Origin: Acidihalobacter ferrooxydans
GTDB taxonomy: Bacteria > Pseudomonadota > Gammaproteobacteria > DSM-5130 > Acidihalobacteraceae
Direction of reading: 5' to 3'
NCBI RefSeq assembly: GCF_001975725.1
Contig: NZ_CP019434.1
Span: 930,001 to 994,000 of the forward strand
Length of the DNA: 64,000 bases
The position numbers were made by a program, and so were the translations under genes. Below are positions 1 to 64,000 of this stretch, one piece after another. The notes under the pieces were generated by a model. That model had not been told where the DNA came from. It was given only the letters and a program-made list of their open reading frames with translations, and did not search any database. How positions within the stretch are numbered: the stretch's first letter is position 1; every line of letters begins with the position of its first letter.

Positions 1-922
1 CGGCGTGGGTGGAGGTCACGCCGAGAGTCAGCGCGGTGGCCAGCAGGATGCCGGGCACGCCGAGAAACAGGAACAATACCTGTGCATACGCCGCGTCGGC
101 GCGCACCGCGTTGAGCCGCGTGCCCAGATTGTCGGCCACCAGCGCCTTGCCGGCCACGCGCGCTTCGAGGTTGTGCGCGGCGCCGCTGATGGCCGTGTAC
201 GCCTTGAGCGGATCGGCCGGCAGACGGCTCAGATCGACCTTCACATGATATTGCAGCCAGGCGGCGTCCGGGCGCTGTTTGGCCTGCGCGTCGAACAGCG
301 CATGCCACTGCGCGGCGGGCAGGATCAGCACGTTGTCCGGCGGCGCCTGCGGTTTGGCGCCCTTGGGCAAGCCCACGCCCTGAAACAGCGCGTCGCGGTC
401 GGGCAGCGTGACGACGCCGCCGATGCGCACCTTGACCGGCGGCAGGCCGACGCGCTGGACGGTGATCGTGTCGCCCGGCTTGACGTGCAGGTTGGCCGCC
501 GTCTGCTGGGCCACCACGGCGCCGGTCAGCGAGCCGGTGAGCAGGTGGACTTCCTGCGGGAAGGCGTGGCGATAACCCGCGTCGAAGGCGATCGCCTTGC
601 CCGGGCCGGTGGTCTGGGTGGTACCGCCGGTGGTGGCGACGAAGCCGGCCGTGTTGGCGTAATACACCGCGTGCAGGGCTGTCACCGCGACCGCCTTGCG
701 GATGTTGGCGGCGACCTGCGCCGGCTGCGCCGCGGGCAGCAGTTGCACCTGCCAGTCGATAGGCACGGCCTGGGCCGCGCGCACGGTCATGCGCGCGGCA
801 CTGTGGCCGATGAACGCCGCCAGCGAGGCATACAGGGCGACCGCCAGCGCGATGCCGGCGGCGGTGCCCCAGATGCGCAGCGGCGATTTGAACAACAGAC
901 TTCTGATCCAGAGCAGATTCAT
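1..922 (-). CDS. ABC transporter permease, FtsX/MacB-like (3' part beyond window)
   Basis: Inner-membrane permease of an ABC exporter, read on the minus strand from ATG at 922 and still open at base 1, so the C-terminal part is missing. The protein opens [19 protein letters not shown], followed by one membrane helix (about residues 15-38) and a long periplasmic domain, with a second hydrophobic stretch starting near the window edge. That is the FtsX/MacB topology. The start codon overlaps the stop of the ATPase upstream (ATGA), so the genes are co-translated. In this family the permease moves lipoproteins, peptides or drugs, or works mechanically at the envelope; the substrate cannot be read here. 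Confidence 0.8.
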   Translation of the reverse strand, partial: MNLLWIRSLLFKSPLRIWGTAAGIALAVALYASLAAFIGHSAARMTVRAAQAVPIDWQVQLLPAAQPAQVAANIRKAVAVTALHAVYYANTAGFVATTGGTTQTTGPGKAIAFDAGYRHAFPQEVHLLTGSLTGAVVAQQTAANLHVKPGDTITVQRVGLPPVKVRIGGVVTLPDRDALFQGVGLPKGAKPQAPPDNVLILPAAQWHALFDAQAKQRPDAAWLQYHVKVDLSRLPADPLKAYTAISGAAHNLEARVAGKALVADNLGTRLNAVRADAAYAQVLFLFLGVPGILLATALTLGVTSTHA

Positions 923-1638
923 GGCGCTTCCTGAGCGGGTGTGGTTGCGGAGAGGGCTTCGTTCGCGCCGTGCAGACGGCCCTGCGCGAGCCGCCACTGG
1001 CGCGGCAGACGCGCGGCGATGTCGGCGTCGTGCGTGGCCACCAGCAGCGCGATGTCGGCGGCGTCAGCCTCCGTCAGCAGGGTGTCGAGAAAATGTTGCG
1101 CGGTGGCATGATCGAGCTGGCCGGTCGGTTCGTCGGCCAGGATCAGCCGCGGCCGCGCCATCAGGGCGCGGACCATGGCCACGCGATGCGCCTGTCCGCC
1201 GGAGAGTTCCTCCGGCAGCTTGTGCGCCAGCGCGTCGAGGCCGAAGGCCGCCAGCCGGCGCAGCCCCTCGTCGCGCAGCGCGTCGAAAGGCGGCGGGTGG
1301 TCTTCGAGCTGGCGCGGCAGGCACACGTTCTCCAGCACGTCCAGCGCCGGCAGCAGGCTGGCGAACTGGAACACCTGCGCCACGCCGCGCGGGCGCGGGC
1401 CGTTCTCGCCCGGCCAGGTGTCCAGCGCCGGCCATTCGATGTGTCCGCCGCTGGGCCGGTCGAGGCCGGCGAGCAGGTTGAGCAGGGTGGACTTGCCGCT
1501 GCCCGAAGGCCCGGTCAGGGCGATGCGCGCGCCGGGGGCGATCAGGGCGTCGATCCCTTCGAGCACGCGCCGCTCGCCGCCGTCGGGTTGTTTGAAGACG
1601 CGCGTGAGGCCGCGCGCGATGAGCAAGGGTTCATACAT
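919..1638 (-). CDS. ABC transporter ATP-binding protein (LolD/MacB family), first of two
   Basis: Cytoplasmic ATPase of 239 aa with all nucleotide-binding motifs: Walker A GPSGSGKS (about residues 40-47), signature LSGGQ, Walker B LILADEPT, and the H-loop histidine in VATHD. Length and motif spacing are those of the LolD/MacB/FtsE group that pairs with FtsX-like permeases. It overlaps the next ATPase by 8 bp and the permease by 4 bp, so one transcript makes all three. Two different ATPases with one visible permease suggests a heterodimeric motor or a second permease beyond the left edge. Confidence 0.88.
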
Positions 1639-2314
1639 CGGTGAGTCCTCCGTCGCGCAGACGCACGATGCGGTCGGCGCGTCGCGCCAGCTCGGCGCTG
1701 TGCGTGGCGACCAGCACGGCGCGCCCCGCCGCGCAGTGCGCGGCCAGCGTGTCGAGCAGCCGGTCTTCGGTGTCGCGATCCACTTCCGCGGTCGGCTCGT
1801 CGGCGATCAACACCGCCGGATCGGCGGCCAGCGCCACCGCCAGCGCGGCGCGCGCGGTTTCGCCGCCGGACAGCGAGGCCGGGTAATCGTCGCCACGATG
1901 CGCCAGCGCTACGCGCTCCAGCAGCGCATCGATCGGCGCGCTCGCCGCGCCGCCACGCACGCCGGCCAGGCGACGCTGGAGCGCGATGTTCTGGCGCACG
2001 CTGAGCTGCGGGAACAGGTTGCCGCTCTGGCGCAGGATGCCGAAGTGGCGCGCGCGCAGCCGGGCGCGCTCGGCTTCGGGGCGGCGCGTCAGCCGTCGGC
2101 CGGCCACGGTGACGGCGCCGGCATCGGGTTCGTCCAGCCCGGTGAGGCAGGCCAGCAGGGTGGACTTGCCGCTGCCCGAAGGCCCCATCACGGCCACGAA
2201 CTCGCCCGGCCGGAGCCGAAGCTCGACGCCGTGCAACGCCGCCGTCTCGTCATCGCCGATGTGGAAGAAGCGATACAGGCCGCGCGCTTCGAGCAGGGGT
2301 TCGGCGGCGCTCAT
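1631..2314 (-). CDS. ABC transporter ATP-binding protein (LolD/MacB family), second of two
   Basis: ATPase of about 227 aa with Walker [10 protein letters not shown], a slightly altered signature LSGGE (Glu in place of the usual Gln), Walker B VLIADEPT and the switch histidine in VATHS. I chose ATG 2314 because it overlaps the stop of the upstream gene (ATGA). An upstream in-frame start at 2353 would add a leader not seen in the family. It is clearly a paralogue of the neighbour at 919-1638 but not a recent copy. Inferred role: energising the same exporter as the permease at the left edge. Confidence 0.87.
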
Positions 2315-2898
2315 GGTCGGCTCCAGCGGAAGGACTGCGACATGCGATGCCACTGGTCGACGTTGTCCGCGCCGTAAGGGGCATAGAAATCGACCGCGAC
2401 CTCGCGCCCCTGACGGAAATACAGGAAGCGCCAGCGTTCCTCGCGTACCTGTTTGCCGGTCACCGGATTCGGCGCGGAGTTGTCACTGTAGGCGATCTTC
2501 ACGACTTTGCCCGCCGGCAGCCGCACCTGCGTGACGGCACTGATCCGCACCGCGCGGCCCGCGCGCTTGAGCGCCGGAATCTCCTGCGCCCTGACGCTGG
2601 CCACGCTCGGCGCCTGGTGCGCGGTGCGGGCCGTGATGACGATGCCATCCAGCCTGGACACGAAACGCACGCCGTCGGCAGTGGTCGAGCGCGCCCAGCC
2701 TTCGGGCACCTCCAGGCTGAAGCCCAGCGGCGAGTGGTAGCGCACGAACACTTGCGTGTCGGGAATGTCGCCGACCGGATGCTGCAGGGGCGCGATCGGC
2801 GCCTGCGCGGCCGGCGGCGTCTGCGCCTGGGCGGGCAGCGCGCCGAGGCCGAGCGGGGCGGCGAGCAGGGCGGTCAGTACATGGGCGGGTGTCGGCAT
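2311..2898 (-). CDS. Secreted hypothetical protein, first gene of the ABC exporter operon
   Basis: Protein of 195 aa with a clear signal peptide (hydrophobic core about residues 7-20, cleavage after the AQA run). The mature part holds a beta-rich segment around [18 protein letters not shown], which resembles the short domain found in secreted PsbP-like or lipoprotein-like proteins; I do not recognise a named family with certainty. There are no cysteines for lipidation. It is the promoter-proximal gene of a four-gene minus-strand operon and overlaps the downstream ATPase start by 4 bp. A plausible role is a periplasmic partner or cargo of the exporter. The region to the right is a divergent promoter shared with the response regulator. 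Confidence 0.6.
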
Positions 2899-3025
2899 GG
2901 CTGGAACTCCTCGTCGGTGGCGAATGCGGCAAGCCTGCGCCGACCGTCTTGAGCCGCGCTGTCGCCGAGCTTACGGATAAGTAAACCGGCGGCGATTGCC
3001 CGACACCCGCGCCGCGGGCTACCGT

Positions 3026-3709
3026 ATGCGCATGAGAATTCTGCTGATCGAGGACGACGCCGAGACCGCCGCGTACGTGACGCGCGGCTTTAGCGAGCAG
3101 GGCCATGTGTGCGATGCGCTGGACGACGGCCGCCAGGGGCTGACGCAGGCGCTCGCCGGCGGCTACGACGTGATCGTCGTCGACCGCATGCTGCCGCGAC
3201 TGGACGGCCTGTCGCTGGTGCGCGCGCTGCGCTCGGCGCAGGTCGCCACGCCGGTGATCTACCTCACCGCCATCGGCGAGGTGGACGAGCGGGTCGCCGG
3301 GCTGGAGGCCGGCGGCGACGACTATCTGGTCAAACCGTTCGCCTTCAGCGAGCTGGCCGCCCGCGTGCAGGCGCTGGCGCGGCGCGCGCCGGGCATCGTC
3401 GAGGAAGCCGTGCTGCGCGTGGCCGATCTGGAGCTGGATCGCCTGCGCCATCGCGTGACCCGCGCCGGCCAGCCGATCGATCTGCAGGCGCGCGAGTTCC
3501 GCCTGCTCGAATACCTGATGCGCAACGCCGGGCGCATCGTCACCCGCACCATGCTCCTCGAACAGGTCTGGGAGCTGCGCTTCGATCCCAAGACCAGCGT
3601 AGTCGAGACCCACATCAGCCGCCTGCGCGGCAAGATCGACAAACCCTTTGCCACCCCGCTCCTGCACACCGAGCGCAACCTGGGCTACACCCTGCGTGCG
3701 CCCGACTGA
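3026..3709 (+). CDS. OmpR-family two-component response regulator
   Basis: DNA-binding regulator of 227 aa. The receiver domain opens MRMRILLIEDD with the acidic pair; the phospho-acceptor is Asp53 in VVDRMLPRLDG, with Thr in YLTA and Lys in LVKPFAF. The C-terminal winged helix carries the typical QAREFRLLEYLMRN and TSVVETHISRLRGKID segments. ATG 3026 is preferred over the more upstream in-frame ATG at 2996 because the receiver fold starts right there; ATG 3032 is a further option. It overlaps the histidine kinase by 14 bp. Being divergent from the exporter operon, it probably controls that operon, in the way of CopR/QseB-type systems. Confidence 0.9.
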   Translation: MRMRILLIEDDAETAAYVTRGFSEQGHVCDALDDGRQGLTQALAGGYDVIVVDRMLPRLDGLSLVRALRSAQVATPVIYLTAIGEVDERVAGLEAGGDDYLVKPFAFSELAARVQALARRAPGIVEEAVLRVADLELDRLRHRVTRAGQPIDLQAREFRLLEYLMRNAGRIVTRTMLLEQVWELRFDPKTSVVETHISRLRGKIDKPFATPLLHTERNLGYTLRAPD

Positions 3710-5117
3710 GATCTGGCGCAGCACGGCCCTGCGCGCCGCGCTGCTGACTGCCGCGCTCAGCCTGCTCGCGTTCGTGCTGGTCGGCGCGGTCGCCTTTGGG
3801 CTCATGCAGCGCGAACTGCTGCACGAACAGGATCAGGCGCTGCGCGAAACCTTCGCCGTGTTTGCCAACGCCTATGAACACGAGGACGGTCGGCGCGATT
3901 TCACCGACACGCTGCGCGCCTACATGCGCGCCGCGCCGCACCGCCAGCGCCTGTTCCGCGCACGGTCGGCGCAAGGACGGGTGCTGGCGGGAAACTTCAC
4001 GCCGCAGCATGCGCTATCCGATGGCTGGCTTAGCGTGCCGGGCACGGCGCTGGGGCTGAACACCGACACGCATTACCGCCTGTTGACGGGGCGCGTGCAT
4101 GATCTGACCTTGACCGTCGGCGCCAGCCAGCACTCCATCGACGCGCTGGAGACGTTCGCCAGCCAGGGCTTTGCGCTGGCCTTGCTGTTTCTCGCGCTGA
4201 TCGCGCTCGGCGGGGGCGGCTGGCTGGGCGTGCGCGCGCAGCGCCGGCTGGACGCCATCGGCCGCACCATGGATCGGGTGGCCGCCGGCGATCTGGCCGC
4301 CCGCGTGCCCCGCAGCGGACGCGGCGACGACATCGACCGGCTGGCGGCCCAGCTCAATCAGGCGCTGGATCGCCTCCAGGCCACGGTCGAGGGTATCCGT
4401 CAGGTCAGCGTGGACATCGCCCATGACCTCAAAACGCCGCTCGGCCGGCTCAAGATCCGTCTGCTCGACGCGCAGGAGCGTCAGGCACGCGGCGAAAAGA
4501 CCGTCGAGGCGCTTGACGCTGCGCTGGCGCAGGCCGACCAGCTCAACACCACCTTCGAGGCGCTGCTGCGCATCGCGCGGCTCGAAGGCGGCGCACGCGA
4601 AGCGCGTTTCGCGTGCGTCGATCTGCATGAAGTGGCGGCCACCTTGCACGAAATCTATGCGGAAGTGGCCGCAGATGGGGGCATGACGCTGGAGACGGCG
4701 TACCGGGCAACGCAAGCCGCCAGCGTGCGCGGCGACCGCGAACTGCTGGTTCAGCTCGGCGCCAACCTGATCGAAAACGCCTTGCGCCATTGTCCGGCGG
4801 GCACCCGCATCGAACTGGCCGTCGAAACCGAGGGCGACGGCGTGGCGCTGGTGGTGCGCGACGACGGCCCCGGCATTCCGGCCGCCGAGCGCGAGCGGGT
4901 GCTGCGCCGCTTCTACCGGCTGGACAAGAGCCGCACCCGCCCCGGCAGCGGCCTCGGCCTGAGCCTGGTCAAAGCCATTGCCGGTTTCCACGGCGCGCGG
5001 CTGGCGCTGGAAGACGCCCGCCCCGGCTTGCGGGTCAGCGTGCTGTTTTTTGCAGATACATGTTCGGCAGATACATGTGCGGCAGATGCACGCGGCCCGT
5101 CAGCACTGTATCCTTGA
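3696..5117 (+). CDS. Sensor histidine kinase (HAMP, HisKA, HATPase)
   Basis: Membrane sensor of 473 aa, partner of the preceding regulator. First membrane helix at about residues 10-32, periplasmic sensor of about 115 residues, second helix near 155-175, HAMP, then the dimerisation box DIAHDLKTPLGRLK with the phospho-histidine at about residue 242. The ATPase domain has NLIENALRHC (N box), DDGPGIP (G1) and GSGLGLSLVK (G2). I use GTG 3696, which overlaps the end of the regulator gene; the ORF extends upstream but that stretch lies inside the regulator. The extreme C-terminus (SADTCSADTC) comes from a short tandem repeat near 5050-5090 and adds two cysteines beyond the catalytic domain. Confidence 0.9.
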   Translation: MRPTEIWRSTALRAALLTAALSLLAFVLVGAVAFGLMQRELLHEQDQALRETFAVFANAYEHEDGRRDFTDTLRAYMRAAPHRQRLFRARSAQGRVLAGNFTPQHALSDGWLSVPGTALGLNTDTHYRLLTGRVHDLTLTVGASQHSIDALETFASQGFALALLFLALIALGGGGWLGVRAQRRLDAIGRTMDRVAAGDLAARVPRSGRGDDIDRLAAQLNQALDRLQATVEGIRQVSVDIAHDLKTPLGRLKIRLLDAQERQARGEKTVEALDAALAQADQLNTTFEALLRIARLEGGAREARFACVDLHEVAATLHEIYAEVAADGGMTLETAYRATQAASVRGDRELLVQLGANLIENALRHCPAGTRIELAVETEGDGVALVVRDDGPGIPAAERERVLRRFYRLDKSRTRPGSGLGLSLVKAIAGFHGARLALEDARPGLRVSVLFFADTCSADTCAADARGPSALYP

Positions 5118-5125
5118 ATGCAGCC

Positions 5126-6919
5126 ATGAAACCGACCACAGACGCTCCCGCCGACGCCGACTGCCTGCGCGAACTGCACGCGCTGCTGGTCGAACACTTT
5201 ACCGAGTTCGACGCCTTCGCCGAGGCTTGTCTCGATCGTGGCCGGCGCATGCTCGGACTTGCCACCGGCATCATCAGCCACATCAGCGGGCAAGACTACG
5301 AAGTCGTCAAGGTGCGCACCCCACTCGACGGGCTGCACGACGGCGATCACTTCACCCTGGCCGACACGTATTGTGCCGCGGTGATCGAGCGCGTCGCGCC
5401 GGTCGGCTATGCCCATGTCGGCGAACTGCCCGACATGCGCAATCATCCGGTATACGTTGGCCTGCAGCTGGAAAGCTATCTCGGCGTGCCGCTCCGGGTC
5501 GGCGGCGCCATTTACGGCACGCTCAATTTCAGCGACACGGCAGTGCGCCGACAAAACTTCACGGCGCTGGAGATCGAATGCATCGAGGCGATGGCGGCGC
5601 TGCTCGGCCGCTTCATCGAAGCCGAGCAGACCGACCGGGCGCTCGCCGAGCGCGAGCATCTGTTCGCGCAGAGCTTTCGTCACGCCCTGGTCGGCAAGGC
5701 GCTGGCCACGCCCGAGCGGCGCATCATTGATGTCAACCCGGCCTTGTGTCACTTGCTTGGATATCCGCGCGAGACGCTGATCGAGCATACGCCCGACGCG
5801 TTTACCCATCCCGATGACCGGCATTTGACCGATGATCTGTACCGTGAGCTGTTCGCGGGCGAGCGTGAGCATTTTGAAGTCGAAAAGCGCTATCTGCACG
5901 CCGACGGTCGGATCGTCCACGCCCGGCTCGGCATCGCCCTGGTGCGCCACGCCGACGGCCGACCCTGGCTCGCGATCGGCCAGCTTGTCGATCTCACCGC
6001 CGCGAAGCAGCGCGAGCGCGAACTGCACGCGCTGCTTGATGCGGTGCCGGAAGCGCTGGTGGTGGTCAGCGCAGCCCTGGAGGTGGTGCGGGTAAATGCT
6101 GCGGCAGAACATTTGTTCGGTTATTCGCAGGAAGCGCTCATCGGGCAGCCGGTGGGATTGCTCATGCCCGAGCACGTGCGCAAGCGCCAGCTTGCGTTGC
6201 TGCGGGACGCGCCGGCCCAAGCGCACGACGTGCGGCACGTGGATAACACTGAATTGCGCGGCCTGCGCGCCGACGGCTCGGAATTTCCGTGCGAAATCAG
6301 CATGACGGTGACCGAAATCGAGGGTCAGCAGCAGTCGCTGGTGGCGGTGCGCGACGTCACCGAACGTCGCCGCATGCAGGCGGAACTTGTGCGGCTGGCC
6401 GAGAGCGATCCGCTCACCGGCCTGGCCAACAGGCGGGTCTTCGACCAGACGCTGGCTCGCGAACACACCCGGCTGCGCCGCGGCTGCCCGGCGCTGTCAC
6501 TGGCGTTGCTCGACCTGGACCACTTCAAGCGCGTCAATGACCGCTTCGGACACGCGGTCGGCGACCGCGTACTGGTGCGGCTTGCGCAGGTGCTGTGCGA
6601 GACCGCGCGCGAAACAGATATGCCGGCGCGGCTCGGTGGCGAAGAATTCGGTGTGCTCCTGCCGGATACCGGGCTGGCCGCGGCGGAGGTCTTTGCCGAG
6701 CGCTTGCGCGAGGCCCTGCACCGGGCTGACTGGCCGATTCCGGAGGTCACCGCGAGCATCGGCGTGGCCGCATTGTGCGACGCGAGCGTGTCGACCGAGT
6801 CGCTTTACCGCGCCGCCGACCAGGCGTTATATGCGGCCAAGGGCGCGGGGCGCGACCGCGTGATGCTGGCCGACTCACCCTGCGTGGGCCGACCGATTCC
6901 CATTCGGGAAAAAGCCTGA
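5126..6919 (+). CDS. Diguanylate cyclase with GAF and two PAS domains
   Basis: Cytoplasmic enzyme of about 597 aa predicted to make cyclic di-GMP from two GTP. Order: GAF domain (about residues 20-170), PAS 1 (about 180-300), PAS 2 (about 305-425), GGDEF domain (about 430-590). The active-site loop reads GGEEF, a functional variant, and the inhibitory site RxxD is intact as RETD five residues upstream, so product feedback inhibition is expected. No EAL domain and no membrane segment. ATG 5126 is the first in-frame ATG and lies 8 bp after the kinase stop, so it may be co-transcribed with the two-component system. The signal sensed is unknown. Confidence 0.9.
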   Translation: MKPTTDAPADADCLRELHALLVEHFTEFDAFAEACLDRGRRMLGLATGIISHISGQDYEVVKVRTPLDGLHDGDHFTLADTYCAAVIERVAPVGYAHVGELPDMRNHPVYVGLQLESYLGVPLRVGGAIYGTLNFSDTAVRRQNFTALEIECIEAMAALLGRFIEAEQTDRALAEREHLFAQSFRHALVGKALATPERRIIDVNPALCHLLGYPRETLIEHTPDAFTHPDDRHLTDDLYRELFAGEREHFEVEKRYLHADGRIVHARLGIALVRHADGRPWLAIGQLVDLTAAKQRERELHALLDAVPEALVVVSAALEVVRVNAAAEHLFGYSQEALIGQPVGLLMPEHVRKRQLALLRDAPAQAHDVRHVDNTELRGLRADGSEFPCEISMTVTEIEGQQQSLVAVRDVTERRRMQAELVRLAESDPLTGLANRRVFDQTLAREHTRLRRGCPALSLALLDLDHFKRVNDRFGHAVGDRVLVRLAQVLCETARETDMPARLGGEEFGVLLPDTGLAAAEVFAERLREALHRADWPIPEVTASIGVAALCDASVSTESLYRAADQALYAAKGAGRDRVMLADSPCVGRPIPIREKA

Positions 6920-7050
6920 CGGCGCAGCCCACGCCGCGGCACCTTACCGCGATGTAAGCCGCGCGCCAGAGCCGCGCAACACGCCTGCCGTACGCTTCTT
7001 GCCAACGACGCCGCACTGGCGTCGTCCTTCCAAACGCAAGGAGTGACACC

Positions 7051-7470
7051 ATGAAAACCAAGATTCTGATTGCCTCGACCCTGGCTCTGATGGGCCTTTC
7101 CGCTGCCGGCGTGGCGCTGGCCTCCAACGCCAGTGAGAATCACCACGAACAGTCGCCGGCCGCCGAAGCGCAGATGCTACACACGGCCAAGGTCGGTCTC
7201 GACCAGGCCGGACGCATTGCGCAGAACGCGGTTGCGGGCACGCTGACCGAGGTCGGCTTCAACAACGAGAACGGAAAGGGCGTCTGGGACGCGACGGTGC
7301 TCGATGCCAAAGGGCAGGCGCATACCGTCAAGATCGATGCCATGAGTGGCAAGGTGCTCGCGCAGGGGCTTGAGTCCGCGCAGGACGAATCGGCCGACGG
7401 CGAGCACGGCCAAACGGCCGAGCACGGCGAATCCGCCGATGGCGAGATGCATAACGGCGTGAATAGTTAA
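7051..7470 (+). CDS. Periplasmic PepSY-domain protein
   Basis: Protein of 139 aa: signal peptide (about residues 1-24, ending VALASNAS), then one PepSY domain in which the segments VAGTLTEVGFNNENG and WDATVLDAKGQAHTVKIDA match the usual PepSY pattern, ending SGKVLAQ. The tail is a low-complexity run rich in Glu, Asp, Gly and His (two EHGQT/EHGES-type repeats) that may bind metal. A good Shine-Dalgarno (AAGGAG) precedes the ATG. A strong terminator follows, so it is monocistronic or the last gene of its unit. PepSY proteins often work beside two-component systems or proteases; the precise role here is unknown. Confidence 0.8.
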   Translation: MKTKILIASTLALMGLSAAGVALASNASENHHEQSPAAEAQMLHTAKVGLDQAGRIAQNAVAGTLTEVGFNNENGKGVWDATVLDAKGQAHTVKIDAMSGKVLAQGLESAQDESADGEHGQTAEHGESADGEMHNGVNS

Positions 7471-7490
7471 ACGCCTTCCGATGCGTGCAC

Positions 7491-7530
7491 GACGCCGGGT
7501 CGATCTTGTGTCGGCCCGGCGTCTTCCTGT
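7491..7530 (+). terminator. Rho-independent terminator after the PepSY gene
   Basis: Perfect 9-bp inverted repeat GACGCCGGG (7491-7499) and CCCGGCGTC (7515-7523) with a 15-base loop, followed by a T-rich stretch TTCCTGTTT. It lies 21 bp after the PepSY stop codon. Confidence 0.8.
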
Positions 7531-7533
7531 TTA

Positions 7534-7603
7534 TCGGATAAAATCTGTCGAAAAAAATCCGTCGAATAAAATTTGTCGAATAAAATTTGTCGAATAAAAA
7601 AGG
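7534..7603. repeat. Five tandem 14-bp AT-rich units
   Basis: Units of the form TCGAATAAAATTTG begin at 7534, 7548, 7562, 7576 and 7590. The third and fourth are identical and the outer ones have drifted. The unit length is not a multiple of three and the array is much more AT-rich than its surroundings. It sits between the PepSY terminator and the PAP2 gene, 63 bp before the chosen start of that gene, so it overlaps the expected promoter region. Confidence 0.85.
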
Positions 7604-7665
7604 GTACGGCTGTCATCGTTTGGTAACATTTGCCGCTTGTTACGGTCGTGTCTGGAGAGAGTCCC

Positions 7666-8268
7666 TTGAATCCGCTCAACGAACATCTGTTTCTGGCGAT
7701 CAATGCCGGCGCTCACCCGCCGCCCGCGCTGCTGGCTTTCGGTCTGTTCTGCGCCCAATGGCTGGTGCCGCTCACTGTGGCGCTGTTTGTGCTGTTATGG
7801 ATCCGGTTGCCACGCCCCGAGCATCGCGCCGCGCTGATTACCGCGACTGCCGTGATGCTGATCGGATTGGGCGTCAATCAGCTGATCGGTGCGTTTTATT
7901 TTCATCCGCGGCCTTTCGTGCTCCACCTTGGCGACCAGTACCTGCCGCATCCGGCCAACAATTCCTTTCCCAGCGATCATGGCACCTTCATGTGGAGCTT
8001 AGGGTTTGCGCTGCTGGCACTGGGGCGGTTGCGCGCCTGGGGCGTGGCCGTGATCCTAGGCGGATTTGCCGTGGCCTGGGGGCGAATTTACGTCGGCGTG
8101 CATTGGCCTTTCGACATGCTCGCCTCGTTCTGTGTTGCGCTTGCCGTGGCCTTCCTTGCCCGACCCCTGCTGCGGCCGGTGGAGCGCTGGGCGCTACCGT
8201 TTTTCGACACCCCGTATCGCCGCCTGATTGAGCTGCTGCATCTGCCGCCGCAGGCGTTCCCGCGGTGA
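7666..8268 (+). CDS. PAP2-family phosphatase (undecaprenyl-diphosphatase-like)
   Basis: Integral membrane protein of 200 aa. The three phosphatase signatures are present: FHPRPF (K/R-x6-RP type), PSDHGTF (PSGH type with Asp) and GRIYVGVHWPFDM (SR-x5-H-x3-D type, with Gly-Arg). Layout and length match BcrC/YbjG, which dephosphorylate undecaprenyl diphosphate on the periplasmic side to recycle the cell-wall lipid carrier and give bacitracin resistance. I chose TTG 7666, which has GGAGAG 8 bp upstream; the further upstream TTG at 7630 lacks a ribosome site. The promoter region holds the 14-bp tandem repeats. Confidence 0.8.
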   Translation: MNPLNEHLFLAINAGAHPPPALLAFGLFCAQWLVPLTVALFVLLWIRLPRPEHRAALITATAVMLIGLGVNQLIGAFYFHPRPFVLHLGDQYLPHPANNSFPSDHGTFMWSLGFALLALGRLRAWGVAVILGGFAVAWGRIYVGVHWPFDMLASFCVALAVAFLARPLLRPVERWALPFFDTPYRRLIELLHLPPQAFPR

Positions 8269-8473
8269 TTGCGGAGTGTTGAGCGGCGCGACTCCCAGGC
8301 GAAGGAAAGTGCAATCGTGCCGCGCCCTGCCGCAGCCGGGATAACAGGATGCGCTTCACACCGCTCAAGCATCATCCCGCAGACCGGTATTCCCTCCGCC
8401 CGGATGATTTGCGACCCTATTCATCCGTACTCTGAGGTTTGCATTCAGAGATCAAGCAAGGGCGTTACTCCTG

Positions 8474-8689
8474 ATGAATGATCTGGGCTCAATGCTCACC
8501 AAGACCCGGATTCGCACACTCTGCGGCGTCACGACCGATGAGCGGTTCCGCAGTGGCGAGGCGGCACTGTTTGTCCTCGGCCAGCAGCGCACCGTGTTCG
8601 TTTACAGGCTGGCGACCGAAAACACCGTCGAGGACAAATTTTGTGCTCTGCAACAGCGCAAGGCCGCGCTGCTGGCGCCGGAGCGATAA
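8474..8689 (+). pseudogene. Relic of the C-terminus of a SNF2-family DEAD/DEAH helicase
   Basis: The last 45 codons (from about 8560) read GQQRTVFVYRLATENTVEDK then a LQQRKAALL end, which is the conserved final segment of SNF2/RapA-type helicases (RxxQxxxVxVYRL, then TVEEKILxLQxxK). Everything upstream, including the ATPase motifs, is absent: 8269-8473 contains no recognisable coding sequence, only a small hairpin (CTCTGA 8430-8435 with TCAGAG 8445-8450). A 71-codon ORF remains open but cannot make an active enzyme. I read it as a decayed, largely deleted gene. Confidence 0.65.
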
Positions 8690-8699
8690 GGAACCCCGT

Positions 8700-10970
8700 A
8701 TGCTGGATCACTGGTTGATGTCCATGATGCCCGCCATCCAGTCGCTGCATGGCTGGGTGTACTGGATCGCGCTGGCCGGCGCATTGCTGGAAACGGTGGT
8801 GGTGCTCGGTTTGTTCGTGCCCGGTTCGACGCTGTTGCTGCTGCTTGGCGCGCTGGCCGCGACCGGTGGCGGGCCCAGTTTTCTCGGCATCTATCTGTTC
8901 GGCGTTGCCGGGGCGACGCTGGGCGACAACATCAATTTCTGGCTGGGCCGGCGCTACGGCAGACGCTGGACGCGCGAGGGGCTGTGGTTGTTGCGCCGGG
9001 AACATTTCGATGCCGCCAACGCTTTCCTGGCCCGTCACGGCGGCAAAAGCGTGTTTCTGTCACGCTTTGTGCCCAGTCTGAAAGAGGTGGTGCCATTCGT
9101 GGCCGGCACCAGCGGCATGTCGCAGCGCTGGTTTTTTCTGTGGAATCTGCTCGGCGCGCTCGGCTGGGGTCTGCAATGGGTCGGCGTCGGGTATGTGTTC
9201 GCCCGCTCGCTGAACCTTGCCCAGCAATGGATGTCGCGCAGCGCCATTGCCATCGCGCTGCTGGCGTTGACCGCGCTGTTGCTGTGGTATCTGCGCCGGA
9301 CCATGCTGCGCCACGGCCCGGGCTGGTGGGCTGCGGTCGTCTCGGCGGCGCAGGGTTTAGTGCAGGTGCTGCGTGAAAACCCGCGTTTGCTGGCCTTGGG
9401 GCAGCGCTATCCGCGCCTGACCGCGTGGCTCGCAGCGCGCCTGGACCGGCGCCGCTTCGAGGGTTTGCCGCTGACCCTGATTGGCGTCGCCTTCGTCTAT
9501 CTGGCCTTGCTGTTCGGCGGGCTGGTCGAGGACGTGATCGTCTCCGACCCGATCGTGCTGATGGATCATAGCGTCGCCGAACTTGTCGCAGCCCTGCGCA
9601 CGCCGGTCTGGATTGCCGTATCGGTCTGGGTCAGCGGGCTTGGCGTCTGGCCGGTGGTGCTGGCGATTGTGCTGGCGGCGGGGCTTTGGTTGTGGTGGTC
9701 GGATCGGCGTGTCTATCTGCTGCCGCTGCTGTTGTCGGTCGGTGGTAGCGCGGCCTTCACCTTCGCCGGCAAGCTGGCGCTGCACCGACCGCGACCGCTG
9801 GACGCCGCCGTGCATGTGGCGAGCTACGCGTTCCCCAGCGGCCATGCCACGGTGGCCGTGAGTCTGTTCGGTTTTCTCGCCTATATTGGCCTGCGCGAAC
9901 TGCGTCGCTGGCCGGCGCGGGTCAATCTGTTCTTCGCCTGGCTGGTGTTGGCGCTGCTGATTGGCGCCAGCCGCGTGGTGCTGGACGTGCATTACCTGAG
10001 CGACATTTTCGGCGGTTATCTGGTCGGTGGCATGTGGCTGCTGGCCGCCATCGGCTGGACCGAGTGGCTGCGCACGCGCCGACCTGCGTCGCCGGCCCGC
10101 GTGGGCCGGGTGCCGGCGCTGGTCGGCGTGTTGCTGGTCGGTGTGGTCTATGCGGTGACGACGCTGATGTACCCGCCGCGGCCGTTGCACCCGGCGCCGC
10201 CGGCACGCGTCGTGCAAACCCTGCCGCGGGCAATTGAGCCCTTTCTCGCTACCCATCTGCCGCACACAGTGCGCACCGTATTGGGCAACCCGGCCCAGCC
10301 ACTCTCGCTGGCGCTGCTGGCGGGCGGCGAACGGAAACTGCGCACCCAGCTTGTGTCGAGTGGCTGGAAACAGGCCGATGGGTCGAGCGTCGGCGCGTTG
10401 TGGCGGCTCTGGCGGCAGGGCCTGAGCGACCTGCGCACGCCGCCCGCGCCGTTGTTCTGGCGGGGGAATTTGTACACGCTGGCCTTTAACAAGGCGGTCG
10501 TTGACGACTCATGCGTTACGCCAGGGCGTCAAAATCAAGCTCAAAATGCTCATTTAAGCGCTGTAAATTGCGCATTTACGCCCAACAATCCTTCTCGCAT
10601 GCGCCTGAGCGACAAGAACAGCCGGATTAATCAGACGGTCGGGCCGAGCAAGGTGCGCAGGGTGCTGACGCTCGTGCTGTGGCGCACGCCGTATCGCACC
10701 GGCAGCGGACAATGGCTCTGGGTCGGCGTGGTGCGCGCCTACGACGGCATGCACTGGTATCCCGCTCGGCGTCTCGCGCCGAGCCTCGACGCGGCCCGGG
10801 CGCAGGCCTTGCGGATACTGCGCGAACGCGGTTGCCTGCGCGGCAGTCAGGTGATGCCCTGGGTGGCGCCGCAAATCGGCAAGAGCTTTACCGACGATCC
10901 CTTTTTCACCGATGGTCAACTGGTGCTGGCGCGGCTGAATGCCACCTGCCGCGCGTCGGTCGGGCCTTGA
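8700..10970 (+). CDS. DedA - PAP2 - LssY_C fusion membrane protein
   Basis: Protein of 756 aa made of three parts. Residues about 1-200: DedA/SNARE-associated domain with the diagnostic FVPGSTLLLLLGAL and FLSRFVPSLKEVVPFVAG segments. Residues about 265-460: PAP2 phosphatase with LHRPRP, PSGHAT and SRVVLDVHYLSD, all three catalytic motifs intact. C-terminal third: LssY_C domain. DedA proteins act in undecaprenyl-phosphate recycling and PAP2 domains dephosphorylate lipid carriers, so the fusion suggests envelope lipid turnover, like the PAP2 gene before it. ATG 8700 is used; an upstream extension to 8478 overlaps the helicase relic. The LssY_C domain is interrupted by an in-frame 141-bp insertion at 10501-10641. 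Confidence 0.85.
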   Translation: MLDHWLMSMMPAIQSLHGWVYWIALAGALLETVVVLGLFVPGSTLLLLLGALAATGGGPSFLGIYLFGVAGATLGDNINFWLGRRYGRRWTREGLWLLRREHFDAANAFLARHGGKSVFLSRFVPSLKEVVPFVAGTSGMSQRWFFLWNLLGALGWGLQWVGVGYVFARSLNLAQQWMSRSAIAIALLALTALLLWYLRRTMLRHGPGWWAAVVSAAQGLVQVLRENPRLLALGQRYPRLTAWLAARLDRRRFEGLPLTLIGVAFVYLALLFGGLVEDVIVSDPIVLMDHSVAELVAALRTPVWIAVSVWVSGLGVWPVVLAIVLAAGLWLWWSDRRVYLLPLLLSVGGSAAFTFAGKLALHRPRPLDAAVHVASYAFPSGHATVAVSLFGFLAYIGLRELRRWPARVNLFFAWLVLALLIGASRVVLDVHYLSDIFGGYLVGGMWLLAAIGWTEWLRTRRPASPARVGRVPALVGVLLVGVVYAVTTLMYPPRPLHPAPPARVVQTLPRAIEPFLATHLPHTVRTVLGNPAQPLSLALLAGGERKLRTQLVSSGWKQADGSSVGALWRLWRQGLSDLRTPPAPLFWRGNLYTLAFNKAVVDDSCVTPGRQNQAQNAHLSAVNCAFTPNNPSRMRLSDKNSRINQTVGPSKVRRVLTLVLWRTPYRTGSGQWLWVGVVRAYDGMHWYPARRLAPSLDAARAQALRILRERGCLRGSQVMPWVAPQIGKSFTDDPFFTDGQLVLARLNATCRASVGP
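10501..10641 (+). repeat. In-frame insertion inside the LssY_C domain, flanked by a 6-bp direct repeat
   Basis: CGGTCG occurs at 10495-10500 and again at 10636-10641. Removing one copy plus the 135 bp between them joins the codons to give FNKAVGPSKVRR, a smooth continuation of the domain. The insert is visibly more AT-rich, adds 47 codons without a stop, and contains an inner inverted repeat starting GGGCGT and ending ACGCCC. I see no terminal inverted repeats, so the element type is unknown. Confidence 0.5.
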
Positions 10971-11057
10971 CTGGCGGCCACCGTCTGCGCTACATCGGCG
11001 AGGCCGGTCGCTCAGGCGGCGCCATCTCTTTCCATCACTCAGTGACAGGACTTCTCC

Positions 11058-12425
11058 GTGAAACAACCCAGGAACAGCATCGCCACCGTCGCCTCGCGAC
11101 TGTTGAAGTTTGCCGAACGCCCGTACTGGGCGGACGTGCTGGACGAACACTGGAGCGCCTTCCTTGAGCTTGCCGCCGAACAACTGAACCAGACGCCGGA
11201 AGAGGTGGCCGATGCGCTCGACGCGCTTGGGCTGGAGTCGATGGCCTTCGCCATGGTGTTCGAGAACTTCGCCACGCACCGCGACGATGCCGGCGGGACC
11301 TTTCTGACGGACTACCTCAAGCGGGCCGGCTGGCGCGAGTCGGCCCCGGCGCGAAAGTACCTCCACGCATTGCGTGACAGCACGGTCGGATTGTACGAGA
11401 TTCTCGAAGTACACCGTGACAAGGGCTTCCTGCTGCGCGATCTGCTGGATGCGGATGCAGCCCCCTTATTCGTGGACGAGCGCAGCGCCACGCATCATCT
11501 GGCCCGCTGGGACATTGTCGCGGGCCGCGTGCTGGCGGTGTTGAACCGCCACCAGTTCAGCGGTGGCCTGCTGCCGATCCAGCGCGACACGTATACGCGC
11601 GCGTTTCAGCCGGAATGGGAAACGGTGCGCGACGATCCCGCCGCACGCGCCGGATTTTTGCATACGCTGCCGATCACCGCTGCCCTGCTGTGGCTGTTCG
11701 TCGTCATCGAGCAGGCCAATGCCCCGCTGCCGGAAGTGATCAATGACGACGGCGAAGCAGTCATCCCGTGCACAGTCCGGCTGCCGCTGCTCGCGCCGGC
11801 CGAGGCGGTCGCGGCAGCGCTGGATGCCGCCCGGGACTGGGTTCGTGCGGGCGACGCACCGCCGTTCTGGAACTGGATTGGCGGCGCGCCCGACACGCCG
11901 GCTGAACAACCGCCCGACGCGGGGAGGGGACAGCGTGTGCAAAGTTATACCCAGGCCGGCGAACCGGTGCGCGGCAATGCCGAGTTGCAAGGCGAGCGTC
12001 TGGTATTCACCACGCTATCGGCTGATCGCATGGAGCGCGGGCTGGTGCGGTTGCGGGCGTTGCTCGGCACCGCGCTGGGGGAAGCCCTGGTCGAATATGA
12101 CAACCTGCAAGAGGTCCTGACGCGCAAAGGCACGCAGTCCGATGACCGCGCACCGAAGGACGACGCCATCGATCCTGAAGTCGCCGCGCAACTGATTCGG
12201 GAGACACTGGACCGTCATTACCGCGCGGTGCTCGACCAGCCTATCCCCGTGCTGGACGGCTTGACGCCCCGCCAGGCGGCGGCCGAGCCCCAGACCCGCG
12301 ACCGCGCCATCGAATGGCTCAAGTCGCTCGAAAGCCACGAAGACCGGCGCAGCGCGCGTGACGGCCAGCCGCCCTACGACACGCGTTGGTTATGGGTGGA
12401 ACTGGGCTTGAACGAAAAGGGCTGA
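11058..12425 (+). CDS. Hypothetical protein with an Xre/MbcA/ParS-like C-terminal segment
   Basis: Soluble protein of 455 aa starting at GTG 11058. No signal peptide or membrane helix. The N-terminal half is acidic and helical with no motif I can name. The region LDQPIPVLDGLTPRQAAAEP (about residues 396-415) matches the pattern PxLxGxTPxxAA found at the end of MbcA/ParS/Xre-type antitoxin and SEC-C-linked proteins, and is followed by a WLKSLE segment. No toxin gene is adjacent. It stands alone between the DedA fusion and the convergent merR. The function is unknown; the C-terminal match is suggestive only. Confidence 0.6.
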   Translation: MKQPRNSIATVASRLLKFAERPYWADVLDEHWSAFLELAAEQLNQTPEEVADALDALGLESMAFAMVFENFATHRDDAGGTFLTDYLKRAGWRESAPARKYLHALRDSTVGLYEILEVHRDKGFLLRDLLDADAAPLFVDERSATHHLARWDIVAGRVLAVLNRHQFSGGLLPIQRDTYTRAFQPEWETVRDDPAARAGFLHTLPITAALLWLFVVIEQANAPLPEVINDDGEAVIPCTVRLPLLAPAEAVAAALDAARDWVRAGDAPPFWNWIGGAPDTPAEQPPDAGRGQRVQSYTQAGEPVRGNAELQGERLVFTTLSADRMERGLVRLRALLGTALGEALVEYDNLQEVLTRKGTQSDDRAPKDDAIDPEVAAQLIRETLDRHYRAVLDQPIPVLDGLTPRQAAAEPQTRDRAIEWLKSLESHEDRRSARDGQPPYDTRWLWVELGLNEKG

Positions 12426-12445
12426 AGCGCACATAACGGGACTCA

Positions 12446-12463
12446 GGGCGGACTGAGCCGCCC
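12446..12463. terminator. Possible bidirectional terminator hairpin
   Basis: GGGCGG (12446-12451) and CCGCCC (12458-12463) form a 6-bp GC stem with a 6-base loop in the 40-bp gap between the convergent 455-aa gene and merR. There is no T-run on either side, so termination is only a possibility. Confidence 0.35.
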
Positions 12464-12465
12464 CG

Positions 12466-12879
12466 TCACTGCGCTTGCGCATGCAGCGCTGCGATCAATG
12501 GACATGCCACTTTTTTCTCGCCCTGGCGGCACTGTTCGAGCAGATTTTCGAGTGTGGCCTCGATGCGGTGCAGATCCCGCAGCCGTTGGCGCACGTCATC
12601 CAGATGATGGGCCGCCAATGCGGCCGCCGCATCACATTGCATGCCCTCATCGAGTTGCAGCAAATGGTGGATCTCATCGAGGCTGAAGCCCATTCGCTGC
12701 GCCGATTTTATGAACTTTACCCGCGCAACATCCTGGGCTGAATAATGCCGGATACCGCCCGGCGGACGGGGCGGTTCAAACAACAGGCCCCGGCGCTGGT
12801 AGAAGCGGATGGTTTCGACGTTGACGCCGACGGTCGCGGCCAGGCGGCCGATGGTCAATGCGATTTTTCGATCTTTCAT
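12466..12879 (-). CDS. merR: Mercury-responsive transcriptional regulator MerR
   Basis: Regulator of 137 aa with an N-terminal winged helix (VETIRFYQRRGLL, GGIRHYS) and a dimerisation helix. The three Hg(II)-binding cysteines fall exactly at Cys82 (GMQCDAA), Cys117 and Cys126 (CRQGEKKVACPLI), the arrangement that separates MerR from other family members. It is transcribed away from merC-merA, and the 95-bp gap holds a textbook mer operator. Expected behaviour: repress and bend the promoter without mercury, and activate it on Hg(II) binding. The start ATG at 12879 is the family-typical start. Confidence 0.95.
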   Translation of the reverse strand: MKDRKIALTIGRLAATVGVNVETIRFYQRRGLLFEPPRPPGGIRHYSAQDVARVKFIKSAQRMGFSLDEIHHLLQLDEGMQCDAAAALAAHHLDDVRQRLRDLHRIEATLENLLEQCRQGEKKVACPLIAALHAQAQ

Positions 12880-12889
12880 CAGGGGGGGG

Positions 12890-12920
12890 TTGACTCCGTA
12901 CTTAAGTACGGCAGTAAGTT
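12890..12920 (+). promoter_or_regulatory. mer promoter with MerR operator and 19-bp spacer
   Basis: -35 box TTGACT (12890-12895) and -10 box TAAGTT (12915-12920) are separated by 19 bp instead of 17. Inside the spacer is the perfect 16-bp palindrome CCGTACTTAAGTACGG (12896-12911). This elongated spacer is the hallmark of MerR-activated promoters, which need protein-induced untwisting to fire. It directs merC-merA rightward and would also overlap the merR promoter leftward. Confidence 0.92.
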
Positions 12921-12974
12921 TAGCTTACCGGAATCCACCAAGCACTTACGAATTGTCACCCAGGAGGTTCTACC

Positions 12975-15087
<2,113 letters not shown>

Positions 15088-15108
15088 TAACTTGAGAAGA
15101 AACCCATC

Positions 15109-15657
15109 ATGATCCGAATCGGACACTCCAAATCGCGCGCGTCCTGGCTGACAGTGGCTTTTCTGTCCGGTTTGCTCCTGAACGTGCCGCTGTCCGCGCG
15201 AGCGGACAGCGCTCAATTGGCGCCGCCCGCGCCGTTTGTCACCACAACAGGCCAGGAAATGTCCACGTCGAGTCTGAAGGAGCAGCCGACCTTGCTCTGG
15301 CTGTTGTCGACCTGGTGCGGAAGTTGCGCCGCGGGTCTGCACACGCTTTCTGACCACGCCGCTGCACTGCAGAAAGCCGGAATACGTATCGTGGTACTTC
15401 GGAACTACAAAAACGACGGTTTTCCCGGAATGTCCATAGACGCCTTCGTCAAGCGTGTTCTGCCGAACTTCGTGCCGCCGAAAAACTGGATCGTCGGCCA
15501 GGCATCGCGCATGCTTAACCGACGTTACAATGGTCGACACTATCCCGATATCTATTATCTGATAGACGCCCAAGGCAAAATCCGGGCGGTCGGAAGCGCC
15601 CCGTCGGTCACAATGAACAAGATTCTCGCATTTGCCCGCAATCCAGCTTCTCACTGA
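15109..15657 (+). CDS. Periplasmic thioredoxin-like (TlpA-type) protein in the mer operon
   Basis: Protein of 182 aa with a signal peptide (about residues 12-32, ending SARADS) and a thioredoxin fold carrying the redox motif WCGSC in LLSTWCGSCAAGL; the later YPDIYYLIDAQGKIRAVG fits a TlpA/redoxin beta-hairpin. It lies 21 bp after merA and before a CC-motif membrane protein, so it probably belongs to the mer transcript. A likely job is thiol redox chemistry in the periplasm during mercury handling, for instance keeping the membrane cysteines of a transporter reduced; this is inference. Confidence 0.75.
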   Translation: MIRIGHSKSRASWLTVAFLSGLLLNVPLSARADSAQLAPPAPFVTTTGQEMSTSSLKEQPTLLWLLSTWCGSCAAGLHTLSDHAAALQKAGIRIVVLRNYKNDGFPGMSIDAFVKRVLPNFVPPKNWIVGQASRMLNRRYNGRHYPDIYYLIDAQGKIRAVGSAPSVTMNKILAFARNPASH

Positions 15658-15667
15658 GAGGGTTGCC

Positions 15668-16219
15668 ATGAAAAACCTGCTTCAGGCGCTCGGGCGCCTA
15701 TGGCGTGAACCGCTCGGTCGCTGGACAGTGGTGCTGAGCCTCCTGATCCTGTTCCCGCTCTATGCGGCCACCTTGCCAGCGTCCCTGACCGGAGGCAGCA
15801 TCGGCTGGGTCAGCATGCGCCTGCTCACGCCGGGGCAGGCGCTGTTCGCGTTCGCGCTCGCGCTGCTGCTGGCGCTCACGCTCGGTACGATGGTCCTGCT
15901 GTTACAGGCCGGCCAAAAAGCCAGCAAGGGCACGGCGGCGGGTGGTGCCCTGGTGGCTTTCTTCGCCCCGCTTTTGTGCTGCAGCCCCTTGATTCCGCTC
16001 GGGCTGGGCGCGCTGGCCGTGGCTTTCCCTGCCGTGGCGGGATTTGCGCCGGGAATCATTCAGGGCTTTATCGCTACGCATGAACTCGAAATCGAACTGT
16101 TCGCGTTGGGCTTGAGCTTGCTCGCCTTCTGGCAGAACGCCCGGAAACTCGTGCAAGGTCCGGTCTGCGGCATTCCGTGTGCCGATGTAGAACATGGCGG
16201 CACACCTGATGGACGATAG
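15668..16219 (+). CDS. Membrane protein with MerT-like CC motif
   Basis: Protein of 183 aa with about four membrane helices. Helix 3 contains the vicinal cysteines in [17 protein letters not shown], which recalls the CC pair in the first helix of the mercury importer MerT. Two further cysteines near the C-terminus ([14 protein letters not shown]) could bind metal in the cytoplasm. It starts 10 bp after the thioredoxin-like gene. I do not recognise an exact family. Position and cysteines point to Hg(II) or thiol transport, or to a thioredoxin-coupled electron carrier. Confidence 0.65.
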
Positions 16220-16298
16220 AGGCAGGCAGCTTGCAAGGCCGCGCCGATTCAGGGTTGGCGAAGCGCTGCGATGAGGCAAGCGGCGAGCAAGACCGCAA

Positions 16299-16590
16299 CC
16301 GCGCGGCGCGAACATGATGATGCTCATGCCGGCCAGCGCCACCAGACTGCCAGCGATGTCCCAGGCGCTGGGCCGTATCCTTCCCCCCCCCCACAGCCAG
16401 ACAATCGCGACCGCGACATACACGCCGCCATAGGCCGCGTAGGTACGCCCCGCAGCTGTCGGATGCTGGGTTAACAGCCAGGCGGAAGCGGCAGCCACAG
16501 CGGCTTACCTTGCTTGGGCACCAGCCAGGGCAGATAGCAACCCATGTTCTCCGCCAGCGCGGTGAGCGCGAACAAGGCCAGCGTGCGCAG
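16299..16590 (-). pseudogene. ynfA: Broken ynfA (UPF0060 small membrane protein)
   Basis: Minus-strand translation gives [19 protein letters not shown] in one frame (from 16590) and [20 protein letters not shown] through [17 protein letters not shown] in another, which together make a nearly full YnfA protein. The copy is broken: the initiator codon is missing (TAG directly precedes CTG), the first frame ends at a TAA, and the join has lost residues and shifted frame. A run of G/C at about 16382-16392 falls in the second half. YnfA is a four-helix inner-membrane protein of the small-multidrug-transporter type. The rest of 16220-16704 holds nothing else I recognise. Confidence 0.75.
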
Positions 16591-16704
16591 CTAGCCGAAC
16601 ACACCGGAATCCAGTGTAAAACCGGGATCAGTCAAGGGAGTTTGCCGGGTCGGCGTTGAACCGACGGAACATCGACCCCTTGCCTTAAGTTACGACGCTT
16701 CGAC

Positions 16705-17874
16705 TCAGGCGGCCGTCCGTGCCGGAGCCAGGCCGGGCAGGCGGCGACGCAGGGGTCGCAGGGCCAGCGCTGCCAGGGCCACGGCGCAGCCCAGCTTCAC
16801 CCAGATCGGCAGCAGCTCGGCGCTGGCCTGGATCTGAGCGCCGATGTCGATGTGCAGAGCCTGCACTAGGGCATTGGTGAGCCATCCGAAACCAATCGCG
16901 CAGGCGCTGATGCCGCCGAGATAAACCACCACGAAGCGCCAGCCGAATACCTTGCGCAAGGCGCCTACCGTGCCCAGATTGGTTGCCGGTCCCGCCAGCA
17001 GGAATACCAGCGCCGCGCCGGGCGAGACCCCTGCCAGTAGCATGGCAGTGGCGATCGGCGTGGATTCGGTCGCGCAGACGTAGAAAGGCACACCGACCAA
17101 CAGCATCAGCAGCAAGGCGGGCCAGCCACTGCCGTATGCGCCGAGCGCGGTGGGGGAGACTACAGTCATGGTCAGTCCCGCCAGCGCCAGGCCGAGCGCC
17201 ATCCACAGACTGAATTCGTCGAGCAAGTCGGTGACCGCGTAGCGAAGCCCCGCGGCGGAGCGCCGCCAAACGCTGGCATCGGCGTCTTGTCCGGGAACGG
17301 CGGATTCGCAGCCGCAGGCCGTTGCCCCGCAAACGTCCGGCGCGTCCGCTACCGCGCTTGCCGGTGCGCCTGTCGAGTACGCGGCCGAATCGCAATCCTT
17401 CCTGTCGGCCTGACGCGTGCCCTTGGCAGGCGAATGCGTCGCCGGCCCGGCCAGACTCCCCAGCAGGCCGGTCACGATGGCACTCATGATCGCGCTGAGC
17501 GGCCGGACGACGGTCATGAACGGCCCCAGCAGAGCGAACGAAGTCGCCACGGAATCAACGCCAGTCTCGGGCGTGGCGATCAGAAACGAAAGGGTGGCGC
17601 CGCGCGAGGCACCGGCACGGTGCAAACCCAGCGCGACCGGAATCACGCTGCACGAGCACAACGGCAGCGGCGCGCCGATCAGCGCGGCCTTGGTCACCGG
17701 CCATGCGCCTTGGCCGCCCAGCCAGCGCGCCATCCGATCCTGTGAAATCCAGGCCTTGATCAGGCCGGCGCAGATTAGGCCCAGTATCACCCAGGGCGCG
17801 GCCTCCAGGAACAGGCCCCAGGTGTTGGCCAGCCAATGCGCCAGGGTCGGCCAGATGGCGTCGACAAGGTTCAT
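16705..17874 (-). CDS. Metal permease (ArsP / SO_0444 family)
   Basis: Inner-membrane permease of 389 aa in two halves of about four helices each, joined by a hydrophilic, Cys-containing loop (about residues 150-205). The family cysteine motif PLPLCSCSVIPVALGL is present near residue 70, together with the repeat FYVCATESTPIATAML in the second half. Relatives export organoarsenicals or copper/zinc and are usually run by ArsR-type sensors. Its ATG overlaps the stop of the upstream CadC-like regulator, which strongly links it to that sensor. The substrate is uncertain: Cd/Pb/Zn/Cu or trivalent organoarsenicals. Confidence 0.8.
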   Translation of the reverse strand: MNLVDAIWPTLAHWLANTWGLFLEAAPWVILGLICAGLIKAWISQDRMARWLGGQGAWPVTKAALIGAPLPLCSCSVIPVALGLHRAGASRGATLSFLIATPETGVDSVATSFALLGPFMTVVRPLSAIMSAIVTGLLGSLAGPATHSPAKGTRQADRKDCDSAAYSTGAPASAVADAPDVCGATACGCESAVPGQDADASVWRRSAAGLRYAVTDLLDEFSLWMALGLALAGLTMTVVSPTALGAYGSGWPALLLMLLVGVPFYVCATESTPIATAMLLAGVSPGAALVFLLAGPATNLGTVGALRKVFGWRFVVVYLGGISACAIGFGWLTNALVQALHIDIGAQIQASAELLPIWVKLGCAVALAALALRPLRRRLPGLAPARTAA

Positions 17875-18254
17875 GCGCCCAATACCCGTAATGCCACGTC
17901 GAGATTAGGCAGGGGCGGCGCCTCGTGCCAGCGGTAATACACCATCTTGCCCACGCTGCGCATGCGCAACCAGCCCTGCGCGCGCAGGATACGCAATTGC
18001 TGCGAGGTCGCCGCCACGCTCAGACCGAGCAGATGGGCCAGGTCGCAGACGCACAACTCCGCCTCGCGCAGGGCGCGCAGAATCAGCAGGCGCTTCGGAT
18101 TACCAAGCATCTTGAACAGTTCGGCGCCGGCCGCCAGGCGTTCCGCGTCGTCTGCCAGCGCCTCCTGAACCCGCGCCACGGTGCACGGGTGGAAGCATTC
18201 GATGGCGCAGACGTCCGCAGTGACTTCGGCAGGCTTGATCAATTTCGATTTCAT
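17871..18254 (-). CDS. ArsR/SmtB-family metal sensor, CadC-like
   Basis: Repressor of 127 aa. It combines an N-terminal Cys segment (DVCAIECFHPCTVARVQ) with the ELCVCDL motif in the helix before the recognition helix, the same two-part ligand set used by CadC to bind Cd/Pb/Zn. The HTH is LSVAATSQQLRILRAQGWL. ATG 18254 is chosen because the family start aligns there and a 26-bp inverted repeat centres on it; an upstream in-frame start at 18320 would encode the operator. It is translationally coupled to the permease downstream, so it most likely represses an export operon. Confidence 0.85.
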   Translation of the reverse strand: MKSKLIKPAEVTADVCAIECFHPCTVARVQEALADDAERLAAGAELFKMLGNPKRLLILRALREAELCVCDLAHLLGLSVAATSQQLRILRAQGWLRMRSVGKMVYYRWHEAPPLPNLDVALRVLGA

Positions 18255-18266
18255 GTTTTCGAAATT
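18241..18266 (-). promoter_or_regulatory. Inverted-repeat operator over the CadC-like start codon
   Basis: AATTTCG (18241-18247) and CGAAATT (18260-18266) are perfect 7-bp arms 12 bp apart, centred on the start codon at 18252-18254. It is probably the autoregulatory binding site of the CadC-like protein. Confidence 0.55.
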
Positions 18267-18349
18267 AATTGAATGAAATTCCGCTGTCAACCACCATTGA
18301 GCCGTATCCGCCTGTCGCATTCCCCCTTTTCTCGCTTGTTTTTCAAGCC

Positions 18350-18688
18350 TTACTTGGCACGCCGGATCGATTCTTCACCCATTGTGGCTTCATGCGCCTC
18401 CAACCACTTTCGCATCTGATCGAGTATGGCCAGCAAACTGGGATCGTATAAACAGTAATAGATAAATGGGCCGCGCCGTTCCGCGCGCACCAGATGCGCT
18501 TCCCGAAGGAGGCGCAAATGGAATGAAACATTGGTCTGGCTGAGGCTGGTGGCCTCGACCACATCCGAAACCGGCCGGCACTCCAGACCCAGGCTGCACA
18601 GGATCTTCAGGCGGTTGGGCTCGGCCAGCAGCTTGAAGAGTTCACTCAGGGGCTTGACAGAACCGCATTCATATGCGTTACTACTCAT
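18350..18688 (-). CDS. ArsR-family transcriptional regulator
   Basis: Small repressor of 112 aa with a winged helix (LSQTNVSFHLRLLREAHLV) and an ICYL-type wing ending IYYCLYDPSLL. Cysteines at about residues 8, 31, 37 and 79 could form a thiolate metal site, but the arrangement is neither CadC- nor classical ArsR-like. The start ATG (18686-18688) is covered by the 20-bp motif ATATGAGC-N5-CGCAYAT, which recurs upstream of the methyltransferase at 19778. This argues for autorepression and a local regulon of Met-rich protein, GST and methyltransferase genes. The inducer is unknown. Confidence 0.8.
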   Translation of the reverse strand: MSSNAYECGSVKPLSELFKLLAEPNRLKILCSLGLECRPVSDVVEATSLSQTNVSFHLRLLREAHLVRAERRGPFIYYCLYDPSLLAILDQMRKWLEAHEATMGEESIRRAK

Positions 18689-18706
18689 GTGCGGATGCGC
18701 TCATAT
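18687..18706 (-). promoter_or_regulatory. Candidate ArsR operator, copy 1
   Basis: On the minus strand it reads ATATGAGC, 5 bases, CGCACAT. It overlaps the first base pair of the arsR start codon and lies about 100 bp before the Met-rich gene at 18805, so it could control both directions. The same motif with the same spacing is found at 19717-19736. Confidence 0.6.
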
Positions 18707-18804
18707 GTGTTGATGCTCAATTAAATCCATGGTCGTCAATCCGGCGCAGCTTGTCAAAGACACGCCGGGAAACGGCCCGCCCAACCGATACAGGAGAACG
18801 CGAC

Positions 18805-18984
18805 ATGATGAAGATGTGCAAAGAGATGATGGCCAACATGGCCCCTGCCAACAGGGAAAAGTGCATGGACATGATGCAGCAGTGCAAGGCCATGATGAAT
18901 GAGGCTAAATCGGAGGCAGCCAGCCGGCCTGAAAGCGGCCGGGCTCTGGAGTCACGGCAGGAAGGCGCCGAAGGCGTGTCCTGA
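18805..18984 (+). CDS. Small methionine- and cysteine-rich protein
   Basis: Protein of 59 aa starting MMKMCKEMMANM with an AGGAG 8 bp upstream. Ten of the first 35 residues are Met, with two Cys (positions 4 and 20) plus a further one in MMQQCKAMM. No signal peptide, so it should be cytoplasmic. Met/Cys-rich small proteins often bind soft metals such as Cu(I), Ag or Hg. It faces away from arsR and shares its promoter region and candidate operator. I recognise no named family; a second Met-rich protein is at 20398. The longer ORF beginning at 18673 overlaps the operator and is unlikely. Confidence 0.65.
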   Translation: MMKMCKEMMANMAPANREKCMDMMQQCKAMMNEAKSEAASRPESGRALESRQEGAEGVS

Positions 18985-18994
18985 TGCCTGCCAC

Positions 18995-19654
18995 CTACTT
19001 GTCCATTCTGCCCTCGACATAGGGCTTGTAGGCCTCGATATAGAACGCGGGTGGCTGCCGGTTGACCTGCACCGAGGGGCGCGTCTGCATGGCTTCGAGC
19101 CAGCGGTGAACCCTGGACAGGGATTTCGGTAGTTCGAATCCGCGGTATTCGGTCAATGCCGGCATATGCTCGAAGAAGGGATAGTAGGTCAGATCCACGA
19201 GGCTGAACCGGTCACCCAGCCAATAGGGTCCCGTGGTTTCGGAAAGCGCCTTCTCGATGGTTGTCAGGCTGTCCAACAGCGCAGTACGGATGGCTTCGTG
19301 TTGGCTCTCGTCCAGTTCGAACACCAGGCCGCAGCAGTTGGGCTGAAAGGTGCTGTTGCAGTACTCGATCCAGATACGGGCATGAGCCCGGACGACCGGA
19401 TTTCGGGGCAGCAGGGGCGGGTCGGGAAAGACATCTTCCAGGAATTCATTGATGACCGTGCTTTCCCAGACCACGTCGTCACCGTATTTCAGCAGCGGCA
19501 CCTTGCCGGTGGGCGAGATGTCGGCGTACCAGTCCGGGATGTTCTGCAGGTCGATGATCTGCGCCTCGTGGGGGATGGCCTTCTCTGCCAGCGCCAACCG
19601 TACCCGGTAAGCGAAGGGACAAACATCGTTGTAGTAGAAATGCAAGGTCGTCAC
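18995..19654 (-). CDS. Glutathione S-transferase family protein
   Basis: Protein of 219 aa. The N-terminal thioredoxin-like domain has NDVCPFAYRVRLAL (cysteine catalytic residue as in omega/lambda classes), the cis-Pro segment PTGKVPLLKYGD and the glutathione-binding ESTVINEFLED. The C-terminal helical domain holds YWLGDRFSLVDLTYYPFF, the usual GST motif II. A Cys active site suggests thiol transfer or reductive deglutathionylation rather than conjugation. It is divergent from the methyltransferase at 19778; the gap carries copy 2 of the ArsR operator, so both may be derepressed together. Confidence 0.87.
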   Translation of the reverse strand: MTTLHFYYNDVCPFAYRVRLALAEKAIPHEAQIIDLQNIPDWYADISPTGKVPLLKYGDDVVWESTVINEFLEDVFPDPPLLPRNPVVRAHARIWIEYCNSTFQPNCCGLVFELDESQHEAIRTALLDSLTTIEKALSETTGPYWLGDRFSLVDLTYYPFFEHMPALTEYRGFELPKSLSRVHRWLEAMQTRPSVQVNRQPPAFYIEAYKPYVEGRMDK

Positions 19655-19716
19655 AGGTTCACCTCCTGGCAGAGTATTTATCGAGAGCCATCACGGCCAT
19701 GCATGTGCTAACCCAC

Positions 19717-19736
19717 ATATGAGCAATTTCGCATAT
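19717..19736 (+). promoter_or_regulatory. Candidate ArsR operator, copy 2
   Basis: ATATGAGC, 5 bases, CGCATAT, an ATATG/CATAT inverted repeat with 10 bp between arms. It lies between the divergent GST and methyltransferase genes, 42 bp before the methyltransferase ATG. It is identical in spacing and nearly in sequence to the site over the arsR start (18687-18706). Confidence 0.6.
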
Positions 19737-19777
19737 ACTGTCCAAATCCAGTTTTGATGTCAAACGGAGCACGCAAC

Positions 19778-20401
19778 ATGAATGACAATACACTTTTCCC
19801 CGCCACACTCATGCCGGACAAGGATTGGTGGCAGGCCCTTTGGCCGAATCCGGCCGCGGTTCTGAGCACGATCGGAATCGAACCCGGCATGCAGGTCGTG
19901 GACTTGTGCTGTGGAGACGGCCATTTCACCCGGCCCATGTGCGAGCTCGCGCAATCCGGACAAATCTGGGCCGTGGATCTGGATGCCGATCTGCTCGCGC
20001 AGGCAGAGGCGGCGTGCGAGGGTTATCCGAACTTTCATGCCATTTTGGGTGATGCCCGCAAACTGCCCGAACAGATCGAAGAGCCAGTCGATTTCGTGTT
20101 CATCGCCAATACGTTCCATGGCGTACCCGACAAAACCGGGTTGGCGCAGGCGGTCCACCGCGCCCTGAAACCCGATGGCCGGTTTGCCATCGTCAACTGG
20201 TATCGTCGCCCGCGCGAGGAGACCACCGTGCTGGGACAACCGCGTGGGCCCGATACCGGGCTGAGGATGGAACCAGAGGATGTGCAAAAGGTGGTGGAGC
20301 CTGCCGGATTCACATTGGAAAGAGTTGTCGACGTCGGGCCTTATCATTACGGCGCGATCTTTCGCAAGATCAATGCGCCACAACCGGAGGAAGAACGATG
20401 A
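19778..20401 (+). CDS. Class I SAM-dependent methyltransferase
   Basis: Cytoplasmic enzyme of 207 aa with the SAM-binding motif I VVDLCCGDGHFTRPM, the acidic residue of motif II in AVDLDADLL, motif III around FVFIANTFHGV, and the post-motif LKPDGRFAIVNW. This is a UbiE/ArsM-like Rossmann methyltransferase without the extra Cys set of a true ArsM. ATG 19778 has CGGAG upstream; the longer ORF start at 19754 overlaps the promoter. The stop overlaps the next Met-rich gene (ATGA). Context suggests methylation of a toxic metalloid, thiol or quinone, but the substrate is unknown. Confidence 0.82.
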   Translation: MNDNTLFPATLMPDKDWWQALWPNPAAVLSTIGIEPGMQVVDLCCGDGHFTRPMCELAQSGQIWAVDLDADLLAQAEAACEGYPNFHAILGDARKLPEQIEEPVDFVFIANTFHGVPDKTGLAQAVHRALKPDGRFAIVNWYRRPREETTVLGQPRGPDTGLRMEPEDVQKVVEPAGFTLERVVDVGPYHYGAIFRKINAPQPEEER

Positions 20402-20661
20402 AGGACACCATGCAGAAAGTGATGGAAAAGATGATGTCGGGCATGATGAAGCCCGAGGACATGCCGCGCATGATGGAATCCATGATGGACAGCGTGTTCA
20501 AGGAGATGCGGCCCGAAGACCGGATGGAGTTCATGCGCAACATGATGCCTCGCTGCATGAATATGATGTTTTCCGAACTCGAGCCAGCCGATCGCAAGGC
20601 GCTCGCACAATCCATGCTGGAGCGCATGATGCAAGTGCTCAAACACGAGCTTGAACGATGA
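20398..20661 (+). CDS. Methionine-rich cytoplasmic protein
   Basis: Protein of 87 aa with about a quarter Met, in a regular helical pattern such as MSGMMKPEDMPRMMESMMDS and later FMRNMMPRCMNMM with the only Cys. No signal peptide or membrane helix; likely a bundle of amphipathic helices with a Met face, as in soft-metal chaperones. It is translationally coupled to the methyltransferase (ATGA overlap), so the two are made in equal amounts. It resembles the 59-aa protein at 18805 in composition, not in alignable sequence. Function unknown. Confidence 0.75.
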   Translation: MKDTMQKVMEKMMSGMMKPEDMPRMMESMMDSVFKEMRPEDRMEFMRNMMPRCMNMMFSELEPADRKALAQSMLERMMQVLKHELER

Positions 20662-20669
20662 TGGGAGAA

Positions 20670-20692
20670 ACGCCGGGCCATGGGTCCGGCGT
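20670..20692 (+). terminator. Possible hairpin between convergent genes
   Basis: ACGCCGG (20670-20676) pairs with CCGGCGT (20686-20692) over a 9-base loop just after the Met-rich gene and before the convergent MFS gene. There is no U-run, so terminator function is uncertain. Confidence 0.4.
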
Positions 20693-20703
20693 CAGGGTTG
20701 ACA

Positions 20704-22014
20704 TCAATTGGATGGGTTGATCCGCGGATGGGTTTCCTCGCTTCCGAAAGCTACCCAGGCACCGGACAGCAGCAATAGCGCCAGGGTGACCCAGAACGCG
20801 GGCGTGACATGGTCGGTGAGCTGGGCGACCCCGCCCAGAACCAGTCCACCGATGGCATAGCCCGTGTCACGCCAGTAGCGATAGGCACCCAAGGACGCAC
20901 CGCGCCATCTGGGGTCTGAGATGTCGTTGACCGCCGCGATGATGTTGGGATAGAGCATGGCCATACCGATACCCATGACCACGGCGCTGGTGAGCCACAG
21001 AGCAAGCCCGTCGAGCAGTAACACACCCAGAACACCCAGCGCTACCAGCCACAGGCCCCAGGCGATCAGCCACTTGCGCCCGATGCGGTCGGACAGCGGC
21101 CCGCTCCACAATTGCGAAGCGCCCCATACCGCCGCATAGACTCCGGTCACCCAACCGATGTCCACCAGGCCCAGGCCACGCTGATGCAGGTAGAGCGGAA
21201 ATAAAATCCATACCAGCGTATCGGCCACCTTGTTGATCACGCCGGCCTGGCTGAGCGCGCGCAGGGAGGGGTGACGGAATGACACCAGCAGGAAGATCTC
21301 CCAGGCACCGGGTTCTTCGGTGCGGGTTTGCGGAATTCGCGCCTTCGGGCCGTCATGGCGCCCTTCCCGGTGAGCGCGGCTCTCGGCATGGGCGAATCCA
21401 TGCGTCTCGCGCACAAACCAGAGGGTAGTCAGGGCGGCGAGCAGAATCACCCCCAGTGAAAACCCGAATAGGGCGATTCGAGGACCGTAAGTGGCCGCCA
21501 GGATGCCTGTCGCCAGCCCGGCTATGCCCATGGCGGCATAGCCTCCGAACTCGTTGATTCCCACCGCGAGACCGCGTTGTTCGGTACGTGCCAGGTCCAC
21601 CATGCTGATCACGGTGACCGACCAGGCCAGTCCCTGACTGATGCCGAGAAAGACGTTGGCGATGACGACCCAACCCCAGCTCTGTGCGTACAGAAACAGA
21701 AAAGGGATCGGTAAGGCCGCCAGCCAACCGAGCAGCAGCACCCGTTTGCGTCCGATGCGATCGGCCATAGTGCCAGCGGCGAAATTCACGAGCCCCTTGA
21801 CGAAACCGAAGGCGATGACGAAGGAAGCCAGCCACAGAAAGGCCCCTTTGGACACGCCGAAATCAGAGGCCAGGGTCGGCAGTACGGTACGCTCGGTACC
21901 CAGCGTCAGACCGACGAACACCACCTGCAGGGTCTGCATGAGAAATTGCGGGGCATTGAGCCGAATGCCGCGGCGGTGGACTTCGTCCTGACTCGAGGTG
22001 GAATCGAAATTCAT
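20704..22014 (-). CDS. MFS transporter
   Basis: Inner-membrane carrier of 436 aa with twelve predicted helices in two halves. The loop 2-3 signature is GTMADRIGRKRVLLLG and its repeat in the second half is GPLSDRIGRKWLIAWG, both typical of proton-coupled MFS drug or metabolite exporters. A hydrophilic loop of about 40 residues (AHREGRHDGPKARIPQTRTE) separates the halves. It follows the metallo-beta-lactamase gene by 9 bp on the same strand, so the two are likely co-transcribed. The substrate is unknown; context suggests efflux of a toxic or sulfur-containing compound. Confidence 0.85.
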   Translation of the reverse strand: MNFDSTSSQDEVHRRGIRLNAPQFLMQTLQVVFVGLTLGTERTVLPTLASDFGVSKGAFLWLASFVIAFGFVKGLVNFAAGTMADRIGRKRVLLLGWLAALPIPFLFLYAQSWGWVVIANVFLGISQGLAWSVTVISMVDLARTEQRGLAVGINEFGGYAAMGIAGLATGILAATYGPRIALFGFSLGVILLAALTTLWFVRETHGFAHAESRAHREGRHDGPKARIPQTRTEEPGAWEIFLLVSFRHPSLRALSQAGVINKVADTLVWILFPLYLHQRGLGLVDIGWVTGVYAAVWGASQLWSGPLSDRIGRKWLIAWGLWLVALGVLGVLLLDGLALWLTSAVVMGIGMAMLYPNIIAAVNDISDPRWRGASLGAYRYWRDTGYAIGGLVLGGVAQLTDHVTPAFWVTLALLLLSGAWVAFGSEETHPRINPSN

Positions 22015-22023
22015 CGTAAAGCC

Positions 22024-22779
22024 TCAAGCTGTTACGGAGGGGGCCGGTTTGAGTCCCAGATTGACCTCGACCATGCGGTCCATTTCGGCGGGACGCGGCG
22101 GAATTTCCTGGGTCAAAGCTTCGATAAAGGCATCTCGGGGCAAGCCCAACAATGGGTTCCAGCGTTTCTCAAAACCTAGCGTCGAGCCGGGTTTTCCCGA
22201 AATGCCGGCGCCGCACACGCTGCCTGCCACATGTCCTGCATAGATTTCCGTTTCATCGGGCAGGCCCAGCAAATTTCCATGCAGGCTGTCCCAGAGTTGG
22301 CCGGCCATTTCGACCTCTCTGCCCGCAAGATCCGGGCGACCCACTGCGCCCACGAAAAGCGTGTCTCCGGTCAGCACGAACCAGGGTTGATCGCCGCGGC
22401 GCTTGTCGGTGACCAGAAGGCATGTCGAATCCGGCGTATGACCTGGGGTATGCAGCACGTCAATGGCGACGTTGCCTACCTCGATGCGCTGTTTATCCGC
22501 CAACGGTTCGAAATCGAATTGAACGTTGCCTTTGTTCGACTCATGGAGGCAGTAAACGCCGCCGCAGCGTTCGGCTAGCGAGCGGCCGCCGGAGTAATGA
22601 TCGGCATGAATATGCGTATCGATAACATGCGTGATACGAACATCCTGCTTGCGGGCTTCCTCAATGAACCAGTCTTCGTCTCCCAGCACGGGGTCGACGG
22701 CCACGGCTACGTGGCAGGAACCGCAGCCGAACAGGTAGGACAGGGTGGCGTCCCTGGTGGGTAGTTGTCTGAAAAACAT
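22024..22779 (-). CDS. Persulfide dioxygenase-like metallo-beta-lactamase fold enzyme (ETHE1/Blh type)
   Basis: Soluble protein of 251 aa with the metal-binding motif THIHADHYSGG, then HTPGHTPDS, the TGDTLFVGAVGRPDL segment and AGHVAG. These fit the ETHE1/Blh group, which oxidises glutathione persulfide to sulfite using mononuclear iron; glyoxalase II relatives lack the GRPDL segment. The ArsR-rhodanese regulator upstream on the same strand is the usual partner of such enzymes (BigR/SqrR-like sulfide detoxification). The start ATG 22779 has GAGGAGA upstream. Confidence 0.83.
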   Translation of the reverse strand: MFFRQLPTRDATLSYLFGCGSCHVAVAVDPVLGDEDWFIEEARKQDVRITHVIDTHIHADHYSGGRSLAERCGGVYCLHESNKGNVQFDFEPLADKQRIEVGNVAIDVLHTPGHTPDSTCLLVTDKRRGDQPWFVLTGDTLFVGAVGRPDLAGREVEMAGQLWDSLHGNLLGLPDETEIYAGHVAGSVCGAGISGKPGSTLGFEKRWNPLLGLPRDAFIEALTQEIPPRPAEMDRMVEVNLGLKPAPSVTA

Positions 22780-22873
22780 GGTCTATTCTCCTCAATGAAA
22801 AAGTTTTACGGTCAGCCTGCCTTGATGGCCAGGGATCATATTTTTGTTGCCTGCATGCGTCATTGAACTCGGT

Positions 22874-23539
22874 TCACAGCACTTCCTCGACCGGCAGACC
22901 TTGCGCTCGCCACTCCGCCACCCCGTCTTCGATGCGCGTAGTGCGGTAACCTTCCCGGTTCAACAAGGTCACGGCCTCCCTGGCCATCACGCAGAACGGC
23001 CCGCGGCAATACGCCACGATGGGCTTGTCGTGCGGCAGCTCCGCCAGGCGTTTGCGTACTTCGGCAAGTGGCATGGAGAGCGCATACGGCAGGTGACCGG
23101 CAGCGAATTCCGTCTCGGGACGCACGTCCAGTACGACAACCTCGCCCCGTCTGGCTAGTTCAAGCATCTGCGTACGGTTGATCGGAGTCAGTTCTGCCGT
23201 CTGTTCCGACATCCTGGCCAGTGCATCTTTCAGTTCCAGCAAATGCGCCTCGGCCAGTGATCGGATACTCACCCAGAAATCCGCCACACTGCGATCAGCG
23301 AGGCGATAAAACACGCGCTTACCTTCGCGCCGTGTCTCGACCAAACGGGCCTGGCGTAGTTCCTTGAGGTGCGCGCTGGCCAGCTTGATAGAAATCTCCG
23401 CCTCGGCTGCCAGTTGATCGACGGATTTCTCCGCCTGGGCAAGCAGCTCGATCAGTTCCAGACGCTTGGGGCTGGCAACCGCCTTGCCAATGCGGGCCAC
23501 CTGCGCATAAAGCAGATCTTTAATTTCACGCTCAGTCAT
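22874..23539 (-). CDS. ArsR-rhodanese fusion regulator
   Basis: Protein of 221 aa. Residues about 1-95 are an ArsR winged helix (ISIKLASAHLKELRQARLV, then REGKRVFYRLADRSV); residues about 115-220 are a rhodanese domain with the active cysteine in VAYCRGPFCVM. Such fusions are thought to sense reactive sulfur and control persulfide-oxidising genes. A perfect 9-bp inverted repeat lies just upstream. It is transcribed toward the persulfide-dioxygenase-like and MFS genes, which are its probable targets. Confidence 0.87.
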   Translation of the reverse strand: MTEREIKDLLYAQVARIGKAVASPKRLELIELLAQAEKSVDQLAAEAEISIKLASAHLKELRQARLVETRREGKRVFYRLADRSVADFWVSIRSLAEAHLLELKDALARMSEQTAELTPINRTQMLELARRGEVVVLDVRPETEFAAGHLPYALSMPLAEVRKRLAELPHDKPIVAYCRGPFCVMAREAVTLLNREGYRTTRIEDGVAEWRAQGLPVEEVL

Positions 23540-23549
23540 ATCAAGTAAA

Positions 23550-23571
23550 CATTCTAATGATTATTAGAATG
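23550..23571 (-). promoter_or_regulatory. Operator-like palindrome upstream of the ArsR-rhodanese gene
   Basis: Arms CATTCTAAT (23550-23558) and ATTAGAATG (23563-23571) are perfect 9-bp complements separated by GATT, 10 bp before the start codon. AT-rich palindromes of this form are bound by BigR/SqrR-type ArsR repressors. Confidence 0.6.
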
Positions 23572-23749
23572 TAATCTATGAATCAGGCTGCGTCAAATCC
23601 AACACAGACACTCCCAGGATGAGTAGCAGATCAATGGGTGTTTCGAGTGATAACTCAAACAGCTATTAGGGTCACGTTAGAAATGCATACCAGTCGACCC
23701 GGGTGAGGCGTTGGTTGTCCATGGCGTACGCTCGCGTGTGAATGCGCCA

Positions 23750-23990
23750 GGCTAGCCTGAAGATTTCACCCGGTCGCTGGCAATTACTGATAACTCACTG
23801 GTCGAAAGAGGTATTGTTCGTCGATTAGCGAGTGACGAACTGTTGCCGGACGAACGCTGGACGCGTCCTCGCACCGATCTGGCCGCCCTCCAGCGGTAAT
23901 CAATAGGCTGGCTATTGATTCGGTCGCAAATCCACTGGCGAACGCCCAACTGCGCGATCATCGCGTCCCCGGGTGAAACATCCGGGCTAG
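23750..23990. mobile_element. Short segment bounded by imperfect inverted repeats (possible MITE or IS remnant)
   Basis: Left end GGCTAGCCTGAAGATTTCACCCGG (reverse complement: CCGGGTGAAA, then a variable stretch, then GGCTAG) faces right end CCGGGTGAAACATCCGGGCTAG (23969-23990). The inner 10 bp match exactly and the outer GGCTAG is kept. About 195 bp lie between the arms and encode no complete transposase. Confidence 0.4.
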
Positions 23991-24040
23991 AGTAGAAGGC
24001 GGGTGGCTGGTAGAAAAAACGGTCTAAAATGGCCGGTTAA

Positions 24041-24287
24041 GTTCGCACCACCGGGCTTAATGGCTATGAGCAGGAGAAGCGCGAATTCCTTGGATTACGT
24101 GCTACGTGCCTAAGAGGATCACGGCGTTGATGAACTCGACGTCGAAAGATTGCCGATTTCCTGCGCATACGATATGGCGGCACAAATGACGCCAACAGGG
24201 CGCTCATCGAGGGCAGCGATTCGTGATGCCTTCATCGCGATTCAGGCGCATTTGTATCAATGGAATGTAGTGTTACGCAGAGATTAA
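24041..24287 (+). pseudogene. Relic of the C-terminus of a type I restriction subunit HsdR
   Basis: Fragments in shifting frames spell GLNGYEQEKREFL, then DYVLRA-stop-EDHGVDELDVER, then ADFLRIRYGGTNDANRAL, then IRDAFIAIQAHLYQ and a stop at 24285-24287. Together these follow the conserved end of HsdR (a YEQEK helix, GVDELD, LLxLRY and FxxxQxxLY). At least three frameshifts and one in-frame stop (TAA within VLRA-stop-EDHG) rule out function. The remaining hsdR, hsdM and hsdS are absent, so an entire restriction locus has been lost from this tRNA-proximal site. Confidence 0.7.
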
Positions 24288-24517
24288 GTGAGTGCGCTTA
24301 ATTGGCAAGAGAAGGGTACTATTGGTGCGATCTTGGTGCAGCGATGCTATTCTGCCGAGTCATATATGACTCTGGAAAGGAATAAAATTCTTTTGTAACA
24401 GTCGCTTATGTTCTGATTTAACTTGATGCGGGTTTTTGATGTGAATTGGCAACTATCAGGCAGAACATCTTGAATCTATTGTTATAAGTTATACAGATTA
24501 ACCATGAATAAACTTTA

Positions 24518-24604
24518 TGGTGCCGAGGAGAGGACTTGAACCTCCACGGGGTTTCCCCCACTAGCACCTGAAGCTAGCGCGTCTACCAATTTCGCCACCT
24601 CGGC
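24518..24604 (-). tRNA. tRNA-Leu (CAG)
   Basis: 87-nt tRNA with a 7-bp acceptor stem GCCGAGG/CCTCGGC, D-arm GGCGAAATTGGTAGACGC, anticodon loop TTCAGGT (anticodon CAG, reading CUG, a frequent codon in this GC-rich genome), long class II variable arm GTGGGGGAAACCCCGT, and T-arm GGTTCAAGTCC. The 3' CCA is encoded. The 3' end faces the accessory region to the left, the typical orientation of a tRNA used as an island integration site. Confidence 0.95.
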
Positions 24605-24638
24605 AGTACGAAGACTTTAACTTCGCAACAGGTCGCGC

Positions 24639-24667
24639 AATTTACAGTGCGCCCTCTGGCTTGTCAA
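24639..24667 (-). promoter_or_regulatory. Promoter of tRNA-Leu
   Basis: On the minus strand, TTGACA (24667-24662), 17-bp spacer, TAAATT (24644-24639), then a GC-rich discriminator GCGCG. This is a near-consensus sigma-70 promoter; the discriminator is of the kind linked to stringent control of stable RNA. It overlaps the region upstream of rnr on the other strand. Confidence 0.75.
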
Positions 24668-24768
24668 TGCATTATGATGCACCCTCCGCGTTGCCTGGCG
24701 ACGCATTGTTCCAGACTATAAATGGCGCCATCCGAATCGGGATCAGCGGCGCTGCACACAGGATGTTT

Positions 24769-27030
24769 ATGACCAGACGCAAGTCCCGCAAGACCCCCGC
24801 CGATCCGCACGCCGACCGCGAGGCCGCCAAGTACGAGCGGCCGATTCCCAGCCGTGAACTGATTCTGTCCATTCTCGACGAGGCTGAAGGCCCGCTCGGC
24901 TTCGATGCCGTGGCCGGCGCGCTCGGGCTGCACGAGGACGTCGACATCGAGGCGTTCGACCGCCGCCTGCGCGCGATGCAGCGCGATGGCCAGTTGGTGC
25001 GCAACCGCAATGGCGCGTTTCTGCCGGTCACCGAAAAAGGGCTGATCCGCGGCCGCGTGCTTGCCCATCCGGACGGTTTCGGTTTTCTTTCGCCGGACGA
25101 GGGCGGCGACGACGTGTTCCTCGCACCGCGCCAGATGCGTGGTCTGTTCCACGGCGACCGCGCGGTGGTACGCGTGATGGGGCTCGATCATCGTGGCCGC
25201 CCGGAAGGCGCGGTCATCGAAGTGCTGGAGCGCAATACGCATCAGGTGGTCGGGCGTTTCTTCGAAGAGCGCGGCGTGGCTTACGTGTCGCCGGACAACA
25301 AGCGCTTGCCGCTGGACGTGCTGATTCCGCCCGAGGACGTGCATAGCGCGCGCAGCGGTCAGATTGTGCTGGCGGCCATCGTCGAGCAGCCCGGCAAGCA
25401 CAAGCAGCCGATCGGCAAGATTGTCGAGGTGCTGGGCGAGCACATGGACCCCGGCATGGAAATCGACATCGCGTTGCGCAGCTACGATCTGCCATTCGAG
25501 TGGTCGGAGGCGGTCGAGGCCGAAGCGCGCGCGTTCGGTGCCGAAGTCGACGCGCAGGCCAAGCGCGGCCGCACCGATCTGCGCGATACGCCGCTGGTCA
25601 CCATCGACGGCGAGGACGCGCGCGATTTCGACGATGCGGTGTACTGCGAGCCGCGCGCGGACGGCGGCTGGCGCCTGCTGGTGGCAATCGCCGACGTCAG
25701 TCACTACGTGCAACCCGGCAGCGCGCTCGATGCCGAGGCCCGCAAGCGCGGCACCTCGGTGTACTTTCCGGGGCAGGTTATTCCGATGTTGCCCGAAGCG
25801 CTGTCGAACGGCCTGTGTTCGCTCAACCCGCAGGTCGACCGGCTGGCGCTGGTGGCGGACATGACGGTGTCCGATGGCGGTGCGCTCAAGGCCTATGAAT
25901 TCTATCCGGCGGTGATTCGCTCGGCGGCGCGGCTGACATATACCGAGGTGGGCAGAATCGTTGCCGAGCGCGCGGCGGATGCGCGTAAAAACCGCGAATC
26001 TCTGCTGGGGCATCTCGACGCGCTGTACGATGTGTTCAAGGCGCTGGCGCGGGCGCGCCGCAAACGCGGCGCGATCGATTTCGAGACGCAGGAAACGCGC
26101 ATCCTGTTCGGCGAGGGGCGCAAGATCGAGCGCATCGTACCGACCACGCGCAACGACGCCCACCGCATCATCGAAGAATGCATGATCGTCGCCAACGTGG
26201 CCGCCGCCCGGCTGCTCGGCAAGCGCAAGATACCGACGCTCTACCGCGTCCACGAAGGCCCCAGCGTGGAACGGCTGGAAAAGCTGCATGCGTTCCTGGC
26301 CGGCGTTGGCCTGCAACTCGGCGGTGGCGACTCGCCCGGTCCCAAGGATTACGCCGCGCTGATGCGCCAGCTCAAAAACCGGCCGGATGCCGAACTGGTG
26401 CAGACCATGCTGCTGCGGTCCTTGCAACAGGCGGTGTACGCGCCTGACAACAGAGGCCACTTCGGCCTCGCGCATTCGGCTTATGCGCATTTCACCTCGC
26501 CGATCCGGCGCTACCCGGATCTGTTGGTGCATCGTGGCATCTACCATGCGCTCAGCGGCAAAAAACCGGCCACTTTCGACTTCAGCCACAACGACATGGT
26601 CACGCTGGGCGAACATTGCTCGATGACCGAGCGGCGTGCCGACGAGGCCGTGCGCGACGTGGTCGACTGGCTCAAGTGCGAATTCATGCGGGACAAGGTC
26701 GGCGAGACCTTCGACGGCCTGGTCAGCACGGTGACCAGCTTTGGCCTGTTCGTGCAGCTCAAGGATGTCTACGTCGAAGGGCTGGTGCACGTGACCGCGC
26801 TGAGCAACGACTACTATCGGTTCGATCCCGTCGGGCAGTGTCTGCGCGGCGAGCGCGGCGGCCGTGTCTACCGCTTGGGCGATCCGCTGCAAGTGCAGGT
26901 CGCACGCGTCGACCTCGACGAACGCAAGATCGATTTCATCCTGCCCGATGCCGCAGGCGGCAAACCGCAGACCGAGGAGAAATCCCGGGCCAAACGCCGC
27001 CGCAGGCCGCGGCGCAAGAAATCGCAATGA
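24769..27030 (+). CDS. rnr: Ribonuclease R
   Basis: Processive 3'-5' exoribonuclease of 753 aa that degrades structured RNA and acts in mRNA/rRNA quality control. Domains: N-terminal helix-turn-helix (about 25-90), two cold-shock domains, the RNB catalytic core with the magnesium aspartates in DGEDARDFDDAVYCE, the FTSPIRRYPDLLVHR helix, then an S1 domain (GETFDGLVSTVTSFGLFVQL) and a basic tail. ATG 24769 (MTRRKSRK) is chosen because AGGA lies 6 bp upstream; ATG 24763 and a TTG at 24661 are alternatives without family support. It overlaps rlmB by 4 bp. Confidence 0.96.
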   Translation: MTRRKSRKTPADPHADREAAKYERPIPSRELILSILDEAEGPLGFDAVAGALGLHEDVDIEAFDRRLRAMQRDGQLVRNRNGAFLPVTEKGLIRGRVLAHPDGFGFLSPDEGGDDVFLAPRQMRGLFHGDRAVVRVMGLDHRGRPEGAVIEVLERNTHQVVGRFFEERGVAYVSPDNKRLPLDVLIPPEDVHSARSGQIVLAAIVEQPGKHKQPIGKIVEVLGEHMDPGMEIDIALRSYDLPFEWSEAVEAEARAFGAEVDAQAKRGRTDLRDTPLVTIDGEDARDFDDAVYCEPRADGGWRLLVAIADVSHYVQPGSALDAEARKRGTSVYFPGQVIPMLPEALSNGLCSLNPQVDRLALVADMTVSDGGALKAYEFYPAVIRSAARLTYTEVGRIVAERAADARKNRESLLGHLDALYDVFKALARARRKRGAIDFETQETRILFGEGRKIERIVPTTRNDAHRIIEECMIVANVAAARLLGKRKIPTLYRVHEGPSVERLEKLHAFLAGVGLQLGGGDSPGPKDYAALMRQLKNRPDAELVQTMLLRSLQQAVYAPDNRGHFGLAHSAYAHFTSPIRRYPDLLVHRGIYHALSGKKPATFDFSHNDMVTLGEHCSMTERRADEAVRDVVDWLKCEFMRDKVGETFDGLVSTVTSFGLFVQLKDVYVEGLVHVTALSNDYYRFDPVGQCLRGERGGRVYRLGDPLQVQVARVDLDERKIDFILPDAAGGKPQTEEKSRAKRRRRPRRKKSQ

Positions 27031-27779
27031 GCCGGGAGTTACGTGAAGCGACGCTGCTGCACGGCATCAACGCCGTGGAGTCGGCGCTGGCGCACGACCC
27101 CGAACGGGTGCTGACGCTATGGGTCGACGCGGGGCGGGTCGACAAGCGGCTGGGGGCCCTGATCGAGCAGGCCAGATCGCTCGGCGTGTCCGTGCAGACA
27201 AGCTCGCGCAAGGCGCTGGACCGGCGCGTGCCGGGCGGTCATCACCAGGGCGTGATGGCCGATTACCGTCCGCCGCCGCCGCTCGGCGAAGGTCAGTTGC
27301 TCGACCGCGTGGAAGCGGCGGATGCGCCGCTGCTGCTGGTGCTTGATGGCGTCACCGATCCGCACAATCTCGGTGCCTGCCTGCGCACGGCCGCCGCTGC
27401 GGGCGCGCTGGCCGTCGTCGCGCCGCGCGACCGCGCGGCCTCGCTCACGCCGGTCGCGCGCAAGGCGGCTTCGGGCGCCGCCGACGTGATCCCTTTCGTG
27501 CCGGTGACCAACCTGTCGCGCACGCTCGGCTCACTCAAGCAATTCGGCGTCTGGGTGGTCGGCGCGGCGAGCACCGCGGAGCGTGAACTCTACGCGCAGG
27601 ATTTGCGCGGTTCCCAGGCGTTGGTGCTGGGTGCAGAGGGCGCCGGCCTGCGGCGCCTGACGGCCGAGGCCTGCGACGTGCTGGTACGCATTCCGATCAG
27701 TGCGACGATGGAAAGCCTGAACGTGTCCGTGGCCGCGGGGGTTTGCCTGTTCGAGGCAGTGCGGCAGCGGCGGGCCTGA
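27027..27779 (+). CDS. rlmB: 23S rRNA (guanosine-2251-2'-O)-methyltransferase
   Basis: SpoU-family enzyme of 250 aa that 2'-O-methylates G2251 in the peptidyl-transferase P loop. The three SPOUT motifs are present: LLLVLDGVTDPHNLGACLRT (motif 1), QALVLGAEGAGLRRL (motif 2) and IPISATMESLNVSVAAGVCL (motif 3, trefoil knot). The N-terminal substrate-binding part starts LLHGINAVESAL. It is coupled to rnr by an ATGA overlap, the same rnr-rlmB pairing seen widely in gamma-proteobacteria. Confidence 0.95.
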   Translation: MSRELREATLLHGINAVESALAHDPERVLTLWVDAGRVDKRLGALIEQARSLGVSVQTSSRKALDRRVPGGHHQGVMADYRPPPPLGEGQLLDRVEAADAPLLLVLDGVTDPHNLGACLRTAAAAGALAVVAPRDRAASLTPVARKAASGAADVIPFVPVTNLSRTLGSLKQFGVWVVGAASTAERELYAQDLRGSQALVLGAEGAGLRRLTAEACDVLVRIPISATMESLNVSVAAGVCLFEAVRQRRA

Positions 27780-27844
27780 GCCGCCTGCGCAGGGGCATTG
27801 CCGCCAATCGCCCGATGACCCCCGCAGGCATTTGTGGCCGTTTT

Positions 27845-28789
27845 TCAGCGATCAGTTGCGAGCAGGGGGCTGGCGTTTTGCGCATGCCAGTCGAGAATGC
27901 CGCTCCAGGCTTCCTGCGCGGTTTCCGCGTACCAGAACAGCTCGCAGTCCTCTGCGTCGATGCTGCCTGCTTCGGCGAGAAAGTCCGCGTCGAACACGCC
28001 GCGCCAATACGCCTCGCCGATCAGCACCACGGGGATTGGCGCGGCTTTGCGCGTCTGGATCAGGGTCAGCGCGCCGAACAGTTCGTCCAGCGTGCCGAAA
28101 CCGCCCGGCAGGGCAACGATGGCCGCCGCGCGTTTCATGAAATGCAGCTTGCGCAGGGCAAAATAGTGGAACTGCAGGCACAGCCCCGGCGTGAGGTACG
28201 GGTTGGGGTACTGCTCACGCGGCAGCTTGATGTTGAGGCCGACGGTTTCGGCGCCGGCATCGCAGGCGCCGCGGTTGGCGGCTTCCATGCCGCCGGGACC
28301 GCCGCCGGTCATCACCACCAGGCCCGGGTCGCCGGCCGCACCGACCAATCGGCCGAGTTCACGGCCGACGTCGTAATAGCGCGAGAGGTCCATGCGCCGC
28401 TCGGCCAGCCGCAGGGCGCGGGTGCGCGCCACATCACCGGGATGGGCGGCGGCTTCGCGATGCGCGGCTTCGAGTTCGCGCCGGGCGGTGTCCGGCTCGC
28501 GCAGACGCGTGCTGCCGAATATCACAATGGTGCGCTCGATCCCATGCGCACTCAGGGTCTGCTCGGCCTTGAGGTAATCGAGTTGCAGACGCAGGCCGCG
28601 ATTGGCGTCGGTGTGCAGAAAGTCGACGTCGCGGTCGGCCTCGGCGTATGAGGGATGTTGCATGATCGCCCGCAGACGCGCCGCCGTGTCGGCATCCTCG
28701 CTGGCTGACTTGGGTTGTTCCCAGGGCAGCGGTTCGCGGCGCTCGACCGGATGCGCCGGCGGCGGTACCTTGTTTCGTGTGTGATTCAT
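27845..28789 (-). CDS. LOG-family (TIGR00730) Rossmann protein
   Basis: Soluble protein of 314 aa with the lysine-decarboxylase-like/LOG signature: GGGPGGMEAANRGA and LPGGFGTLDELF. In LOG enzymes these bind the nucleotide and catalyse release of ribose 5-phosphate from cytokinin or AMP-type nucleotides. The first 90 residues are an extension not found in short LOG proteins; the longer version is of the PpnN/YgdH-related or LOG-like group. It is the last complete gene of a minus-strand run, downstream of the ppsA relic. Its physiological substrate here is unknown. Confidence 0.85.
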   Translation of the reverse strand: MNHTRNKVPPPAHPVERREPLPWEQPKSASEDADTAARLRAIMQHPSYAEADRDVDFLHTDANRGLRLQLDYLKAEQTLSAHGIERTIVIFGSTRLREPDTARRELEAAHREAAAHPGDVARTRALRLAERRMDLSRYYDVGRELGRLVGAAGDPGLVVMTGGGPGGMEAANRGACDAGAETVGLNIKLPREQYPNPYLTPGLCLQFHYFALRKLHFMKRAAAIVALPGGFGTLDELFGALTLIQTRKAAPIPVVLIGEAYWRGVFDADFLAEAGSIDAEDCELFWYAETAQEAWSGILDWHAQNASPLLATDR

Positions 28790-28798
28790 GTGGGCTCC

Positions 28799-29077
28799 TT
28801 AGCTGGCGCGTGGCGTGCGTGAGAGTTTCGCCTCCGGTTCGAGCACCTGACGCGTGGTAGCGATCACGGTGTCGGGGTTGATGCTCATCGACTCGATGCC
28901 GAGTTCGACCCGGTATTGTGCCATCTCGGGATAGTCGGACGGGGCCTGGTCACACAGCCCTGAGTGGATGCCGTTGCGGCGGCAGCCCTCGACCGCCAGC
29001 CGGATCATTTCCTTCACGCCCTCGTCGTATTCGTCATCGTCGAAGGCGACGATCTCGCTGCCGTTGTGTGCGATTGA
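28799..29077 (-). pseudogene. ppsA: Relic of the C-terminus of phosphoenolpyruvate synthase
   Basis: The last ~90 codons read SEIVAFDDDEYDEGVKEM, then RRNGIHSGLCDQAPSDYPEM and VELGIESMSINPDTV, which is the end of PpsA (conserved CGQAPSDYPE with its catalytic Cys, here CDQAPSDYPE; then LGIDSISLNPD). The remaining ~700 residues, including the swivelling His domain and ATP-grasp, are missing: the pseudoenzyme gene at 29119 lies directly upstream. A deletion probably removed most of ppsA. PpsA makes PEP from pyruvate, so its loss removes a gluconeogenic or pyruvate-recycling step from this cluster. Confidence 0.75.
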
Positions 29078-29118
29078 ATCCGTGGCCGAATCCGGTCGGG
29101 GACGGGTCAAGCGCGTTG

Positions 29119-30314
29119 TCAGTCGGTTGCGGCTTCCGGTTCCAGAGCCGCGACCAGCGCCGAAAGCGGTGAGTCGATGGCGGTCAGGTGGTTGATCAGC
29201 ATGATCAACGCGAGCAGCGCATTGGCCGTGCCGGGGAAATCGCTGCTGGCATAGTGGCCGGCGGCGTCGAAATAGAGGCCGGGGCGACCGGCGTGCAGGA
29301 AGGTCCAGGCGGCGGCCGGTCCTCCGGGCAGCGCGTCTGTCGTGAGGCCGGCGCGGGTCAGAGCGGATGCCATCTGTGGAGGCAGCCCGCTGTCGTGCAC
29401 CACGTGCAGGCCGGGCTGTTCCTGTGCCAGCGCGAGGGCCAGTACGGTGCCGATAGCATGGGGCGAAACGGGCTGGCCGCGCTCGTCGGTGATGGCGAGA
29501 AGGTCGCCGTTGGCATTCAGCGATGCACCGAGATGACAGCCGTTGGTGCTGACGCACGTGCCGACAGCTGCGCGGGCTTGCGGCGAGAAGGGATCGGGGC
29601 CGCGCGTCGGCAATTTGGAGTCGGGTTTGAAGCCGAGGCGCCACAGGCGCAGTAGCCGGTAGTGGGGCATGACGGCATCGAACTCGGTGCCGGTCAGGCC
29701 GTTGCCGGCGTCGAGGCACAGCTTGAAAAGGCGCTGTGGGCGCAGTTGCTGCCGCAGCCAGGCGGCATAGGCGGCCTGCGGTTGAGCGCGGCGTAACACC
29801 GGATTACACGGGTTGCGGAACAGGTCGTTGAGATCGTAGACGGTCATGGCGTCGATGACCTGAGCCGCCGCGACCGGCGCGGCGCCCCTCCCGCACAGGC
29901 GCATCCCGTTCCAATCGGTCGGGGCGCAATCGCCGGTGACCATGATGCCGCCGTTCAGGCCGGCATCGGCCACGTACCATTCCAGCTGCGGTGTGGTGCA
30001 GGCGCCGATGTGCGTGACGTGATGGCCGCCCGAACGCAGGCCCAGACTGACGGCTTCAGCCAGCGAGGGCGAGGTTTCGCGTATGTCGTAGCCGATGGCG
30101 AACGTGCCGTCGCCGGGGGCCAGCAGGTCGCCGAAGGCGCAGGCCAGCGGCATGATCTGGCGGCAGCGCAGAGTCTGTCCGGTGCGGCCGAGGAGGCTGT
30201 AGCCATCGATCAGATCCTGCAGCTGCGAAAGGCTGGCGGTTTCCATCGCTACGTCTCCTGGGCCGGCGGAGCGCGTGTCAGCGTCCGCCGCCGTGATTCG
30301 CTCGTTTTCCGCGT

Positions 30315-30318
<4 letters not shown>
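29119..30318 (-). CDS. Phosphomannomutase/phosphoglucomutase-like pseudoenzyme
   Basis: Protein of 399 aa with the phosphohexomutase fold but altered catalytic motifs. Where active enzymes have TGSHNPPDYNG, this one reads TGDCAPTDWNG, so the phosphorylated Ser is Asp and the following His and Asn are Cys and Ala. The metal loop DGDGDR is NANGDL, losing two of three Asp ligands and the Arg. The sugar-binding GEMSGH is FDAAGH. The scaffold (LDAGNGLTG, DERG) remains and there are no stops, so it is probably expressed as a non-catalytic or altered-function protein. The start ATG overlaps the ATPase stop (ATGA). A regulatory or sugar-phosphate-sensing role is inference. Confidence 0.75.
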
Positions 30319-32945
<2,627 letters not shown>

Positions 32946-32956
32946 GGCAGTCTCCT

Positions 32957-33754
32957 TCAGGCTGCAATCATGCCGTTGGCGAAATTCGCCTCGGCATAGG
33001 GGAAAACGACGTCGGGATTGGGACGGATCAGCTCGTGGTCCTTGTCCGCATAGTCCAGGCGGTTGAGCAGGTCTTTGATGATGCTCAGGCGGGTGAGTTT
33101 CTTGTCGTCGGCGCGGGCGATGGTCCACGGCGCGAGCGCGCTATGGGTGCGGGCGAACATCGCGTCGCGGGCCTCGCTGTAGTCGCGCCAGTGCTTCTGC
33201 GCGACGGCATCGATCGGACTCATCTTCCACTGTTTGAGCGGGTCTTTGCGGCGCGCGGCAAGGCGTTTCTTTTGTTCGTCCTTGCTGATGTCGAGGTAGT
33301 ACTTGATCAGATGGATGCCCGAGCGGATCAGCATCTGCTCGAAGGCCGGCACGGTCTCCATGAATTCCTCGTATTCGGCGTCGGTACAAAAGCCCATCAC
33401 GCGCTCGACACCGGCGCGGTTGTACCAACTGCGGTTGAACAGCACCATTTCTTCGGCCGCCGGCAGATGCGGCACGTAGCGCTGGAAGTACCAACTCGTG
33501 CGATCACGTTCGGAAGGCTTGCCCAGCGCCACCACGCGCGTCTCGCGCGGCGAGAGATGCTGGACGATGCGCTTGATGGTGCCGTCCTTGCCGCCGCTGT
33601 CGCGCCCTTCGAAGAGCACCAGAATGCGGTCGCCGTGGGCGATGATGTGTTTTTGCAGCTTGACCAGCTCGATTTGCAAGGCGAGCAATTCGTGTTTGTA
33701 GTCTTTTTTCGACGGGGTTTCGGGATACGGCGCGGGGGCTGGATGGTGGGGCAT
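32957..33754 (-). CDS. ppk2: Polyphosphate kinase 2 family protein
   Basis: Enzyme of 265 aa with the PPK2 motifs: Walker A-like FEGRDSGGKDGTIKR, the lid region RYVPHLPAAEEMVLFNRSWYNRAGVE, and KQWKMSPIDAVAQKHWRDYSEARD. PPK2 uses polyphosphate to phosphorylate GDP/ADP, or AMP in some classes, so it can regenerate nucleotide triphosphates from stored polyphosphate. It is the first gene of the operon with the proton ATPase, which suggests polyphosphate-derived energy feeding the pump. Two FNR-type boxes stand 95-124 bp upstream of its ATG. Confidence 0.92.
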   Translation of the reverse strand: MPHHPAPAPYPETPSKKDYKHELLALQIELVKLQKHIIAHGDRILVLFEGRDSGGKDGTIKRIVQHLSPRETRVVALGKPSERDRTSWYFQRYVPHLPAAEEMVLFNRSWYNRAGVERVMGFCTDAEYEEFMETVPAFEQMLIRSGIHLIKYYLDISKDEQKKRLAARRKDPLKQWKMSPIDAVAQKHWRDYSEARDAMFARTHSALAPWTIARADDKKLTRLSIIKDLLNRLDYADKDHELIRPNPDVVFPYAEANFANGMIAA

Positions 33755-33848
33755 AGGAGCGTTCCTCCGAGAATGGCGTTCTGCATTGTGGATGTCGTGT
33801 TGAGTGTGAAACCGTCGGCGCGCGCGAGTTCATTTTATTTCCACATAG

Positions 33849-33878
33849 TTGAAGTGGATCAATATTGATGCCGATCAA
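33849..33878 (-). promoter_or_regulatory. Two tandem FNR/Crp-type boxes upstream of the ppk2 operon
   Basis: Box 1 TTGAAGTGGATCAA (33849-33862) and box 2 TTGATGCCGATCAA (33865-33878) both fit TTGAT-N4-ATCAA, box 2 perfectly. Their centres are 16 bp apart. A TAAAAT sequence on the minus strand (33837-33832) could be a -10 element 12 bp inside box 1. They lie 95 bp upstream of ppk2 and nothing transcribes rightward before 34343, so ppk2-ATPase is the likely target. Confidence 0.7.
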
Positions 33879-34342
33879 AACTGCTTCAATTTATGTGGCC
33901 ATGACGGACGCCGCCGCACCGATGGTGGAACGCGACGCAGATCCGACAGGTGTGTTCAATCAAGGTATGGATACCATGCCGATGGTCGATGGAAGCGTCA
34001 GTAACCTGCGTTACAGGTTTCTCGGAGCCGGTCGCCATCAGGTCGGCTCCGAGTTTGCGGCCCGTTTGGTCGTGCGGCGATTTGCCTCTGCGAGCGCAGG
34101 TGGGTTTGCGCGGCAACATGGACGATCGTTCATGTTTGATCGTCCTCAGGTGTAAGCCAGGTTACAGCCTCAAGCCCACGCCACGCCTAGGGTAATAGAG
34201 CAAGCCACGGCAGCAACGCGCAGCGGCAGTGCATGAGGCTTCGATTCGAAATTGACGGTGCGTTGAACTTTTCAATCGGTTGCCTCTCAAACATTTCGTT
34301 TTGTACGGTTAAATCCATGTATTAATCGTAAGGAATTTCCGG
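33879..34342. other. Intergenic region between the ppk2 operon and the SDR-pet operon
   Basis: About 460 bp without a supported gene. An ORF at 33865-34155 (96 codons) overlaps box 2, has no ribosome site and matches nothing I know. A short hairpin GTAAC/GTTAC lies near 34003-34016. The stretch before 34343 is AT-rich and should hold the promoter of the SDR-petAB operon, but I cannot assign -35/-10 boxes with confidence. Confidence 0.5.
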
Positions 34343-35110
34343 ATGTCGAAGCTGCGAAGGATTCTGATCACGGGAGCGGCCAGCGGAGTCGGGCGTGCGC
34401 TGGCGCTCGATTGCTGTCGGCTGGGTTGGCAGGTTGTCGCGCTGGACAAGGACGCTGAGGGTCTGGACGCATTGCATGCGGCAGCGGCGACCGAGGACGC
34501 GGGGGTGATTCCGTGGCTGTTGCCAGTCGAGTTCAGCGAACTGGATCACGACGATGCCGATGTCGTTGCCGAGGCGCTGGCGCGCGAGTTCGGCGGACTC
34601 GATGCCATCGTGCATCTGGCCTTTGAATTCGGCACCGCATTCCCGCTGGAAAACTATCCCCAGGCACTGGCGAAAAAACTCTTCGACGCAAATGTGCTGG
34701 GGCCGCTGGCCTTGACGCAGAGCGTGTTGCCGCTGTTGCGCGAAAGCCGCGGGGTCGTGGTGTTTTCCGGCGACTCGGTCGTCGACGACGGCGCCTACTG
34801 GGGCTTCTACGGAATCACGCGCGCGGCGACGGAGTATCTCGCCCGCATGTGGCAGGCGGAACTTGCCGATAGCGGCGTGAGCTGGATGCGTTTCGATCTC
34901 GGGCAGGTCGGTACGGGGCTGCGCAGCCGTGTGTTGCCGGGGGCGCTGCGCAGCGAGGCAGAAGCGTCCGAGGCCGCCGCGCGGCGTCTGTTCGAGCGCA
35001 TCGATCAATCGTTAGCCGGGCCGGGGGGTCACGGTTTTTCGCCTTCGGAGGAGGATGACCAGAGCCTCCGTACGTCGAAGAACGCTGCATTCATGGAGGA
35101 TGAAACATGA
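34343..35110 (+). CDS. Short-chain dehydrogenase/reductase, first gene of the pet-like operon
   Basis: NAD(P)-binding oxidoreductase of 255 aa with the cofactor motif TGAASGVGRAL near the N-terminus. The catalytic tetrad is altered: the YxxxK motif reads YGITR, so the Lys that lowers the Tyr pKa is Arg; Ser in VFSGDSVVDDG may be the third member. An SDR gene inside a pet operon recalls sdrA of the petI operons of iron-oxidising acidophiles, where its task is also unclear. It overlaps the Rieske gene by 4 bp, so expression is tied to the bc complex. Confidence 0.82.
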   Translation: MSKLRRILITGAASGVGRALALDCCRLGWQVVALDKDAEGLDALHAAAATEDAGVIPWLLPVEFSELDHDDADVVAEALAREFGGLDAIVHLAFEFGTAFPLENYPQALAKKLFDANVLGPLALTQSVLPLLRESRGVVVFSGDSVVDDGAYWGFYGITRAATEYLARMWQAELADSGVSWMRFDLGQVGTGLRSRVLPGALRSEAEASEAAARRLFERIDQSLAGPGGHGFSPSEEDDQSLRTSKNAAFMEDET

Positions 35111-35802
35111 GCGATGAGAAGCAGGATCTGCCGCCCATCGGCGATCACGAGGATTCCCTGCGCGAGCCTGCGCCCGACATGAAGCGGCGCCGCTTCCTGG
35201 TCGCGGGCGGGTTGGGCGCGATCAGCGCGGGTGCTGCCGCGATTGGTTTGATCACGCCGTTCGTATCCAGCCTGGCGCCGACACAAGCGGCCATGACGCA
35301 GGGGCCGAACAAGCTGGTGGTCGATCTGAAACCGATCAAGCCGGGGCAGATGGTGACGTTCCCCTATCTGGCCGAGCCGCACGCGATCGCGCCCGTCGTG
35401 GTGGTGCGGCGCACCCCGGAAATGCTGGCTTCGCTGATCAAGATCATGGATCAGCATATTTTGCGCGATCCACTGTCGCAGCAGCCTCAGCAGCCACCCT
35501 ACGCGACCAATATCTACCGTTCGCGCAAGCCCGAATGGCTCGTGATGTTCAACAAATGCACGCACTTGTGCTGCGTACCGCAGTACTGGCCGGAGCCCCG
35601 GTCATTGCCGGGCGCCAAGGACTGGTGGCTGGGCGGGTTTCATTGCCCCTGCCACGGCTCGGTGTATGACCTCGCAGGCCGGGTCATCATCGGTTCTCCC
35701 GCGCCGCAGAACATGGCCGTGCCGGATTATCACTTCGAAGAAGCCGACACGCGGCTGGTCGTGACCGGCAAATACGGGCCGTCCGGCATCTGCATTTTCT
35801 AG
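35107..35802 (+). CDS. petA: Rieske iron-sulfur protein of a bc complex
   Basis: Protein of 231 aa with a twin-arginine start (MKRRRFLVAGGLGAISAGAA) that serves as Tat signal and membrane anchor, and the cluster-binding boxes CTHLCC and CPCHGSVYD that hold the 2Fe-2S centre through two Cys and two His. About 20 residues (VPQYWPEPRSLPGAKDWWLG) lie between the boxes, longer than in the usual ubiquinol Rieske proteins. Role: transfers electrons between quinol and the c-type acceptor of the complex. The next gene is cytochrome b, 13 bp on. Confidence 0.93.
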   Translation: MSDEKQDLPPIGDHEDSLREPAPDMKRRRFLVAGGLGAISAGAAAIGLITPFVSSLAPTQAAMTQGPNKLVVDLKPIKPGQMVTFPYLAEPHAIAPVVVVRRTPEMLASLIKIMDQHILRDPLSQQPQQPPYATNIYRSRKPEWLVMFNKCTHLCCVPQYWPEPRSLPGAKDWWLGGFHCPCHGSVYDLAGRVIIGSPAPQNMAVPDYHFEEADTRLVVTGKYGPSGICIF

Positions 35803-35815
35803 AGGAGAGATCGTT

Positions 35816-37105
35816 ATGGCTAACGCACTTGAATGGTTTTATCGCCGCGTGCCGATGGATCTGTACCGCGAGCATTTGTCCGAATATCCGGCGCCGAAGA
35901 ATTTCAATATCGGCTACTACATGGGTTCGCTGCTGCTGGTCATGGTGGCCCTGCAGTTCGTGACCGGATTGCTGCTGATGATGCAATACAATCCTGCGCA
36001 GCCCGTTCAATCGATTCAAAATATCACCCAACACGTCTGGTACGGCTGGCTGATCTGGCTGATGCACACCGATGGCGTTTCATTCTTTTTCGCCCTGCTG
36101 TATCTGCATATGGCCCGTGGGCTGATGTACGGCTCCTACAAGACGCCCCGCGAACTGGTGTGGGTGGCCGGCTGGTTCATTTTCCTGCTCTCGGCGGGCG
36201 AAGCGTTCATCGGTTACACCCTGCCGGGCATGGCCACCTCCTATGCGGCTTCGGACGTTATTTCGCAGTTGCTCGCCGGCGGCGCCTGGTACGGCAACTG
36301 GGCGTTCCAACTGGTGCTGGGCGGGCGTTCGTACGGGGCGCCGATGCTGATGCGCTTCGAGGCGTTCCATGTCGTGCTGCTGTTCACCCTGCTGGTGGTC
36401 ATGATCGTGGTGCATGTTCTGCTGCTGCATCGGGTCGGCTCCAACAATCCGGATGGCGTCGATACCCATTCGCGCACCAACGCCAAAGGGTGGCCGCTGG
36501 ATGGCATTCCGTTTCATCCGTATTTCACGGTCAAGGACATGGTCGGCATCGGCGTGTTCTTCCTCATCTTCGCCGCCGTGTTGCTCTACAACCCCAGCAT
36601 GAACGGCTGGTTCATCTCCAGTGGCGACGTGCAGCCGGCCAATCCGTTGTACTTCGGTGGTATCGACATCCGCGCGCCCTGGTACCTGTCGCCTTTCTAT
36701 CAGTTGCTGCGGGCTTCGCCGAGCAACAATCAGGGGCAGATGATCTTCTGGGTCGGTCTGCTGATGCCGTTTTTCCTGCCCTGGCTGGATCGTAACCCGG
36801 TGCGTTCGATCCGTTACCGGCCGATCTACGCGGTGTGGCTGTTCCTGCTGTTCGCCGACATGATCGGCATGATGATCGTCGGTTCGGAACCCGCGATGCC
36901 GTATACGCTGTTTCCCGAGCGCATTCTCACGGTGTTCTATTTTGCCTGGTTCATGTTGTTGCCGATGGTTTCCGGGATCGAGGTCATGCTGATGCATCCG
37001 CCGCATGTGCCGGCCCGGGTCGGCGATGGCTTGATGGGTCGCATCATGCATGGCGGCGCCCTGCGTGCCAGGGGGCAAGGCGGCTCCAATGGAGGTGAAT
37101 CATGA
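35816..37105 (+). CDS. petB: Cytochrome b of a bc complex
   Basis: Membrane protein of 429 aa with eight helices. Four heme ligands are visible: MHTDGVSFFFALLYLHMARG (helix B) and AFHVVLLF with VVHVLLLHRVGSNNPDG (helix D). The quinol-site motif reads RAPWY; PEWY is classical and PVWY occurs in beta/gamma-proteobacteria, so this variant shifts the proline. It is full-length including the C-terminal helices 5-8. ATG 35816 has GGAG upstream. In iron-oxidising acidophiles the petI complex runs in reverse, pushing electrons from cytochrome c to quinone; that use is possible here but not shown by sequence. Confidence 0.93.
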   Translation: MANALEWFYRRVPMDLYREHLSEYPAPKNFNIGYYMGSLLLVMVALQFVTGLLLMMQYNPAQPVQSIQNITQHVWYGWLIWLMHTDGVSFFFALLYLHMARGLMYGSYKTPRELVWVAGWFIFLLSAGEAFIGYTLPGMATSYAASDVISQLLAGGAWYGNWAFQLVLGGRSYGAPMLMRFEAFHVVLLFTLLVVMIVVHVLLLHRVGSNNPDGVDTHSRTNAKGWPLDGIPFHPYFTVKDMVGIGVFFLIFAAVLLYNPSMNGWFISSGDVQPANPLYFGGIDIRAPWYLSPFYQLLRASPSNNQGQMIFWVGLLMPFFLPWLDRNPVRSIRYRPIYAVWLFLLFADMIGMMIVGSEPAMPYTLFPERILTVFYFAWFMLLPMVSGIEVMLMHPPHVPARVGDGLMGRIMHGGALRARGQGGSNGGES

Positions 37106-37839
37106 GCGGACAATCCATCTCTCGCACTCGCCTGAGCGAATTTAAACAGCCTGTTAAGAGCAGGAGCCGGACTCTCCAGACCTGGCTCAAACCACTTCTC
37201 GCACTGGTCATGCTCGGTGCGATGTCGGGGTTTGCCCCGGCCTGGGCTGCACCGTCGGCGGCGCCAACACCAACACCTCCGCCAACGGCGCCAGTGACGC
37301 AAAACCCCGGTTGCCCTTCGCTGATCCTCAACGAAGGGCCGAAAAGCTGGCCCGAAGCGACGACGCTGATGCCGGTCGTGGGCTGGGGCTGTTTCAGCGC
37401 GAAAAACGATGACGTTTTCAATCCGGATGCGGTGAGCAACCCGAATCAGTCGCCGTTGCTGGCGTCGAGCGCCGCTTACCGGCAGTCGGTCGCGCCCTGG
37501 GTGTTGCTGATTCTGGCCTTGTTCACCGCAGTGGCGTATGTGTTGAAACTCATGTATTGGCGCGACGTTCGCCCGCCCCGGATGCTGACCAGCATCCCCG
37601 GAGCACTGGTTTCAGGCCGTCTGCTCAGACAGTGGGGGCTGCGCCCGGCGAATGCCGAGGAAGTGCGCGAGGAAGGCGAGGACCCGAGTGTCGAGCGCTA
37701 TCGGCGGCTGCGTGAACACTGGCGGCACGGCCCGGAACGGATCAAGACCTGGGCCCTGTTCGTCGCCATCCTCGTGGCTTCGTTCGCCACGATCTTCGGT
37801 ATCGCCTGGGTCGAGTTCCGGCCCATCACCTTCCATTGA
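37102..37839 (+). CDS. Third gene of the pet cluster: membrane-anchored protein without heme motif
   Basis: Protein of 245 aa in the position of cytochrome c1, overlapping petB by 4 bp. It has a hydrophobic N-terminal segment ending in AWA (about residues 32-50), a Pro/Thr linker, a periplasmic part with two cysteines (NPGCPSL and VGWGCFSA), then two membrane helices (about 132-155 and 212-235). No CxxCH heme-attachment motif occurs anywhere, nor a Met/His axial-ligand pattern of c1. It may be a structural or docking subunit replacing c1, or a linker to a separate cytochrome. I do not recognise its family. Confidence 0.75.
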   Translation: MSGQSISRTRLSEFKQPVKSRSRTLQTWLKPLLALVMLGAMSGFAPAWAAPSAAPTPTPPPTAPVTQNPGCPSLILNEGPKSWPEATTLMPVVGWGCFSAKNDDVFNPDAVSNPNQSPLLASSAAYRQSVAPWVLLILALFTAVAYVLKLMYWRDVRPPRMLTSIPGALVSGRLLRQWGLRPANAEEVREEGEDPSVERYRRLREHWRHGPERIKTWALFVAILVASFATIFGIAWVEFRPITFH

Positions 37840-37878
37840 ACCCGGATAATCCATCGGGAGAGGCACCTTTGCTTGATG

Positions 37879-37988
37879 TTTGAATCCACGGATCGTTTCT
37901 TCACTCGGGCATCACACAAGATGCCGCTTGCTGAAGGAAATGCACCGTGAATCCAAATCTCTGCGCAATCATGACCTCGCCTGATGGA
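37879..37988. repeat. Diverged ~110-bp repeat, copy 1
   Basis: This stretch matches 52466-52573 in the same orientation, with shared blocks such as TTTGAAT, CTTC-CTCGG, GATGCCGCT, CTCTGC and CCTCG-CAGATGGA-like ends, interrupted by small indels. It contains no ORF and lies between the pet cluster and the gene at 38024. Confidence 0.45.
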
Positions 37989-38023
37989 CGATCCGGATTG
38001 GACTGACACGGAGGATACGCATC

Positions 38024-38461
38024 ATGACTCTGCAACTCCCGGCCGATCTGCATCATGCCCTGACCCAGGCCATCACGCCGGCTCTGGAGCATGCCTACCC
38101 AGGTGTGCAAACCATGGCCGCGCAATGGTTCGGCGACGCCATGCCCGGGCTGCTGCTCGGCATCGGCATCGCCGCCATCTGGCTCTGGCGGCTGGACGCC
38201 AAGTCCGAAGACGATCCCGCCGATCTGAGCCAGCGCGCGCGGGTTCAGCATCCCTTGCAGCAATTGCTTTCGCCCTTTTTGATCGTATGGGGAGGCATTG
38301 CCGCCTTTACCGGCGCCTTTACCTATTTCTTCCACTCTTACTTCGCGTTTTATTTTTACGACTACGGGATCATCTCCGTCGCCCTGTTGTTTGGCGGATT
38401 GATTCTTTTCGGTATCGGCCTGTCCATGGAGTTTGCCGGTTGCCACGAGCCGCCCGGCTAG
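38024..38461 (+). CDS. Small membrane protein of unknown function
   Basis: Protein of 145 aa with three predicted helices: about residues 38-56 (GLLLGIGIAAIWLWRL), 85-108 (FLIVWGGIAAFTGAFTYFFHSYFAF) and 112-135 (IISVALLFGGLILFGIGL). A charged stretch SEDDPADLSQRARVQ lies between helices 1 and 2. The end GLSMEFAGCHEPPG has one Cys-His pair but no CxxCH. It lies 185 bp after the pet cluster and 18 bp before a DUF2892 gene, so it could belong to either. I do not recognise a family. Confidence 0.65.
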   Translation: MTLQLPADLHHALTQAITPALEHAYPGVQTMAAQWFGDAMPGLLLGIGIAAIWLWRLDAKSEDDPADLSQRARVQHPLQQLLSPFLIVWGGIAAFTGAFTYFFHSYFAFYFYDYGIISVALLFGGLILFGIGLSMEFAGCHEPPG

Positions 38462-38479
38462 GCGGGGAGGAGCGCGCAC

Positions 38480-38734
38480 ATGAAACAGAACGTGGGTACG
38501 GTAGACCGTGTGCTGCGGGTCGTGCTCGGACTCGGGCTGGCCACCCAGGCATTTATCGGGCTGGCAACGCCCTGGGCGTGGTTTGCGGTGTTGCCCGTCT
38601 TCACCGGCAGTCTGGGCTACTGTGTCGTCTACCGTTTACTGGGGATCGATACCTGCGGCGGCGTACGGCAAATCGCTCGACACGCTCCTCAACAGGTTGC
38701 CCAGCAGCGCGGGCGGGCGGACGAGGACGCATGA
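38480..38734 (+). CDS. DUF2892 membrane protein
   Basis: Protein of 84 aa, starting MKQNVGTVDRVLRVVLG and carrying two membrane helices with FTGSLGYCVVYRLLGIDTC at the end. This is the DUF2892/YgaP-type membrane unit, often found beside rhodaneses or sulfur-handling proteins. The two cysteines (CVVYRLLGIDTC) are typical. GGAG stands upstream of the ATG. No rhodanese partner is adjacent here, so the role is open. Confidence 0.78.
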   Translation: MKQNVGTVDRVLRVVLGLGLATQAFIGLATPWAWFAVLPVFTGSLGYCVVYRLLGIDTCGGVRQIARHAPQQVAQQRGRADEDA

Positions 38735-38822
38735 GGCGGCGTGACACATGCAGGCGGCTGCGCAGGCGACAGACTATCGCCGGCGCAACCGCGTCGGCGG
38801 GCAAGAGCGTGGGACAAGGCGC

Positions 38823-40634
38823 ATGAGGTTGGCGCAAAACATGCGGGCATGGCTGGTCGGCCGCAATCCGGTCACGCACTTTGCCGTGGCTTTTTTCGTC
38901 GGCGTGGTCGCGGGGCTGGGCGCGGTGGCTTTTCGCCGCCTGATCGCTCTGTTTCACAATGTGTTTTTTGCCGGTCGTTTTTCGTTCGTCTACGACACGC
39001 TGCAACATACTGCGGCCAGTCCGTGGGGGGTATGGATCATTCTGGCGCCGGCAATCGGTGGCCTCGGTGTGGCCTGGATGGTGAAGAATTTCGCGCCCGA
39101 GGCCAAGGGGCACGGCGTCCCGGAGGTGATGGATGCGATCTATTACCAGAACGGCTACATGCGCCCGCAGGTGGTGTTGATCAAGGCGGTTGCATCGTCG
39201 CTGAATATCGGCTCCGGCGGTTCGGTCGGGCGCGAGGGGCCCATCATCCAGATGGGCGCGGCGTTCGCGGCGAATCTGTCGCGCTGGCTGCGCCTGGAGG
39301 CGTGGCAGCGCTATGCGCTGATTGCGGCCGGTGCGGGCGGCGGCATTGCCGCGACCTTCAACACACCCATCGGTGGCATGTTGTTCGCGGTGGAGCTGAT
39401 GATGCCCGAGATCAGCGCGCGTACGCTGGTGCCGGTCATGATCGCCACCGGAACGGCCACCTACGTCAGCCGGCTGTTTCTGGGTCATCACCCGGCCTTC
39501 ATCGTGCCGCCCTTGCACATCGCGGCAACGGCGAGTACGTCGCCGGAGGCTTTTTTCGCCTATCTGCTGCTGGGCCTGATCATCGGCCTGGTCGCGCTGC
39601 TGTTCATGCGCTCGATCTACTGGTTCGAGGATCGCTTCGATGCCTTGCCCGGCAATTACTACACCCGCCATGTGCTGGGGATGTTGCTGGTGGGCGTGAC
39701 GCTATACCTGCTGCTGCGCACCACGGGACATTACTTCGTGGAAGGGGTCGGCTACGCGACCGTGCAGGATGTGCTCAATGGGCGTCTGGAGGCGTCCGTG
39801 TTGCTGTTGCTGGTGCTGGCTGCGCTGAAGCTGCTGGTCACGTCGCTGACCTTGGGTTCGGGCGGTTCGGGCGGGGTGTTTTCGCCATCGCTGTTTATCG
39901 GCGCGACGCTGGGCGGCGCGTTCGCGCTGGTCGCGCACGGGGTGGACCCGTCGCTCGAACTGAATGTGATTACCGCGGCCTCGCTGGGGATGGCGGCGAT
40001 GGTCGGCGCCGGAACCGGCGCCGCGATGACCGGGGCGGTCATGATCTTCGAGATGACCGGCGATTACCGCATCATCCTGCCGCTGATCGTGGTCGGTTCG
40101 GTGGCCTACGCAACGCGCCGCCTGATTACGGCGGACACCATTTATACCTTGAAACTGACCCGCCGTGGGCACGACGTGCCGGAAAGCCGGCAGAGCAATC
40201 TGTATCTGGATCTGCCGGCGCGCGAGTTCGTGAGCCATGCATGCGTGCAGGTACCGGTCGACGCGCCCTGGCCTCCGCCGGGGCTGCGCCGTTTTTCGCC
40301 GGCTGGCTTGCCGCATCTGCTGCTGGTCGATGCCCACGGCGCGATTGCCGGGGTGGTGCCGGCGCAGCGCGTAGCCGGGCAGTGGCGGGCGCGCGGCCTG
40401 GAGACGCGCGCGTTGGCGCTTGACGAGTGGCAAGCGGTCGCGGCGGATACGCTCATCGTCGATCTGCTGGGCAGCGTGCGTCGCGAAGGTGCGGAAACCT
40501 TCCTGCTGGGGCGCGACGGGGCAGCGCCCACCGTGGCGGCCGATGTCGAAGCAATTCTGGTGTGGTCGGACGTGGTGCAGGCCGCCGGGCTGCCCACCCG
40601 GGAACGTATGCACGGCGGCACTGCAGGCACCTGA
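38823..40634 (+). CDS. ClC-family chloride channel/antiporter with C-terminal CBS-like region
   Basis: Membrane protein of 603 aa. ClC signatures: GSGGSVGREGPIIQMG (with the gating Glu in REGP), GSGGSGGVFSPSLFIGA, and the first GNPVTH-like N-terminal helix. It lacks the second, proton-pathway Glu position that I can assign with certainty, so channel and Cl-/H+ antiporter are both possible. The last ~150 residues resemble a degenerate CBS pair. ClC proteins help acid resistance by offsetting charge during proton export. ATG 38823 has AAGG upstream; the longer ORF starts at 38748. It is followed by a MITE-like element. Confidence 0.88.
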   Translation: MRLAQNMRAWLVGRNPVTHFAVAFFVGVVAGLGAVAFRRLIALFHNVFFAGRFSFVYDTLQHTAASPWGVWIILAPAIGGLGVAWMVKNFAPEAKGHGVPEVMDAIYYQNGYMRPQVVLIKAVASSLNIGSGGSVGREGPIIQMGAAFAANLSRWLRLEAWQRYALIAAGAGGGIAATFNTPIGGMLFAVELMMPEISARTLVPVMIATGTATYVSRLFLGHHPAFIVPPLHIAATASTSPEAFFAYLLLGLIIGLVALLFMRSIYWFEDRFDALPGNYYTRHVLGMLLVGVTLYLLLRTTGHYFVEGVGYATVQDVLNGRLEASVLLLLVLAALKLLVTSLTLGSGGSGGVFSPSLFIGATLGGAFALVAHGVDPSLELNVITAASLGMAAMVGAGTGAAMTGAVMIFEMTGDYRIILPLIVVGSVAYATRRLITADTIYTLKLTRRGHDVPESRQSNLYLDLPAREFVSHACVQVPVDAPWPPPGLRRFSPAGLPHLLLVDAHGAIAGVVPAQRVAGQWRARGLETRALALDEWQAVAADTLIVDLLGSVRREGAETFLLGRDGAAPTVAADVEAILVWSDVVQAAGLPTRERMHGGTAGT

Positions 40635-40650
40635 CCAAGGCCGCAGCCAG

Positions 40651-40808
40651 GAGCCTGTCGGACTTGGAAAGAATCGGCTGCGGCGGTGGGATAATGGGCC
40701 CACACCACGCGCTTTTTCGTCGAATAGAACCACTCGTCCTCAAAAGAGCGAGAAACTGGTCACCATTCCACACTCACCTCGCTTCGATCCTCCAAGTCCG
40801 ACAGGCTC
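40651..40808. mobile_element. MITE-like element, copy 1 (158 bp)
   Basis: Bounded by 18-bp perfect inverted repeats: GAGCCTGTCGGACTTGGA (40651-40668) and TCCAAGTCCGACAGGCTC (40791-40808). The interior is near-identical to copy 2 at 51852-52012 and contains a GATAAT -10-like site after TGG. No transposase. It sits 16 bp after the ClC stop and ends one base before the stop codon of the aldolase gene. I see no target duplication. Confidence 0.85.
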
Positions 40809-41708
40809 TTAGCTTCCCCGGTAGATGCGCAGTGCATCGTCGATGCCGGTGTCGTCGAAGCCGATGGCGCTGATGGCGTTGCAGAAGCGCACGGCTTCGT
40901 CCAGCGGACGTTGGTGGATGTTGCGGCCGGTGGCGCTGCCGGCGACGCCGGCCTCGTGGATTTGCGCATGCAGACGGCGCAGGAAACCCTCGGCGGTGGT
41001 TTCGCCGCCGCCCGCGCAGACCACGCGCGTGCGCCCTGCGGCGCGCACGGCTTCGCGTAACACGGCCGGTTCGCCGGTGGGGGCGTTGACCTTGGCGAAG
41101 TCCGCGCCGAGGCTGGCGACGATGCCGGTCACGCCCGCGATGAGGTGCGGATCGTGCTCGTCGGCCACGTGCTGGCCACGCGGATAGGCCCAGATGACGG
41201 CGAGCAGGCCGTGCTGATGCGCCTCGAAGATCAGTCGTGCGGCTTCGGTGAACATTTCAGCTTCATGGCGGCTGCCGGGGTAAATCGTGTAGCCGACGCC
41301 GGCGATGTTCAGCCCGGAGGTTTCGCGCAGTCGCACGACCTGTTCCACGGTGTGCCACTGGCGGCTGAGCGGATCGGCGCTGGCGGTAGGCACGAGGTTG
41401 GTCTTGGCGTTCAGCTTCACCAGGTAGGGAATGTCCGGATAGTCGGGCGCGTAGCGCGCGATCAGGCCGAGCTGCGTGGCGAACACGCCGATGCGCGCCT
41501 GCGCGGCGATGCGAAACAGATGCTCGGGGTCGCCGTCGTCTTCGGCCACGTCGGTGCCGACGAAGTCGTCATTCAGGTGTTCGACTTTCTGATCGCCCGC
41601 CATGAGCATGAGGCGACCGCTGCCTTCGGTGACGCGGTCGAGATTGGCGAGGTAGCGCGAGCGCTCGTCGGGCGGAACGTCGGCGGGCGCGATGATCGAT
41701 CGTGACAT
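40809..41708 (-). CDS. fbaB: Class I fructose-bisphosphate aldolase (DhnA/FbaB type)
   Basis: Enzyme of 299 aa, cleaving fructose 1,6-bisphosphate into two triose phosphates via a Schiff base. The TIM-barrel matches the archaeal/DhnA type rather than the muscle type: the Lys in DFAKVNAPTG is the Schiff-base residue, preceded by GVGYTIYPGS and followed by VVCAGGGETTAEGF (phosphate loop). ATG 41708 has GGAGAATTCCC upstream; the ORF extends to 41753 into the neighbour. It is 32 bp downstream of glucan phosphorylase in the same operon. The MITE ends exactly at its stop. Confidence 0.85.
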   Translation of the reverse strand: MSRSIIAPADVPPDERSRYLANLDRVTEGSGRLMLMAGDQKVEHLNDDFVGTDVAEDDGDPEHLFRIAAQARIGVFATQLGLIARYAPDYPDIPYLVKLNAKTNLVPTASADPLSRQWHTVEQVVRLRETSGLNIAGVGYTIYPGSRHEAEMFTEAARLIFEAHQHGLLAVIWAYPRGQHVADEHDPHLIAGVTGIVASLGADFAKVNAPTGEPAVLREAVRAAGRTRVVCAGGGETTAEGFLRRLHAQIHEAGVAGSATGRNIHQRPLDEAVRFCNAISAIGFDDTGIDDALRIYRGS

Positions 41709-41740
41709 GGGAATTCTCCTGTTGTTCGAGGGTGGGAGCG

Positions 41741-44272
41741 TCAGGCGGGCCACAGGATGCTGGCTTCTTCCAGCGGTACCGAGGCCAGCGGATGGTTCGG
41801 CACGACGCGCACGGTGTAGTCGCTTGCCGGGCGCGTGGTGTCGAGGCGAAGGTGATAGTGGAACGCGTTGATCGCGCCGGGCAGCGGCTCGCCGCGGAGC
41901 AGCGCGTGGCGTTCGGGCGCGGCGTCCGGCGCGGGGGGCTCGGCGTAGAGCTGTACGGCCACGTCGTCCGGCGGCAGATCGTCGAGATAGATCTGCACGT
42001 CGAACGCGACGCCGTCCGTGTCGGGCGCGTCGCTACGAGGGCCGATACGCAGCGCCGGCCAGTGCGTGCGGATGCGGTGCGCCCATTGCTGGAGTTCGTG
42101 CGCCGCCGCGGCCTGGTCGGCAAGGCGCGCGTCCAGCGCCTGGGCGCGCGGCAGGTAATAGTGTTCGACGTATTCGCGCAGCATGCGGTTGGTGGAGTAG
42201 ACCGGGGTGAGCCGCGCCATGCTCTCGCGCACGCGGGCGATCCAGCGTCGCGGAAGGCCGGTTTCGTCGCGTGCGTAGAACTCGGGTACGACGGCGGTTT
42301 CGAGCAGGCGGTAGAGCGCGTCGGCCTCGGCTGCGTCCCAGCTCGGGTCTGCGCCGTGCTCGGCGCCGTCGCCCAGCGCCCAGCCGACCTCCGGCGCGTA
42401 GGCTTCGGCCCACCAGCCGTCCAGTTCGGACAGGTTGATGCCGCCGTTGATCAGTACCTTCATGCCGCTGGTGCCGCTGGCCTCGAAGGGGCGGCGCGGC
42501 GTGTTGATCCACACATCTACGCCCTGCACCAGTTCGGCGGCAACGGACATGTCGTAGTCCTCGACGAAGACCAAGCGCCCGGGCGGCAGGTCGGCGCGGG
42601 CGATGAATGCGGCCCACTGGCGCAGCATCTCCTGCCCCTCCAGATCGCGCGGATGGGCCTTGCCGGCAAGCACGAGCTGCACCGGCCGCTGCGGATCGCC
42701 AAGCAGGCGCAGCAGGCGCTCGGGTTGGGCGAGCAGGAGGTTGGTGCGCTTGTAGCCGGTGAAGCGGCGGGCGAAGCCGAGCGTGAGCGTGTTGGGGTCG
42801 AACAGGGCGTTGAGTACGTCGGTGCGCGCGGGATCTTCGCCGCGCCCCGCGGCCTGGTGCGCGTGGCGGCGGCGCACGGCGTCGACCAGGCGTTGGCGCT
42901 GGCGGGCGCGAAAGTCCCACAGCGTCGCGTCGCTCAGCGCGGCGATGCCTTGCTCGATGTGGGCCATTTCGCCGTTCCAGCGGGCCTTGCCGCAGGCCTG
43001 CGTCCACAGCGCGTCGGCGGCGGCCGAGTCCCAGCTCGGCATGTGCACGCCGTTGGTGACGTGGCCGACGGGGATGTCGGGCAACGGCCAGCGCGCAAAC
43101 AGCGGCGCGAACAGGGCGCGCGACACGACGCCGTGCAACCGCGACACGCCGTTGGCCGCGCCGCTGCCACGCAGCGCCAGCCAGGCCATGTTGAACGGTT
43201 CGTCGGCATGGTCGGGGTGTTCGCGGCCGAGCGCGAGTATCGCCTTCAGGTCAACTCCCCAGCGCTCGGCGAAGGGGGCGAGATATTGCTGAATCAGCGC
43301 CGGCGGGAAGCGGTCGAAGGCGGGTGCGACCGGGGTGTGCGTGGTGAACAGGTTGCCGGCGCGGGTGGCGCGCAAGGCCGTGTCAAAATCGAGATTTTGC
43401 GTGCGCATGAGCCCGGCGGCGCGCTCCAGCACGGCGAATGCGGCATGACCTTCGTTGAGGTGGCAGACCTGGGCGGGCAGGCCGAGCGCTTCGAGCATGC
43501 GCCAGCCGCCGATGCCGAGGATGAGCTCCTGTTGCAGGCGGGTTTCGTTGTCGCCGCCGTACAGCTCGCCGGTGATGCCGCGGTCGCGCGGGTGGTTGCT
43601 CATGCCGTTGGCGTCGAGCAGCAGCAGGCGGATGCGGCCGACGGTGACTTCCCAGCAGCGCAGCCGCAGGATGCGCCCGGGCAGTTCCAAATCGACATGC
43701 AGCCATTCGCCGTTGGCATCGCGCAGCGGCAGCACGGGCAGCATGGCGGGGTTGTTATACGGGAAATAGGCCAGCTGGCGACCGTCGGCATCGAGCACCT
43801 GGCGGAAATAACCCTGCTGGTAGAGCAGACCGACGCCGACCATCGGTACGCCCAGATCGCTGGCGGTTTTGAGCATGTCGCCGGCAAGAATGCCGAGTCC
43901 GCCAGAGTAGATCGGCAGCGCTTCGCTGAGGCCGAATTCCATGCTGAAGTAAGCCACACGCTTGAGATCGGCGGCGTTGGGCAGCGCGTCGAACCAGGTG
44001 TTTTCGCTCAGACTGTCCTGGCGGTTGGCCAGTTGTTGCTGGAGTTCGGCGAGGAAGGCGCGGTCGGTGGCCAGTTCCTGTAGCCGCTGATGCGAGGCGA
44101 TTTCCATGATCAGCCACGGATTGCCGGTGGTTTCCCATAATTCGGGGTCGATGGTGCGCCAGAGTTTGTCCGAGGTGTGGTTCCAGCTCCAGCGCAGATC
44201 GAGCGCGAGCTCAGCCAGCCCGGCCAGTGCGGTGGGCAGTTCGCGGGGGGTGTAGTGTTGCATGTGTGTCAT
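41741..44272 (-). CDS. glgP: Alpha-glucan phosphorylase
   Basis: Enzyme of 843 aa that releases glucose 1-phosphate from glycogen with inorganic phosphate. The pyridoxal-phosphate lysine lies in FEASGTSGMKVLINGG. N-terminal YFSMEFGLSEALPIYSGGLG and HLNEGHAAFAVLE are typical of the short bacterial/archaeal GT35 form (TIGR02094). A C-terminal extension of about 120 residues after the barrel is also seen in relatives. It sits in an operon DUF2934 - phosphotransacetylase - phosphorylase - aldolase, which together could turn glycogen into triose phosphate and handle acetyl phosphate. Confidence 0.93.
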   Translation of the reverse strand: MTHMQHYTPRELPTALAGLAELALDLRWSWNHTSDKLWRTIDPELWETTGNPWLIMEIASHQRLQELATDRAFLAELQQQLANRQDSLSENTWFDALPNAADLKRVAYFSMEFGLSEALPIYSGGLGILAGDMLKTASDLGVPMVGVGLLYQQGYFRQVLDADGRQLAYFPYNNPAMLPVLPLRDANGEWLHVDLELPGRILRLRCWEVTVGRIRLLLLDANGMSNHPRDRGITGELYGGDNETRLQQELILGIGGWRMLEALGLPAQVCHLNEGHAAFAVLERAAGLMRTQNLDFDTALRATRAGNLFTTHTPVAPAFDRFPPALIQQYLAPFAERWGVDLKAILALGREHPDHADEPFNMAWLALRGSGAANGVSRLHGVVSRALFAPLFARWPLPDIPVGHVTNGVHMPSWDSAAADALWTQACGKARWNGEMAHIEQGIAALSDATLWDFRARQRQRLVDAVRRRHAHQAAGRGEDPARTDVLNALFDPNTLTLGFARRFTGYKRTNLLLAQPERLLRLLGDPQRPVQLVLAGKAHPRDLEGQEMLRQWAAFIARADLPPGRLVFVEDYDMSVAAELVQGVDVWINTPRRPFEASGTSGMKVLINGGINLSELDGWWAEAYAPEVGWALGDGAEHGADPSWDAAEADALYRLLETAVVPEFYARDETGLPRRWIARVRESMARLTPVYSTNRMLREYVEHYYLPRAQALDARLADQAAAAHELQQWAHRIRTHWPALRIGPRSDAPDTDGVAFDVQIYLDDLPPDDVAVQLYAEPPAPDAAPERHALLRGEPLPGAINAFHYHLRLDTTRPASDYTVRVVPNHPLASVPLEEASILWPA

Positions 44273-44331
44273 GGTGAGGGTCCTTGCGTAAACAGGTGGA
44301 TCGGCGTCGCGTGGCTGGCATTCGGCCGGGG

Positions 44332-45240
44332 TTACGTGGGCGCGGTCTCGCGGTGATGGGCCACGCGGGCCAGCGCCAGCGAGGCGAGGCGCACGGTCTC
44401 CGGGTCGGCGCGTGAGGTGAGCACCACCGGCACGCTGGCGCCGAGCACGACGCCGGCGAAACGGGCGCCGGCGAGGTATTCCAGATCCTTGTAGAGAATG
44501 TTGCCGGAGACGAGATCGGGCGCGAGCAGGATGTCCACGTCGCCCGCCACCGCGCTGTCGATGCCCTTGATGCGGGCGGATTCGGCGGAAATGGCGTTGT
44601 CGAAGGCCAGCGGCCCGTCGACCAGCGCGTGCCTGATCTGGCCGCGCTCGGCCATTTTCGCCAGGCAGGCGGCGTCGATGGTCGAGGCAACCGCCGGGTT
44701 GACCACCTCGATGGCCGACAGCGCCGCGACCTTGGGCCGCTTGTTACCCAGCAGCCGCGCCAGATCCACGGCGTTCTGCAGGATCTGGGCCTTGGCTTCC
44801 AGGTCGGGCGCGATGTTGATGGCCGCGTCGGTGATGAACAGCAACTTCGGGTAACGGTCGAGTTCGGCGGCGAATACGTGCGACAGACGCGGCGCGCGGC
44901 GCAGTTGCTTGAGGATCGGGTGGAGAAAATCCGCGGTATGCAAATGACCTTTCATCAACAGTTTGGCACGACCCTCCTGCACGGCCAGCACGCCCTGGGT
45001 GGCGGCGTCTTCCGGCGTGACGACATCGACGATGGGATAGTCCGCGCCGAGTTCCTGCAACAGCGGCGCGATGACTTCGCGCTGGCCGATCAGCAACGGC
45101 TCGATGAGGCCTTTCTGCGCGGCCTGATGCGCGGCTTCCAGTACATGGCGTTCACCGGCGTCGACGACGGCGGTGGGCGCCGGGGGAAGCGATCCGGCTT
45201 CGGCGATGAGGTCATCCAGGTGTTCGATTCTTTGCGCCAT
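44332..45240 (-). CDS. Phosphate acetyl/butyryltransferase
   Basis: Enzyme of 302 aa from ATG 45240 (MAQRIEHLDD); a GTG at 45339 overlaps the DUF2934 stop and would add 33 residues. It matches the Pta/Ptb (PTA_PTB) fold with KGLIEPLLIGQ, LLFITDAAINIAPDL, and SGNILYKDLEYLAGARFAGVVLG. Reaction: acyl-CoA + phosphate to acyl phosphate + CoA. No acetate kinase is in the window. With the glucan phosphorylase, aldolase and PDH next door, an acetyl-CoA to acetyl-phosphate overflow route is likely. I cannot tell acetyl from butyryl from sequence alone. Confidence 0.82.
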   Translation of the reverse strand: MAQRIEHLDDLIAEAGSLPPAPTAVVDAGERHVLEAAHQAAQKGLIEPLLIGQREVIAPLLQELGADYPIVDVVTPEDAATQGVLAVQEGRAKLLMKGHLHTADFLHPILKQLRRAPRLSHVFAAELDRYPKLLFITDAAINIAPDLEAKAQILQNAVDLARLLGNKRPKVAALSAIEVVNPAVASTIDAACLAKMAERGQIRHALVDGPLAFDNAISAESARIKGIDSAVAGDVDILLAPDLVSGNILYKDLEYLAGARFAGVVLGASVPVVLTSRADPETVRLASLALARVAHHRETAPT

Positions 45241-45335
45241 GCGAGTGTCCGGTCGTTCGTGAGGAAGTGAATCCGCAGCGCGCGCCCGGTCGGGCGGCGT
45301 CGCGGTCTGGCGGTGTTTCGGGTTCGCCTGCGCCG

Positions 45336-45602
45336 TCACAGCGGCGTGTGGCGTTCTTCCAGCCAGCGGTCGATGATGGCTTCGGCTTCGAGCCAGTCGT
45401 CGAGGATGCCTTCCGGGCCGAATCCACGCCGTTCGGCGATGAAGTAGGCGCGTTCGGCGATCAGGCGGTGGCGTTCCTCGATGTTGTGCTGCGCGGCTTC
45501 GGTGCTTGGGCCGATATCCGTTGCCGTGGTGATGTGCGCATGCGCGACGGGCGCCGGGGCGGCGGTGTCAGCGGTGGGCGTTTTTTTGCGGGCGTTTTTC
45601 AT
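45336..45602 (-). CDS. DUF2934 protein
   Basis: Small protein of 88 aa. The family core is clear: HRLIAERAYFIAERRGF then GILDDWLEAEAIIDRW (RIxxRAYxLYxxRG, EDWLEAE). The first 45 residues are a Pro/Ala/Thr-rich extension. DUF2934 proteins of unknown role often lie next to glucan-metabolism genes such as glgB/glgP, as here. It is the promoter-proximal gene of the aldolase operon. AAGGAG precedes the ATG. Confidence 0.8.
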   Translation of the reverse strand: MKNARKKTPTADTAAPAPVAHAHITTATDIGPSTEAAQHNIEERHRLIAERAYFIAERRGFGPEGILDDWLEAEAIIDRWLEERHTPL

Positions 45603-46046
45603 GACAGATCTCCTTCCCTCTGGGGATTGAGTAACGGGCGAGAAATCGAGGGCCGACAGGCGTGCTGCCGGTTTCGTTGGCGGTCGGGTCCGTGAGCGGC
45701 GGCCAATTCAGTCTGCGCATCGAGCGCGTTGCGACGCGCGGCGCGGGCGGGTGGGCGTGGCGTCGGTGCAGGCACCGTTACCTGTCCATCAACAAGGTTT
45801 TTGTTGTCGCCAGGCTCCTGGAGAAGAAAAAACCGGGCGAAAAAGCGCCGTTTACAGGGCTTGTACGAGGACCAGAACCTGATTTTGACGTTCTGTCTGC
45901 CGTGCCGCATGAGTCGGCAACAACAGCCTTGTTAACCCTTTTATTTGGGTGGTAATACGGGAATTCAATCTCACGAAGGCATTGACGGGTTTGCGCGGCG
46001 TGGACAGCGTTCATAGCCGGTTTCATGGTCGATCTCATAGAAAATC
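45603..46046. other. Intergenic region before the DUF2934 operon
   Basis: About 440 bp without a supported gene. Several short ORFs on both strands show no family pattern or ribosome sites. The minus-strand part near 45900-45960 is AT-rich and probably includes the promoter for the DUF2934-pta-glgP-fba operon. I found no FNR-type TTGAT-N4-ATCAA box here. Confidence 0.45.
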
Positions 46047-47462
46047 TCATGGAAGGTCTCCGCGATGATGTTGCTCCAGCGTCCGCCCACGGCCTCGCAC
46101 GCGGAACGCCCAGGTGCTGATCAGTCCGAGCAGACTGACCAGCACGATGAAGGCGAGTGTCGCGGTGACGCCGAGAGAATTTTTCAGCACCGGCAGCAGG
46201 AACACGCCGAGGGTGGCGCCAACCTTGGAACTGGCCGCGGCGAAACCGGCGCCGGTGGCGCGCACCTGGGTGGGATACATCTCGGTCGGCAGGATGAACG
46301 TGGTGGCGTTGGGCCCGACGGTCATGAACAGGTTGTAGAGCACGAAGCCGAGAAAAATGAGCAGGGCGTAGTCGGGAGTGCTGGCGTGGCCCAGCGTGCT
46401 GAAGACCAGCAGGCCCATGCCAAGCGCCATGCCGACGAAGCCGGTCAGTTGCATGTGGATACGGCCGAAGCGGGGCACCGCCCAGATCGAGGCCAGCGAG
46501 CCCAGCAGGAGGAAAATATCCACTTGAATGCTGTTTCGAGTCGCCAGCAAGTCATGACCGATGAGGCTGACAGTGGCAGCCACAGGATGCAGGCTCGCAA
46601 GTAACACGACGGTGAACAGACCAACGCCGTAAGTGGCGATATCCATAAAAAACCACGGGAGGGTGACCAATAGCGTGCGACGCCGGTAGGCGCGCGTGAA
46701 CAGGGCGCGCAGGTCGCCGTGCTGGTGCGTGGTCAGTTTCGAGACGTTGTGTATGTGGCTGCCGAGCCGCTGCGCGTGTTCCTGCAGGGCGTGCGCCTGT
46801 TCGGGGAAGAGTTTCGCCAGCACGCGCGCGGCGTCGGCGTTGCGTCCGCGGCTGATGTACCAGCGTACGCTTTCCGGCAGGCGCAGGCGGATGACAAGAT
46901 AAGGCAGGGCAAGCAGCGCCTCGCTGGCGAACAGCCAGCGCCAGGTGGCGTCGCCACTGTGGGCCTGCGCGAGTAGCGCGAGCGCGAACCCGCCGGCAAC
47001 CAGCATGCCGGCGGACTGGATGGAAATCGACGCCGCCAGCATGTGGCCGCGACGGCCCTGCGGCATGTATTCGGCGAGGTAGCTGCTGCCGACCGGGTAG
47101 TCCATGCCGATACCGACGCCGACCAGCAGTTGCATGACGAGCAGCAGATCCCAGTGCTCGGCGAATGCGCTGCCGACGGCGGCGGCGACCAGCAGGAGCA
47201 TGTCCAGCAGCATGATCGGCTTGCGTCCGAAGCGGTCCGCCAGATGCCCGCCGAGCATACCGCCGACCACGGTGCCGACCATCAGCAGCGCGCCGATGAG
47301 GCCGAGCTGGTAGGCCTTGAGGTCGAAGGCCGGCGCGAGCAGCGGCAGCGCGGCGCCGAGCAGGAACATGGACACGCCGCTGAGCAGAGTGCCGCCGGTC
47401 GACAGCGCCCACAGCCGGTAATGGAACGGGTGCATGGGGCTGGTGTCCAGCAACTGCGTCAT
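46047..47462 (-). CDS. MFS transporter (sugar/metabolite:H+ symporter type)
   Basis: Inner-membrane carrier of about 471 aa with 12 helices. The A-loop GGHLADRFGRKPIMLLD and the PESVRWYISRGR motif after helix 6 (PESPRWL type) place it in the sugar-porter/AAHS part of MFS. Central loop of about 60 residues. Two starts are possible: ATG 47462, used here, and GTG 47537, which overlaps the end of the gap remnant and gives a 25-residue extension. It is the last gene of the pdh operon. The substrate could be an organic acid, sugar or phosphate; not decided. Confidence 0.8.
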   Translation of the reverse strand: MTQLLDTSPMHPFHYRLWALSTGGTLLSGVSMFLLGAALPLLAPAFDLKAYQLGLIGALLMVGTVVGGMLGGHLADRFGRKPIMLLDMLLLVAAAVGSAFAEHWDLLLVMQLLVGVGIGMDYPVGSSYLAEYMPQGRRGHMLAASISIQSAGMLVAGGFALALLAQAHSGDATWRWLFASEALLALPYLVIRLRLPESVRWYISRGRNADAARVLAKLFPEQAHALQEHAQRLGSHIHNVSKLTTHQHGDLRALFTRAYRRRTLLVTLPWFFMDIATYGVGLFTVVLLASLHPVAATVSLIGHDLLATRNSIQVDIFLLLGSLASIWAVPRFGRIHMQLTGFVGMALGMGLLVFSTLGHASTPDYALLIFLGFVLYNLFMTVGPNATTFILPTEMYPTQVRATGAGFAAASSKVGATLGVFLLPVLKNSLGVTATLAFIVLVSLLGLISTWAFRVRGRGRTLEQHHRGDLP

Positions 47463-47533
47463 GGCAGCGTGGCTGGGATGCACCCGGCTCTGCCCGACGG
47501 GTGTGCCGGGCAGAGGAATGACGGCAGCCGTCG

Positions 47534-47637
47534 TCACACGGGCAATCTCAGCGCGATGTCGAGCATGCGGCGGGCGTAGGCGGCTTCATTGTCAGGCGGC
47601 CGATGCGGCCGAGTCCATTGATGGCAATGCGTTTCAT
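47534..47637 (-). pseudogene. gap: Internal-deletion remnant of glyceraldehyde-3-phosphate dehydrogenase
   Basis: From ATG 47637 (GGGAG ribosome site upstream) the minus strand reads MKRIAINGLGRIGRL, the canonical GAPDH N-terminus with its NAD-binding GxGRIGR. Directly after this, in the +1 frame, it reads DNEAAYARRMLDIALRL and a stop at 47536-47534, which fits the GAPDH C-terminus (YDNE-x-YSxRMLDL). About 300 codons between are gone. The first 35 bp and last 57 bp are intact, as expected from one clean deletion between E2 and the MFS gene. No functional gap gene is in the window. Confidence 0.75.
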
Positions 47638-47673
47638 GTCAATCTCCCGGGTTGGATTGCAGGGGGCGGTCCG

Positions 47674-48924
47674 TCACTGTTGCAGCGCCTCGACGGCGCT
47701 CAGGTGTTGGCTCAGCGTGGTGAGGAAACGCGCTGCGTCCGCTCCGGCCACCACGCGGTGGTCGCAGCTGAGCGTGAGCCGGGTGAGGCCATCCGGGCCG
47801 GCGGCGGAGACGGCGAGGATGGAAGCAGCGCCCAGTGGCACGATCGCGTCGAACTGCTCGACCACCGGGAAGGTGCCGAGGTTGGACAGGTAAAAAGTCG
47901 CGCCGCTGTAGTCTTCCGGTTTGAGACGGCGGTTTTGCAGCTTGCCCTTGAGTTCGCGCCAGTCCTCGTTGAGTTCGTCCAGCGGTCTGAGGGCATTGCG
48001 CAGTACCGGGGTGATCAGTCCGTCCGGGGTGTCCACGGCGATGGCGACGTCGATGCGCTCGCGCCGGGCCAGGCCGCGCGGCGTCCAGCAGGCGTTGAAG
48101 TCCGGATGTTCGTGGATGCTCAGGGCGCAGGCGCGCGCCAGCAGCAGGCTGAGCGATTCGTGGTGGGCGTGGGCGGCGTCGTGCAGCGGGGCGAGGTCGA
48201 TGGCGGCGGTGACGTGAAAGGTCGGGGTGTGTTCGCTGCGCGCCATGTTCTCGGCCATCGCCGCCTTGATCGGGCTGGGGCGTTCGATGCTGTGGATGGG
48301 GCCGAGTTCCAGGTGCGGAAACTGCGGGCCGAGCGCGGCGGCCAGCACCTGGGCAGCGCCGATGCGTCCGTCGGCGCCGGCGGTGAGCTGGGTGAGATCG
48401 ATGCCGAGTTCGGTGGCCAGACCGCGGGCGAAGGGCGAGGCGCCGGCATCGTCGCTGCCCACGGCCAGGGCGGCGGCGACCACCGGGCTGGGTGCGTCCG
48501 CTGCCGCCGGCGGCGCTACGGCGGCGGGTGCGGCGGCGGGCGTCGGTGATGCGGGCGCTGGCGTGGGAGGTGTCGTCGCAGCAGGCGTTTGCGGTGCTGC
48601 GGCAGGAGTCGGTGCTGCGGTGGGCGTCGGCGTCGCGGGGGCAGCCGCGGCGGGCGGTGGCGCTGCGGCTGATTCGCTGGCCGGCACGTCGGTGATCCAG
48701 GCGATGGTGGACTGTACCGGAATGTAGGTGTCGGTCGGTGCCAGCGGGCCGGCGAGGTAGCCGTCTGCATAGGCCTCGACTTCCATGACGGCCTTGTCGG
48801 ATTCGACTTCGGCGAGCACGTCGCCCGTCTTGATCGGGTCGCCGGGCTGTTTGAGCCAGCGGGCGAGGCGGCCGGTCTGCATGGTGTCGGAGAGCAGGGG
48901 CAGGGTGACGGGGGTCTTGTTCAT
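47674..48924 (-). CDS. Dihydrolipoamide acyltransferase (E2) of a pyruvate dehydrogenase
   Basis: Protein of 416 aa: one lipoyl domain with the lipoate lysine in ESDKAVMEVEAYADG (about residue 44), a long Ala/Pro linker (about 85-150), a peripheral-subunit-binding domain (SPFARGLATELGID) and a catalytic domain from about 205. The catalytic motif normally reads DHRVxDG; here it is DHRVVAG, so the His remains but the partner Asp is Ala. That should lower acyltransferase activity. It overlaps E1beta by 4 bp. With E1alpha/E1beta this is an alpha2beta2-type PDH, so pyruvate is the likely substrate; branched-chain 2-oxoacids are the alternative. Confidence 0.87.
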   Translation of the reverse strand: MNKTPVTLPLLSDTMQTGRLARWLKQPGDPIKTGDVLAEVESDKAVMEVEAYADGYLAGPLAPTDTYIPVQSTIAWITDVPASESAAAPPPAAAAPATPTPTAAPTPAAAPQTPAATTPPTPAPASPTPAAAPAAVAPPAAADAPSPVVAAALAVGSDDAGASPFARGLATELGIDLTQLTAGADGRIGAAQVLAAALGPQFPHLELGPIHSIERPSPIKAAMAENMARSEHTPTFHVTAAIDLAPLHDAAHAHHESLSLLLARACALSIHEHPDFNACWTPRGLARRERIDVAIAVDTPDGLITPVLRNALRPLDELNEDWRELKGKLQNRRLKPEDYSGATFYLSNLGTFPVVEQFDAIVPLGAASILAVSAAGPDGLTRLTLSCDHRVVAGADAARFLTTLSQHLSAVEALQQ

Positions 48925-49919
48925 GCGACGATCTCCTCGGCGTCGTCGCGCACCAGCGCGTGGGCGGCGGCGACGATGTCGGCGGGCTGGGGGATGGTGT
49001 GCTCCTCCAGGCGTTTGTTGTAGGCGTTGGGCAGGTCGAGTGCGGCCACGCGCAGCGGCGCGGCGCGCAGGCTGCGAAAGCAGCGTTCGGTGAGCCCGGC
49101 GGCGAGCTCGGCACCGGCGCCGGCGAAGCGGCTGTCTTCCTCGGCAATGAGCAGGTGGCCGGTCTTGCGTACCGAGGCGGCGCAGGTGTCCCAGTCAATC
49201 GGGCTGAGCGAGCGCAGGTCGATGACTTCGGCCTCGATGCCTTCGGCGGCCAGTTGCCCGGCCGCCGCCAGCGCCTGATTGGCCATGCGCGAGTAGCTGA
49301 TGAGGGTGAGGTCGCGGCCTGGACGGCGCACAACCGCGCGGTGCGGCGGCGGGGCGCTGGCCGCTTCGTCCACGGGGCCCTTGTCGAAGTTGAGCACTTC
49401 GTGTTCGAGCACGATCACGCAGTCGTCGGCGCGGATCGCCTGGCGCAGTTGCCAGTAAGCGTCTTGCGGGGTGGCGGGTACGACGATGCGCAGTCCGGCG
49501 ACGTTCATCAGGGTGTGCTCCAGACGCTGCGAGTGCTGGGCGCCGAGCTGATGCGCGACGCCGCCGGGCATGCGCACGGTCAGCGGCATGGTGAACTGGC
49601 CACCGGACATGAATGGAATCTTGGCGGCCATGTTGATCAGCGCGTCGAGCGCGAGCAGGGCGAAGTTGATGGTCATAATCTCGACCACGGGGCGCAGGCC
49701 GGTCATCGCCGCGCCGACGGCGAGGCCGGTGAAGCTGCCTTCGGAGATCGGTGTGTCAAGCACGCGCCGTTCGCCGTATTTGGCATACAGACCTTCGGTG
49801 ACGCGGTAGGTGCCGCCGTACAGCCCGACATCCTCGCCAAGCACGATGACGGCCTCGTCGCTGGCCATTTCGGCGTCCAGCGCGTGGTTGAGGGCTTCCC
49901 AGTAGCTCAGGGTTTGCAT
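48921..49919 (-). CDS. pdhB: Pyruvate dehydrogenase E1 component, beta subunit
   Basis: Protein of 332 aa with the transketolase-like pyrimidine domain: ALNHALDAEMASDEAVIVLG, GEDVGLYGGTYRVTEG, DTPISEGSFTGLAVGAAMTG (Glu that activates thiamine diphosphate), then the C-terminal LPNAYNKRLEEHTIPQP. It pairs with the alpha subunit upstream, 9 bp away. ATG 49919 follows a GAGGAG ribosome site at 5 bp; a GTG six bases upstream is a weaker option. Substrate preference (pyruvate versus branched-chain) is by context. Confidence 0.92.
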   Translation of the reverse strand: MQTLSYWEALNHALDAEMASDEAVIVLGEDVGLYGGTYRVTEGLYAKYGERRVLDTPISEGSFTGLAVGAAMTGLRPVVEIMTINFALLALDALINMAAKIPFMSGGQFTMPLTVRMPGGVAHQLGAQHSQRLEHTLMNVAGLRIVVPATPQDAYWQLRQAIRADDCVIVLEHEVLNFDKGPVDEAASAPPPHRAVVRRPGRDLTLISYSRMANQALAAAGQLAAEGIEAEVIDLRSLSPIDWDTCAASVRKTGHLLIAEEDSRFAGAGAELAAGLTERCFRSLRAAPLRVAALDLPNAYNKRLEEHTIPQPADIVAAAHALVRDDAEEIVA

Positions 49920-49928
49920 ACGCACTCC

Positions 49929-50981
49929 TCAAATCAGGGTTTCGTGGATTAGGCCGGGGCGCAGTGCGCGGCGGGCGTCGTCGAGGGTCGGTTCGGGCGC
50001 GGCTTCGGCGAAGGCCACGGCAGCGTCGATCTCGGCGCGAATCTCGGCCTCCAGTGCTTCCAGACCGGCGGTGTCGAGGTGGCCTTTGTCGATATAGCGT
50101 CGTCCGAGCGATTCGCTCGTATCCAGCCCCAGCGATTTCAGTGAGTCTGGATCGGGGTAGTGCATGCTCAGGTCGCGCAGTTCGGCGGCGATGGGGTCTT
50201 GCGCCTCATAGGCCGCCACCTCGACCGTCGGGCGATAGCTGCCGGGGTCGGACATGGAGTGGCCGCGGAAGCGGTAGGTTTCGAATTCCAGAAACTGCGG
50301 TCCCTGGCCGGCGCGTACGCGCGTTAGCGCTTCGAGGCTATGGGCATGGACTTTTTCAACATCCATGCCGTCGATTTTGGTGGCGGGAATGTTGTAGGCG
50401 GCGGCGCGTTTGTACACTTCGGTCACTGCCGAGTGACGGTGGATTTCGGTGCCGATCTGGTAGTGGTTGTTCTCGCACACGAACAGCACCGGCAGCTTCC
50501 ACAGCGCGGCCATGTTGAGCGATTCGTGGAAGGTGCCCTGATTGACCGCGCCGTCGCCGAAGAAGCAGATCACCGCTTCGGGCAGGCCACGCATGAGCAC
50601 CGTGTAGGCCGCGCCAATGGCAATCGGGTAAATCTCGCCGACGATGGCGTAGCCGCCGAGAAAGCGCCGTTCGGCGTCGAACATGTGCATGGAGCCTCCC
50701 ATGCCATGAGAGCAGCCGTCGCGCTTGCCGAACAGTTCGGCCAGGATGTTGCGCATGGGGATGCCGCGCACCAGGGCATGGACATGATCGCGATACGTGG
50801 TGACGACGTAGTCGCCCGGTTCGGCAGCGGCCAGCACGCCGACCGCCACGGCTTCTTCGCCGGGGTAGAGGTGCAGAAAACCGCCTATGTTGCCGCGCGT
50901 GTATTCCTGCGCGATGCGCTCTTCCATGCGCCGGGCACGCAGCATGTCGCGCAGAAAACGGATATGCAGTTCACGATCCAT
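49929..50981 (-). CDS. pdhA: Pyruvate dehydrogenase E1 component, alpha subunit
   Basis: Protein of 350 aa carrying the thiamine-diphosphate motif GDGAVNQGTFHESLNMAALW and ENNHYQIGT, with the phosphorylation-loop-like YRFRGHSMSDPGSYR. These match PdhA (acetyl-transferring) rather than BkdA. It decarboxylates pyruvate and hands the acetyl group to the E2 lipoyl domain. The start overlaps the gpmA stop region by 11 bp, so it is cotranscribed with gpmA, pdhB and E2. Confidence 0.92.
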   Translation of the reverse strand: MDRELHIRFLRDMLRARRMEERIAQEYTRGNIGGFLHLYPGEEAVAVGVLAAAEPGDYVVTTYRDHVHALVRGIPMRNILAELFGKRDGCSHGMGGSMHMFDAERRFLGGYAIVGEIYPIAIGAAYTVLMRGLPEAVICFFGDGAVNQGTFHESLNMAALWKLPVLFVCENNHYQIGTEIHRHSAVTEVYKRAAAYNIPATKIDGMDVEKVHAHSLEALTRVRAGQGPQFLEFETYRFRGHSMSDPGSYRPTVEVAAYEAQDPIAAELRDLSMHYPDPDSLKSLGLDTSESLGRRYIDKGHLDTAGLEALEAEIRAEIDAAVAFAEAAPEPTLDDARRALRPGLIHETLI

Positions 50982-51708
50982 TTGCAGACTCCTTGCGAGG
51001 TGGAGGGGTGGGCGCGGTGTCCGGGGCGCGCAGGATGCGTTTGCCGGTCAGCGCGAGATTCGCGCCGAAGTCGTAGACGTGAGGCGCTCCGGTGTGCAGT
51101 TCGTAGGCGAGAATTTGCTCCGGCGTCATCGCCTCCAGGTGCATGATCAGCGCGCGCAGCGAGTTGCCGTGTGCAGTGACGAGCAGGGTTTGTCCGGCAC
51201 GCAGCAGGGGTTCGATGTACGCGTGGTAATAGGGCAGCGTGCGTTCGGCGGTCATCTTCAGGCTTTCGCCATTGGGCGGGGGCACGTCGTAGCTGCGCCG
51301 CCAGATGTGGACCTGTTCGGCACCGAAGTGGTCCGCGGCGGCCGTCTTGTTCAAGCCTTGCAGGTCGCCGTAATAGCGCTCGTTGAGCGATTCGGATACA
51401 TGCACCACGAGTTCACCCCGGTCCTGCGCGGCGCGGTCGTAATGGCCGTAACGCGCGCTGCCGGTTTCGTGGATGCGCAGGTAGTGCGTGCAGTGGCGGT
51501 TGCGTTTGAGCACTTCGTAGGCCGTGTCCTGCGCACGCAGCAGTGCGGAGGTGAACACGGCGTCGAAGCGCATGTCGCGCAGCCATTCCCCGGCCTGCAC
51601 GGCCTCGGCGACGCCGTCGGCGCTGAGTGACACGTCCACCCAGCCGGTGAAGCGGTTCTGAAGGTTCCAGGCGGATTCGCCGTGGCGGAGCAGAATGAGT
51701 TGGGGCAT
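50971..51708 (-). CDS. gpmA: 2,3-bisphosphoglycerate-dependent phosphoglycerate mutase
   Basis: Enzyme of 245 aa interconverting 3- and 2-phosphoglycerate. The phospho-histidine motif is LLRHGESAWNLQNRFTGW, with ERYYGDLQGLNK and the second His in TAHGNSLRALIMHLE, so all active-site residues are present. ATG 51708 gives the normal family start MPQLILLRHGES; the upstream ORF extension to 51999 is encoded by the MITE. It overlaps pdhA. It is a glycolytic step within a cluster that has lost gap and ppsA. Confidence 0.93.
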   Translation of the reverse strand: MPQLILLRHGESAWNLQNRFTGWVDVSLSADGVAEAVQAGEWLRDMRFDAVFTSALLRAQDTAYEVLKRNRHCTHYLRIHETGSARYGHYDRAAQDRGELVVHVSESLNERYYGDLQGLNKTAAADHFGAEQVHIWRRSYDVPPPNGESLKMTAERTLPYYHAYIEPLLRAGQTLLVTAHGNSLRALIMHLEAMTPEQILAYELHTGAPHVYDFGANLALTGKRILRAPDTAPTPPPRKESANGS

Positions 51709-51719
51709 GACGTGTTTCC

Positions 51720-52073
51720 TCACGCGGTCTTGCGCAGCGACCAGCCGATTGCCGTGAGCATCCAGCCGTCGAACAGCAGACTGATGCCAACGAACAGACC
51801 GACCATCCACAGCGCGGAGTCGGGCCAGTTGAACAGGAACAGCACTGCCAGGAGCCTGCCGGACTTGGAAAGAATCGGCTGCGGCGGTGGGATAATGGGC
51901 CCATTTCCCCGCTCTTTTTCGTCGAATAGAACCACTATTGTCCTCAAAAGACCGTGAAACTGGTCTCCATTCCCCACTCGCCTCGCGACGATCCTCCAAG
52001 TCCGGCAGGCTCCCGGGCTGTAACGGCCGAAGCTGTGGGCCTGCCGGTCGAACCAGCTGTTGTCGATTTTCAT
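51720..52073 (-). pseudogene. Chimeric ORF: short leader, MITE, and HdeD-family C-terminus
   Basis: From ATG 52073, which overlaps the stop of the AhpD-like gene (ATGA), the frame stays open for 117 codons: 20 residues (MKIDNSWFDRQAHSFG and following), then about 54 residues read through the MITE copy, then LFNWPDSALWMVGLFVGISL and a short end, which is the last helix region of an HdeD/DUF308 acid-resistance protein. The rest of HdeD (about 130 residues, five helices) is missing. I infer a MITE-linked deletion. It may still be translated as a one-to-two-helix peptide. Confidence 0.6.
51852..52012. mobile_element. MITE-like element, copy 2 (161 bp)
   Basis: Inverted repeats GAGCCTGCCGGACTTGGA (51852-51869) and TCCAAGTCCGGCAGGCTC (51995-52012). 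It is in the same orientation as copy 1 at 40651-40808 and near-identical to it. The two copies differ at one base of each repeat arm (T to C on the left, A to G on the right), a paired change that keeps the arms complementary. The element lies inside the HdeD chimera. Confidence 0.85.
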
Positions 52074-52408
52074 TTGGTTGCGAATTCGTTCACCGCGCGG
52101 GTCAGCGGGGTCAGGTACATGAGCGCCGGGCCACCATGCATGATCACGGCCATGAAGCCGGCGCTCATGATTTCGTCGCGCGTGGCGCCCGCTTCCACGG
52201 CGTGGCGTACGTGCACGGCGATACACCATTCGCACTGCGCGGCCACGGACAAGGCGACGTTGATCAGTTCCTTGGTGCTCGTGTCGAGTGCCGGGCTGTC
52301 TTCGGCCTGGTTCATGAACTGGAGGAAGGCTTTGATTTCGCTCGGATAGTCTTTTTGCAGTTCGCCCATCAGGGCATTGATTTCATCGAGTTTGGTTTGC
52401 ATGGACAT
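52070..52408 (-). CDS. Carboxymuconolactone decarboxylase/AhpD-like protein
   Basis: Protein of 112 aa with the AhpD-type redox motif AAQCEWCIAVHVRHAVEAG (CxxC-x3-H), which in AhpD carries out peroxiredoxin reduction through lipoyl thiols of E2. Its position in a PDH operon makes a link to the lipoylated E2 plausible, as in the AhpD-Lpd-E2 system of mycobacteria, but this is inference. The start at 52408 has GAGGGT upstream; ATG 52402 is an alternative. It is the first gene of the gpmA-pdh operon. Confidence 0.85.
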   Translation of the reverse strand: MSMQTKLDEINALMGELQKDYPSEIKAFLQFMNQAEDSPALDTSTKELINVALSVAAQCEWCIAVHVRHAVEAGATRDEIMSAGFMAVIMHGGPALMYLTPLTRAVNEFATK

Positions 52409-52465
52409 GGTAGAACCCTCGCTTGAACACAGCTAATCTATTAGGAGAGGTATCATTGGTGTATC

Positions 52466-52573
52466 TTTGAATTAACTGGAAATACTTCGCTCGGACAACA
52501 CGTAACGATGCCGCTCATTGAGGGACATTTCCTGTGCATCCGACTCTGCAAAATCATCGCCTCGTCAGATGGA
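52466..52573. repeat. Diverged ~110-bp repeat, copy 2
   Basis: Counterpart of 37879-37988 in the same orientation. It lies in the 195-bp gap between the AhpD-like gene and the E3-like gene. It encodes nothing recognisable and has no clear terminal inverted repeats. Confidence 0.45.
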
Positions 52574-52603
52574 TGTTTCGCCTGATGGAGTGCCGGGGTT
52601 GAT

Positions 52604-54007
52604 TCAGAACAAAGCCCGCGCGGCCTTGGAAATGCCTTCGCTGGCCATGGGGTGCTGGTCGCAAAACGCGGCCAGATCGTGGGCGGTGAGCCCCTTGGAC
52701 ACGGCCAGGCCGATTTCGCCGACCAACTGGCCCGCGTCGATGCCGATGATCCAGCCCCCGAGCAGGCGTAGCGTGCCGGGCTCGAAGAACAGGCGGATTT
52801 CGCCTTGCGTCTCGTCGAAGATCTGGGCGCGCGAGTCCTCGGCAAAGTTGTAGGCCGTTTCGAGTGCCTCGATGCCGCGTGCCTTGAGCGCGGCGCGCGT
52901 ATGACCCACGTAGGCGGCCATGGGTAGGGTGAAGATGGTGGTCGGCACCGCGCCGAAATCGAAGTAATCCAGCGCTTGGTCACCACCGAGGATGTTACGC
53001 GAGGCGATCAGCGACTGACCGACTGCGGCGTGAAACAGTGGTACGCGGCCGTTGACGTCGCCGCAGGCGTAGAGGCCCGGCAGGTTGGTGCGCAAGGCCG
53101 TGTCCGCCACGACGCGGCCGCGTTGCAATTCGAGGCCGATGGCCTCGGCGCCTTCGGGCACCACCGCATGCCGGCCGGCGGCCATCAGTACGGCATCGGC
53201 GGCGACGGTTTCGGTTTTGTCACCGGTTTCGTTTTTGTCACCCACGGCATAGCGCACCGTGAGCGTGCCGTCGGCTGCATTTTCGATGGTTTCGACCTTG
53301 GCGCCGGTGACGCGGCGGATCGCCGGATCGAGCAGCGGGGCAAGGCCGGCGACGAAATCCGGGTCCATGCCGGGCAGAATCTGATCCATCATTTCCAGCA
53401 CGGTGACCTCGGCGCCGAAAGCGCGCAGGAACGTGGCGGTTTCCAGTCCGATGTAGCCGCCGCCGATCACCACCAGCCGGCGTGGCAGGGACTTGAAGCT
53501 GGAATCCAGGGCGTACAGGTCATGTGAGGTGACGCACAGTTCGGCGCCCGGTATCGGCGGGACGAATACATCCGAGCCGCTGGCGATGATGATGTGTTCG
53601 GCGCGATAGCTTTCCTCGCCATGCTCGGATTCGACGACCACGGTGTATGCATCCTGCAAGCGCGCGACGCCCTGCACGAGGGTCAGGCGTTCGGCGAGCC
53701 GGGCCAGTTCGGCGGCGTGTTGCGTGTAGCGCGTGCGTTGCACGCGATCCTTGTGCGCGACGACACCGGCGAAATCCGCGCCAATCTCGCCGCTCAGGCC
53801 GAAGCGCTCGAAGCGCTGCGCGGTGCGGTACAGTTCGGCCACTTCGCGCACGGCTTTGGAGGGCACGCAGCCTTCGGCGAGGCAGTTGCCGCTCATGACG
53901 CCTTTGGGGTCGACCATGACCACGCGCCGACCGGCGCGGGCGAGGCGGAAGGCGGCGGGGTAGGCGCCGCCACCGGCGCCCAGCGTGATGACATCGACGT
54001 GTTGCAT
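52604..54007 (-). CDS. Dihydrolipoamide dehydrogenase-like flavoprotein (E3)
   Basis: Protein of 467 aa of the pyridine-nucleotide disulfide oxidoreductase family. FAD site LGAGGGAYPAAFRLARAG, redox pair GNCLAEGCVPSK, NAD site VIGGGYIGLETATFLRAFG, and the C-terminal active base in QHPMASE (HPTxSE type). No MerA-type NmerA domain or C-terminal Cys pair. It likely reoxidises the lipoyl groups of the nearby E2. A short 18-bp tandem duplication near 53206-53241 gives GDKNETGDKTET. An FNR-type box lies 164 bp upstream. Confidence 0.82.
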   Translation of the reverse strand: MQHVDVITLGAGGGAYPAAFRLARAGRRVVMVDPKGVMSGNCLAEGCVPSKAVREVAELYRTAQRFERFGLSGEIGADFAGVVAHKDRVQRTRYTQHAAELARLAERLTLVQGVARLQDAYTVVVESEHGEESYRAEHIIIASGSDVFVPPIPGAELCVTSHDLYALDSSFKSLPRRLVVIGGGYIGLETATFLRAFGAEVTVLEMMDQILPGMDPDFVAGLAPLLDPAIRRVTGAKVETIENAADGTLTVRYAVGDKNETGDKTETVAADAVLMAAGRHAVVPEGAEAIGLELQRGRVVADTALRTNLPGLYACGDVNGRVPLFHAAVGQSLIASRNILGGDQALDYFDFGAVPTTIFTLPMAAYVGHTRAALKARGIEALETAYNFAEDSRAQIFDETQGEIRLFFEPGTLRLLGGWIIGIDAGQLVGEIGLAVSKGLTAHDLAAFCDQHPMASEGISKAARALF

Positions 54008-54170
54008 GGGTCAGGTACTCCTGTTCGGGGGACTCGATGCGGTCGACAGCAGGCGCGGATGCGGCGGTTTGCGGTAGCGGTGTGCGAACTGTCGGCGCAC
54101 AGGATTGGTCGTGCGTAACGGGCGAGAGTTCCGTCCCAAACCATTGTGTCCGGGAGCAAACGCATCGGAG

Positions 54171-54184
54171 TTGACGCAGATCAA
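54171..54184 (-). promoter_or_regulatory. FNR/Crp-type box upstream of the E3-like gene
   Basis: TTGACGCAGATCAA fits TTGAT-N4-ATCAA with one mismatch. It lies 164 bp before the start of the E3-like gene and next to the Crp/Fnr gene. The 302-bp gap 54008-54309 contains no gene; no clear -10 is assigned. Confidence 0.5.
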
Positions 54185-54309
54185 TATCTGCCGCAAAGCC
54201 TGACGCGCCGCACCAGCCGGCGCAGTAACCGGAGTTACACCACGCGCGCTACGGTGCGAACCGGAGCGCGCCGTGGTTCAGAAGGGGAATGGTGACGCGG
54301 GTTTGGCGG

Positions 54310-55029
54310 CTACGGTGTCCGGTCGTTGCCGTGACAGAGATCGCTGATGCGGCGCTCGGCCTTGTGCAGCAGACGTTCGAGGTCGGTGACGCGCAGTTGT
54401 CCGGCCTCGGTCTCGATGATGCCTTCGTGGCGAAAGCGATTGAGCAGACGGTTGACGACCACGCGCACGCTGCCAATCATGCGCCCGAGGTCTTCGTGCA
54501 CGAGGTTGTCCAGATTGGGTTCGTTGTCGAGATGGCGCAGCAGCAGGTGCGCAAGACGCGCGGACGTGTCGTGCAGCGCGAGATCTTCGGCCAGTTCGTG
54601 GAGCCCGCGCAGCCGCGCGGCGGCATAGCGCATCGCCGCGTGGCGCAGGTCGGGGTAGTCGTCCAGCCATTGACGCCAAAGATCAAGCGGTGCATAGAGC
54701 GCCGTGGTCTCATCGAGCGTTTCCGCCATCACCGTTTCCGCTTTGCCGTCGAGCAGCGTGACCAGATTGTGCCCATCGCCGGGGCCTAGCAGGCAGAGCG
54801 TGATCGCGCGACCGCTTTCGGGATGCTCGGCCTCGATGCGCACGCGCCCGGCGGTGAGCAGGTAGAAGCGTTTCGCGGTCTGTGTGGCCGGCATGATCTG
54901 CTGGCGTTTTCCCCATGTGTGCCGATGCAGATGCGGCAGCAGATCGAGCAGCACATCGTCCGCAATGCCGGCGAACAGGGGCGAGGCGCGTAATTGAGGC
55001 AGCAGTTGTGCGGTGTCGGCGGTTGTCAT
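54310..55029 (-). CDS. Crp/Fnr-family transcriptional regulator
   Basis: Protein of 239 aa: cyclic-nucleotide-binding-like beta-roll (about residues 20-130), long dimer helix (about 130-160), and C-terminal HTH HEDLGRMIGSVRVVVNRLLN. No N-terminal Cys cluster, so it is not an oxygen-sensing FNR but closer to DNR/CooA-type members that may bind heme or another ligand. The recognition helix differs from FNR (VRVVVNR in place of VETISR), so the exact half-site is uncertain. ATG 55029 is chosen; the ORF extends to 55128 without family support. Its adjacency to E3 and the FNR boxes makes it the candidate regulator of this cluster. Confidence 0.82.
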   Translation of the reverse strand: MTTADTAQLLPQLRASPLFAGIADDVLLDLLPHLHRHTWGKRQQIMPATQTAKRFYLLTAGRVRIEAEHPESGRAITLCLLGPGDGHNLVTLLDGKAETVMAETLDETTALYAPLDLWRQWLDDYPDLRHAAMRYAAARLRGLHELAEDLALHDTSARLAHLLLRHLDNEPNLDNLVHEDLGRMIGSVRVVVNRLLNRFRHEGIIETEAGQLRVTDLERLLHKAERRISDLCHGNDRTP

Positions 55030-55218
55030 CGAGGTTCCTGAGTGCGCAAAACCGGTGTTCGACTCTGAGCGTGCGGGAGCAGCAACGGCTGTTGTCGCCT
55101 GCGGCGAGTGTGGGTTTTGGTGGAGCATGGCAGTCTACTACGCGTGAGTGCCTGGCGCTCGGGCAAGCGCGAGGGAATGCTGATCGGAGTGCTGTCGCTC
55201 TGGCGCGAGAGAGAAGGA

Positions 55219-56523
55219 TCAGGCGGATGATGCAGCGATGCTGCCTGCGCAATCGCGCGCGCTGCGCACGGCGCTTTCAAGCGTGGCGGGCAGGCCGGTG
55301 GAGAGATAGTCGCCGGCCAGCCACAGACCTTTGAGCGCGGTCTCCGGGGCAGGGCGTAGCGTTTCGGCGTCCGGGGTGGCGGCGAAGGTGGCGCGCTGTT
55401 CGCGGATCACCCAACTGGCACGCGGGCGGCCCCATTCCGGGAATAGACGGTTGAGCTGGCGCACGGCGGCGTCGATGAGCGCCGCGTTGTCGAGCGCCCT
55501 ATGCGGGCCGGGCCCGCTGATGACGCCGGCGATCACGCCGGGTTCGCCGCCGAAGCCGCGATCGAACACCCACTGCAAGGGCCCGTCGAGCAGGCCGCGC
55601 ATGGCCGGTTGCATCTGGATTTCCGGGTCGTAGTCGAGGTAGACGGTGACGATGGGGAGTGCCTGGAGGCGCGAAATCCGTGCGGCGAGCGCGCTGGTCT
55701 CGGCATGCGGTGTCAGCAGCCGGGCGGTTTCCCAGGGGCCGCAGGCGAGGATGACGGTGGTGGCCGGAATGATATCGCCGGAGCGTAGCGCGACACCGCT
55801 GACGCTGCCGCCCTGCACTAGCAGATGTTTGACGCGCGAGCCGTGACGGATGTCGGCGCCGTGCGCGCGCAGATAGGCTTGCGCCGGCTCGGGTAACACG
55901 CGGCCGAGCGCGCGGCTTGGAATGAGCAGGGCCGATTGCCGGCGGTTGGCAAGGGCTTCGTCCAGCACGCGGTGGAACACGCTGGCGGCTGCGGTCCGGG
56001 CTGGGGTGTTGAGCGCGGCGAGGCACAGCGGCTCCCAGACCTGCCGGCGCATGCGTGGCGGTTGTGCGGTGGCTTCCAGCCAGGCGGACACGGTGCTTGT
56101 GGCAGGGGGTGGCCGGCGCAGCCGGTGTGCGGCGCGTAGCCAGCGCCAGCGCTCGGGCAGGGCGATGCCTGCGGCGCCGAGCAGCCCCTGGGCGAGGTGC
56201 AGGCGGCCGGGCAACCTGCCGGCCCGGATGTGCAGGTGGCCGTTGGGGGCGTCGTCGTGCATGAGCAATTCCAGCGGCATGCGGGCGAATACGTCCTCTT
56301 CCGGCACGCCCAGGCGGTCAAGCAGGGCGCGGGTTTCGCGGTAGGCGCCGAGCAACAGGTGCTGGCCATTGTCGAAGGTGCGGCCCGCATGACGCACGCT
56401 GCGTGCCCGTCCGCCGGATACGGTGGCGGTTTCGAGCAGGCTGACTGCATGGCCTTGAGCGCTGAGTTCGACCGCGGCAGACAAACCGGCCCAGCCGGCC
56501 CCGACGATGACGATGGGGTTCAT
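55219..56523 (-). CDS. hpnE: Hydroxysqualene dehydroxylase
   Basis: FAD-dependent amine-oxidase-fold enzyme of 434 aa, converting hydroxysqualene to squalene for hopanoid synthesis. The FAD motif is IVIVGAGWAGLSAAVELSAQG near the N-terminus; NGQHLLLGAYRETRAL and the end LWLAGDYLSTGLPATLESAVRSA are typical of HpnE. ATG 56523 overlaps the hpnD stop by 4 bp (ATGA). hpnC is not in the window, and neither is squalene-hopene cyclase. Confidence 0.9.
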   Translation of the reverse strand: MNPIVIVGAGWAGLSAAVELSAQGHAVSLLETATVSGGRARSVRHAGRTFDNGQHLLLGAYRETRALLDRLGVPEEDVFARMPLELLMHDDAPNGHLHIRAGRLPGRLHLAQGLLGAAGIALPERWRWLRAAHRLRRPPPATSTVSAWLEATAQPPRMRRQVWEPLCLAALNTPARTAAASVFHRVLDEALANRRQSALLIPSRALGRVLPEPAQAYLRAHGADIRHGSRVKHLLVQGGSVSGVALRSGDIIPATTVILACGPWETARLLTPHAETSALAARISRLQALPIVTVYLDYDPEIQMQPAMRGLLDGPLQWVFDRGFGGEPGVIAGVISGPGPHRALDNAALIDAAVRQLNRLFPEWGRPRASWVIREQRATFAATPDAETLRPAPETALKGLWLAGDYLSTGLPATLESAVRSARDCAGSIAASSA

Positions 56524-57386
56524 GCGGTGCGCGCCAGGCGACGGTGTCGGTGATTTTCGCGTCGCGCGGTGCGCCAGGCGATCCACAGCTTGCGCAGCGG
56601 GGTGAGGCGGATGCGGTGTTCGAGGATGCGGTAGCCATCGCGCTCGATTTCGTCGAGCAGACGCAGGTAGATTTCGGCCATGATCAGGCCGCTGCGCTGG
56701 GCGTGGCGGTCGGCGTCGGGCAGTTGATCGAACGCGCGGCGATAGTAGTCGCGGGCACGCGAGGCCTGAAACGCGAACAGTTCACGCACGGCGTCGGTGG
56801 TGGCGGAGGTGCGCAGTGTCTCGGGGGCGACGCCGAAGCGCTTGAGCTCGTCCAGCGGCAGGTAGACCCGGCCGCGCGCGGCATCTTCGCGCACGTCGCG
56901 CAGGATATTGGTGAGCTGGAAGGCCAGGCCGAGATCGTTGGCGTAGCGCAAGGTGGCCTCGTCCGTGTAGCCGAAGATGCGGGTGGCGAGCAGGCCGACG
57001 ACGCCGGCGACACGATAGCAGTACAGCGACAGCTCGGTGAAGCTGGGGTAGGCGTCGTAGTCGAGGTCCATCTGCATGCCGTCGATAATGTCGCGCAGGT
57101 GTTCCTGCGCCAGCGCGTAGGTCTGCACGGCCGGGGCCAGCGCGCGGGTCACGGGGTGTTGCGGTACGCCGGCGTAGAGGCGGTCGATTTCCTCGCGCCA
57201 CCAGGCGAGTTTGGTGCTGGCGATGCCGGTGTCGCTGCATTCGTCGACCACGTCGTCGACTTCGCGGCAGAACGCGTACAGGGCGACGATGGCGCGGCGG
57301 CGCTCCTCGGGCAGGAAAAGGAAGCTGTAATAGAAGCTGGAGCCGCTGCGCGCGGCCTTTTGCTGGCAGTACTCGTCGGGCGTCAT
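56520..57386 (-). CDS. hpnD: Presqualene diphosphate synthase
   Basis: Enzyme of 288 aa joining two farnesyl diphosphates. Both Asp-rich motifs are present: DDVVDE (first) and DVREDAARGRVYLP with the preceding NILRD (second), plus YCYRVAGVVGLL. It matches HpnD of the three-step HpnCDE squalene route. It starts the hpnD-hpnE pair; queG precedes at 57447 on the same strand with a 60-bp gap. Hopanoids stiffen membranes and lower proton leak, suiting an acid habitat. Confidence 0.9.
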   Translation of the reverse strand: MTPDEYCQQKAARSGSSFYYSFLFLPEERRRAIVALYAFCREVDDVVDECSDTGIASTKLAWWREEIDRLYAGVPQHPVTRALAPAVQTYALAQEHLRDIIDGMQMDLDYDAYPSFTELSLYCYRVAGVVGLLATRIFGYTDEATLRYANDLGLAFQLTNILRDVREDAARGRVYLPLDELKRFGVAPETLRTSATTDAVRELFAFQASRARDYYRRAFDQLPDADRHAQRSGLIMAEIYLRLLDEIERDGYRILEHRIRLTPLRKLWIAWRTARRENHRHRRLARTA

Positions 57387-57446
57387 GCGGGCATCGGTTG
57401 GGCGACTGTCGGGCAGTGTAACCGATGGGCGACCGCAAGGACGGAC

Positions 57447-58484
57447 TCAGCCATGCTGCGCCAGCGCCCAGGCGACGTGTTCCCGCACCAGTGCGTCGGG
57501 ATGATCGGTGCGCGCGCGCAAGGCGGCGATGACGGCGGGGCTGCGCGGTGCGTTGCCCAGGGCGACGGCGATGTTGCGCAGCCAGCGTGCGTGGCCGATC
57601 CGCCGGATGGCGGAGCCTTCGGTGCGGGCGAGAAATTCGGCCTCGTCCCAGGCGAACAGCTCGATCAGGCGCGGCGCGTCGAGGCCGTCGCGCGGGGCGA
57701 AGTCCGGTTCCGCGGCGGGGCGGGCGAAACGGTTCCACGGGCACACGAGCTGGCAGTCGTCGCAGCCGTAGATGCGGTTGCCGAGCAGCGGGCGCAGCGG
57801 TTCGGGGATCGCGCCGTGGAGCTCGATGGTGAGGTAGGAGATGCAGCGTCGGGCATCGAGCTGATACGGCGCGACGATGGCCTGCGTCGGGCAGATGTCG
57901 AGGCAGGCCTGGCAGTGGCCGCAGTGGGCATCGCCGGCGGCGTCGACGGGCAGCGGCAGGTCGGTGTAAAGCTCGCCGAGAAAAAACCACGAGCCGGCGT
58001 CGCGGGCGAGCAGGTTGGTGTGTTTGCCGATCCAGCCGAGTCCGGCTTTCTGCGCCAGCGGCTTTTCCAGCACCGGGGCGCTGTCGACGAAGGCGCGGTA
58101 GCCGAACGGGCCGACCTGCGCTTCGATGCGCTCGGCGAGCCGTTGCAGCCGTTTGCGCATGACTTTGTGATAGTCGCGGCCCAGCGCGTAACGTGAGATG
58201 TATGCCGCAGTGGGCACGTTGAGCACGGTGTCCGCCTCGGCCCCGGCGGGCGGCAGATAGTCCATGCGCACGCAAATGACGCGCAGCGTGCCGGGGACCA
58301 GCTCGGCCGGATGGCTGCGCTTGCTGCCGTGGCGGGCCATGTAGTCCATCTCGCCGTGCCGGCCGGCGGCCAGCCAGGCGTGCAGATGTGCGTGCGCTTC
58401 GCTCAGATCGGTGTCGGTGATGCCGCAGGCGCCGAAGCCCAGCTCGCGCGCCCAGTGCTTGATCCGGGCGGCCAGACGGGTCAT
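57447..58484 (-). CDS. queG: Epoxyqueuosine reductase
   Basis: Cobalamin-dependent Fe-S enzyme of 345 aa from ATG 58484, performing the last step of queuosine synthesis. It has the DUF1730 domain, the 4Fe-4S boxes CGHCQACLDICPT and CDDCQLVCPWN, and a HEAT-like C-terminus. The ORF continues upstream through a hexanucleotide microsatellite to an ATG at 58613, which would add a 43-residue leader of Thr and Ala repeats. I prefer ATG 58484 because the family starts there, but the longer form cannot be excluded. Confidence 0.9.
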   Translation of the reverse strand: MTRLAARIKHWARELGFGACGITDTDLSEAHAHLHAWLAAGRHGEMDYMARHGSKRSHPAELVPGTLRVICVRMDYLPPAGAEADTVLNVPTAAYISRYALGRDYHKVMRKRLQRLAERIEAQVGPFGYRAFVDSAPVLEKPLAQKAGLGWIGKHTNLLARDAGSWFFLGELYTDLPLPVDAAGDAHCGHCQACLDICPTQAIVAPYQLDARRCISYLTIELHGAIPEPLRPLLGNRIYGCDDCQLVCPWNRFARPAAEPDFAPRDGLDAPRLIELFAWDEAEFLARTEGSAIRRIGHARWLRNIAVALGNAPRSPAVIAALRARTDHPDALVREHVAWALAQHG

Positions 58485-58487
58485 GTC

Positions 58488-58559
<72 letters not shown>

Positions 58560-58628
58560 GGCGTGCTGGCCGGATGGGTCGGGCCGGGGCGGGCGTGGCG
58601 GGTTGCGCTTCATGCGGGGCGGGTTCGC

Positions 58629-59561
58629 TTACTGGCGGGCGCCGCGCCACTGCAGGCAGGCGGCAAGCGGGACACGCGGGTGCCAGACGAGTTCGATTTC
58701 GGCGCGGCGGGTATCGAGCGCCAGCGAATAGCGCGTGCCCTGCACCCAGCCGGGTTCGCCGACCGCAGGCGTGAGCCACCACAACAAGCGGTGGACGGCG
58801 CCGGCCGGGGCGAGCGGCAAGGGCAGGCGCAGGCGGCGGGTGCGGCCGAGCATGTCGTACAGGCTCAGCGCCGGTTGCGCGGCGAGGTTGAAGGCGCCGG
58901 TCGCGCGCTGGCGCAGGGCGAGCACGGCGGCGGCGGCGACGTCGTCCTCCCACACGCATTGGGTCAGCGCCCGCGAGGCGGGGTAGAAGGGCTGGCGCAG
59001 TACGTGGTTGAGGAAGGGGTGTGCGTGCGGGCCGATGATGGCATGCGGGCGCAGGCGGGTGACGGCGATGGCGGGATGCCCGCGTTCGAAGGCGTCGAGC
59101 AGGCGTTCGACGGCGACCTTGTCTTCGGCGTAGGCGAAGCCGGGCATCGGGCGCAGTGGCGCGGTCTCGGGGAGCAGCGGCGGGTTGTCCGGCCAGGCGC
59201 CGTAAACCGCGGCGCTGGAGACGAAGAGTATGTGGCGCAGCCGGTGCTGCGCGGCGGCCTCGAACATCTGCCGACTGCCGTCTACATTGATGGCGCGCAG
59301 TGTGGCACGGTCGTGCCGGCGGTGGCCGAGACCGCCGCCCATCAGCACGAAGGCCAGATGCAGCAAGGCGTCGGCACCGGCGCAGACTTCAGCGGCTGCC
59401 GGGTCGCGCACGTCGAGGCGGTGATGCCGGTAGCGCGGGTCGGCGTAGCGTGCGTCGCGGTGGTCGATGCCCAGGATGATCTCGATGCCCGGGTCGGCGA
59501 GCAACTGCGGGATCAGCACGCGCGCCAGTCGGCCGGCGCTGCCGGTGACGACCAGTCTCAT
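58629..59561 (-). CDS. NAD-dependent epimerase/dehydratase family protein
   Basis: Rossmann protein of 310 aa with the extended-SDR start VVTGSAGRLARVLIPQLL (GxxGxxG type), the ADALLHLAF segment, the catalytic FVSSAAVYG and, 20 residues later, YAEDKVAVE (YxxxK). All SDR catalytic residues are present. The substrate (nucleotide sugar, steroid-like or hopanoid-related) cannot be read. Its ATG overlaps the LLM gene stop (ATGA), so the two are co-translated. It is downstream of the LLM gene and upstream of queG. Confidence 0.83.
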   Translation of the reverse strand: MRLVVTGSAGRLARVLIPQLLADPGIEIILGIDHRDARYADPRYRHHRLDVRDPAAAEVCAGADALLHLAFVLMGGGLGHRRHDRATLRAINVDGSRQMFEAAAQHRLRHILFVSSAAVYGAWPDNPPLLPETAPLRPMPGFAYAEDKVAVERLLDAFERGHPAIAVTRLRPHAIIGPHAHPFLNHVLRQPFYPASRALTQCVWEDDVAAAAVLALRQRATGAFNLAAQPALSLYDMLGRTRRLRLPLPLAPAGAVHRLLWWLTPAVGEPGWVQGTRYSLALDTRRAEIELVWHPRVPLAACLQWRGARQ

Positions 59562-60652
59562 CGGAGGTGCGTCGAGCGGGCGAATTCCGGCATGACCTGC
59601 TCGGCGAACAGGCGCATGCCCGCTTCGGTCTGCGTGCGCGGCATGACGCCGGCGCCAAACGCGCACAGGACGTGGTCGACGCCGGCTTCGCGCAGTTCGC
59701 GCAGACGCTTGCGGCAGTGCGCGGGGTCGCCGACGAGGGTCATGCCGAGGGTTTCCAGCACGCTCAGGCTGATGGCCTTGCCGGCCAGGGTGCCGAGCTT
59801 GCCGAAGCGACGGTAGTACTCGTAACCCTCGTAGAGCTGTTCGAGGATGGCGCGGGTCTGCCCGAGCAGGTGGCGGTAGAACCAGACGAAGGCGTCGCGG
59901 GCCTCGCGGCGCGCGGTGCGGTGGTCGGCGTGGCAGTGGATGCCGACGGTCATGGCAATGCGCCGGTTCTGATCCGGGCGCGGCGCCCCGTTGCCGTGAT
60001 GGCGCTGCCAGGCGTCGTGGTAGCGGCGGATGTCCTCGCGTACCATGAACCAGGGTTTGAACGGGCCGACCAGCACGCCGACACCGGCCTGGGCGGCCAG
60101 TTCGAAGCTCTCCGGGCTGACCGCGGCGGCCCAGATCGGTGGGTGCGGGCGCTGCACGGCGTGGGGGAGGATGCGCAGACCGTCGAAGTCGAAATGCCGG
60201 CCGTGATGGGTGATTTCGCCGGTGGCGAGCGCCTGACGGATGATGTCGAGCGATTCGGCGGTGTAGCTGCGGCTGTCGCGCATCTGGCGGCCGAAGGCGG
60301 CGTATTCGATGGGCGAGAAGCCGCGCCCATAGCCGAAGTCGACGCGCCCGCCGGAGAGGACGTCGAGCGTGGCGAGCCGTTCGGCGACCTGGATCGGGTG
60401 GTGGTAGGGCAGTGGCACAATGGCGTGGCCGAGGCGCAGGCGGCGCGTGCGTTGGCTGGCGGCGGCAAGGAACAGCGCCGGCGCGGTGCTGTGCGAGTAT
60501 TCCGGCATGAAGTGGTGTTCGACCAGCCAGCCGGTGGTGAAACCGAGGGTTTCGGCCAGCGTCCACAGGTCGAGCGTGTCGGAAAACACCTCGGTTTCGC
60601 GACGGTCGGCGAAGTCGGGTACGGATAATTCGTTGAAAAGGTCGAAGTGCAT
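59558..60652 (-). CDS. LLM-class flavin-dependent oxidoreductase
   Basis: Protein of 364 aa of the bacterial luciferase/alkanesulfonate monooxygenase-like family. Opens MHFDLFNELSVP, with TTGWLVEHHFMPEYSHS, then GRVDFGYGRGFSPIEYAAFG and PPIWAAAVSPESFELAAQAG, all typical LLM segments. FMNH2-dependent oxidation of an unknown substrate. ATG 60652 is the family start; the ORF extends to 60757 into non-coding DNA. It shares a transcript with the epimerase. The 386-bp gap to mlaF contains no gene. Confidence 0.82.
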   Translation of the reverse strand: MHFDLFNELSVPDFADRRETEVFSDTLDLWTLAETLGFTTGWLVEHHFMPEYSHSTAPALFLAAASQRTRRLRLGHAIVPLPYHHPIQVAERLATLDVLSGGRVDFGYGRGFSPIEYAAFGRQMRDSRSYTAESLDIIRQALATGEITHHGRHFDFDGLRILPHAVQRPHPPIWAAAVSPESFELAAQAGVGVLVGPFKPWFMVREDIRRYHDAWQRHHGNGAPRPDQNRRIAMTVGIHCHADHRTARREARDAFVWFYRHLLGQTRAILEQLYEGYEYYRRFGKLGTLAGKAISLSVLETLGMTLVGDPAHCRKRLRELREAGVDHVLCAFGAGVMPRTQTEAGMRLFAEQVMPEFARSTHLR

Positions 60653-61038
60653 GGCGTGGGAGTGTACTACGTGTACGCGCTGCCGCTCTGGCGGGCTCGC
60701 GCGTAAATATTGATGTCCGAATACGTGCTGTTTGCTGTCTTGGCAAGGCTGTTTCATGAATTTATGCTGAGATCGCGCCGGATACGAACTTCATGAGGTA
60801 GCTCCGCAGGAGCGGCGTATCGGTGATGACGGTTGCCTGAGGAAAGATCCCTTGCGCATTGATAGACCCGCAAGATCGCTGCAAATTGTGAAGCATCCAG
60901 GTTCAGTCTGCTCGCGTCAGAATGAATCGGAGACTCCCTGATGGATCAGTCCGGTGGCTGCTGTCGCCGACGCGAGACGGTTGACAGAATGGGGGTCTTC
61001 CCGAAAACTGCGCCCTTCTTTACTGATGGCCTTGCTTG
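60653..61038. other. Intergenic region between LLM gene and mlaF
   Basis: No gene seen. A TTGACA at 60981-60986 could be the -35 of the mla operon; the matching -10 position (AAAACT, 61004-61009) is weak. No repeat or terminator is clear. Confidence 0.4.
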
Positions 61039-61851
61039 ATGCCTGCCGACCCCACCCCTCTGATCCAGATCGAGAACCTCAGCTATCGTCGCGGCGACCG
61101 GTTGATTTTCGACGGGCTGAACGTGGTCGTGCCGCGTGGTACGGTGACCGCGATCATGGGGCCGAGCGGTACCGGCAAAACAACCTTGCTCAAGCTGATC
61201 GGCGCACAATTGCGGCCCTCGGGAGGCCGGATTCTGGTCGATGGCGAAGATGTGCATCGCCAGTCCGGAGCGGCGCTCTATAAGCTGCGTCGGCGCATGG
61301 GAATGCTGTTCCAGACCGGCGCGTTGCTCACCGATCTGAATGTGTTCGAGAATGTCGCGTTTCCGTTGCGCGAGAATACCCGGTTGCCGGAAGGCGTGCT
61401 GCGCAGTCTGGTGCTGATGAAGTTGCAGTCGGTCGGCCTGCGCGGTGCGCGCGATCTGATGCCCAGCGAACTGTCAGGGGGTATGGCGCGCCGCGTTGCG
61501 CTGGCGCGCGCGATTGCACTGGACCCGATGATGATCATGTACGATGAACCGTTCACCGGCCTCGATCCGATCACGATGGATACCATCGTGTCGCTGATCA
61601 AGCGTTTGAACGATGGGCTCGGCTTGACCAGCATTGTGGTTTCGCACGATGTGCCCGAGACGCTGAGCATTGCCAATCAGATTTATTTGATTTCGGGTGG
61701 CAAGGTGATGGCGCAGGGTACGCCAGCCGAACTGCGCGACAATACCTCGCCGTGGGTGCGGCAGTTTCTGGACGGCGAGGCCGATGGCCCGGTGCCGTTC
61801 CACTATCCTGCGCCCGATTATGCCGACGACCTGCTGGGCAGCGCACGATGA
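61039..61851 (+). CDS. mlaF: Phospholipid ABC transporter ATP-binding protein
   Basis: ATPase of 270 aa with Walker A GPSGTGKT, signature [16 protein letters not shown] (the Mla-type SGGM), Walker [14 protein letters not shown], and the extra C-terminal stretch of MlaF. It powers retrograde or anterograde phospholipid movement across the envelope with MlaEDB. ATG 61039 is preferred over the adjacent TTG 61036. Overlaps mlaE by 4 bp. Confidence 0.95.
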
Positions 61852-62633
61852 TCCTCGATCGCCTCCAGGCGTTGGGCCGCTGGACGCTGAACGGTTTCGC
61901 CCGCCTGGGCCGCGCGGGCATGTTTTTGCTGCGCGTGCTCGCGTCGCTCGGGATGTCCGTGCGCCGACCGGGTCTGGTGGTGCATGAGCTGTATTCCGCC
62001 GGCGTACTGTCGTTGCTGATTGTGGCGGTGGCGGGCCTGTTCGTCGGCATGGTGCTCGCCTTGCAGGGTTATGTCACGCTGGTCAGGTTCAATGCGTTGA
62101 GTTCGCTCGGCGTGGTCGTCGCGCTGTCGCTGGTGCGCGAACTCGGGCCGGTGCTGACCGCGCTGCTGTTCGCCGGTCGGGCGGGGTCGGCGCTGACCGC
62201 CGAAATCGGGCTGATGAAGGCGACCGAGCAGCTTTCGGCCATGGAAATGATGGCGGTCGATCCGTTTCGTCGCGTGATCGGCCCGCGTTTTGTCGCGGCG
62301 TTCATCGCGGTGCCGTTGCTGACGTTGATCTTCGACGCGGTCGGCGTATTCGGCGGTTATCTGGTCGGGGTCAGGCTGCTCGGCGTGGACGACGGCGTGT
62401 TCTGGTCGGCGATGCACAGTGCGGTGAGCCTGCGCGGCGATGTGTTCAACGGCATGCTCAAGAGTCTCGTGTTCGGTTTCGTCGCGGCATGGATTGCCGT
62501 CTTCGAGGGCTACGATGCGGCGCCGACGGCAGCCGGCGTGAGTCGTGCAACGACGCGCACCGTGGTCAACACGTCGCTGATCGTGCTTGGACTGGATTTC
62601 GTCATGACCGCGTTGATGTTCAGCGTGGGTTAA
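61848..62633 (+). CDS. mlaE: Phospholipid ABC transporter permease
   Basis: Inner-membrane permease of 261 aa with the MlaE pattern: [63 protein letters not shown], then two more helices. It sits between mlaF and mlaD as usual. ATG 61848 overlaps the mlaF stop; the ORF extends upstream to 61752 inside mlaF and is ignored. GG-rich ribosome signal in the mlaF end. Confidence 0.94.
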
Positions 62634-62720
62634 GGCAACAAGGTCTTGAATCATCCATGCCTGAGCGCCACAAAGGCATGGCTACAGGAAGTTCATTTAC
62701 CGCCTAGGTAGGGGAGCCCG

Positions 62721-63182
62721 ATGAAGAGCTCGCGTGCAGTGGAAATTATGGTTGGCCTGTTCGTGGCCGCAAGCGTGGCCGCGTTGCTGGTGCTGGCGCT
62801 CAAGGTCAGCAATATCAACAGCTTTACAAGCGACAATGGTTACAGCGTCTATGCCTATTTCAACGATATCGGCGGACTGAAGGTCGGGGCGCCGGTGACG
62901 GCGGCAGGGGTGACGGTCGGTCGGGTGACGGGCATCGGCTACGACTCGAAAAATTTCGAGGCCAGGGTGACGATGGAAATCAAACCGCAGTTCCACGATT
63001 TCCCGGTGGATAGCTCGGCCAATATTTATACTGCCGGGCTGCTCGGCGAGCAGTACATCTCGATTTCGCCCGGCTCTTCAATGAAGAACCTCAAGAACGG
63101 TGATCGTATCCAGTACACGCAGTCGGCTATCGTGTTGGAAAAAATTATCGGACAGCTGATGGTCAAATTGACCTCGAAGTGA
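62721..63182 (+). CDS. mlaD: Phospholipid-binding MCE-domain protein
   Basis: Protein of 153 aa with an N-terminal membrane anchor (VEIMVGLFVAASVAALLVLAL) and one MCE domain (VYAYFNDIGGLKVGAPVTAAG, then TAGLLGEQYISISPG), the periplasmic hexamer that holds phospholipids. The C-terminal amphipathic helix ending AIVLEKIIGQLMVKL forms the pore. AGGGGAGCC ribosome site. 88 bp separate it from mlaE. Confidence 0.94.
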   Translation: MKSSRAVEIMVGLFVAASVAALLVLALKVSNINSFTSDNGYSVYAYFNDIGGLKVGAPVTAAGVTVGRVTGIGYDSKNFEARVTMEIKPQFHDFPVDSSANIYTAGLLGEQYISISPGSSMKNLKNGDRIQYTQSAIVLEKIIGQLMVKLTSK

Positions 63183-63235
63183 CGGCGGCCGCGACATAAC
63201 GGCGCGGCGGTCGCAAGCGAGAAGGAGTACAGGTG

Positions 63236-63865
63236 ATGAAAAAATGGATCGGAATCTGGTTGGCAGTGTTGTTGCTGCCGTTTATGGCGCCCGCCTGGGC
63301 GGCGCAGAACCTGACGCCTGTACAGCAGGCGCAGGCGACTGTGGAGCATGCGGCAAATCAGGCACTCAAGGCTCTGCATGCGGAGCCCAAGGCTGATTTA
63401 TCCAAACCCGCGGTGATCGATGCGCTGATTGCGCACTATGTGCTGCCGGTGGTGGACATCGAGGCGTCGGCACGTCTGGTGCTAGGGCATTACTGGCGAA
63501 CCGCCACACCTGCCCAGCGCAAGGCGTTTGTCGAACAATTCAAGCATCTGTTGATCCGCACGTACGGCAAGTCCTTGAGTACATATCCAGGCGCGAAGAT
63601 TCGCTATCTGAGCAACCGTGATACCTCGGACGGGCGCTTCGCGACGGTGCATACCGAGGTTGTGCCGAACGGACATGCCCCGGTGTCCGTCGACTATGGA
63701 CTGTTCAAGGTCGGTGGCAAGTGGAAGATATACGATTTGACCATTTCCGGTCTAAGTCTGGTGCAGAGCTATCGCAGCACGTTTTCGGAGGAAATCCAGC
63801 AAACCAGTCTCCAGGCGCTGATCAAGCGTTTGACCAAGCAAAATCAGGCGGCCGGGAAGGGTTAG
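63236..63865 (+). CDS. mlaC: Periplasmic phospholipid-binding protein
   Basis: Protein of 209 aa with a signal peptide (MKKWIGIWLAVLLLPFMAPAWA) and the MlaC/Ttg2D fold: LIAHYVLPVVDIEASARLVLG, HYWRTATPAQRKAFVEQF, then VDYGLFKVGGKWKIYDLTISG with the lipid-binding pocket residues. It ferries phospholipids between outer-membrane MlaA and MlaFEDB. ATG 63236 after AAGGAG; GTG 63233 is adjacent. Confidence 0.94.
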   Translation: MKKWIGIWLAVLLLPFMAPAWAAQNLTPVQQAQATVEHAANQALKALHAEPKADLSKPAVIDALIAHYVLPVVDIEASARLVLGHYWRTATPAQRKAFVEQFKHLLIRTYGKSLSTYPGAKIRYLSNRDTSDGRFATVHTEVVPNGHAPVSVDYGLFKVGGKWKIYDLTISGLSLVQSYRSTFSEEIQQTSLQALIKRLTKQNQAAGKG

Positions 63866-63873
63866 GCAACATC

Positions 63874-64000
63874 ATGCCCGCCACTGTGCAAACCCTTGAC
63901 GAAGGGCGCTACGCGCTTGCCGGGACGCTGACGGTCGATACGGTGCCCGCACTGTGGCCACAGATCGAAGCGACCGTGGTGCATGGCCGCGAAATCCGGG
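63874..64000 (+). CDS. mlaB: STAS-domain protein (MlaB), cut by the right edge
   Basis: From ATG 63874, eight bp after mlaC, the frame reads MPATVQTLDEGRYALAG, LTVDTVPALWPQIEA, matching the STAS fold of MlaB, the cytoplasmic regulator that binds MlaF. Only 42 codons are visible. Confidence 0.82.
   Translation, partial: MPATVQTLDEGRYALAGTLTVDTVPALWPQIEATVVHGREIR

Follow-up and report, generated by a model that had tools for sequence, protein, structure and literature searches.

This locus raises the question of whether a short motif that occurs twice around a small ArsR-type gene marks a genuine regulon and, if so, which protein would read the motif and in response to what. The window, by which we mean the whole stretch of 64,000 nucleotides analyzed here, is part of the complete 3.45-Mb genome of Acidihalobacter ferrooxydans (C1:930001-994000); the closest named relative is an Acidihalobacter MAG, whose methyltransferase (MT) is 95% identical. 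The original prediction read the motif as a shared 20-bp ArsR operator of a tiny regulon, comprising a Met/Cys-rich protein, a GST, a SAM-dependent methyltransferase and a second Met-rich protein. The genes and predicted operators concerned are the following:

18350-18688, minus strand: ArsR2, a 112-residue putative repressor of the ArsR/SmtB family with invariant Cys37 and Cys79 (from HMMs, a 38-sequence alignment and an AlphaFold model).
18671-18722, no strand: array A, a predicted operator of three sites at a 16-bp pitch, which spans the start codon of ArsR2 and precedes Met1; conserved in relatives.
18805-18984, plus strand: Met1, a 59-residue Met/Cys-rich protein, divergent from ArsR2 (from its translation; homologues stand beside ArsR2 in loci L011, L018, L020, L022 and L113).
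18995-19654, minus strand: GST of the Cys type (DVCPFAYR), omega/DHAR/lambda/SspA-like (Cys12 invariant in 9/9).
19701-19736, no strand: array B, a predicted operator between GST and MT, with a degenerate site (19701-19720) and a perfect one (19717-19736); conserved in relatives.
19778-20401, plus strand: MT, a class I SAM-dependent methyltransferase of an unnamed family (DLCCGDG, NxFHG, PRGP and PYHYxAxF; from a 76-member alignment).
20398-20661, plus strand: Met2, an 87-residue Met-rich four-helix protein with one invariant Cys (from an alignment and a model with pLDDT 76).

Next to these genes is a metal-resistance neighbourhood, which consists of a mer operon at 12466-15087 (MerR on the minus strand, MerC and MerA on the plus strand), a few kb upstream, an SO_0444-type Cu/Zn permease at 16705-17874 and ArsR1, with an ELCVCDL motif, at 17871-18320. 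Downstream of MT and Met2, the stretch 20704-23539 holds MFS transporter, persulfide-dioxygenase-like MBL and ArsR-rhodanese genes.

Both exact matches of the motif, ATATGAGC-N5-CGCAYAT, were found where they had been predicted, at 18687-18706 over the arsR start and at 19717-19736 in the gap between the GST and methyltransferase genes. As the motif is near-palindromic (ATATGNG-N6-CNCATAT), the copy at 19717-19736 matches on the minus strand too. The symmetrical form, ATATGNG-N6-CNCAYAT, occurs at only two places in the 3.45-Mb genome, namely arrays A and B, and its reversed control had no match anywhere in the whole genome. Within the window, six matches with up to three mismatches were counted, with 2.4 expected; this count, taken alone, is close to chance and is weak evidence. 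In plain form, the arrays are CATATG-like words, one per 16 bp, with the CATAT of one site overlapping the ATATG of its neighbour. The sites of array A lie at 18671-18690, 18687-18706 and 18703-18722, with 0-3 mismatches each, and since the ArsR2 start codon is at 18686-18688, the array covers this codon and the first codons that follow. The sites of array B lie between the GST start at 19654 (minus strand) and the MT start at 19778 (plus strand), and the end of MT overlaps the start of Met2 by 4 bp. When this region of the window was scanned for the sigma-70 consensus, no promoter was found; both the -35 and the -10 boxes are poor. In array B, the second site is degenerate. In relatives, as read from the alignment, the array contains -10-like sequences at a distance of 17-18 bp from TTGAC -35 boxes, as expected for a repressor site.

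Our scan for relatives of MT yielded 80 loci, in many of which ArsR2, GST, Met1 or Met2 homologues are found nearby, along with arrays of equal pitch; the predicted gene set recurs beyond this genome. To guard against circularity, a protein search using ArsR2 only and a DNA search using the double site only were run separately on the same 369 class genomes. The former found an ArsR2 orthologue in 15/369 genomes and the latter a double site in 12/369, with 11 of these 12 being ArsR2-positive. The double site is thus present in 11/15 ArsR2-positive genomes vs 1/354 of the others (Fisher p ~4e-17). When these 15 independent ArsR2 orthologues were considered together with the 80 MT relatives, arrays were seen to recur at the start of ArsR2 and before MT, GST and Met-rich genes. 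At a threshold of no more than 4 mismatches in 24 positions, a double site is found at the start of 28/37 ArsR2 orthologues, and a single site with one mismatch or none is found at 25/37, where shuffled sequences gave an expectation of 0.11. Good sites less than 60 bp apart are spaced by 16 bp (41 pairs) or by 32 bp (5 pairs), and by no other distance. The original prediction would have been contradicted if orthologous genes lacked the motif; instead, a site with no more than one mismatch precedes 5/5 Met1, 6/7 GST and 20/29 MT genes in ArsR2-bearing loci, as compared to 2/49 MT genes where the locus has no ArsR2. No array accompanies the second MT copy of the genome (C1:3367895, 70% identical).

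The exceptions should be considered as well. In L014, L029 and L114, where no array is found at the ArsR2 start, the gene lies inside a GST or MT operon, and in L115 the ArsR2 gene, again with no array at its start, is divergent from MT and downstream of an array. Several arrays, those of a Thiobacillus-like group, carry two mismatches per site. Where the neighbouring target differs, the array stays with ArsR2: it stands between ArsR2 and a persulfide-dioxygenase-like (MBL) gene with an MFS transporter in L118 and L124, and faces a TVP38/DedA-like protein in L122 and L123. Taken together, the arrays, their conservation and their link to ArsR2 thus point to a real, phylogenetically conserved regulon, in which the same predicted repressor and switches recur in dozens of bacterial genomes, mostly near the same gene set, and which we read as a stress regulon. 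That the two sites arose by chance, or serve a different regulator (ArsR1, for instance), is very improbable. The three-mismatch count in the window alone is near chance and the operator style is used by several ArsR types, but the genome-wide uniqueness of the symmetrical form and the Fisher test argue against such an explanation, as do the arrays of L113-L124, which accompany ArsR2 orthologues in the absence of any detected ArsR1 nearby.

In 18 loci, the ATG falls within the array, which also codes for the first residues of the protein (ATGAGTnnnAACGCATAT, giving M-S-x-N-A-Y); 20 such loci had been listed, from which L040 and L060, being frame artefacts, were left out. The protein of the Thiobacillus-like group, whose array stands 25-42 bp upstream of the start, begins with MKFPEHDQ. 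As the protein starts in this other way where the array lies upstream, the comparison suggests that the N-terminal sequence of ArsR2 has been shaped by the operator.

The operator itself is less specific than had been claimed. The shared 20-bp element does exist, as part of near-palindromic arrays at a 16-bp pitch in two places of the genome, but it does not belong to this regulon only. Classical, arsenite-responsive arsR-arsC operons of other Gammaproteobacteria (L139, L140, L146) carry the same ATATGNG-N6-CNCATAT tandem at 16 bp, although ArsR2 lacks the CVC motif and the arsR-arsC loci that were read hold no MT, GST or Met-rich genes. We thus rejected the motif as a unique mark of the ArsR2 regulon; as this operator style is common to arsR-arsC operons, the regulon cannot be defined by the motif alone, and since other ArsR proteins use it, cross-talk is possible. 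A phylum-wide pattern scan gave few true matches outside the class. A conserved double CATATG-type repeat was also seen in six genomes of one genus (L131-L136; 6-8 Mb), next to the gene of a PadR-like regulator and another small, conserved gene; it was judged to be unrelated.

The label of ArsR that the gene was originally given holds at the level of the family. ArsR2 scores 39.5 bits against PF01022 (HTH_5; cut-off 22) and 77.1 bits against NF033788 (cut-off 55), and its AlphaFold model (pLDDT 86) has the winged-helix fold of SmtB and CzrA, with CzrA, SmtB, NmtR and Rv0081 as the best PDB matches and Z values of 13-14 to SmtB, CzrA and Rv0081. The label does not hold in the sense of an arsenic-type protein. 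The arsenite-type CxC (CVC) at the start of alpha3 is absent, with LECRPVSD in ArsR2 vs ACVCDL in L140, and arsenic-type regulation was ruled out on this basis. The alpha3N metal motif is absent as well, and of the alpha5 Asp-His and His of SmtB/CzrA, only the Asp (Asp82) is conserved, the His positions in the CzrA alignment being occupied by other residues. As to the Cys pair of SqrR/BigR, the first Cys (equivalent to that in ILC of YgaV) is present in 26/38 sequences, while the position of the second (the C-terminal VYC) has no Cys. Membership among the SqrR-type persulfide sensors was therefore ruled out on the Cys pattern, with a SqrR-like way of working being possible; the genome encodes a different, SqrR-like protein at C1:80323, which does have the Cys pair of true persulfide sensors.

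What ArsR2 does have is a different pair, as Cys37 and Cys79 are invariant in 38/38 aligned sequences, whereas Cys31 varies (present in 26/38). In the model, Cys37 lies just before strand beta1 (38-39) and Cys79 within strand 75-80 (beta3, in the wing). In winged-helix proteins, these two strands adjoin, so that a Cys37-Cys79 bridge or a soft-ligand site is plausible; the closeness of the two residues is itself a plausible reading of the secondary structure in the model.

Among the predicted targets, GST contains GST_N and GST_C above cut-off and, with the invariant Cys12 of CPFA, is of the Cys type; its best PDB relatives include DHAR, omega and lambda proteins, and SspA-like proteins are also among its closest. 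MT reached the cut-off of no named NCBIfam family, being a member neither of ArsM (PRK11873; 35 bits, cut-off 263) nor of the DVU_1556 family methyltransferases (NF045667; 50 bits, cut-off 155). Its family is well-defined and widespread, haloarchaea included, and is found beside sulfur-transfer and copper genes. Met2, a conserved protein, is helical and contains about 20 methionines as well as the one invariant Cys. Neither Met1 nor Met2 reached the cut-off of any Pfam or NCBIfam family (Met2 scored 18 bits against MgtE_N, cut-off 26) or matched a PHROG, and their N termini show no obvious signal peptide. With a middling model of a helical bundle as the query, Foldseek found nothing for Met2 with E <0.001, and a plasmid search for Met2 gave no match. 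Small SHOCT membrane proteins are found after ArsR2 or before MT in many loci. With these, the MBL-MFS pair and the TVP38/DedA-like protein as targets elsewhere, the regulon reaches beyond what is seen in the window and varies in content; the tiny regulon of the original prediction stands as a conserved unit, but not as the full extent of the system. Taken together, the products have the appearance of a defence against some thiol-attacking agent.

Starting from what can be read in the sequences (the arrays, their conservation, the link to ArsR2, the gene set and the Cys pair), we consider it probable that ArsR2 is an autorepressor acting on two arrays and released by a thiol-reactive or thiophilic signal, which would turn on GST, MT and the Met proteins. 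In this model, where DNA binding, repression, Cys-based sensing, each enzyme substrate and the inducer class are what we infer, a dimer of ArsR2 would bind the arrays of CATATG half-sites, 16 bp apart and with neighbours sharing their ends, at two divergent promoters. Binding to array A, over its own start codon and upstream of Met1, would result in autoregulation, while array B would place the promoter between GST and MT-Met2 under the same control. A signal such as reactive sulfur, a soft metal or an electrophile would then act on Cys37/Cys79 and release the DNA, allowing the Cys-type GST, the SAM-dependent methyltransferase and the two Met-rich cytosolic proteins to be made. Such products would fit detoxification by thiol transfer, methylation and soft-ligand or oxidant buffering. 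It is conceivable, though short of an even chance, that ArsR2 represents a new class of ArsR-family sensor, with a Cys pair across two strands (beta1/beta3 of the wing) that responds to a thiol-reactive signal via tandem operators, and that its regulon is a new detoxification route built from a Cys-type GST, conserved Met-rich proteins of the cytosol and a SAM methyltransferase of a new family.

As for the signal, reactive sulfur, soft metals and oxidants are indistinguishable from sequence. One tentative possibility is that ArsR2 senses persulfide or polysulfide in a SqrR/BigR-like manner with a different Cys pair, and that the regulon clears sulfane sulfur and thiol adducts. Many of the hosts are sulfur oxidisers, MT relatives in haloarchaea have TusA, DsrE, an FAD/NAD(P) oxidoreductase and YeeE/YedE as neighbours, several MT loci are flanked by ArsR-rhodanese genes, and the array that parts ArsR2 from MBL-MFS in L118 and L124 adjoins a protein with ETHE1/CstB relatives in the PDB. 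The MBL-MFS pair of the window itself, however, has no array, the second sensing Cys (C107 of SqrR, the C-terminal Cys of YgaV) is missing, Cys31 is present in only 26/38 sequences, and the proper SqrR-like protein is encoded separately at C1:80323.

To be held just as tentatively is the sensing of a soft metal or metalloid (Hg, Cu(I), Ag, As/Sb or Te/Se) at Cys37/Cys79 by ArsR2, with a regulon that methylates, conjugates and buffers. The Met-rich proteins with their invariant Cys and the Cys-type GST would suit this, MT is often followed by an ArsM-like second methyltransferase (in L120, 243 bits to NF041537) or an AhpD-like protein, the mer operon and the SO_0444-type permease are next door, and Cu-ATPases and MerR proteins are found in other loci. 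Nonetheless, the adjoining metal genes have no array and possess their own regulators, MT falls far under the ArsM cut-off, and ArsR2 has none of the alpha3 CxC, alpha3N or alpha5 metal motifs. A response to oxidants or electrophiles (reactive chlorine or quinones), with the Met-rich proteins as oxidant sinks, is rather unlikely. An ArsR2 orthologue (~64%) is found with a SHOCT gene and an array-like repeat on the chlorate-reduction transposon of Ideonella dechloratans (PMC7349173) and, going by the title of ref. 53 in PMC9751292, Met-rich peptides elsewhere scavenge hypochlorite. Those hypochlorite scavengers are, however, periplasmic, while Met1 and Met2 have no obvious signal peptide, and the recurring neighbour clusters that were inspected contained no recognisable methionine sulfoxide reductase.

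Compared to known systems, ArsR2 shares with the 12-2-12 autorepressors SmtB, CzrA and AzuR the fold, autoregulation (predicted for ArsR2) and an ATATG-N10-CATAT-like inverted repeat at or near the promoter; the arms of the array presumably resemble those of the CzrA operator. ArsR2 differs from them in its lack of alpha5 histidines, in Cys37/Cys79, in its tandem sites at a 16-bp pitch and in targets other than a metallothionein or an efflux pump. The arrays fit the ArsR/SmtB operator, a 12-2-12 inverted repeat at the promoter (PMC8790569), in being inverted repeats with ATATG..CATAT-like arms at the promoter. The nearest functional parallels are the persulfide-responsive ArsR repressors (PMC12423496, PMC10451225). 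With SqrR, BigR, YgaV and SoxR, ArsR2 has in common the ArsR fold, predicted Cys-based sensing, sulfur-oxidiser hosts and sometimes a persulfide-dioxygenase-like neighbour, but it lacks the second sensing Cys and has another invariant Cys pair. The Ideonella orthologue (L093 4925-5569), an uncharacterised ArsR noted as the sole regulator of its transposon (PMC7349173), differs in standing beside chlorate reductase, with no MT in the stretch read. More distant plasmid ArsR matches in Klebsiella were set aside, as they belong to a CDF transporter locus. In line with the claim that no detoxification unit with this gene set had been described, searches of the literature on TsoR/selenocysteine-assisted organometal systems, on ArsR with SHOCT and on ArsR with mer, GST and methyltransferase turned up no paper that describes the unit.

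The operator array and the repressor would thus offer a transferable handle on a widespread, undescribed stress response of sulfur- and metal-exposed bacteria, and two families without function, MT and Met2, can be assigned to the ArsR2 regulon. The Cys37/Cys79 pair predicts a sensor site unlike those compared here, which mutating the two residues can check.

Some loci hold further genes beside MT and Met2. The ArsM-like second methyltransferase directly follows MT in L120 (7171-7908), L017 (1983-2717) and L069 (6611-7375), and its closest NCBIfam models are ArsM-domain selenoproteins. A third Met-rich protein, Met3, with a Met-rich N terminus and then a possible winged-helix-like part, comes after Met2 in L018 (6897-7367), L020 (6903-7355), L038 (701-1240) and L113 (4227-4655). 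In some Alphaproteobacteria (L063, L072 and L073), a nucleoside-phosphorylase-like gene adjoins MT.

Follow-up and report, generated by a model that had tools for sequence, protein, structure and literature searches.

The locus and its truncated phosphohexomutase gene

The window, a stretch of 64,000 nucleotides of the Acidihalobacter ferrooxydans genome (contig NZ_CP019434.1, positions 930,001 to 994,000), contains genes for polyphosphate kinase 2 (PPK2), a P-type H+-ATPase and a truncated phosphohexomutase, which follow one another in this order and in the same direction, as described in the initial annotation (Table 1). The three altered motifs reported there (TGDCAPTDWNG in the serine loop, NANGDL and FDAAGH) were confirmed in the uninterrupted mutase frame.

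Table 1. Features of the locus, in coordinates of the window
Feature	Position	Strand	Basis or remark
LOG-like protein (TIGR00730 / Lysine_decarbox family)	27845-28789	minus	Pfam and NCBIfam; also downstream in relatives
Phosphoenolpyruvate synthase remnant, C-terminal 86 residues only	28808-29065	minus	Pfam and NCBIfam
ORF of the truncated phosphohexomutase, predicted pseudoenzyme	29119-30318	minus	399 codons, open frame
Probable coding region of the predicted pseudoenzyme	29119-30246	minus	375 aa, by start codon choice
FDAAGH, one-time sugar loop GEMSGH	29254-29271	minus	alignment
NANGDL, one-time metal loop DGDGDR	29500-29517	minus	alignment
Codon GAT, Asp130, phosphoserine position (Ser108 of P. 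aeruginosa PMM/PGM)	29929-29931	minus	alignment
Domain I block SLAEAVSLGLRSGGHHVTHI, residues 85-104, best conserved part of the truncated family	30007-30066	minus	family alignment
Plasma-membrane-type P-type H+-ATPase	30315-32945	minus	TIGR01647, 962 bits; ATG at 32945 assumed, longest ORF to 33128
Polyphosphate kinase 2 (PPK2)	32957-33754	minus	Pfam and NCBIfam

Homology of the ORF to alpha-D-phosphohexomutases is, by sequence, beyond doubt. It was matched by Pfam PGM_PMM_I (PF02878, domain I) at 2.6e-17 (63.2 bits, cut-off 22.5) and by NCBIfam PRK09542, the CpsG/PgmG/AlgC type, at 1.2e-36 (126.8 bits vs a cut-off of 618), and the homology extends over domains I-III. Domain II (PF02879) scored just below its cut-off (28.3 vs 29.3 bits) and domain III had no Pfam match; both were aligned by the NCBIfam models and are predicted to be folded. 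Among solved structures, P. aeruginosa PMM/PGM (1K35) and X. citri PGM (5BMN/6NN2) come nearest in sequence and fold, the latter with about 22% identity in the fold alignment. Unlike enzymes of the CpsG/PgmG/AlgC type, the window protein lacks domain IV, which binds the substrate phosphate through an Arg-x-Ser-Asn-Thr loop, and no remnant of it was detected 3' of the stop codon in any truncated locus. The catalytic serine and histidine, the metal loop and the sugar loop are also replaced. Asp130 aligns opposite the catalytic serine of the X. citri and P. aeruginosa enzymes, in the motif T-G/A-S-H-N-P whose serine is present in 20/20 ordinary mutases compared, and N-A-N-G-D-L and F-D-A-A-G-H stand in place of D-G-D-x-D-R and G-E-M-S-G/A-H, respectively.

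The ATGA overlap with the ATPase gene, from which translational coupling had been proposed, is present at 30318. The coupling itself became doubtful because a strong Shine-Dalgarno sequence (AGGAG) stands 8 nt upstream of an in-frame ATG (30246) that agrees with the starts of the homologues; the protein probably begins there, about 70 nt past the ATPase stop codon. Scans for repeats and for promoters and terminators were uninformative, and a search for literature on this gene cluster in Acidihalobacter returned nothing useful.

Where the window has the phosphoenolpyruvate (PEP) synthase remnant, the loci of G004, a metagenome-assembled genome (MAG) of the same genus, and G152 carry an intact ppsA and a gene for a conserved protein of about 320 aa, pointing to a deletion in the window lineage. 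A complete PEP synthase relative is encoded elsewhere in the A. ferrooxydans genome. The 320-aa protein (L055:10185-11153, L018:4132-5088) had no Pfam or NCBIfam match, and its repeats may form an alpha/alpha-barrel of the prenyltransferase/cyclase kind; its gene adjoins the mutase gene.

Ordinary mutase genes are present elsewhere in the same genome: a canonical AlgC-type PMM/PGM at 2761 kb, with TGSHNPPEYNG, DGDGDR, GEMSGH and RPSNTTP, a GlmM-like gene, so named from a Pfam match and its motif, and an alpha-phosphoglucomutase gene.

Distribution, descent and selection

Twelve truncated copies were found in nine genomes, mostly of acidophilic or sulfur-oxidising bacteria, and 11 of them have an uninterrupted frame. 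The protein occurs in 5/5 genomes of the taxonomic family of the source; the other members belong to G244, Halothiobacillus sp. STB_50 (L060), HyVt-541 (L063) and G302 (L073), and L060 is the nearest homologue of the window protein (53%). A. ferrooxydans, G004 and G003 have two copies each. The second copy of A. ferrooxydans, at 1308 kb of its single contig of 3,448,835 bases, is 44% identical to the window copy and has transposase-like genes on both sides (L023:6565-10604); that of G003 also lies among transposase-like genes. Six loci in five genomes were recovered by a pattern scan of genome contigs with the family alignment, and the same scan with the window protein alone gave no match. Since no further member appeared in the orders of G244 and G302 or in 398 genomes of the phylum, the truncated family is rare in these samples, in which each species is represented by a single genome and coverage is incomplete. 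In open-access papers we found no bacterial pseudoenzyme of phosphohexomutase origin.

The 12 truncated proteins form a single clade (support 100/99), outside which the full-length proteins of G159, G152 and G004 (L013) branch in succession. This clade nests among full-length versions (L013, L028 and L027) that keep the serine, the Asp loop and E-M/L-SGH, indicating that domain IV was probably lost once and that the mutase was lost stepwise. The full-length protein of G159 already has Asp in place of the His after the catalytic serine. Among the truncated copies, the serine position is occupied by Gly in nine, His in L060, Ser in L073 and Asp only in the window; if L063 and L073 are sisters (90/70), the serine must have disappeared on two occasions or more. 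The metal loop disappeared independently in the window copy, L002, L026 and L006 and to some extent in the copies of G001-G003, and Asp-x-Asp-Gly-Asp-Arg is kept in the three nearest relatives of the window protein (L060, L005 and L009). Copies that keep this loop, as well as L073 with its serine, may have residual activity. It has to be noted that intact motifs in close relatives had been named beforehand as a sign of recent decay: SHNP is present in none of them, but the closest do keep the Asp loop.

The distribution of residues at the serine position lends no support to the proposal that Asp130 mimics a phosphoserine. The S108D mutant of PMM/PGM (PDB 2FKM) likewise has Asp at this position; it differs in that only this one residue was altered, by engineering, in a protein that has all four domains and continues to bind glucose-1,6-bisphosphate.

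Purifying selection persists on the truncated proteins. The values of omega (dN/dS) were 0.15 (0.10-0.20) for G002/G003, 0.24 for G002/G001, 0.44 (0.33-0.57) for window/G004 and 0.41 (0.31-0.53) for the second copies, and the bootstrap interval of every pair tested lay below 1; dS was at least 0.85 throughout, so these values are approximate, and the window/L060 pair was saturated. Neighbouring genes in the same species pairs gave omega values of 0.05-0.20. In neutral simulations, five to eight stops arose on average and no more than 0.2% of runs ended with an open frame. Altogether, the shared loss of catalytic residues, the intact frames, the conservation across species and the low omega values agree with the initial proposal of a pseudoenzyme under selection, as far as sequence comparison can assign one.

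These data bear on the alternative that a redundant mutase copy is decaying slowly under relaxed selection, bound for loss and kept open only by its position in an operon. Such a course would account for the loss of domain IV and the loops, for the eroded ppsA beside the window copy and for the transposases around the second copy of A. ferrooxydans. Part of the family may indeed be decaying, because omega is about 0.4 in the window genus, for the window copy roughly double the values of adjacent genes (0.16-0.20), and the ATPase-linked copy of G004 (L018:5046-6250) carries a single-base frameshift close to its N-terminus, possibly an assembly error in a MAG. As an explanation of the whole family, however, slow decay is unlikely: 11/12 frames are uninterrupted despite about 40-60% amino-acid divergence, including copies unlinked to the ATPase, no pair tested reaches an omega of 1, that of G002/G003 resembles the values of neighbouring enzymes, and one block retains 87% identity.

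Gene neighbourhoods and the H+-ATPase

The H+-ATPase gene lies directly upstream of the mutase gene in the window, G004, G152 and G159, and near it in G244 and HyVt-541. In the sister genus (G001-G003) the truncated gene is found instead near genes for alpha-glucan phosphorylase, a TetR regulator, a universal stress protein, DUF202 and DUF4010, and in Halothiobacillus it adjoins genes for a cNMP-binding protein, UspA and DUF202, with acetate kinase and phosphotransacetylase further along. The H+-ATPase gene of G001 lies 470 kb from the truncated gene, that of G003 is split (G003:C1:1870683-1872901), and none above the family cut-off was detected in G002; from the latter two cases, the pump seems to be in the course of being lost in the sister genus.

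That the protein is devoted to regulating the P-type H+-ATPase, its Asp imitating the phosphorylated serine, had been proposed initially, and the adjacency in four loci favours this. A role of this kind would be expected to go with constant linkage to, and presence of, the pump gene, and neither was constant. Two of the four adjacent genes (G152 and G159) encode full-length mutases, the Asp is unique to one copy, and G001-G003 retain the truncated gene although their ATPase gene is distant, split or undetected, as does Halothiobacillus sp. STB_50 without a neighbouring one, so that we consider a dedicated pump regulator very unlikely. The linkage of ATPase and mutase is old but not required, since full-length enzymes have it as well and, in one relative, the protein persists although no pump gene was detected. 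The common theme of the neighbourhoods is reserve carbon and energy stress rather than the pump.

A conserved domain I block and its proposed function

The best conserved part of the truncated family is the domain I block of residues 85-104, which reads SLGLRSGGHHVTHIG. Its mean pairwise identity was 87% in the truncated family vs 48% in 20 active-type mutases, and identity over residues 74-112 rose from 58% in ordinary mutases to 75% in truncated ones. The parts most conserved in the 20 ordinary mutases showed the reverse: 77% vs 48% for the serine loop, 66% vs 43% for domain II and 63% vs 34% for domain III. As the two sets are unmatched in overall divergence, the evidence lies in this inverted pattern and not in the absolute identities. 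A circular-shift test over residues 74-114 gave modest support (15/363 shifts reached the observed value); a 20-column scan gave stronger support, but it is post hoc and ignores dependence between columns. Fourfold sites were scarcely more conserved in the block than elsewhere (0.47 vs 0.40), indicating that selection acts there on the protein; gene conversion as the cause of the block was rejected on the same grounds. It is from this inverted conservation that we infer a non-catalytic function.

His99 and His103 of the block are also present in the full-length proteins of G159 and G152, and absent from L013 and AlgC, so this feature predates the loss of catalysis, as would be expected if an added function of domain I had outlived the mutase function. 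A changed catalysis, with a new active site built for instance from the conserved His99, His100, His103, Cys52, Cys171 and Cys261, would fit the near invariance of these residues in the truncated family and their rarity in ordinary mutases. Most of them, however, also occur in the full-length proteins of G159 and G152, whose metal and sugar loops are intact, and they are widely spaced in sequence, their clustering being hypothetical; a new active site is thus highly improbable. In two AlphaFold runs domains II-III were predicted with confidence, with domain I at a pLDDT of about 30, and the Foldseek TM-scores of 0.46-0.49 reflect this low-confidence domain.

The confident prediction of domains II-III could also favour a sugar-phosphate sensor, in which the cleft of domains I-III would bind a phosphosugar without turnover and signal to a partner. 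Lys or Arg at the NGxK position in 11/12 copies, the Asp loop in several and the reserve-carbon neighbours are in line with it. On the contrary, none of the 12 truncated copies retains Glu325 or the lysine of the KTGH-K loop, and Ser327 is replaced in 10/12. Domain IV is absent, and in PMM/PGM the affinity for ligands depends to a large degree on domain 4, which attracts the substrate phosphate (PMC5509744). We regard such a sensor as a tentative alternative with a small chance of being correct.

The reading we prefer, with a probability of about 0.5, is that of a non-catalytic binding or regulatory protein of a reserve-carbon and energy gene set. Its ancestor was a full-length phosphomannomutase/phosphoglucomutase encoded downstream of the H+-ATPase gene, within a set comprising PPK2, PEP synthase, acetate kinase, phosphotransacetylase and alpha-glucan phosphorylase. 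Domain IV was lost first and the catalytic serine and substrate loops afterwards, while other genes kept the mutase reaction and selection retained the rest of the fold, chiefly the one block of domain I. Through this domain the protein may dimerise with or dock on a partner from this set, be it the canonical PMM/PGM, the phosphorylase or another enzyme, and would in this way adjust sugar-phosphate or reserve flux. A precedent, although not a proof, for such a binding role is GlmM, which dimerises via domain 1 and does not need domain 4 to bind the membrane enzyme CdaA and inhibit it (PMC8573169). The likeness lies in the use of a phosphohexomutase fold for regulation by binding, with domain 4 dispensable and a domain 1 dimer; GlmM differs in being an active enzyme that binds CdaA/DacA through domain 2, whereas the partner of the window protein is only putative. 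A further extension, which we consider quite unlikely, is that the mutase fold was exapted in sulfur- and iron-oxidising Gammaproteobacteria as a sensor or regulator through the new His-rich domain I stretch GGHHVTH, which might titrate with cytoplasmic pH or bind metal and so tie reserve-carbon and polyphosphate metabolism to acid and energy stress.

The versions of this protein form a graded series, partly in one neighbourhood, that begins with full-length mutases with intact motifs, continues with truncated forms and ends with forms in which every active-site loop is gone; it illustrates how a metabolic enzyme turns into a pseudoenzyme. The conserved domain I block provides a testable prediction of where the retained function would sit, and the maintenance of the truncated gene in several bacteria, sometimes in two copies, suggests that the enzyme fold has been retained for a non-catalytic job.

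Follow-up and report, generated by a model that had tools for sequence, protein, structure and literature searches.

Predicted FNR-type boxes upstream of a ppk2-H+-ATPase operon, and a second palindrome linked to a Crp/Fnr subfamily, in Acidihalobacter ferrooxydans

Background

FNR boxes are well known, and the Glu, Ser and Arg residues of the FNR helix were reported to matter for recognition of the box (PMC7713065). A ppk2-H+-ATPase operon as the target of such boxes appears to be unreported in the open-access papers searched, none of which joined PPK2, FNR and H+-ATPase. The ppk2 gene of A. ferrooxydans was mentioned only for metal resistance in one study (PMC7760498), and the searched text of another, on acid tolerance in Acidihalobacter (PMC9062700), does not mention an H+-ATPase. 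Loss of respiration endangers the pH gradient of an extreme acidophile.

The window analysed here is a stretch of 64,000 nucleotides (G000:C1:930001-994000) from the A. ferrooxydans genome, a single contig of 3,448,835 bases. An initial annotation had described tandem perfect FNR-type boxes in front of a minus-strand operon for polyphosphate kinase 2 and a proton pump, and had proposed that, under low oxygen or a related signal, polyphosphate-derived energy supports proton export for acid survival of a non-respiring cell.

Results

The ppk2 operon and its upstream boxes

The minus strand of the window carries a tight operon of three genes, namely ppk2 (32957-33754), a gene for a P-type H+-ATPase of the plasma-membrane type (30315-32945) and a phosphohexomutase-like gene (29119-30318). 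The operon for the kinase and the pump was confirmed by domain matches above cut-off: the ppk2 product is a P. aeruginosa-type PPK2 (NCBIfam TIGR03707 PPK2_P_aer, 366 bits, cut-off 302; Pfam PF03976), the H+-ATPase scored 963 bits against NCBIfam TIGR01647 (cut-off 616), and the third product contains PGM/PMM domains I and II (Pfam). The ATG of the H+-ATPase gene was read at 32945, 11 bp past ppk2, and the H+-ATPase and phosphohexomutase-like genes overlap by 4 bp.

Two FNR-type boxes are located in the gap that separates ppk2, which starts at 33754, from a divergent plus-strand operon (34343-37839, start 34343). That operon, identified by Pfam and NCBIfam matches, encodes an SDR, a Rieske protein and cytochrome b; the next gene, which occupies the position of cytochrome c1, has no Pfam match. 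The distal box A, TTGATGCCGATCAA (33865-33878), lies at -124 to -111 from the ppk2 ATG and the proximal box B, TTGAAGTGGATCAA (33849-33862), at -108 to -95, so that together they span 95-124 bp upstream of ppk2, a promoter-like intergenic placement. Both boxes were found where the initial annotation had placed them, with centres 16 bp apart. When scored against the FNR-box consensus TTGAY-N4-RTCAA, box A matched 10/10 positions and box B 9/10; box A is also an exact TTGAT-N4-ATCAA, and the description as perfect boxes holds for box A and not for box B, which has one mismatch.

An imperfect outer inverted repeat, CCACATA-n-TTGAAG ... CTTCAA-nn-TATGTGG (33841-33898), surrounds the two boxes. Its folding was marginal (z -2.3; 3 of 200 shuffles folded equally well), and its interpretation as a mobile element or hairpin was dropped because of these statistics and because the repeat was unseen in the sequences of relatives. 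The sequence ATCAATATTGAT was considered as an IHF-type site and, when compared by eye, did not fit the IHF consensus. An Rfam scan of the window returned only a tRNA, and the boxes coincide with no known RNA element.

Occurrence of FNR-type sites relative to chance

Window and genome scans were carried out with TTGAT-N4-ATCAA. Five sites with at most one mismatch were found in the window against 0.56 expected, and none of 100 shuffles reached five. The genome-wide scan, which the initial annotation had suggested, yielded six perfect sites in 3.45 Mb and one for the reversed pattern, and the looser pattern TTGA-N6-TCAA occurred 55 times against 20 for its control. Of the six perfect sites in the genome, at least three fall within long gene-like ORFs (uvrB-like, rpoN-like and aldehyde-dehydrogenase-like, as named from sequence), and a perfect match alone therefore does not imply a functional site. 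Dinucleotide shuffling of the 260 bp in front of ppk2 produced a perfect TTGAY-N4-RTCAA in 0.16% of the sequences and two sites of at least 9/10 spaced by 16 bp in 0.02% (about 2 per 10,000, a probability of 0.0002). The intergenic DNA of four close clusters contained nine sites of at least 9/10, five of them within the window, against one for the reversed control.

Besides the two boxes, the window has a one-mismatch site, TTGATGCTCATCGA (28878-28891), 89 bp upstream of a LOG/TIGR00730-type Rossmann-fold gene (27845-28789, minus strand; NCBIfam, Pfam), and a site, TTGACGCAGATCAA (54171-54184), in the gap between a Crp/Fnr gene and the gene for dihydrolipoyl dehydrogenase. An identical second copy of TTGACGCAGATCAA is present in the genome (G000:C1:829505-829518), about 440 bp upstream of a flavin-dependent oxidoreductase-like gene.

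Partial conservation of the boxes

Comparison of orthologous ppk2 upstream regions, likewise suggested in the initial annotation, gave a mixed outcome, with a single box present in two other genomes. In G244, which belongs to another family of the same class, a perfect box, TTGATCTGCATCAA, starts 112 bp before ppk2-H+-ATPase, and in G003, which is probably A. aeolianus, the box TTAACCTAAATCAA at -122 before ppk2 has one mismatch to TTGAY-N4-RTCAA (9/10). The shuffle probabilities of 0.0022 for the G244 box and 0.02 for the G003 box are partly post hoc, as both boxes were met during a search for support. The ppk2 upstream regions of the same-genus genome G001 and of six further loci (L037, L038, L040-L042 and L104) contained no good box; the upstream regions of about 80 more distant ppk2 orthologues were boxless save for scattered matches, and no additional box was present among the listed upstream sequences of further ppk2 relatives of G244 and of the class. 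No similarity of intergenic DNA was detected within the family. The tandem is not a conserved arrangement: its pattern occurred in 2 of 56 genomes, including A. ferrooxydans, and in no other family member. Box B was not seen in the ppk2 upstream sequences of relatives, and these comparisons indicate that box A is probably the conserved element and box B a species-specific addition.

An improbable explanation is that the boxes are unused, whether as chance matches or as relics. It would account for the boxless state of most ppk2 orthologues and for the perfect genomic sites in coding sequence, but it is at odds with the rarity of the tandem in the shuffles and with the conservation of its position in two genomes.

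The ppk2 gene of G003 (L155; G003:C1:1471825-1472607) is 84% identical and is paired with an H+-ATPase gene. This pair contrasts with the statement that, within Acidihalobacter, ppk2 occurs in A. ferrooxydans only (PMC7760498).

Promoter geometry and sign of regulation

Activation of the operon through the boxes found no support in the promoter analysis. No -10-like element was present in the direction of ppk2 at the class II distance (29-30 bp from the box centre) of either box, and the promoter scan identified no sigma-70-like site before ppk2. A TAAAAT sequence is located 34.5 bp from the centre of box A and 18.5 bp from that of box B, and FNR bound at this spacing could likewise obstruct the polymerase. 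Repression is considered unlikely; in that reading bound FNR would block RNA polymerase, and the operon would be expressed in air and silent at low oxygen. A TTGATC hexamer that overlaps box B, 19 bp upstream of TAAAAT, would place the boxes at about -30 and about -46; in G244 the distance from the centre of the box to the start of a TATAAA sequence is about 21 bp, and for another system an FNR site has been reported that covers the -35 region, at -29.5 (PMC7713065). The negative result of the promoter scan, however, counts against the repression geometry as well, and the fermentative neighbour genes suggest use of the operon at low oxygen. As read from the sequence, either sign of FNR regulation, activation or repression, may fit.

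Candidate regulators of the boxes

The genome carries a true FNR outside the window. The protein encoded near G000:C1:2450521-2451315 scored 276 bits against the NCBIfam Fnr model (cut-off 228) and, when aligned to a solved FNR structure, has the ExxSR helix and every one of the four Fe-S cysteines. FNR orthologues with the same cysteines and ExxSR were found in G001-G004, G244 and G215. The FNR-type site TTGACATAGATCAA at L146:1603-1616 (G000:C1:2203502) lies about 105-118 bp upstream of the gene for cytochrome bd oxidase subunit I, a typical FNR target, which supports a working FNR regulon. In two further paralogues the helix reads ETFSR and ETLSR, respectively, and the N-terminal cysteine motif is missing. 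The likely binder of the boxes is the true FNR or one of these two cysteine-less paralogues of predicted FNR specificity.

If a DNR-type paralogue with the same helix were the binder, the signal would be nitric oxide or another cue and not oxygen. The existence of the ETFSR and ETLSR proteins is in keeping with this possibility, which we nevertheless regard as rather unlikely: a true FNR is present in all genomes with the box, and the top NCBIfam match of both paralogues, FtrB, fell below its cut-off.

A Crp/Fnr-family regulator is indeed encoded in the window (54310-55029, minus strand), close to the FNR-type site TTGACGCAGATCAA, as the initial annotation had pointed out. Its N-terminus lacks the Fe-S cysteine motif, ExxSR is absent, and its recognition helix reads SVRVVVNR, part of an IGSVRVVVNR helix that is near-invariant across its family. 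It scored far below the cut-offs of the NCBIfam NtcA model (32.5 bits, cut-off 245) and the CRP model (45 bits, cut-off 266), and its nearest solved structures are CRP/GlxR types from mycobacteria and corynebacteria. Relatives were detected in 23 of the 369 gammaproteobacterial genomes sampled (E 1e-30). They adjoin ppk2-H+-ATPase in G003 and G244, and many others have alpha-glucan phosphorylase or H+-ATPase genes in their vicinity. At L196-L198, L201 and L193 the Crp/Fnr relatives are followed by a small conserved gene (MVD.NSCAALY...), which has a GTAACC-type site next to it.

This regulator had been put forward as a binder of the TTGAT boxes that responds to oxygen or a related signal. Its gene lies in the same region, with the site at 54171 just downstream, and in G003 and G244 its orthologue is next to ppk2-ATPase. 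The missing Fe-S cysteines and ExxSR residues, however, make this assignment quite unlikely, as do the near-invariant helix of its family, the link of this family to another palindrome, and an enrichment of FNR boxes that is only weak around the distant members (12 sites in 48.7 kb, against 4 controls).

A GTAACC palindrome linked to the regulator of the window

A shared-palindrome search in four close clusters identified GTAAC-N4-GTTAC, which was then refined to GTAACC-N2-GGTTAC. The unrefined motif had seven perfect matches, one of them in a locus present twice (L188, L252), against one for the control, and matches of at least 9/10 were not in excess (22 against 30). With the refined motif, which was chosen after the hits had been seen, 13 sites of at least 11/12 were found in 422 kb around regulators of the family, five in the close clusters and eight in more distant ones, and none in the reversed control. 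Other loci, amounting to 1.09 Mb, gave two matches, both in a duplicate of the window (L002), and none once these were discounted. The A. ferrooxydans genome has five copies with at most one mismatch, three of them inside the 64 kb window (6e-5).

Two candidate operators, GTAACCTGCGTTAC (34001-34014) and GTAAGCCAGGTTAC (34152-34165), each matching 11/12 positions, share the intergenic region with boxes A and B, and a third, GTAACCGGAGTTAC (54225-54238), lies between the Crp/Fnr gene and the dihydrolipoyl dehydrogenase gene. Weaker copies were also present in L194 (about 84 bp upstream of its first H+-ATPase match), in L204 (81 bp upstream of the reading frame for the H+-ATPase) and in L203, where an acetate-kinase-like gene has such a copy 194 bp upstream. 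The ratio of GTAACC sites to controls was 0.53 in the 23 genomes with the regulator and 0.31 in 51 genomes without it (p 0.006), a co-occurrence that is supportive only, since related genomes and the regulator neighbourhoods contribute to it. These results provide a strong lead that the regulator of the window may use the GTAACC sites and not the TTGAT boxes.

Discussion

The genes around the operon make energy salvage at low oxygen plausible. Genes for a class I-type aldolase, alpha-glucan phosphorylase and phosphotransacylase (40809-45339) and the pyruvate dehydrogenase genes (47674-54007) are located on the minus strand of the window; E1 alpha and dihydrolipoyl dehydrogenase were tested, and E1 beta and E2 were assigned from position and sequence. 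The G244 cluster includes genes for a glycogen debranching enzyme, acetate kinase and PEP synthase, as named from sequence. The neighbouring genes, together with the acetate kinase and PEP synthase of G244, fit ATP production when respiration fails. The PEP synthase gene of G244 (L188:15062-17473) follows the ppk2-ATPase operon. The end of a minus-strand ORF of the window (28799-29100) is nearly identical to the C-terminus of its product; this ORF, behind the phosphohexomutase gene, is apparently the relic of a truncated PEP synthase.

We consider it reasonably probable, though far from certain, that the predicted FNR-type operator drives low-oxygen control of the ppk2-H+-ATPase-phosphohexomutase operon, with a second Crp/Fnr input and with energy and pH maintenance as the output. 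The operator would act mainly via box A and would most likely be bound by [4Fe-4S] FNR, active at low oxygen, with the ETFSR and ETLSR paralogues as alternatives. Two dimers at a spacing of 16 bp would probably compete, so the pair may tune occupancy rather than double it. The second input would come from the Crp/Fnr protein of the window, probably bound at the 34001 and 34152 sites and not at the FNR boxes. Under limited respiration, ATP from glycogen breakdown, acyl-phosphate formation and PPK2 would power proton export by the P-type ATPase. The sites, the genes, their partial conservation, the set of regulators and the link of the second palindrome to the regulator family were observed in the sequences; we infer binding, oxygen response, sign of regulation and physiology in this scheme.

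The proposal that polyphosphate-derived energy supports proton export at low oxygen thus retains the FNR-type sites and the fitting neighbour genes, and loses activation and the binder encoded in the window. Acid survival of a non-respiring cell is a plausible use of the operon, but such a state would be transient at most because the divergent cytochrome bc1 genes adjoin the operon. If the proposal is true, a kinase that converts polyphosphate to ATP and an ATP-driven proton pump are tied to oxygen sensing in an extreme acidophile.

The regulator family linked to GTAACC is a more novel lead than the boxes, and its palindrome offers a testable regulon for this Crp/Fnr subfamily in the 23 genomes. 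A broader, tentative possibility, which we rate below the FNR-type operator, is that glycogen breakdown, acyl-phosphate/acetate metabolism, PPK2 and P-type H+-ATPase form a portable gammaproteobacterial module under the control of an undescribed Crp/Fnr subfamily, which has the IGSVRVVVNR helix and the predicted operator GTAACC-N2-GGTTAC; in A. ferrooxydans the module would additionally be wired to FNR via the boxes, linking polyphosphate-derived ATP to low-oxygen proton export.

The NtcA consensus is GTA-N8-TAC, and the candidate operator GTAACC-N2-GGTTAC includes it. The regulator of the window has the same SxR...R recognition-helix pattern as NtcA and CRP, with Arg at the first recognition position, although its overall similarity to them is low, with model scores below the cut-offs. 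The boxes resemble the sites of the proteobacterial FNR regulons described in Sphingopyxis granuli (PMC7713065) and Accumulibacter (PMC6446978) in sequence and in intergenic position, and here, too, the genome encodes a four-cysteine FNR with ExxSR. The A. ferrooxydans locus differs from the known FNR regulons in that the target is ppk2-H+-ATPase, the sites are just 16 bp apart and no class II spacing is recognisable.
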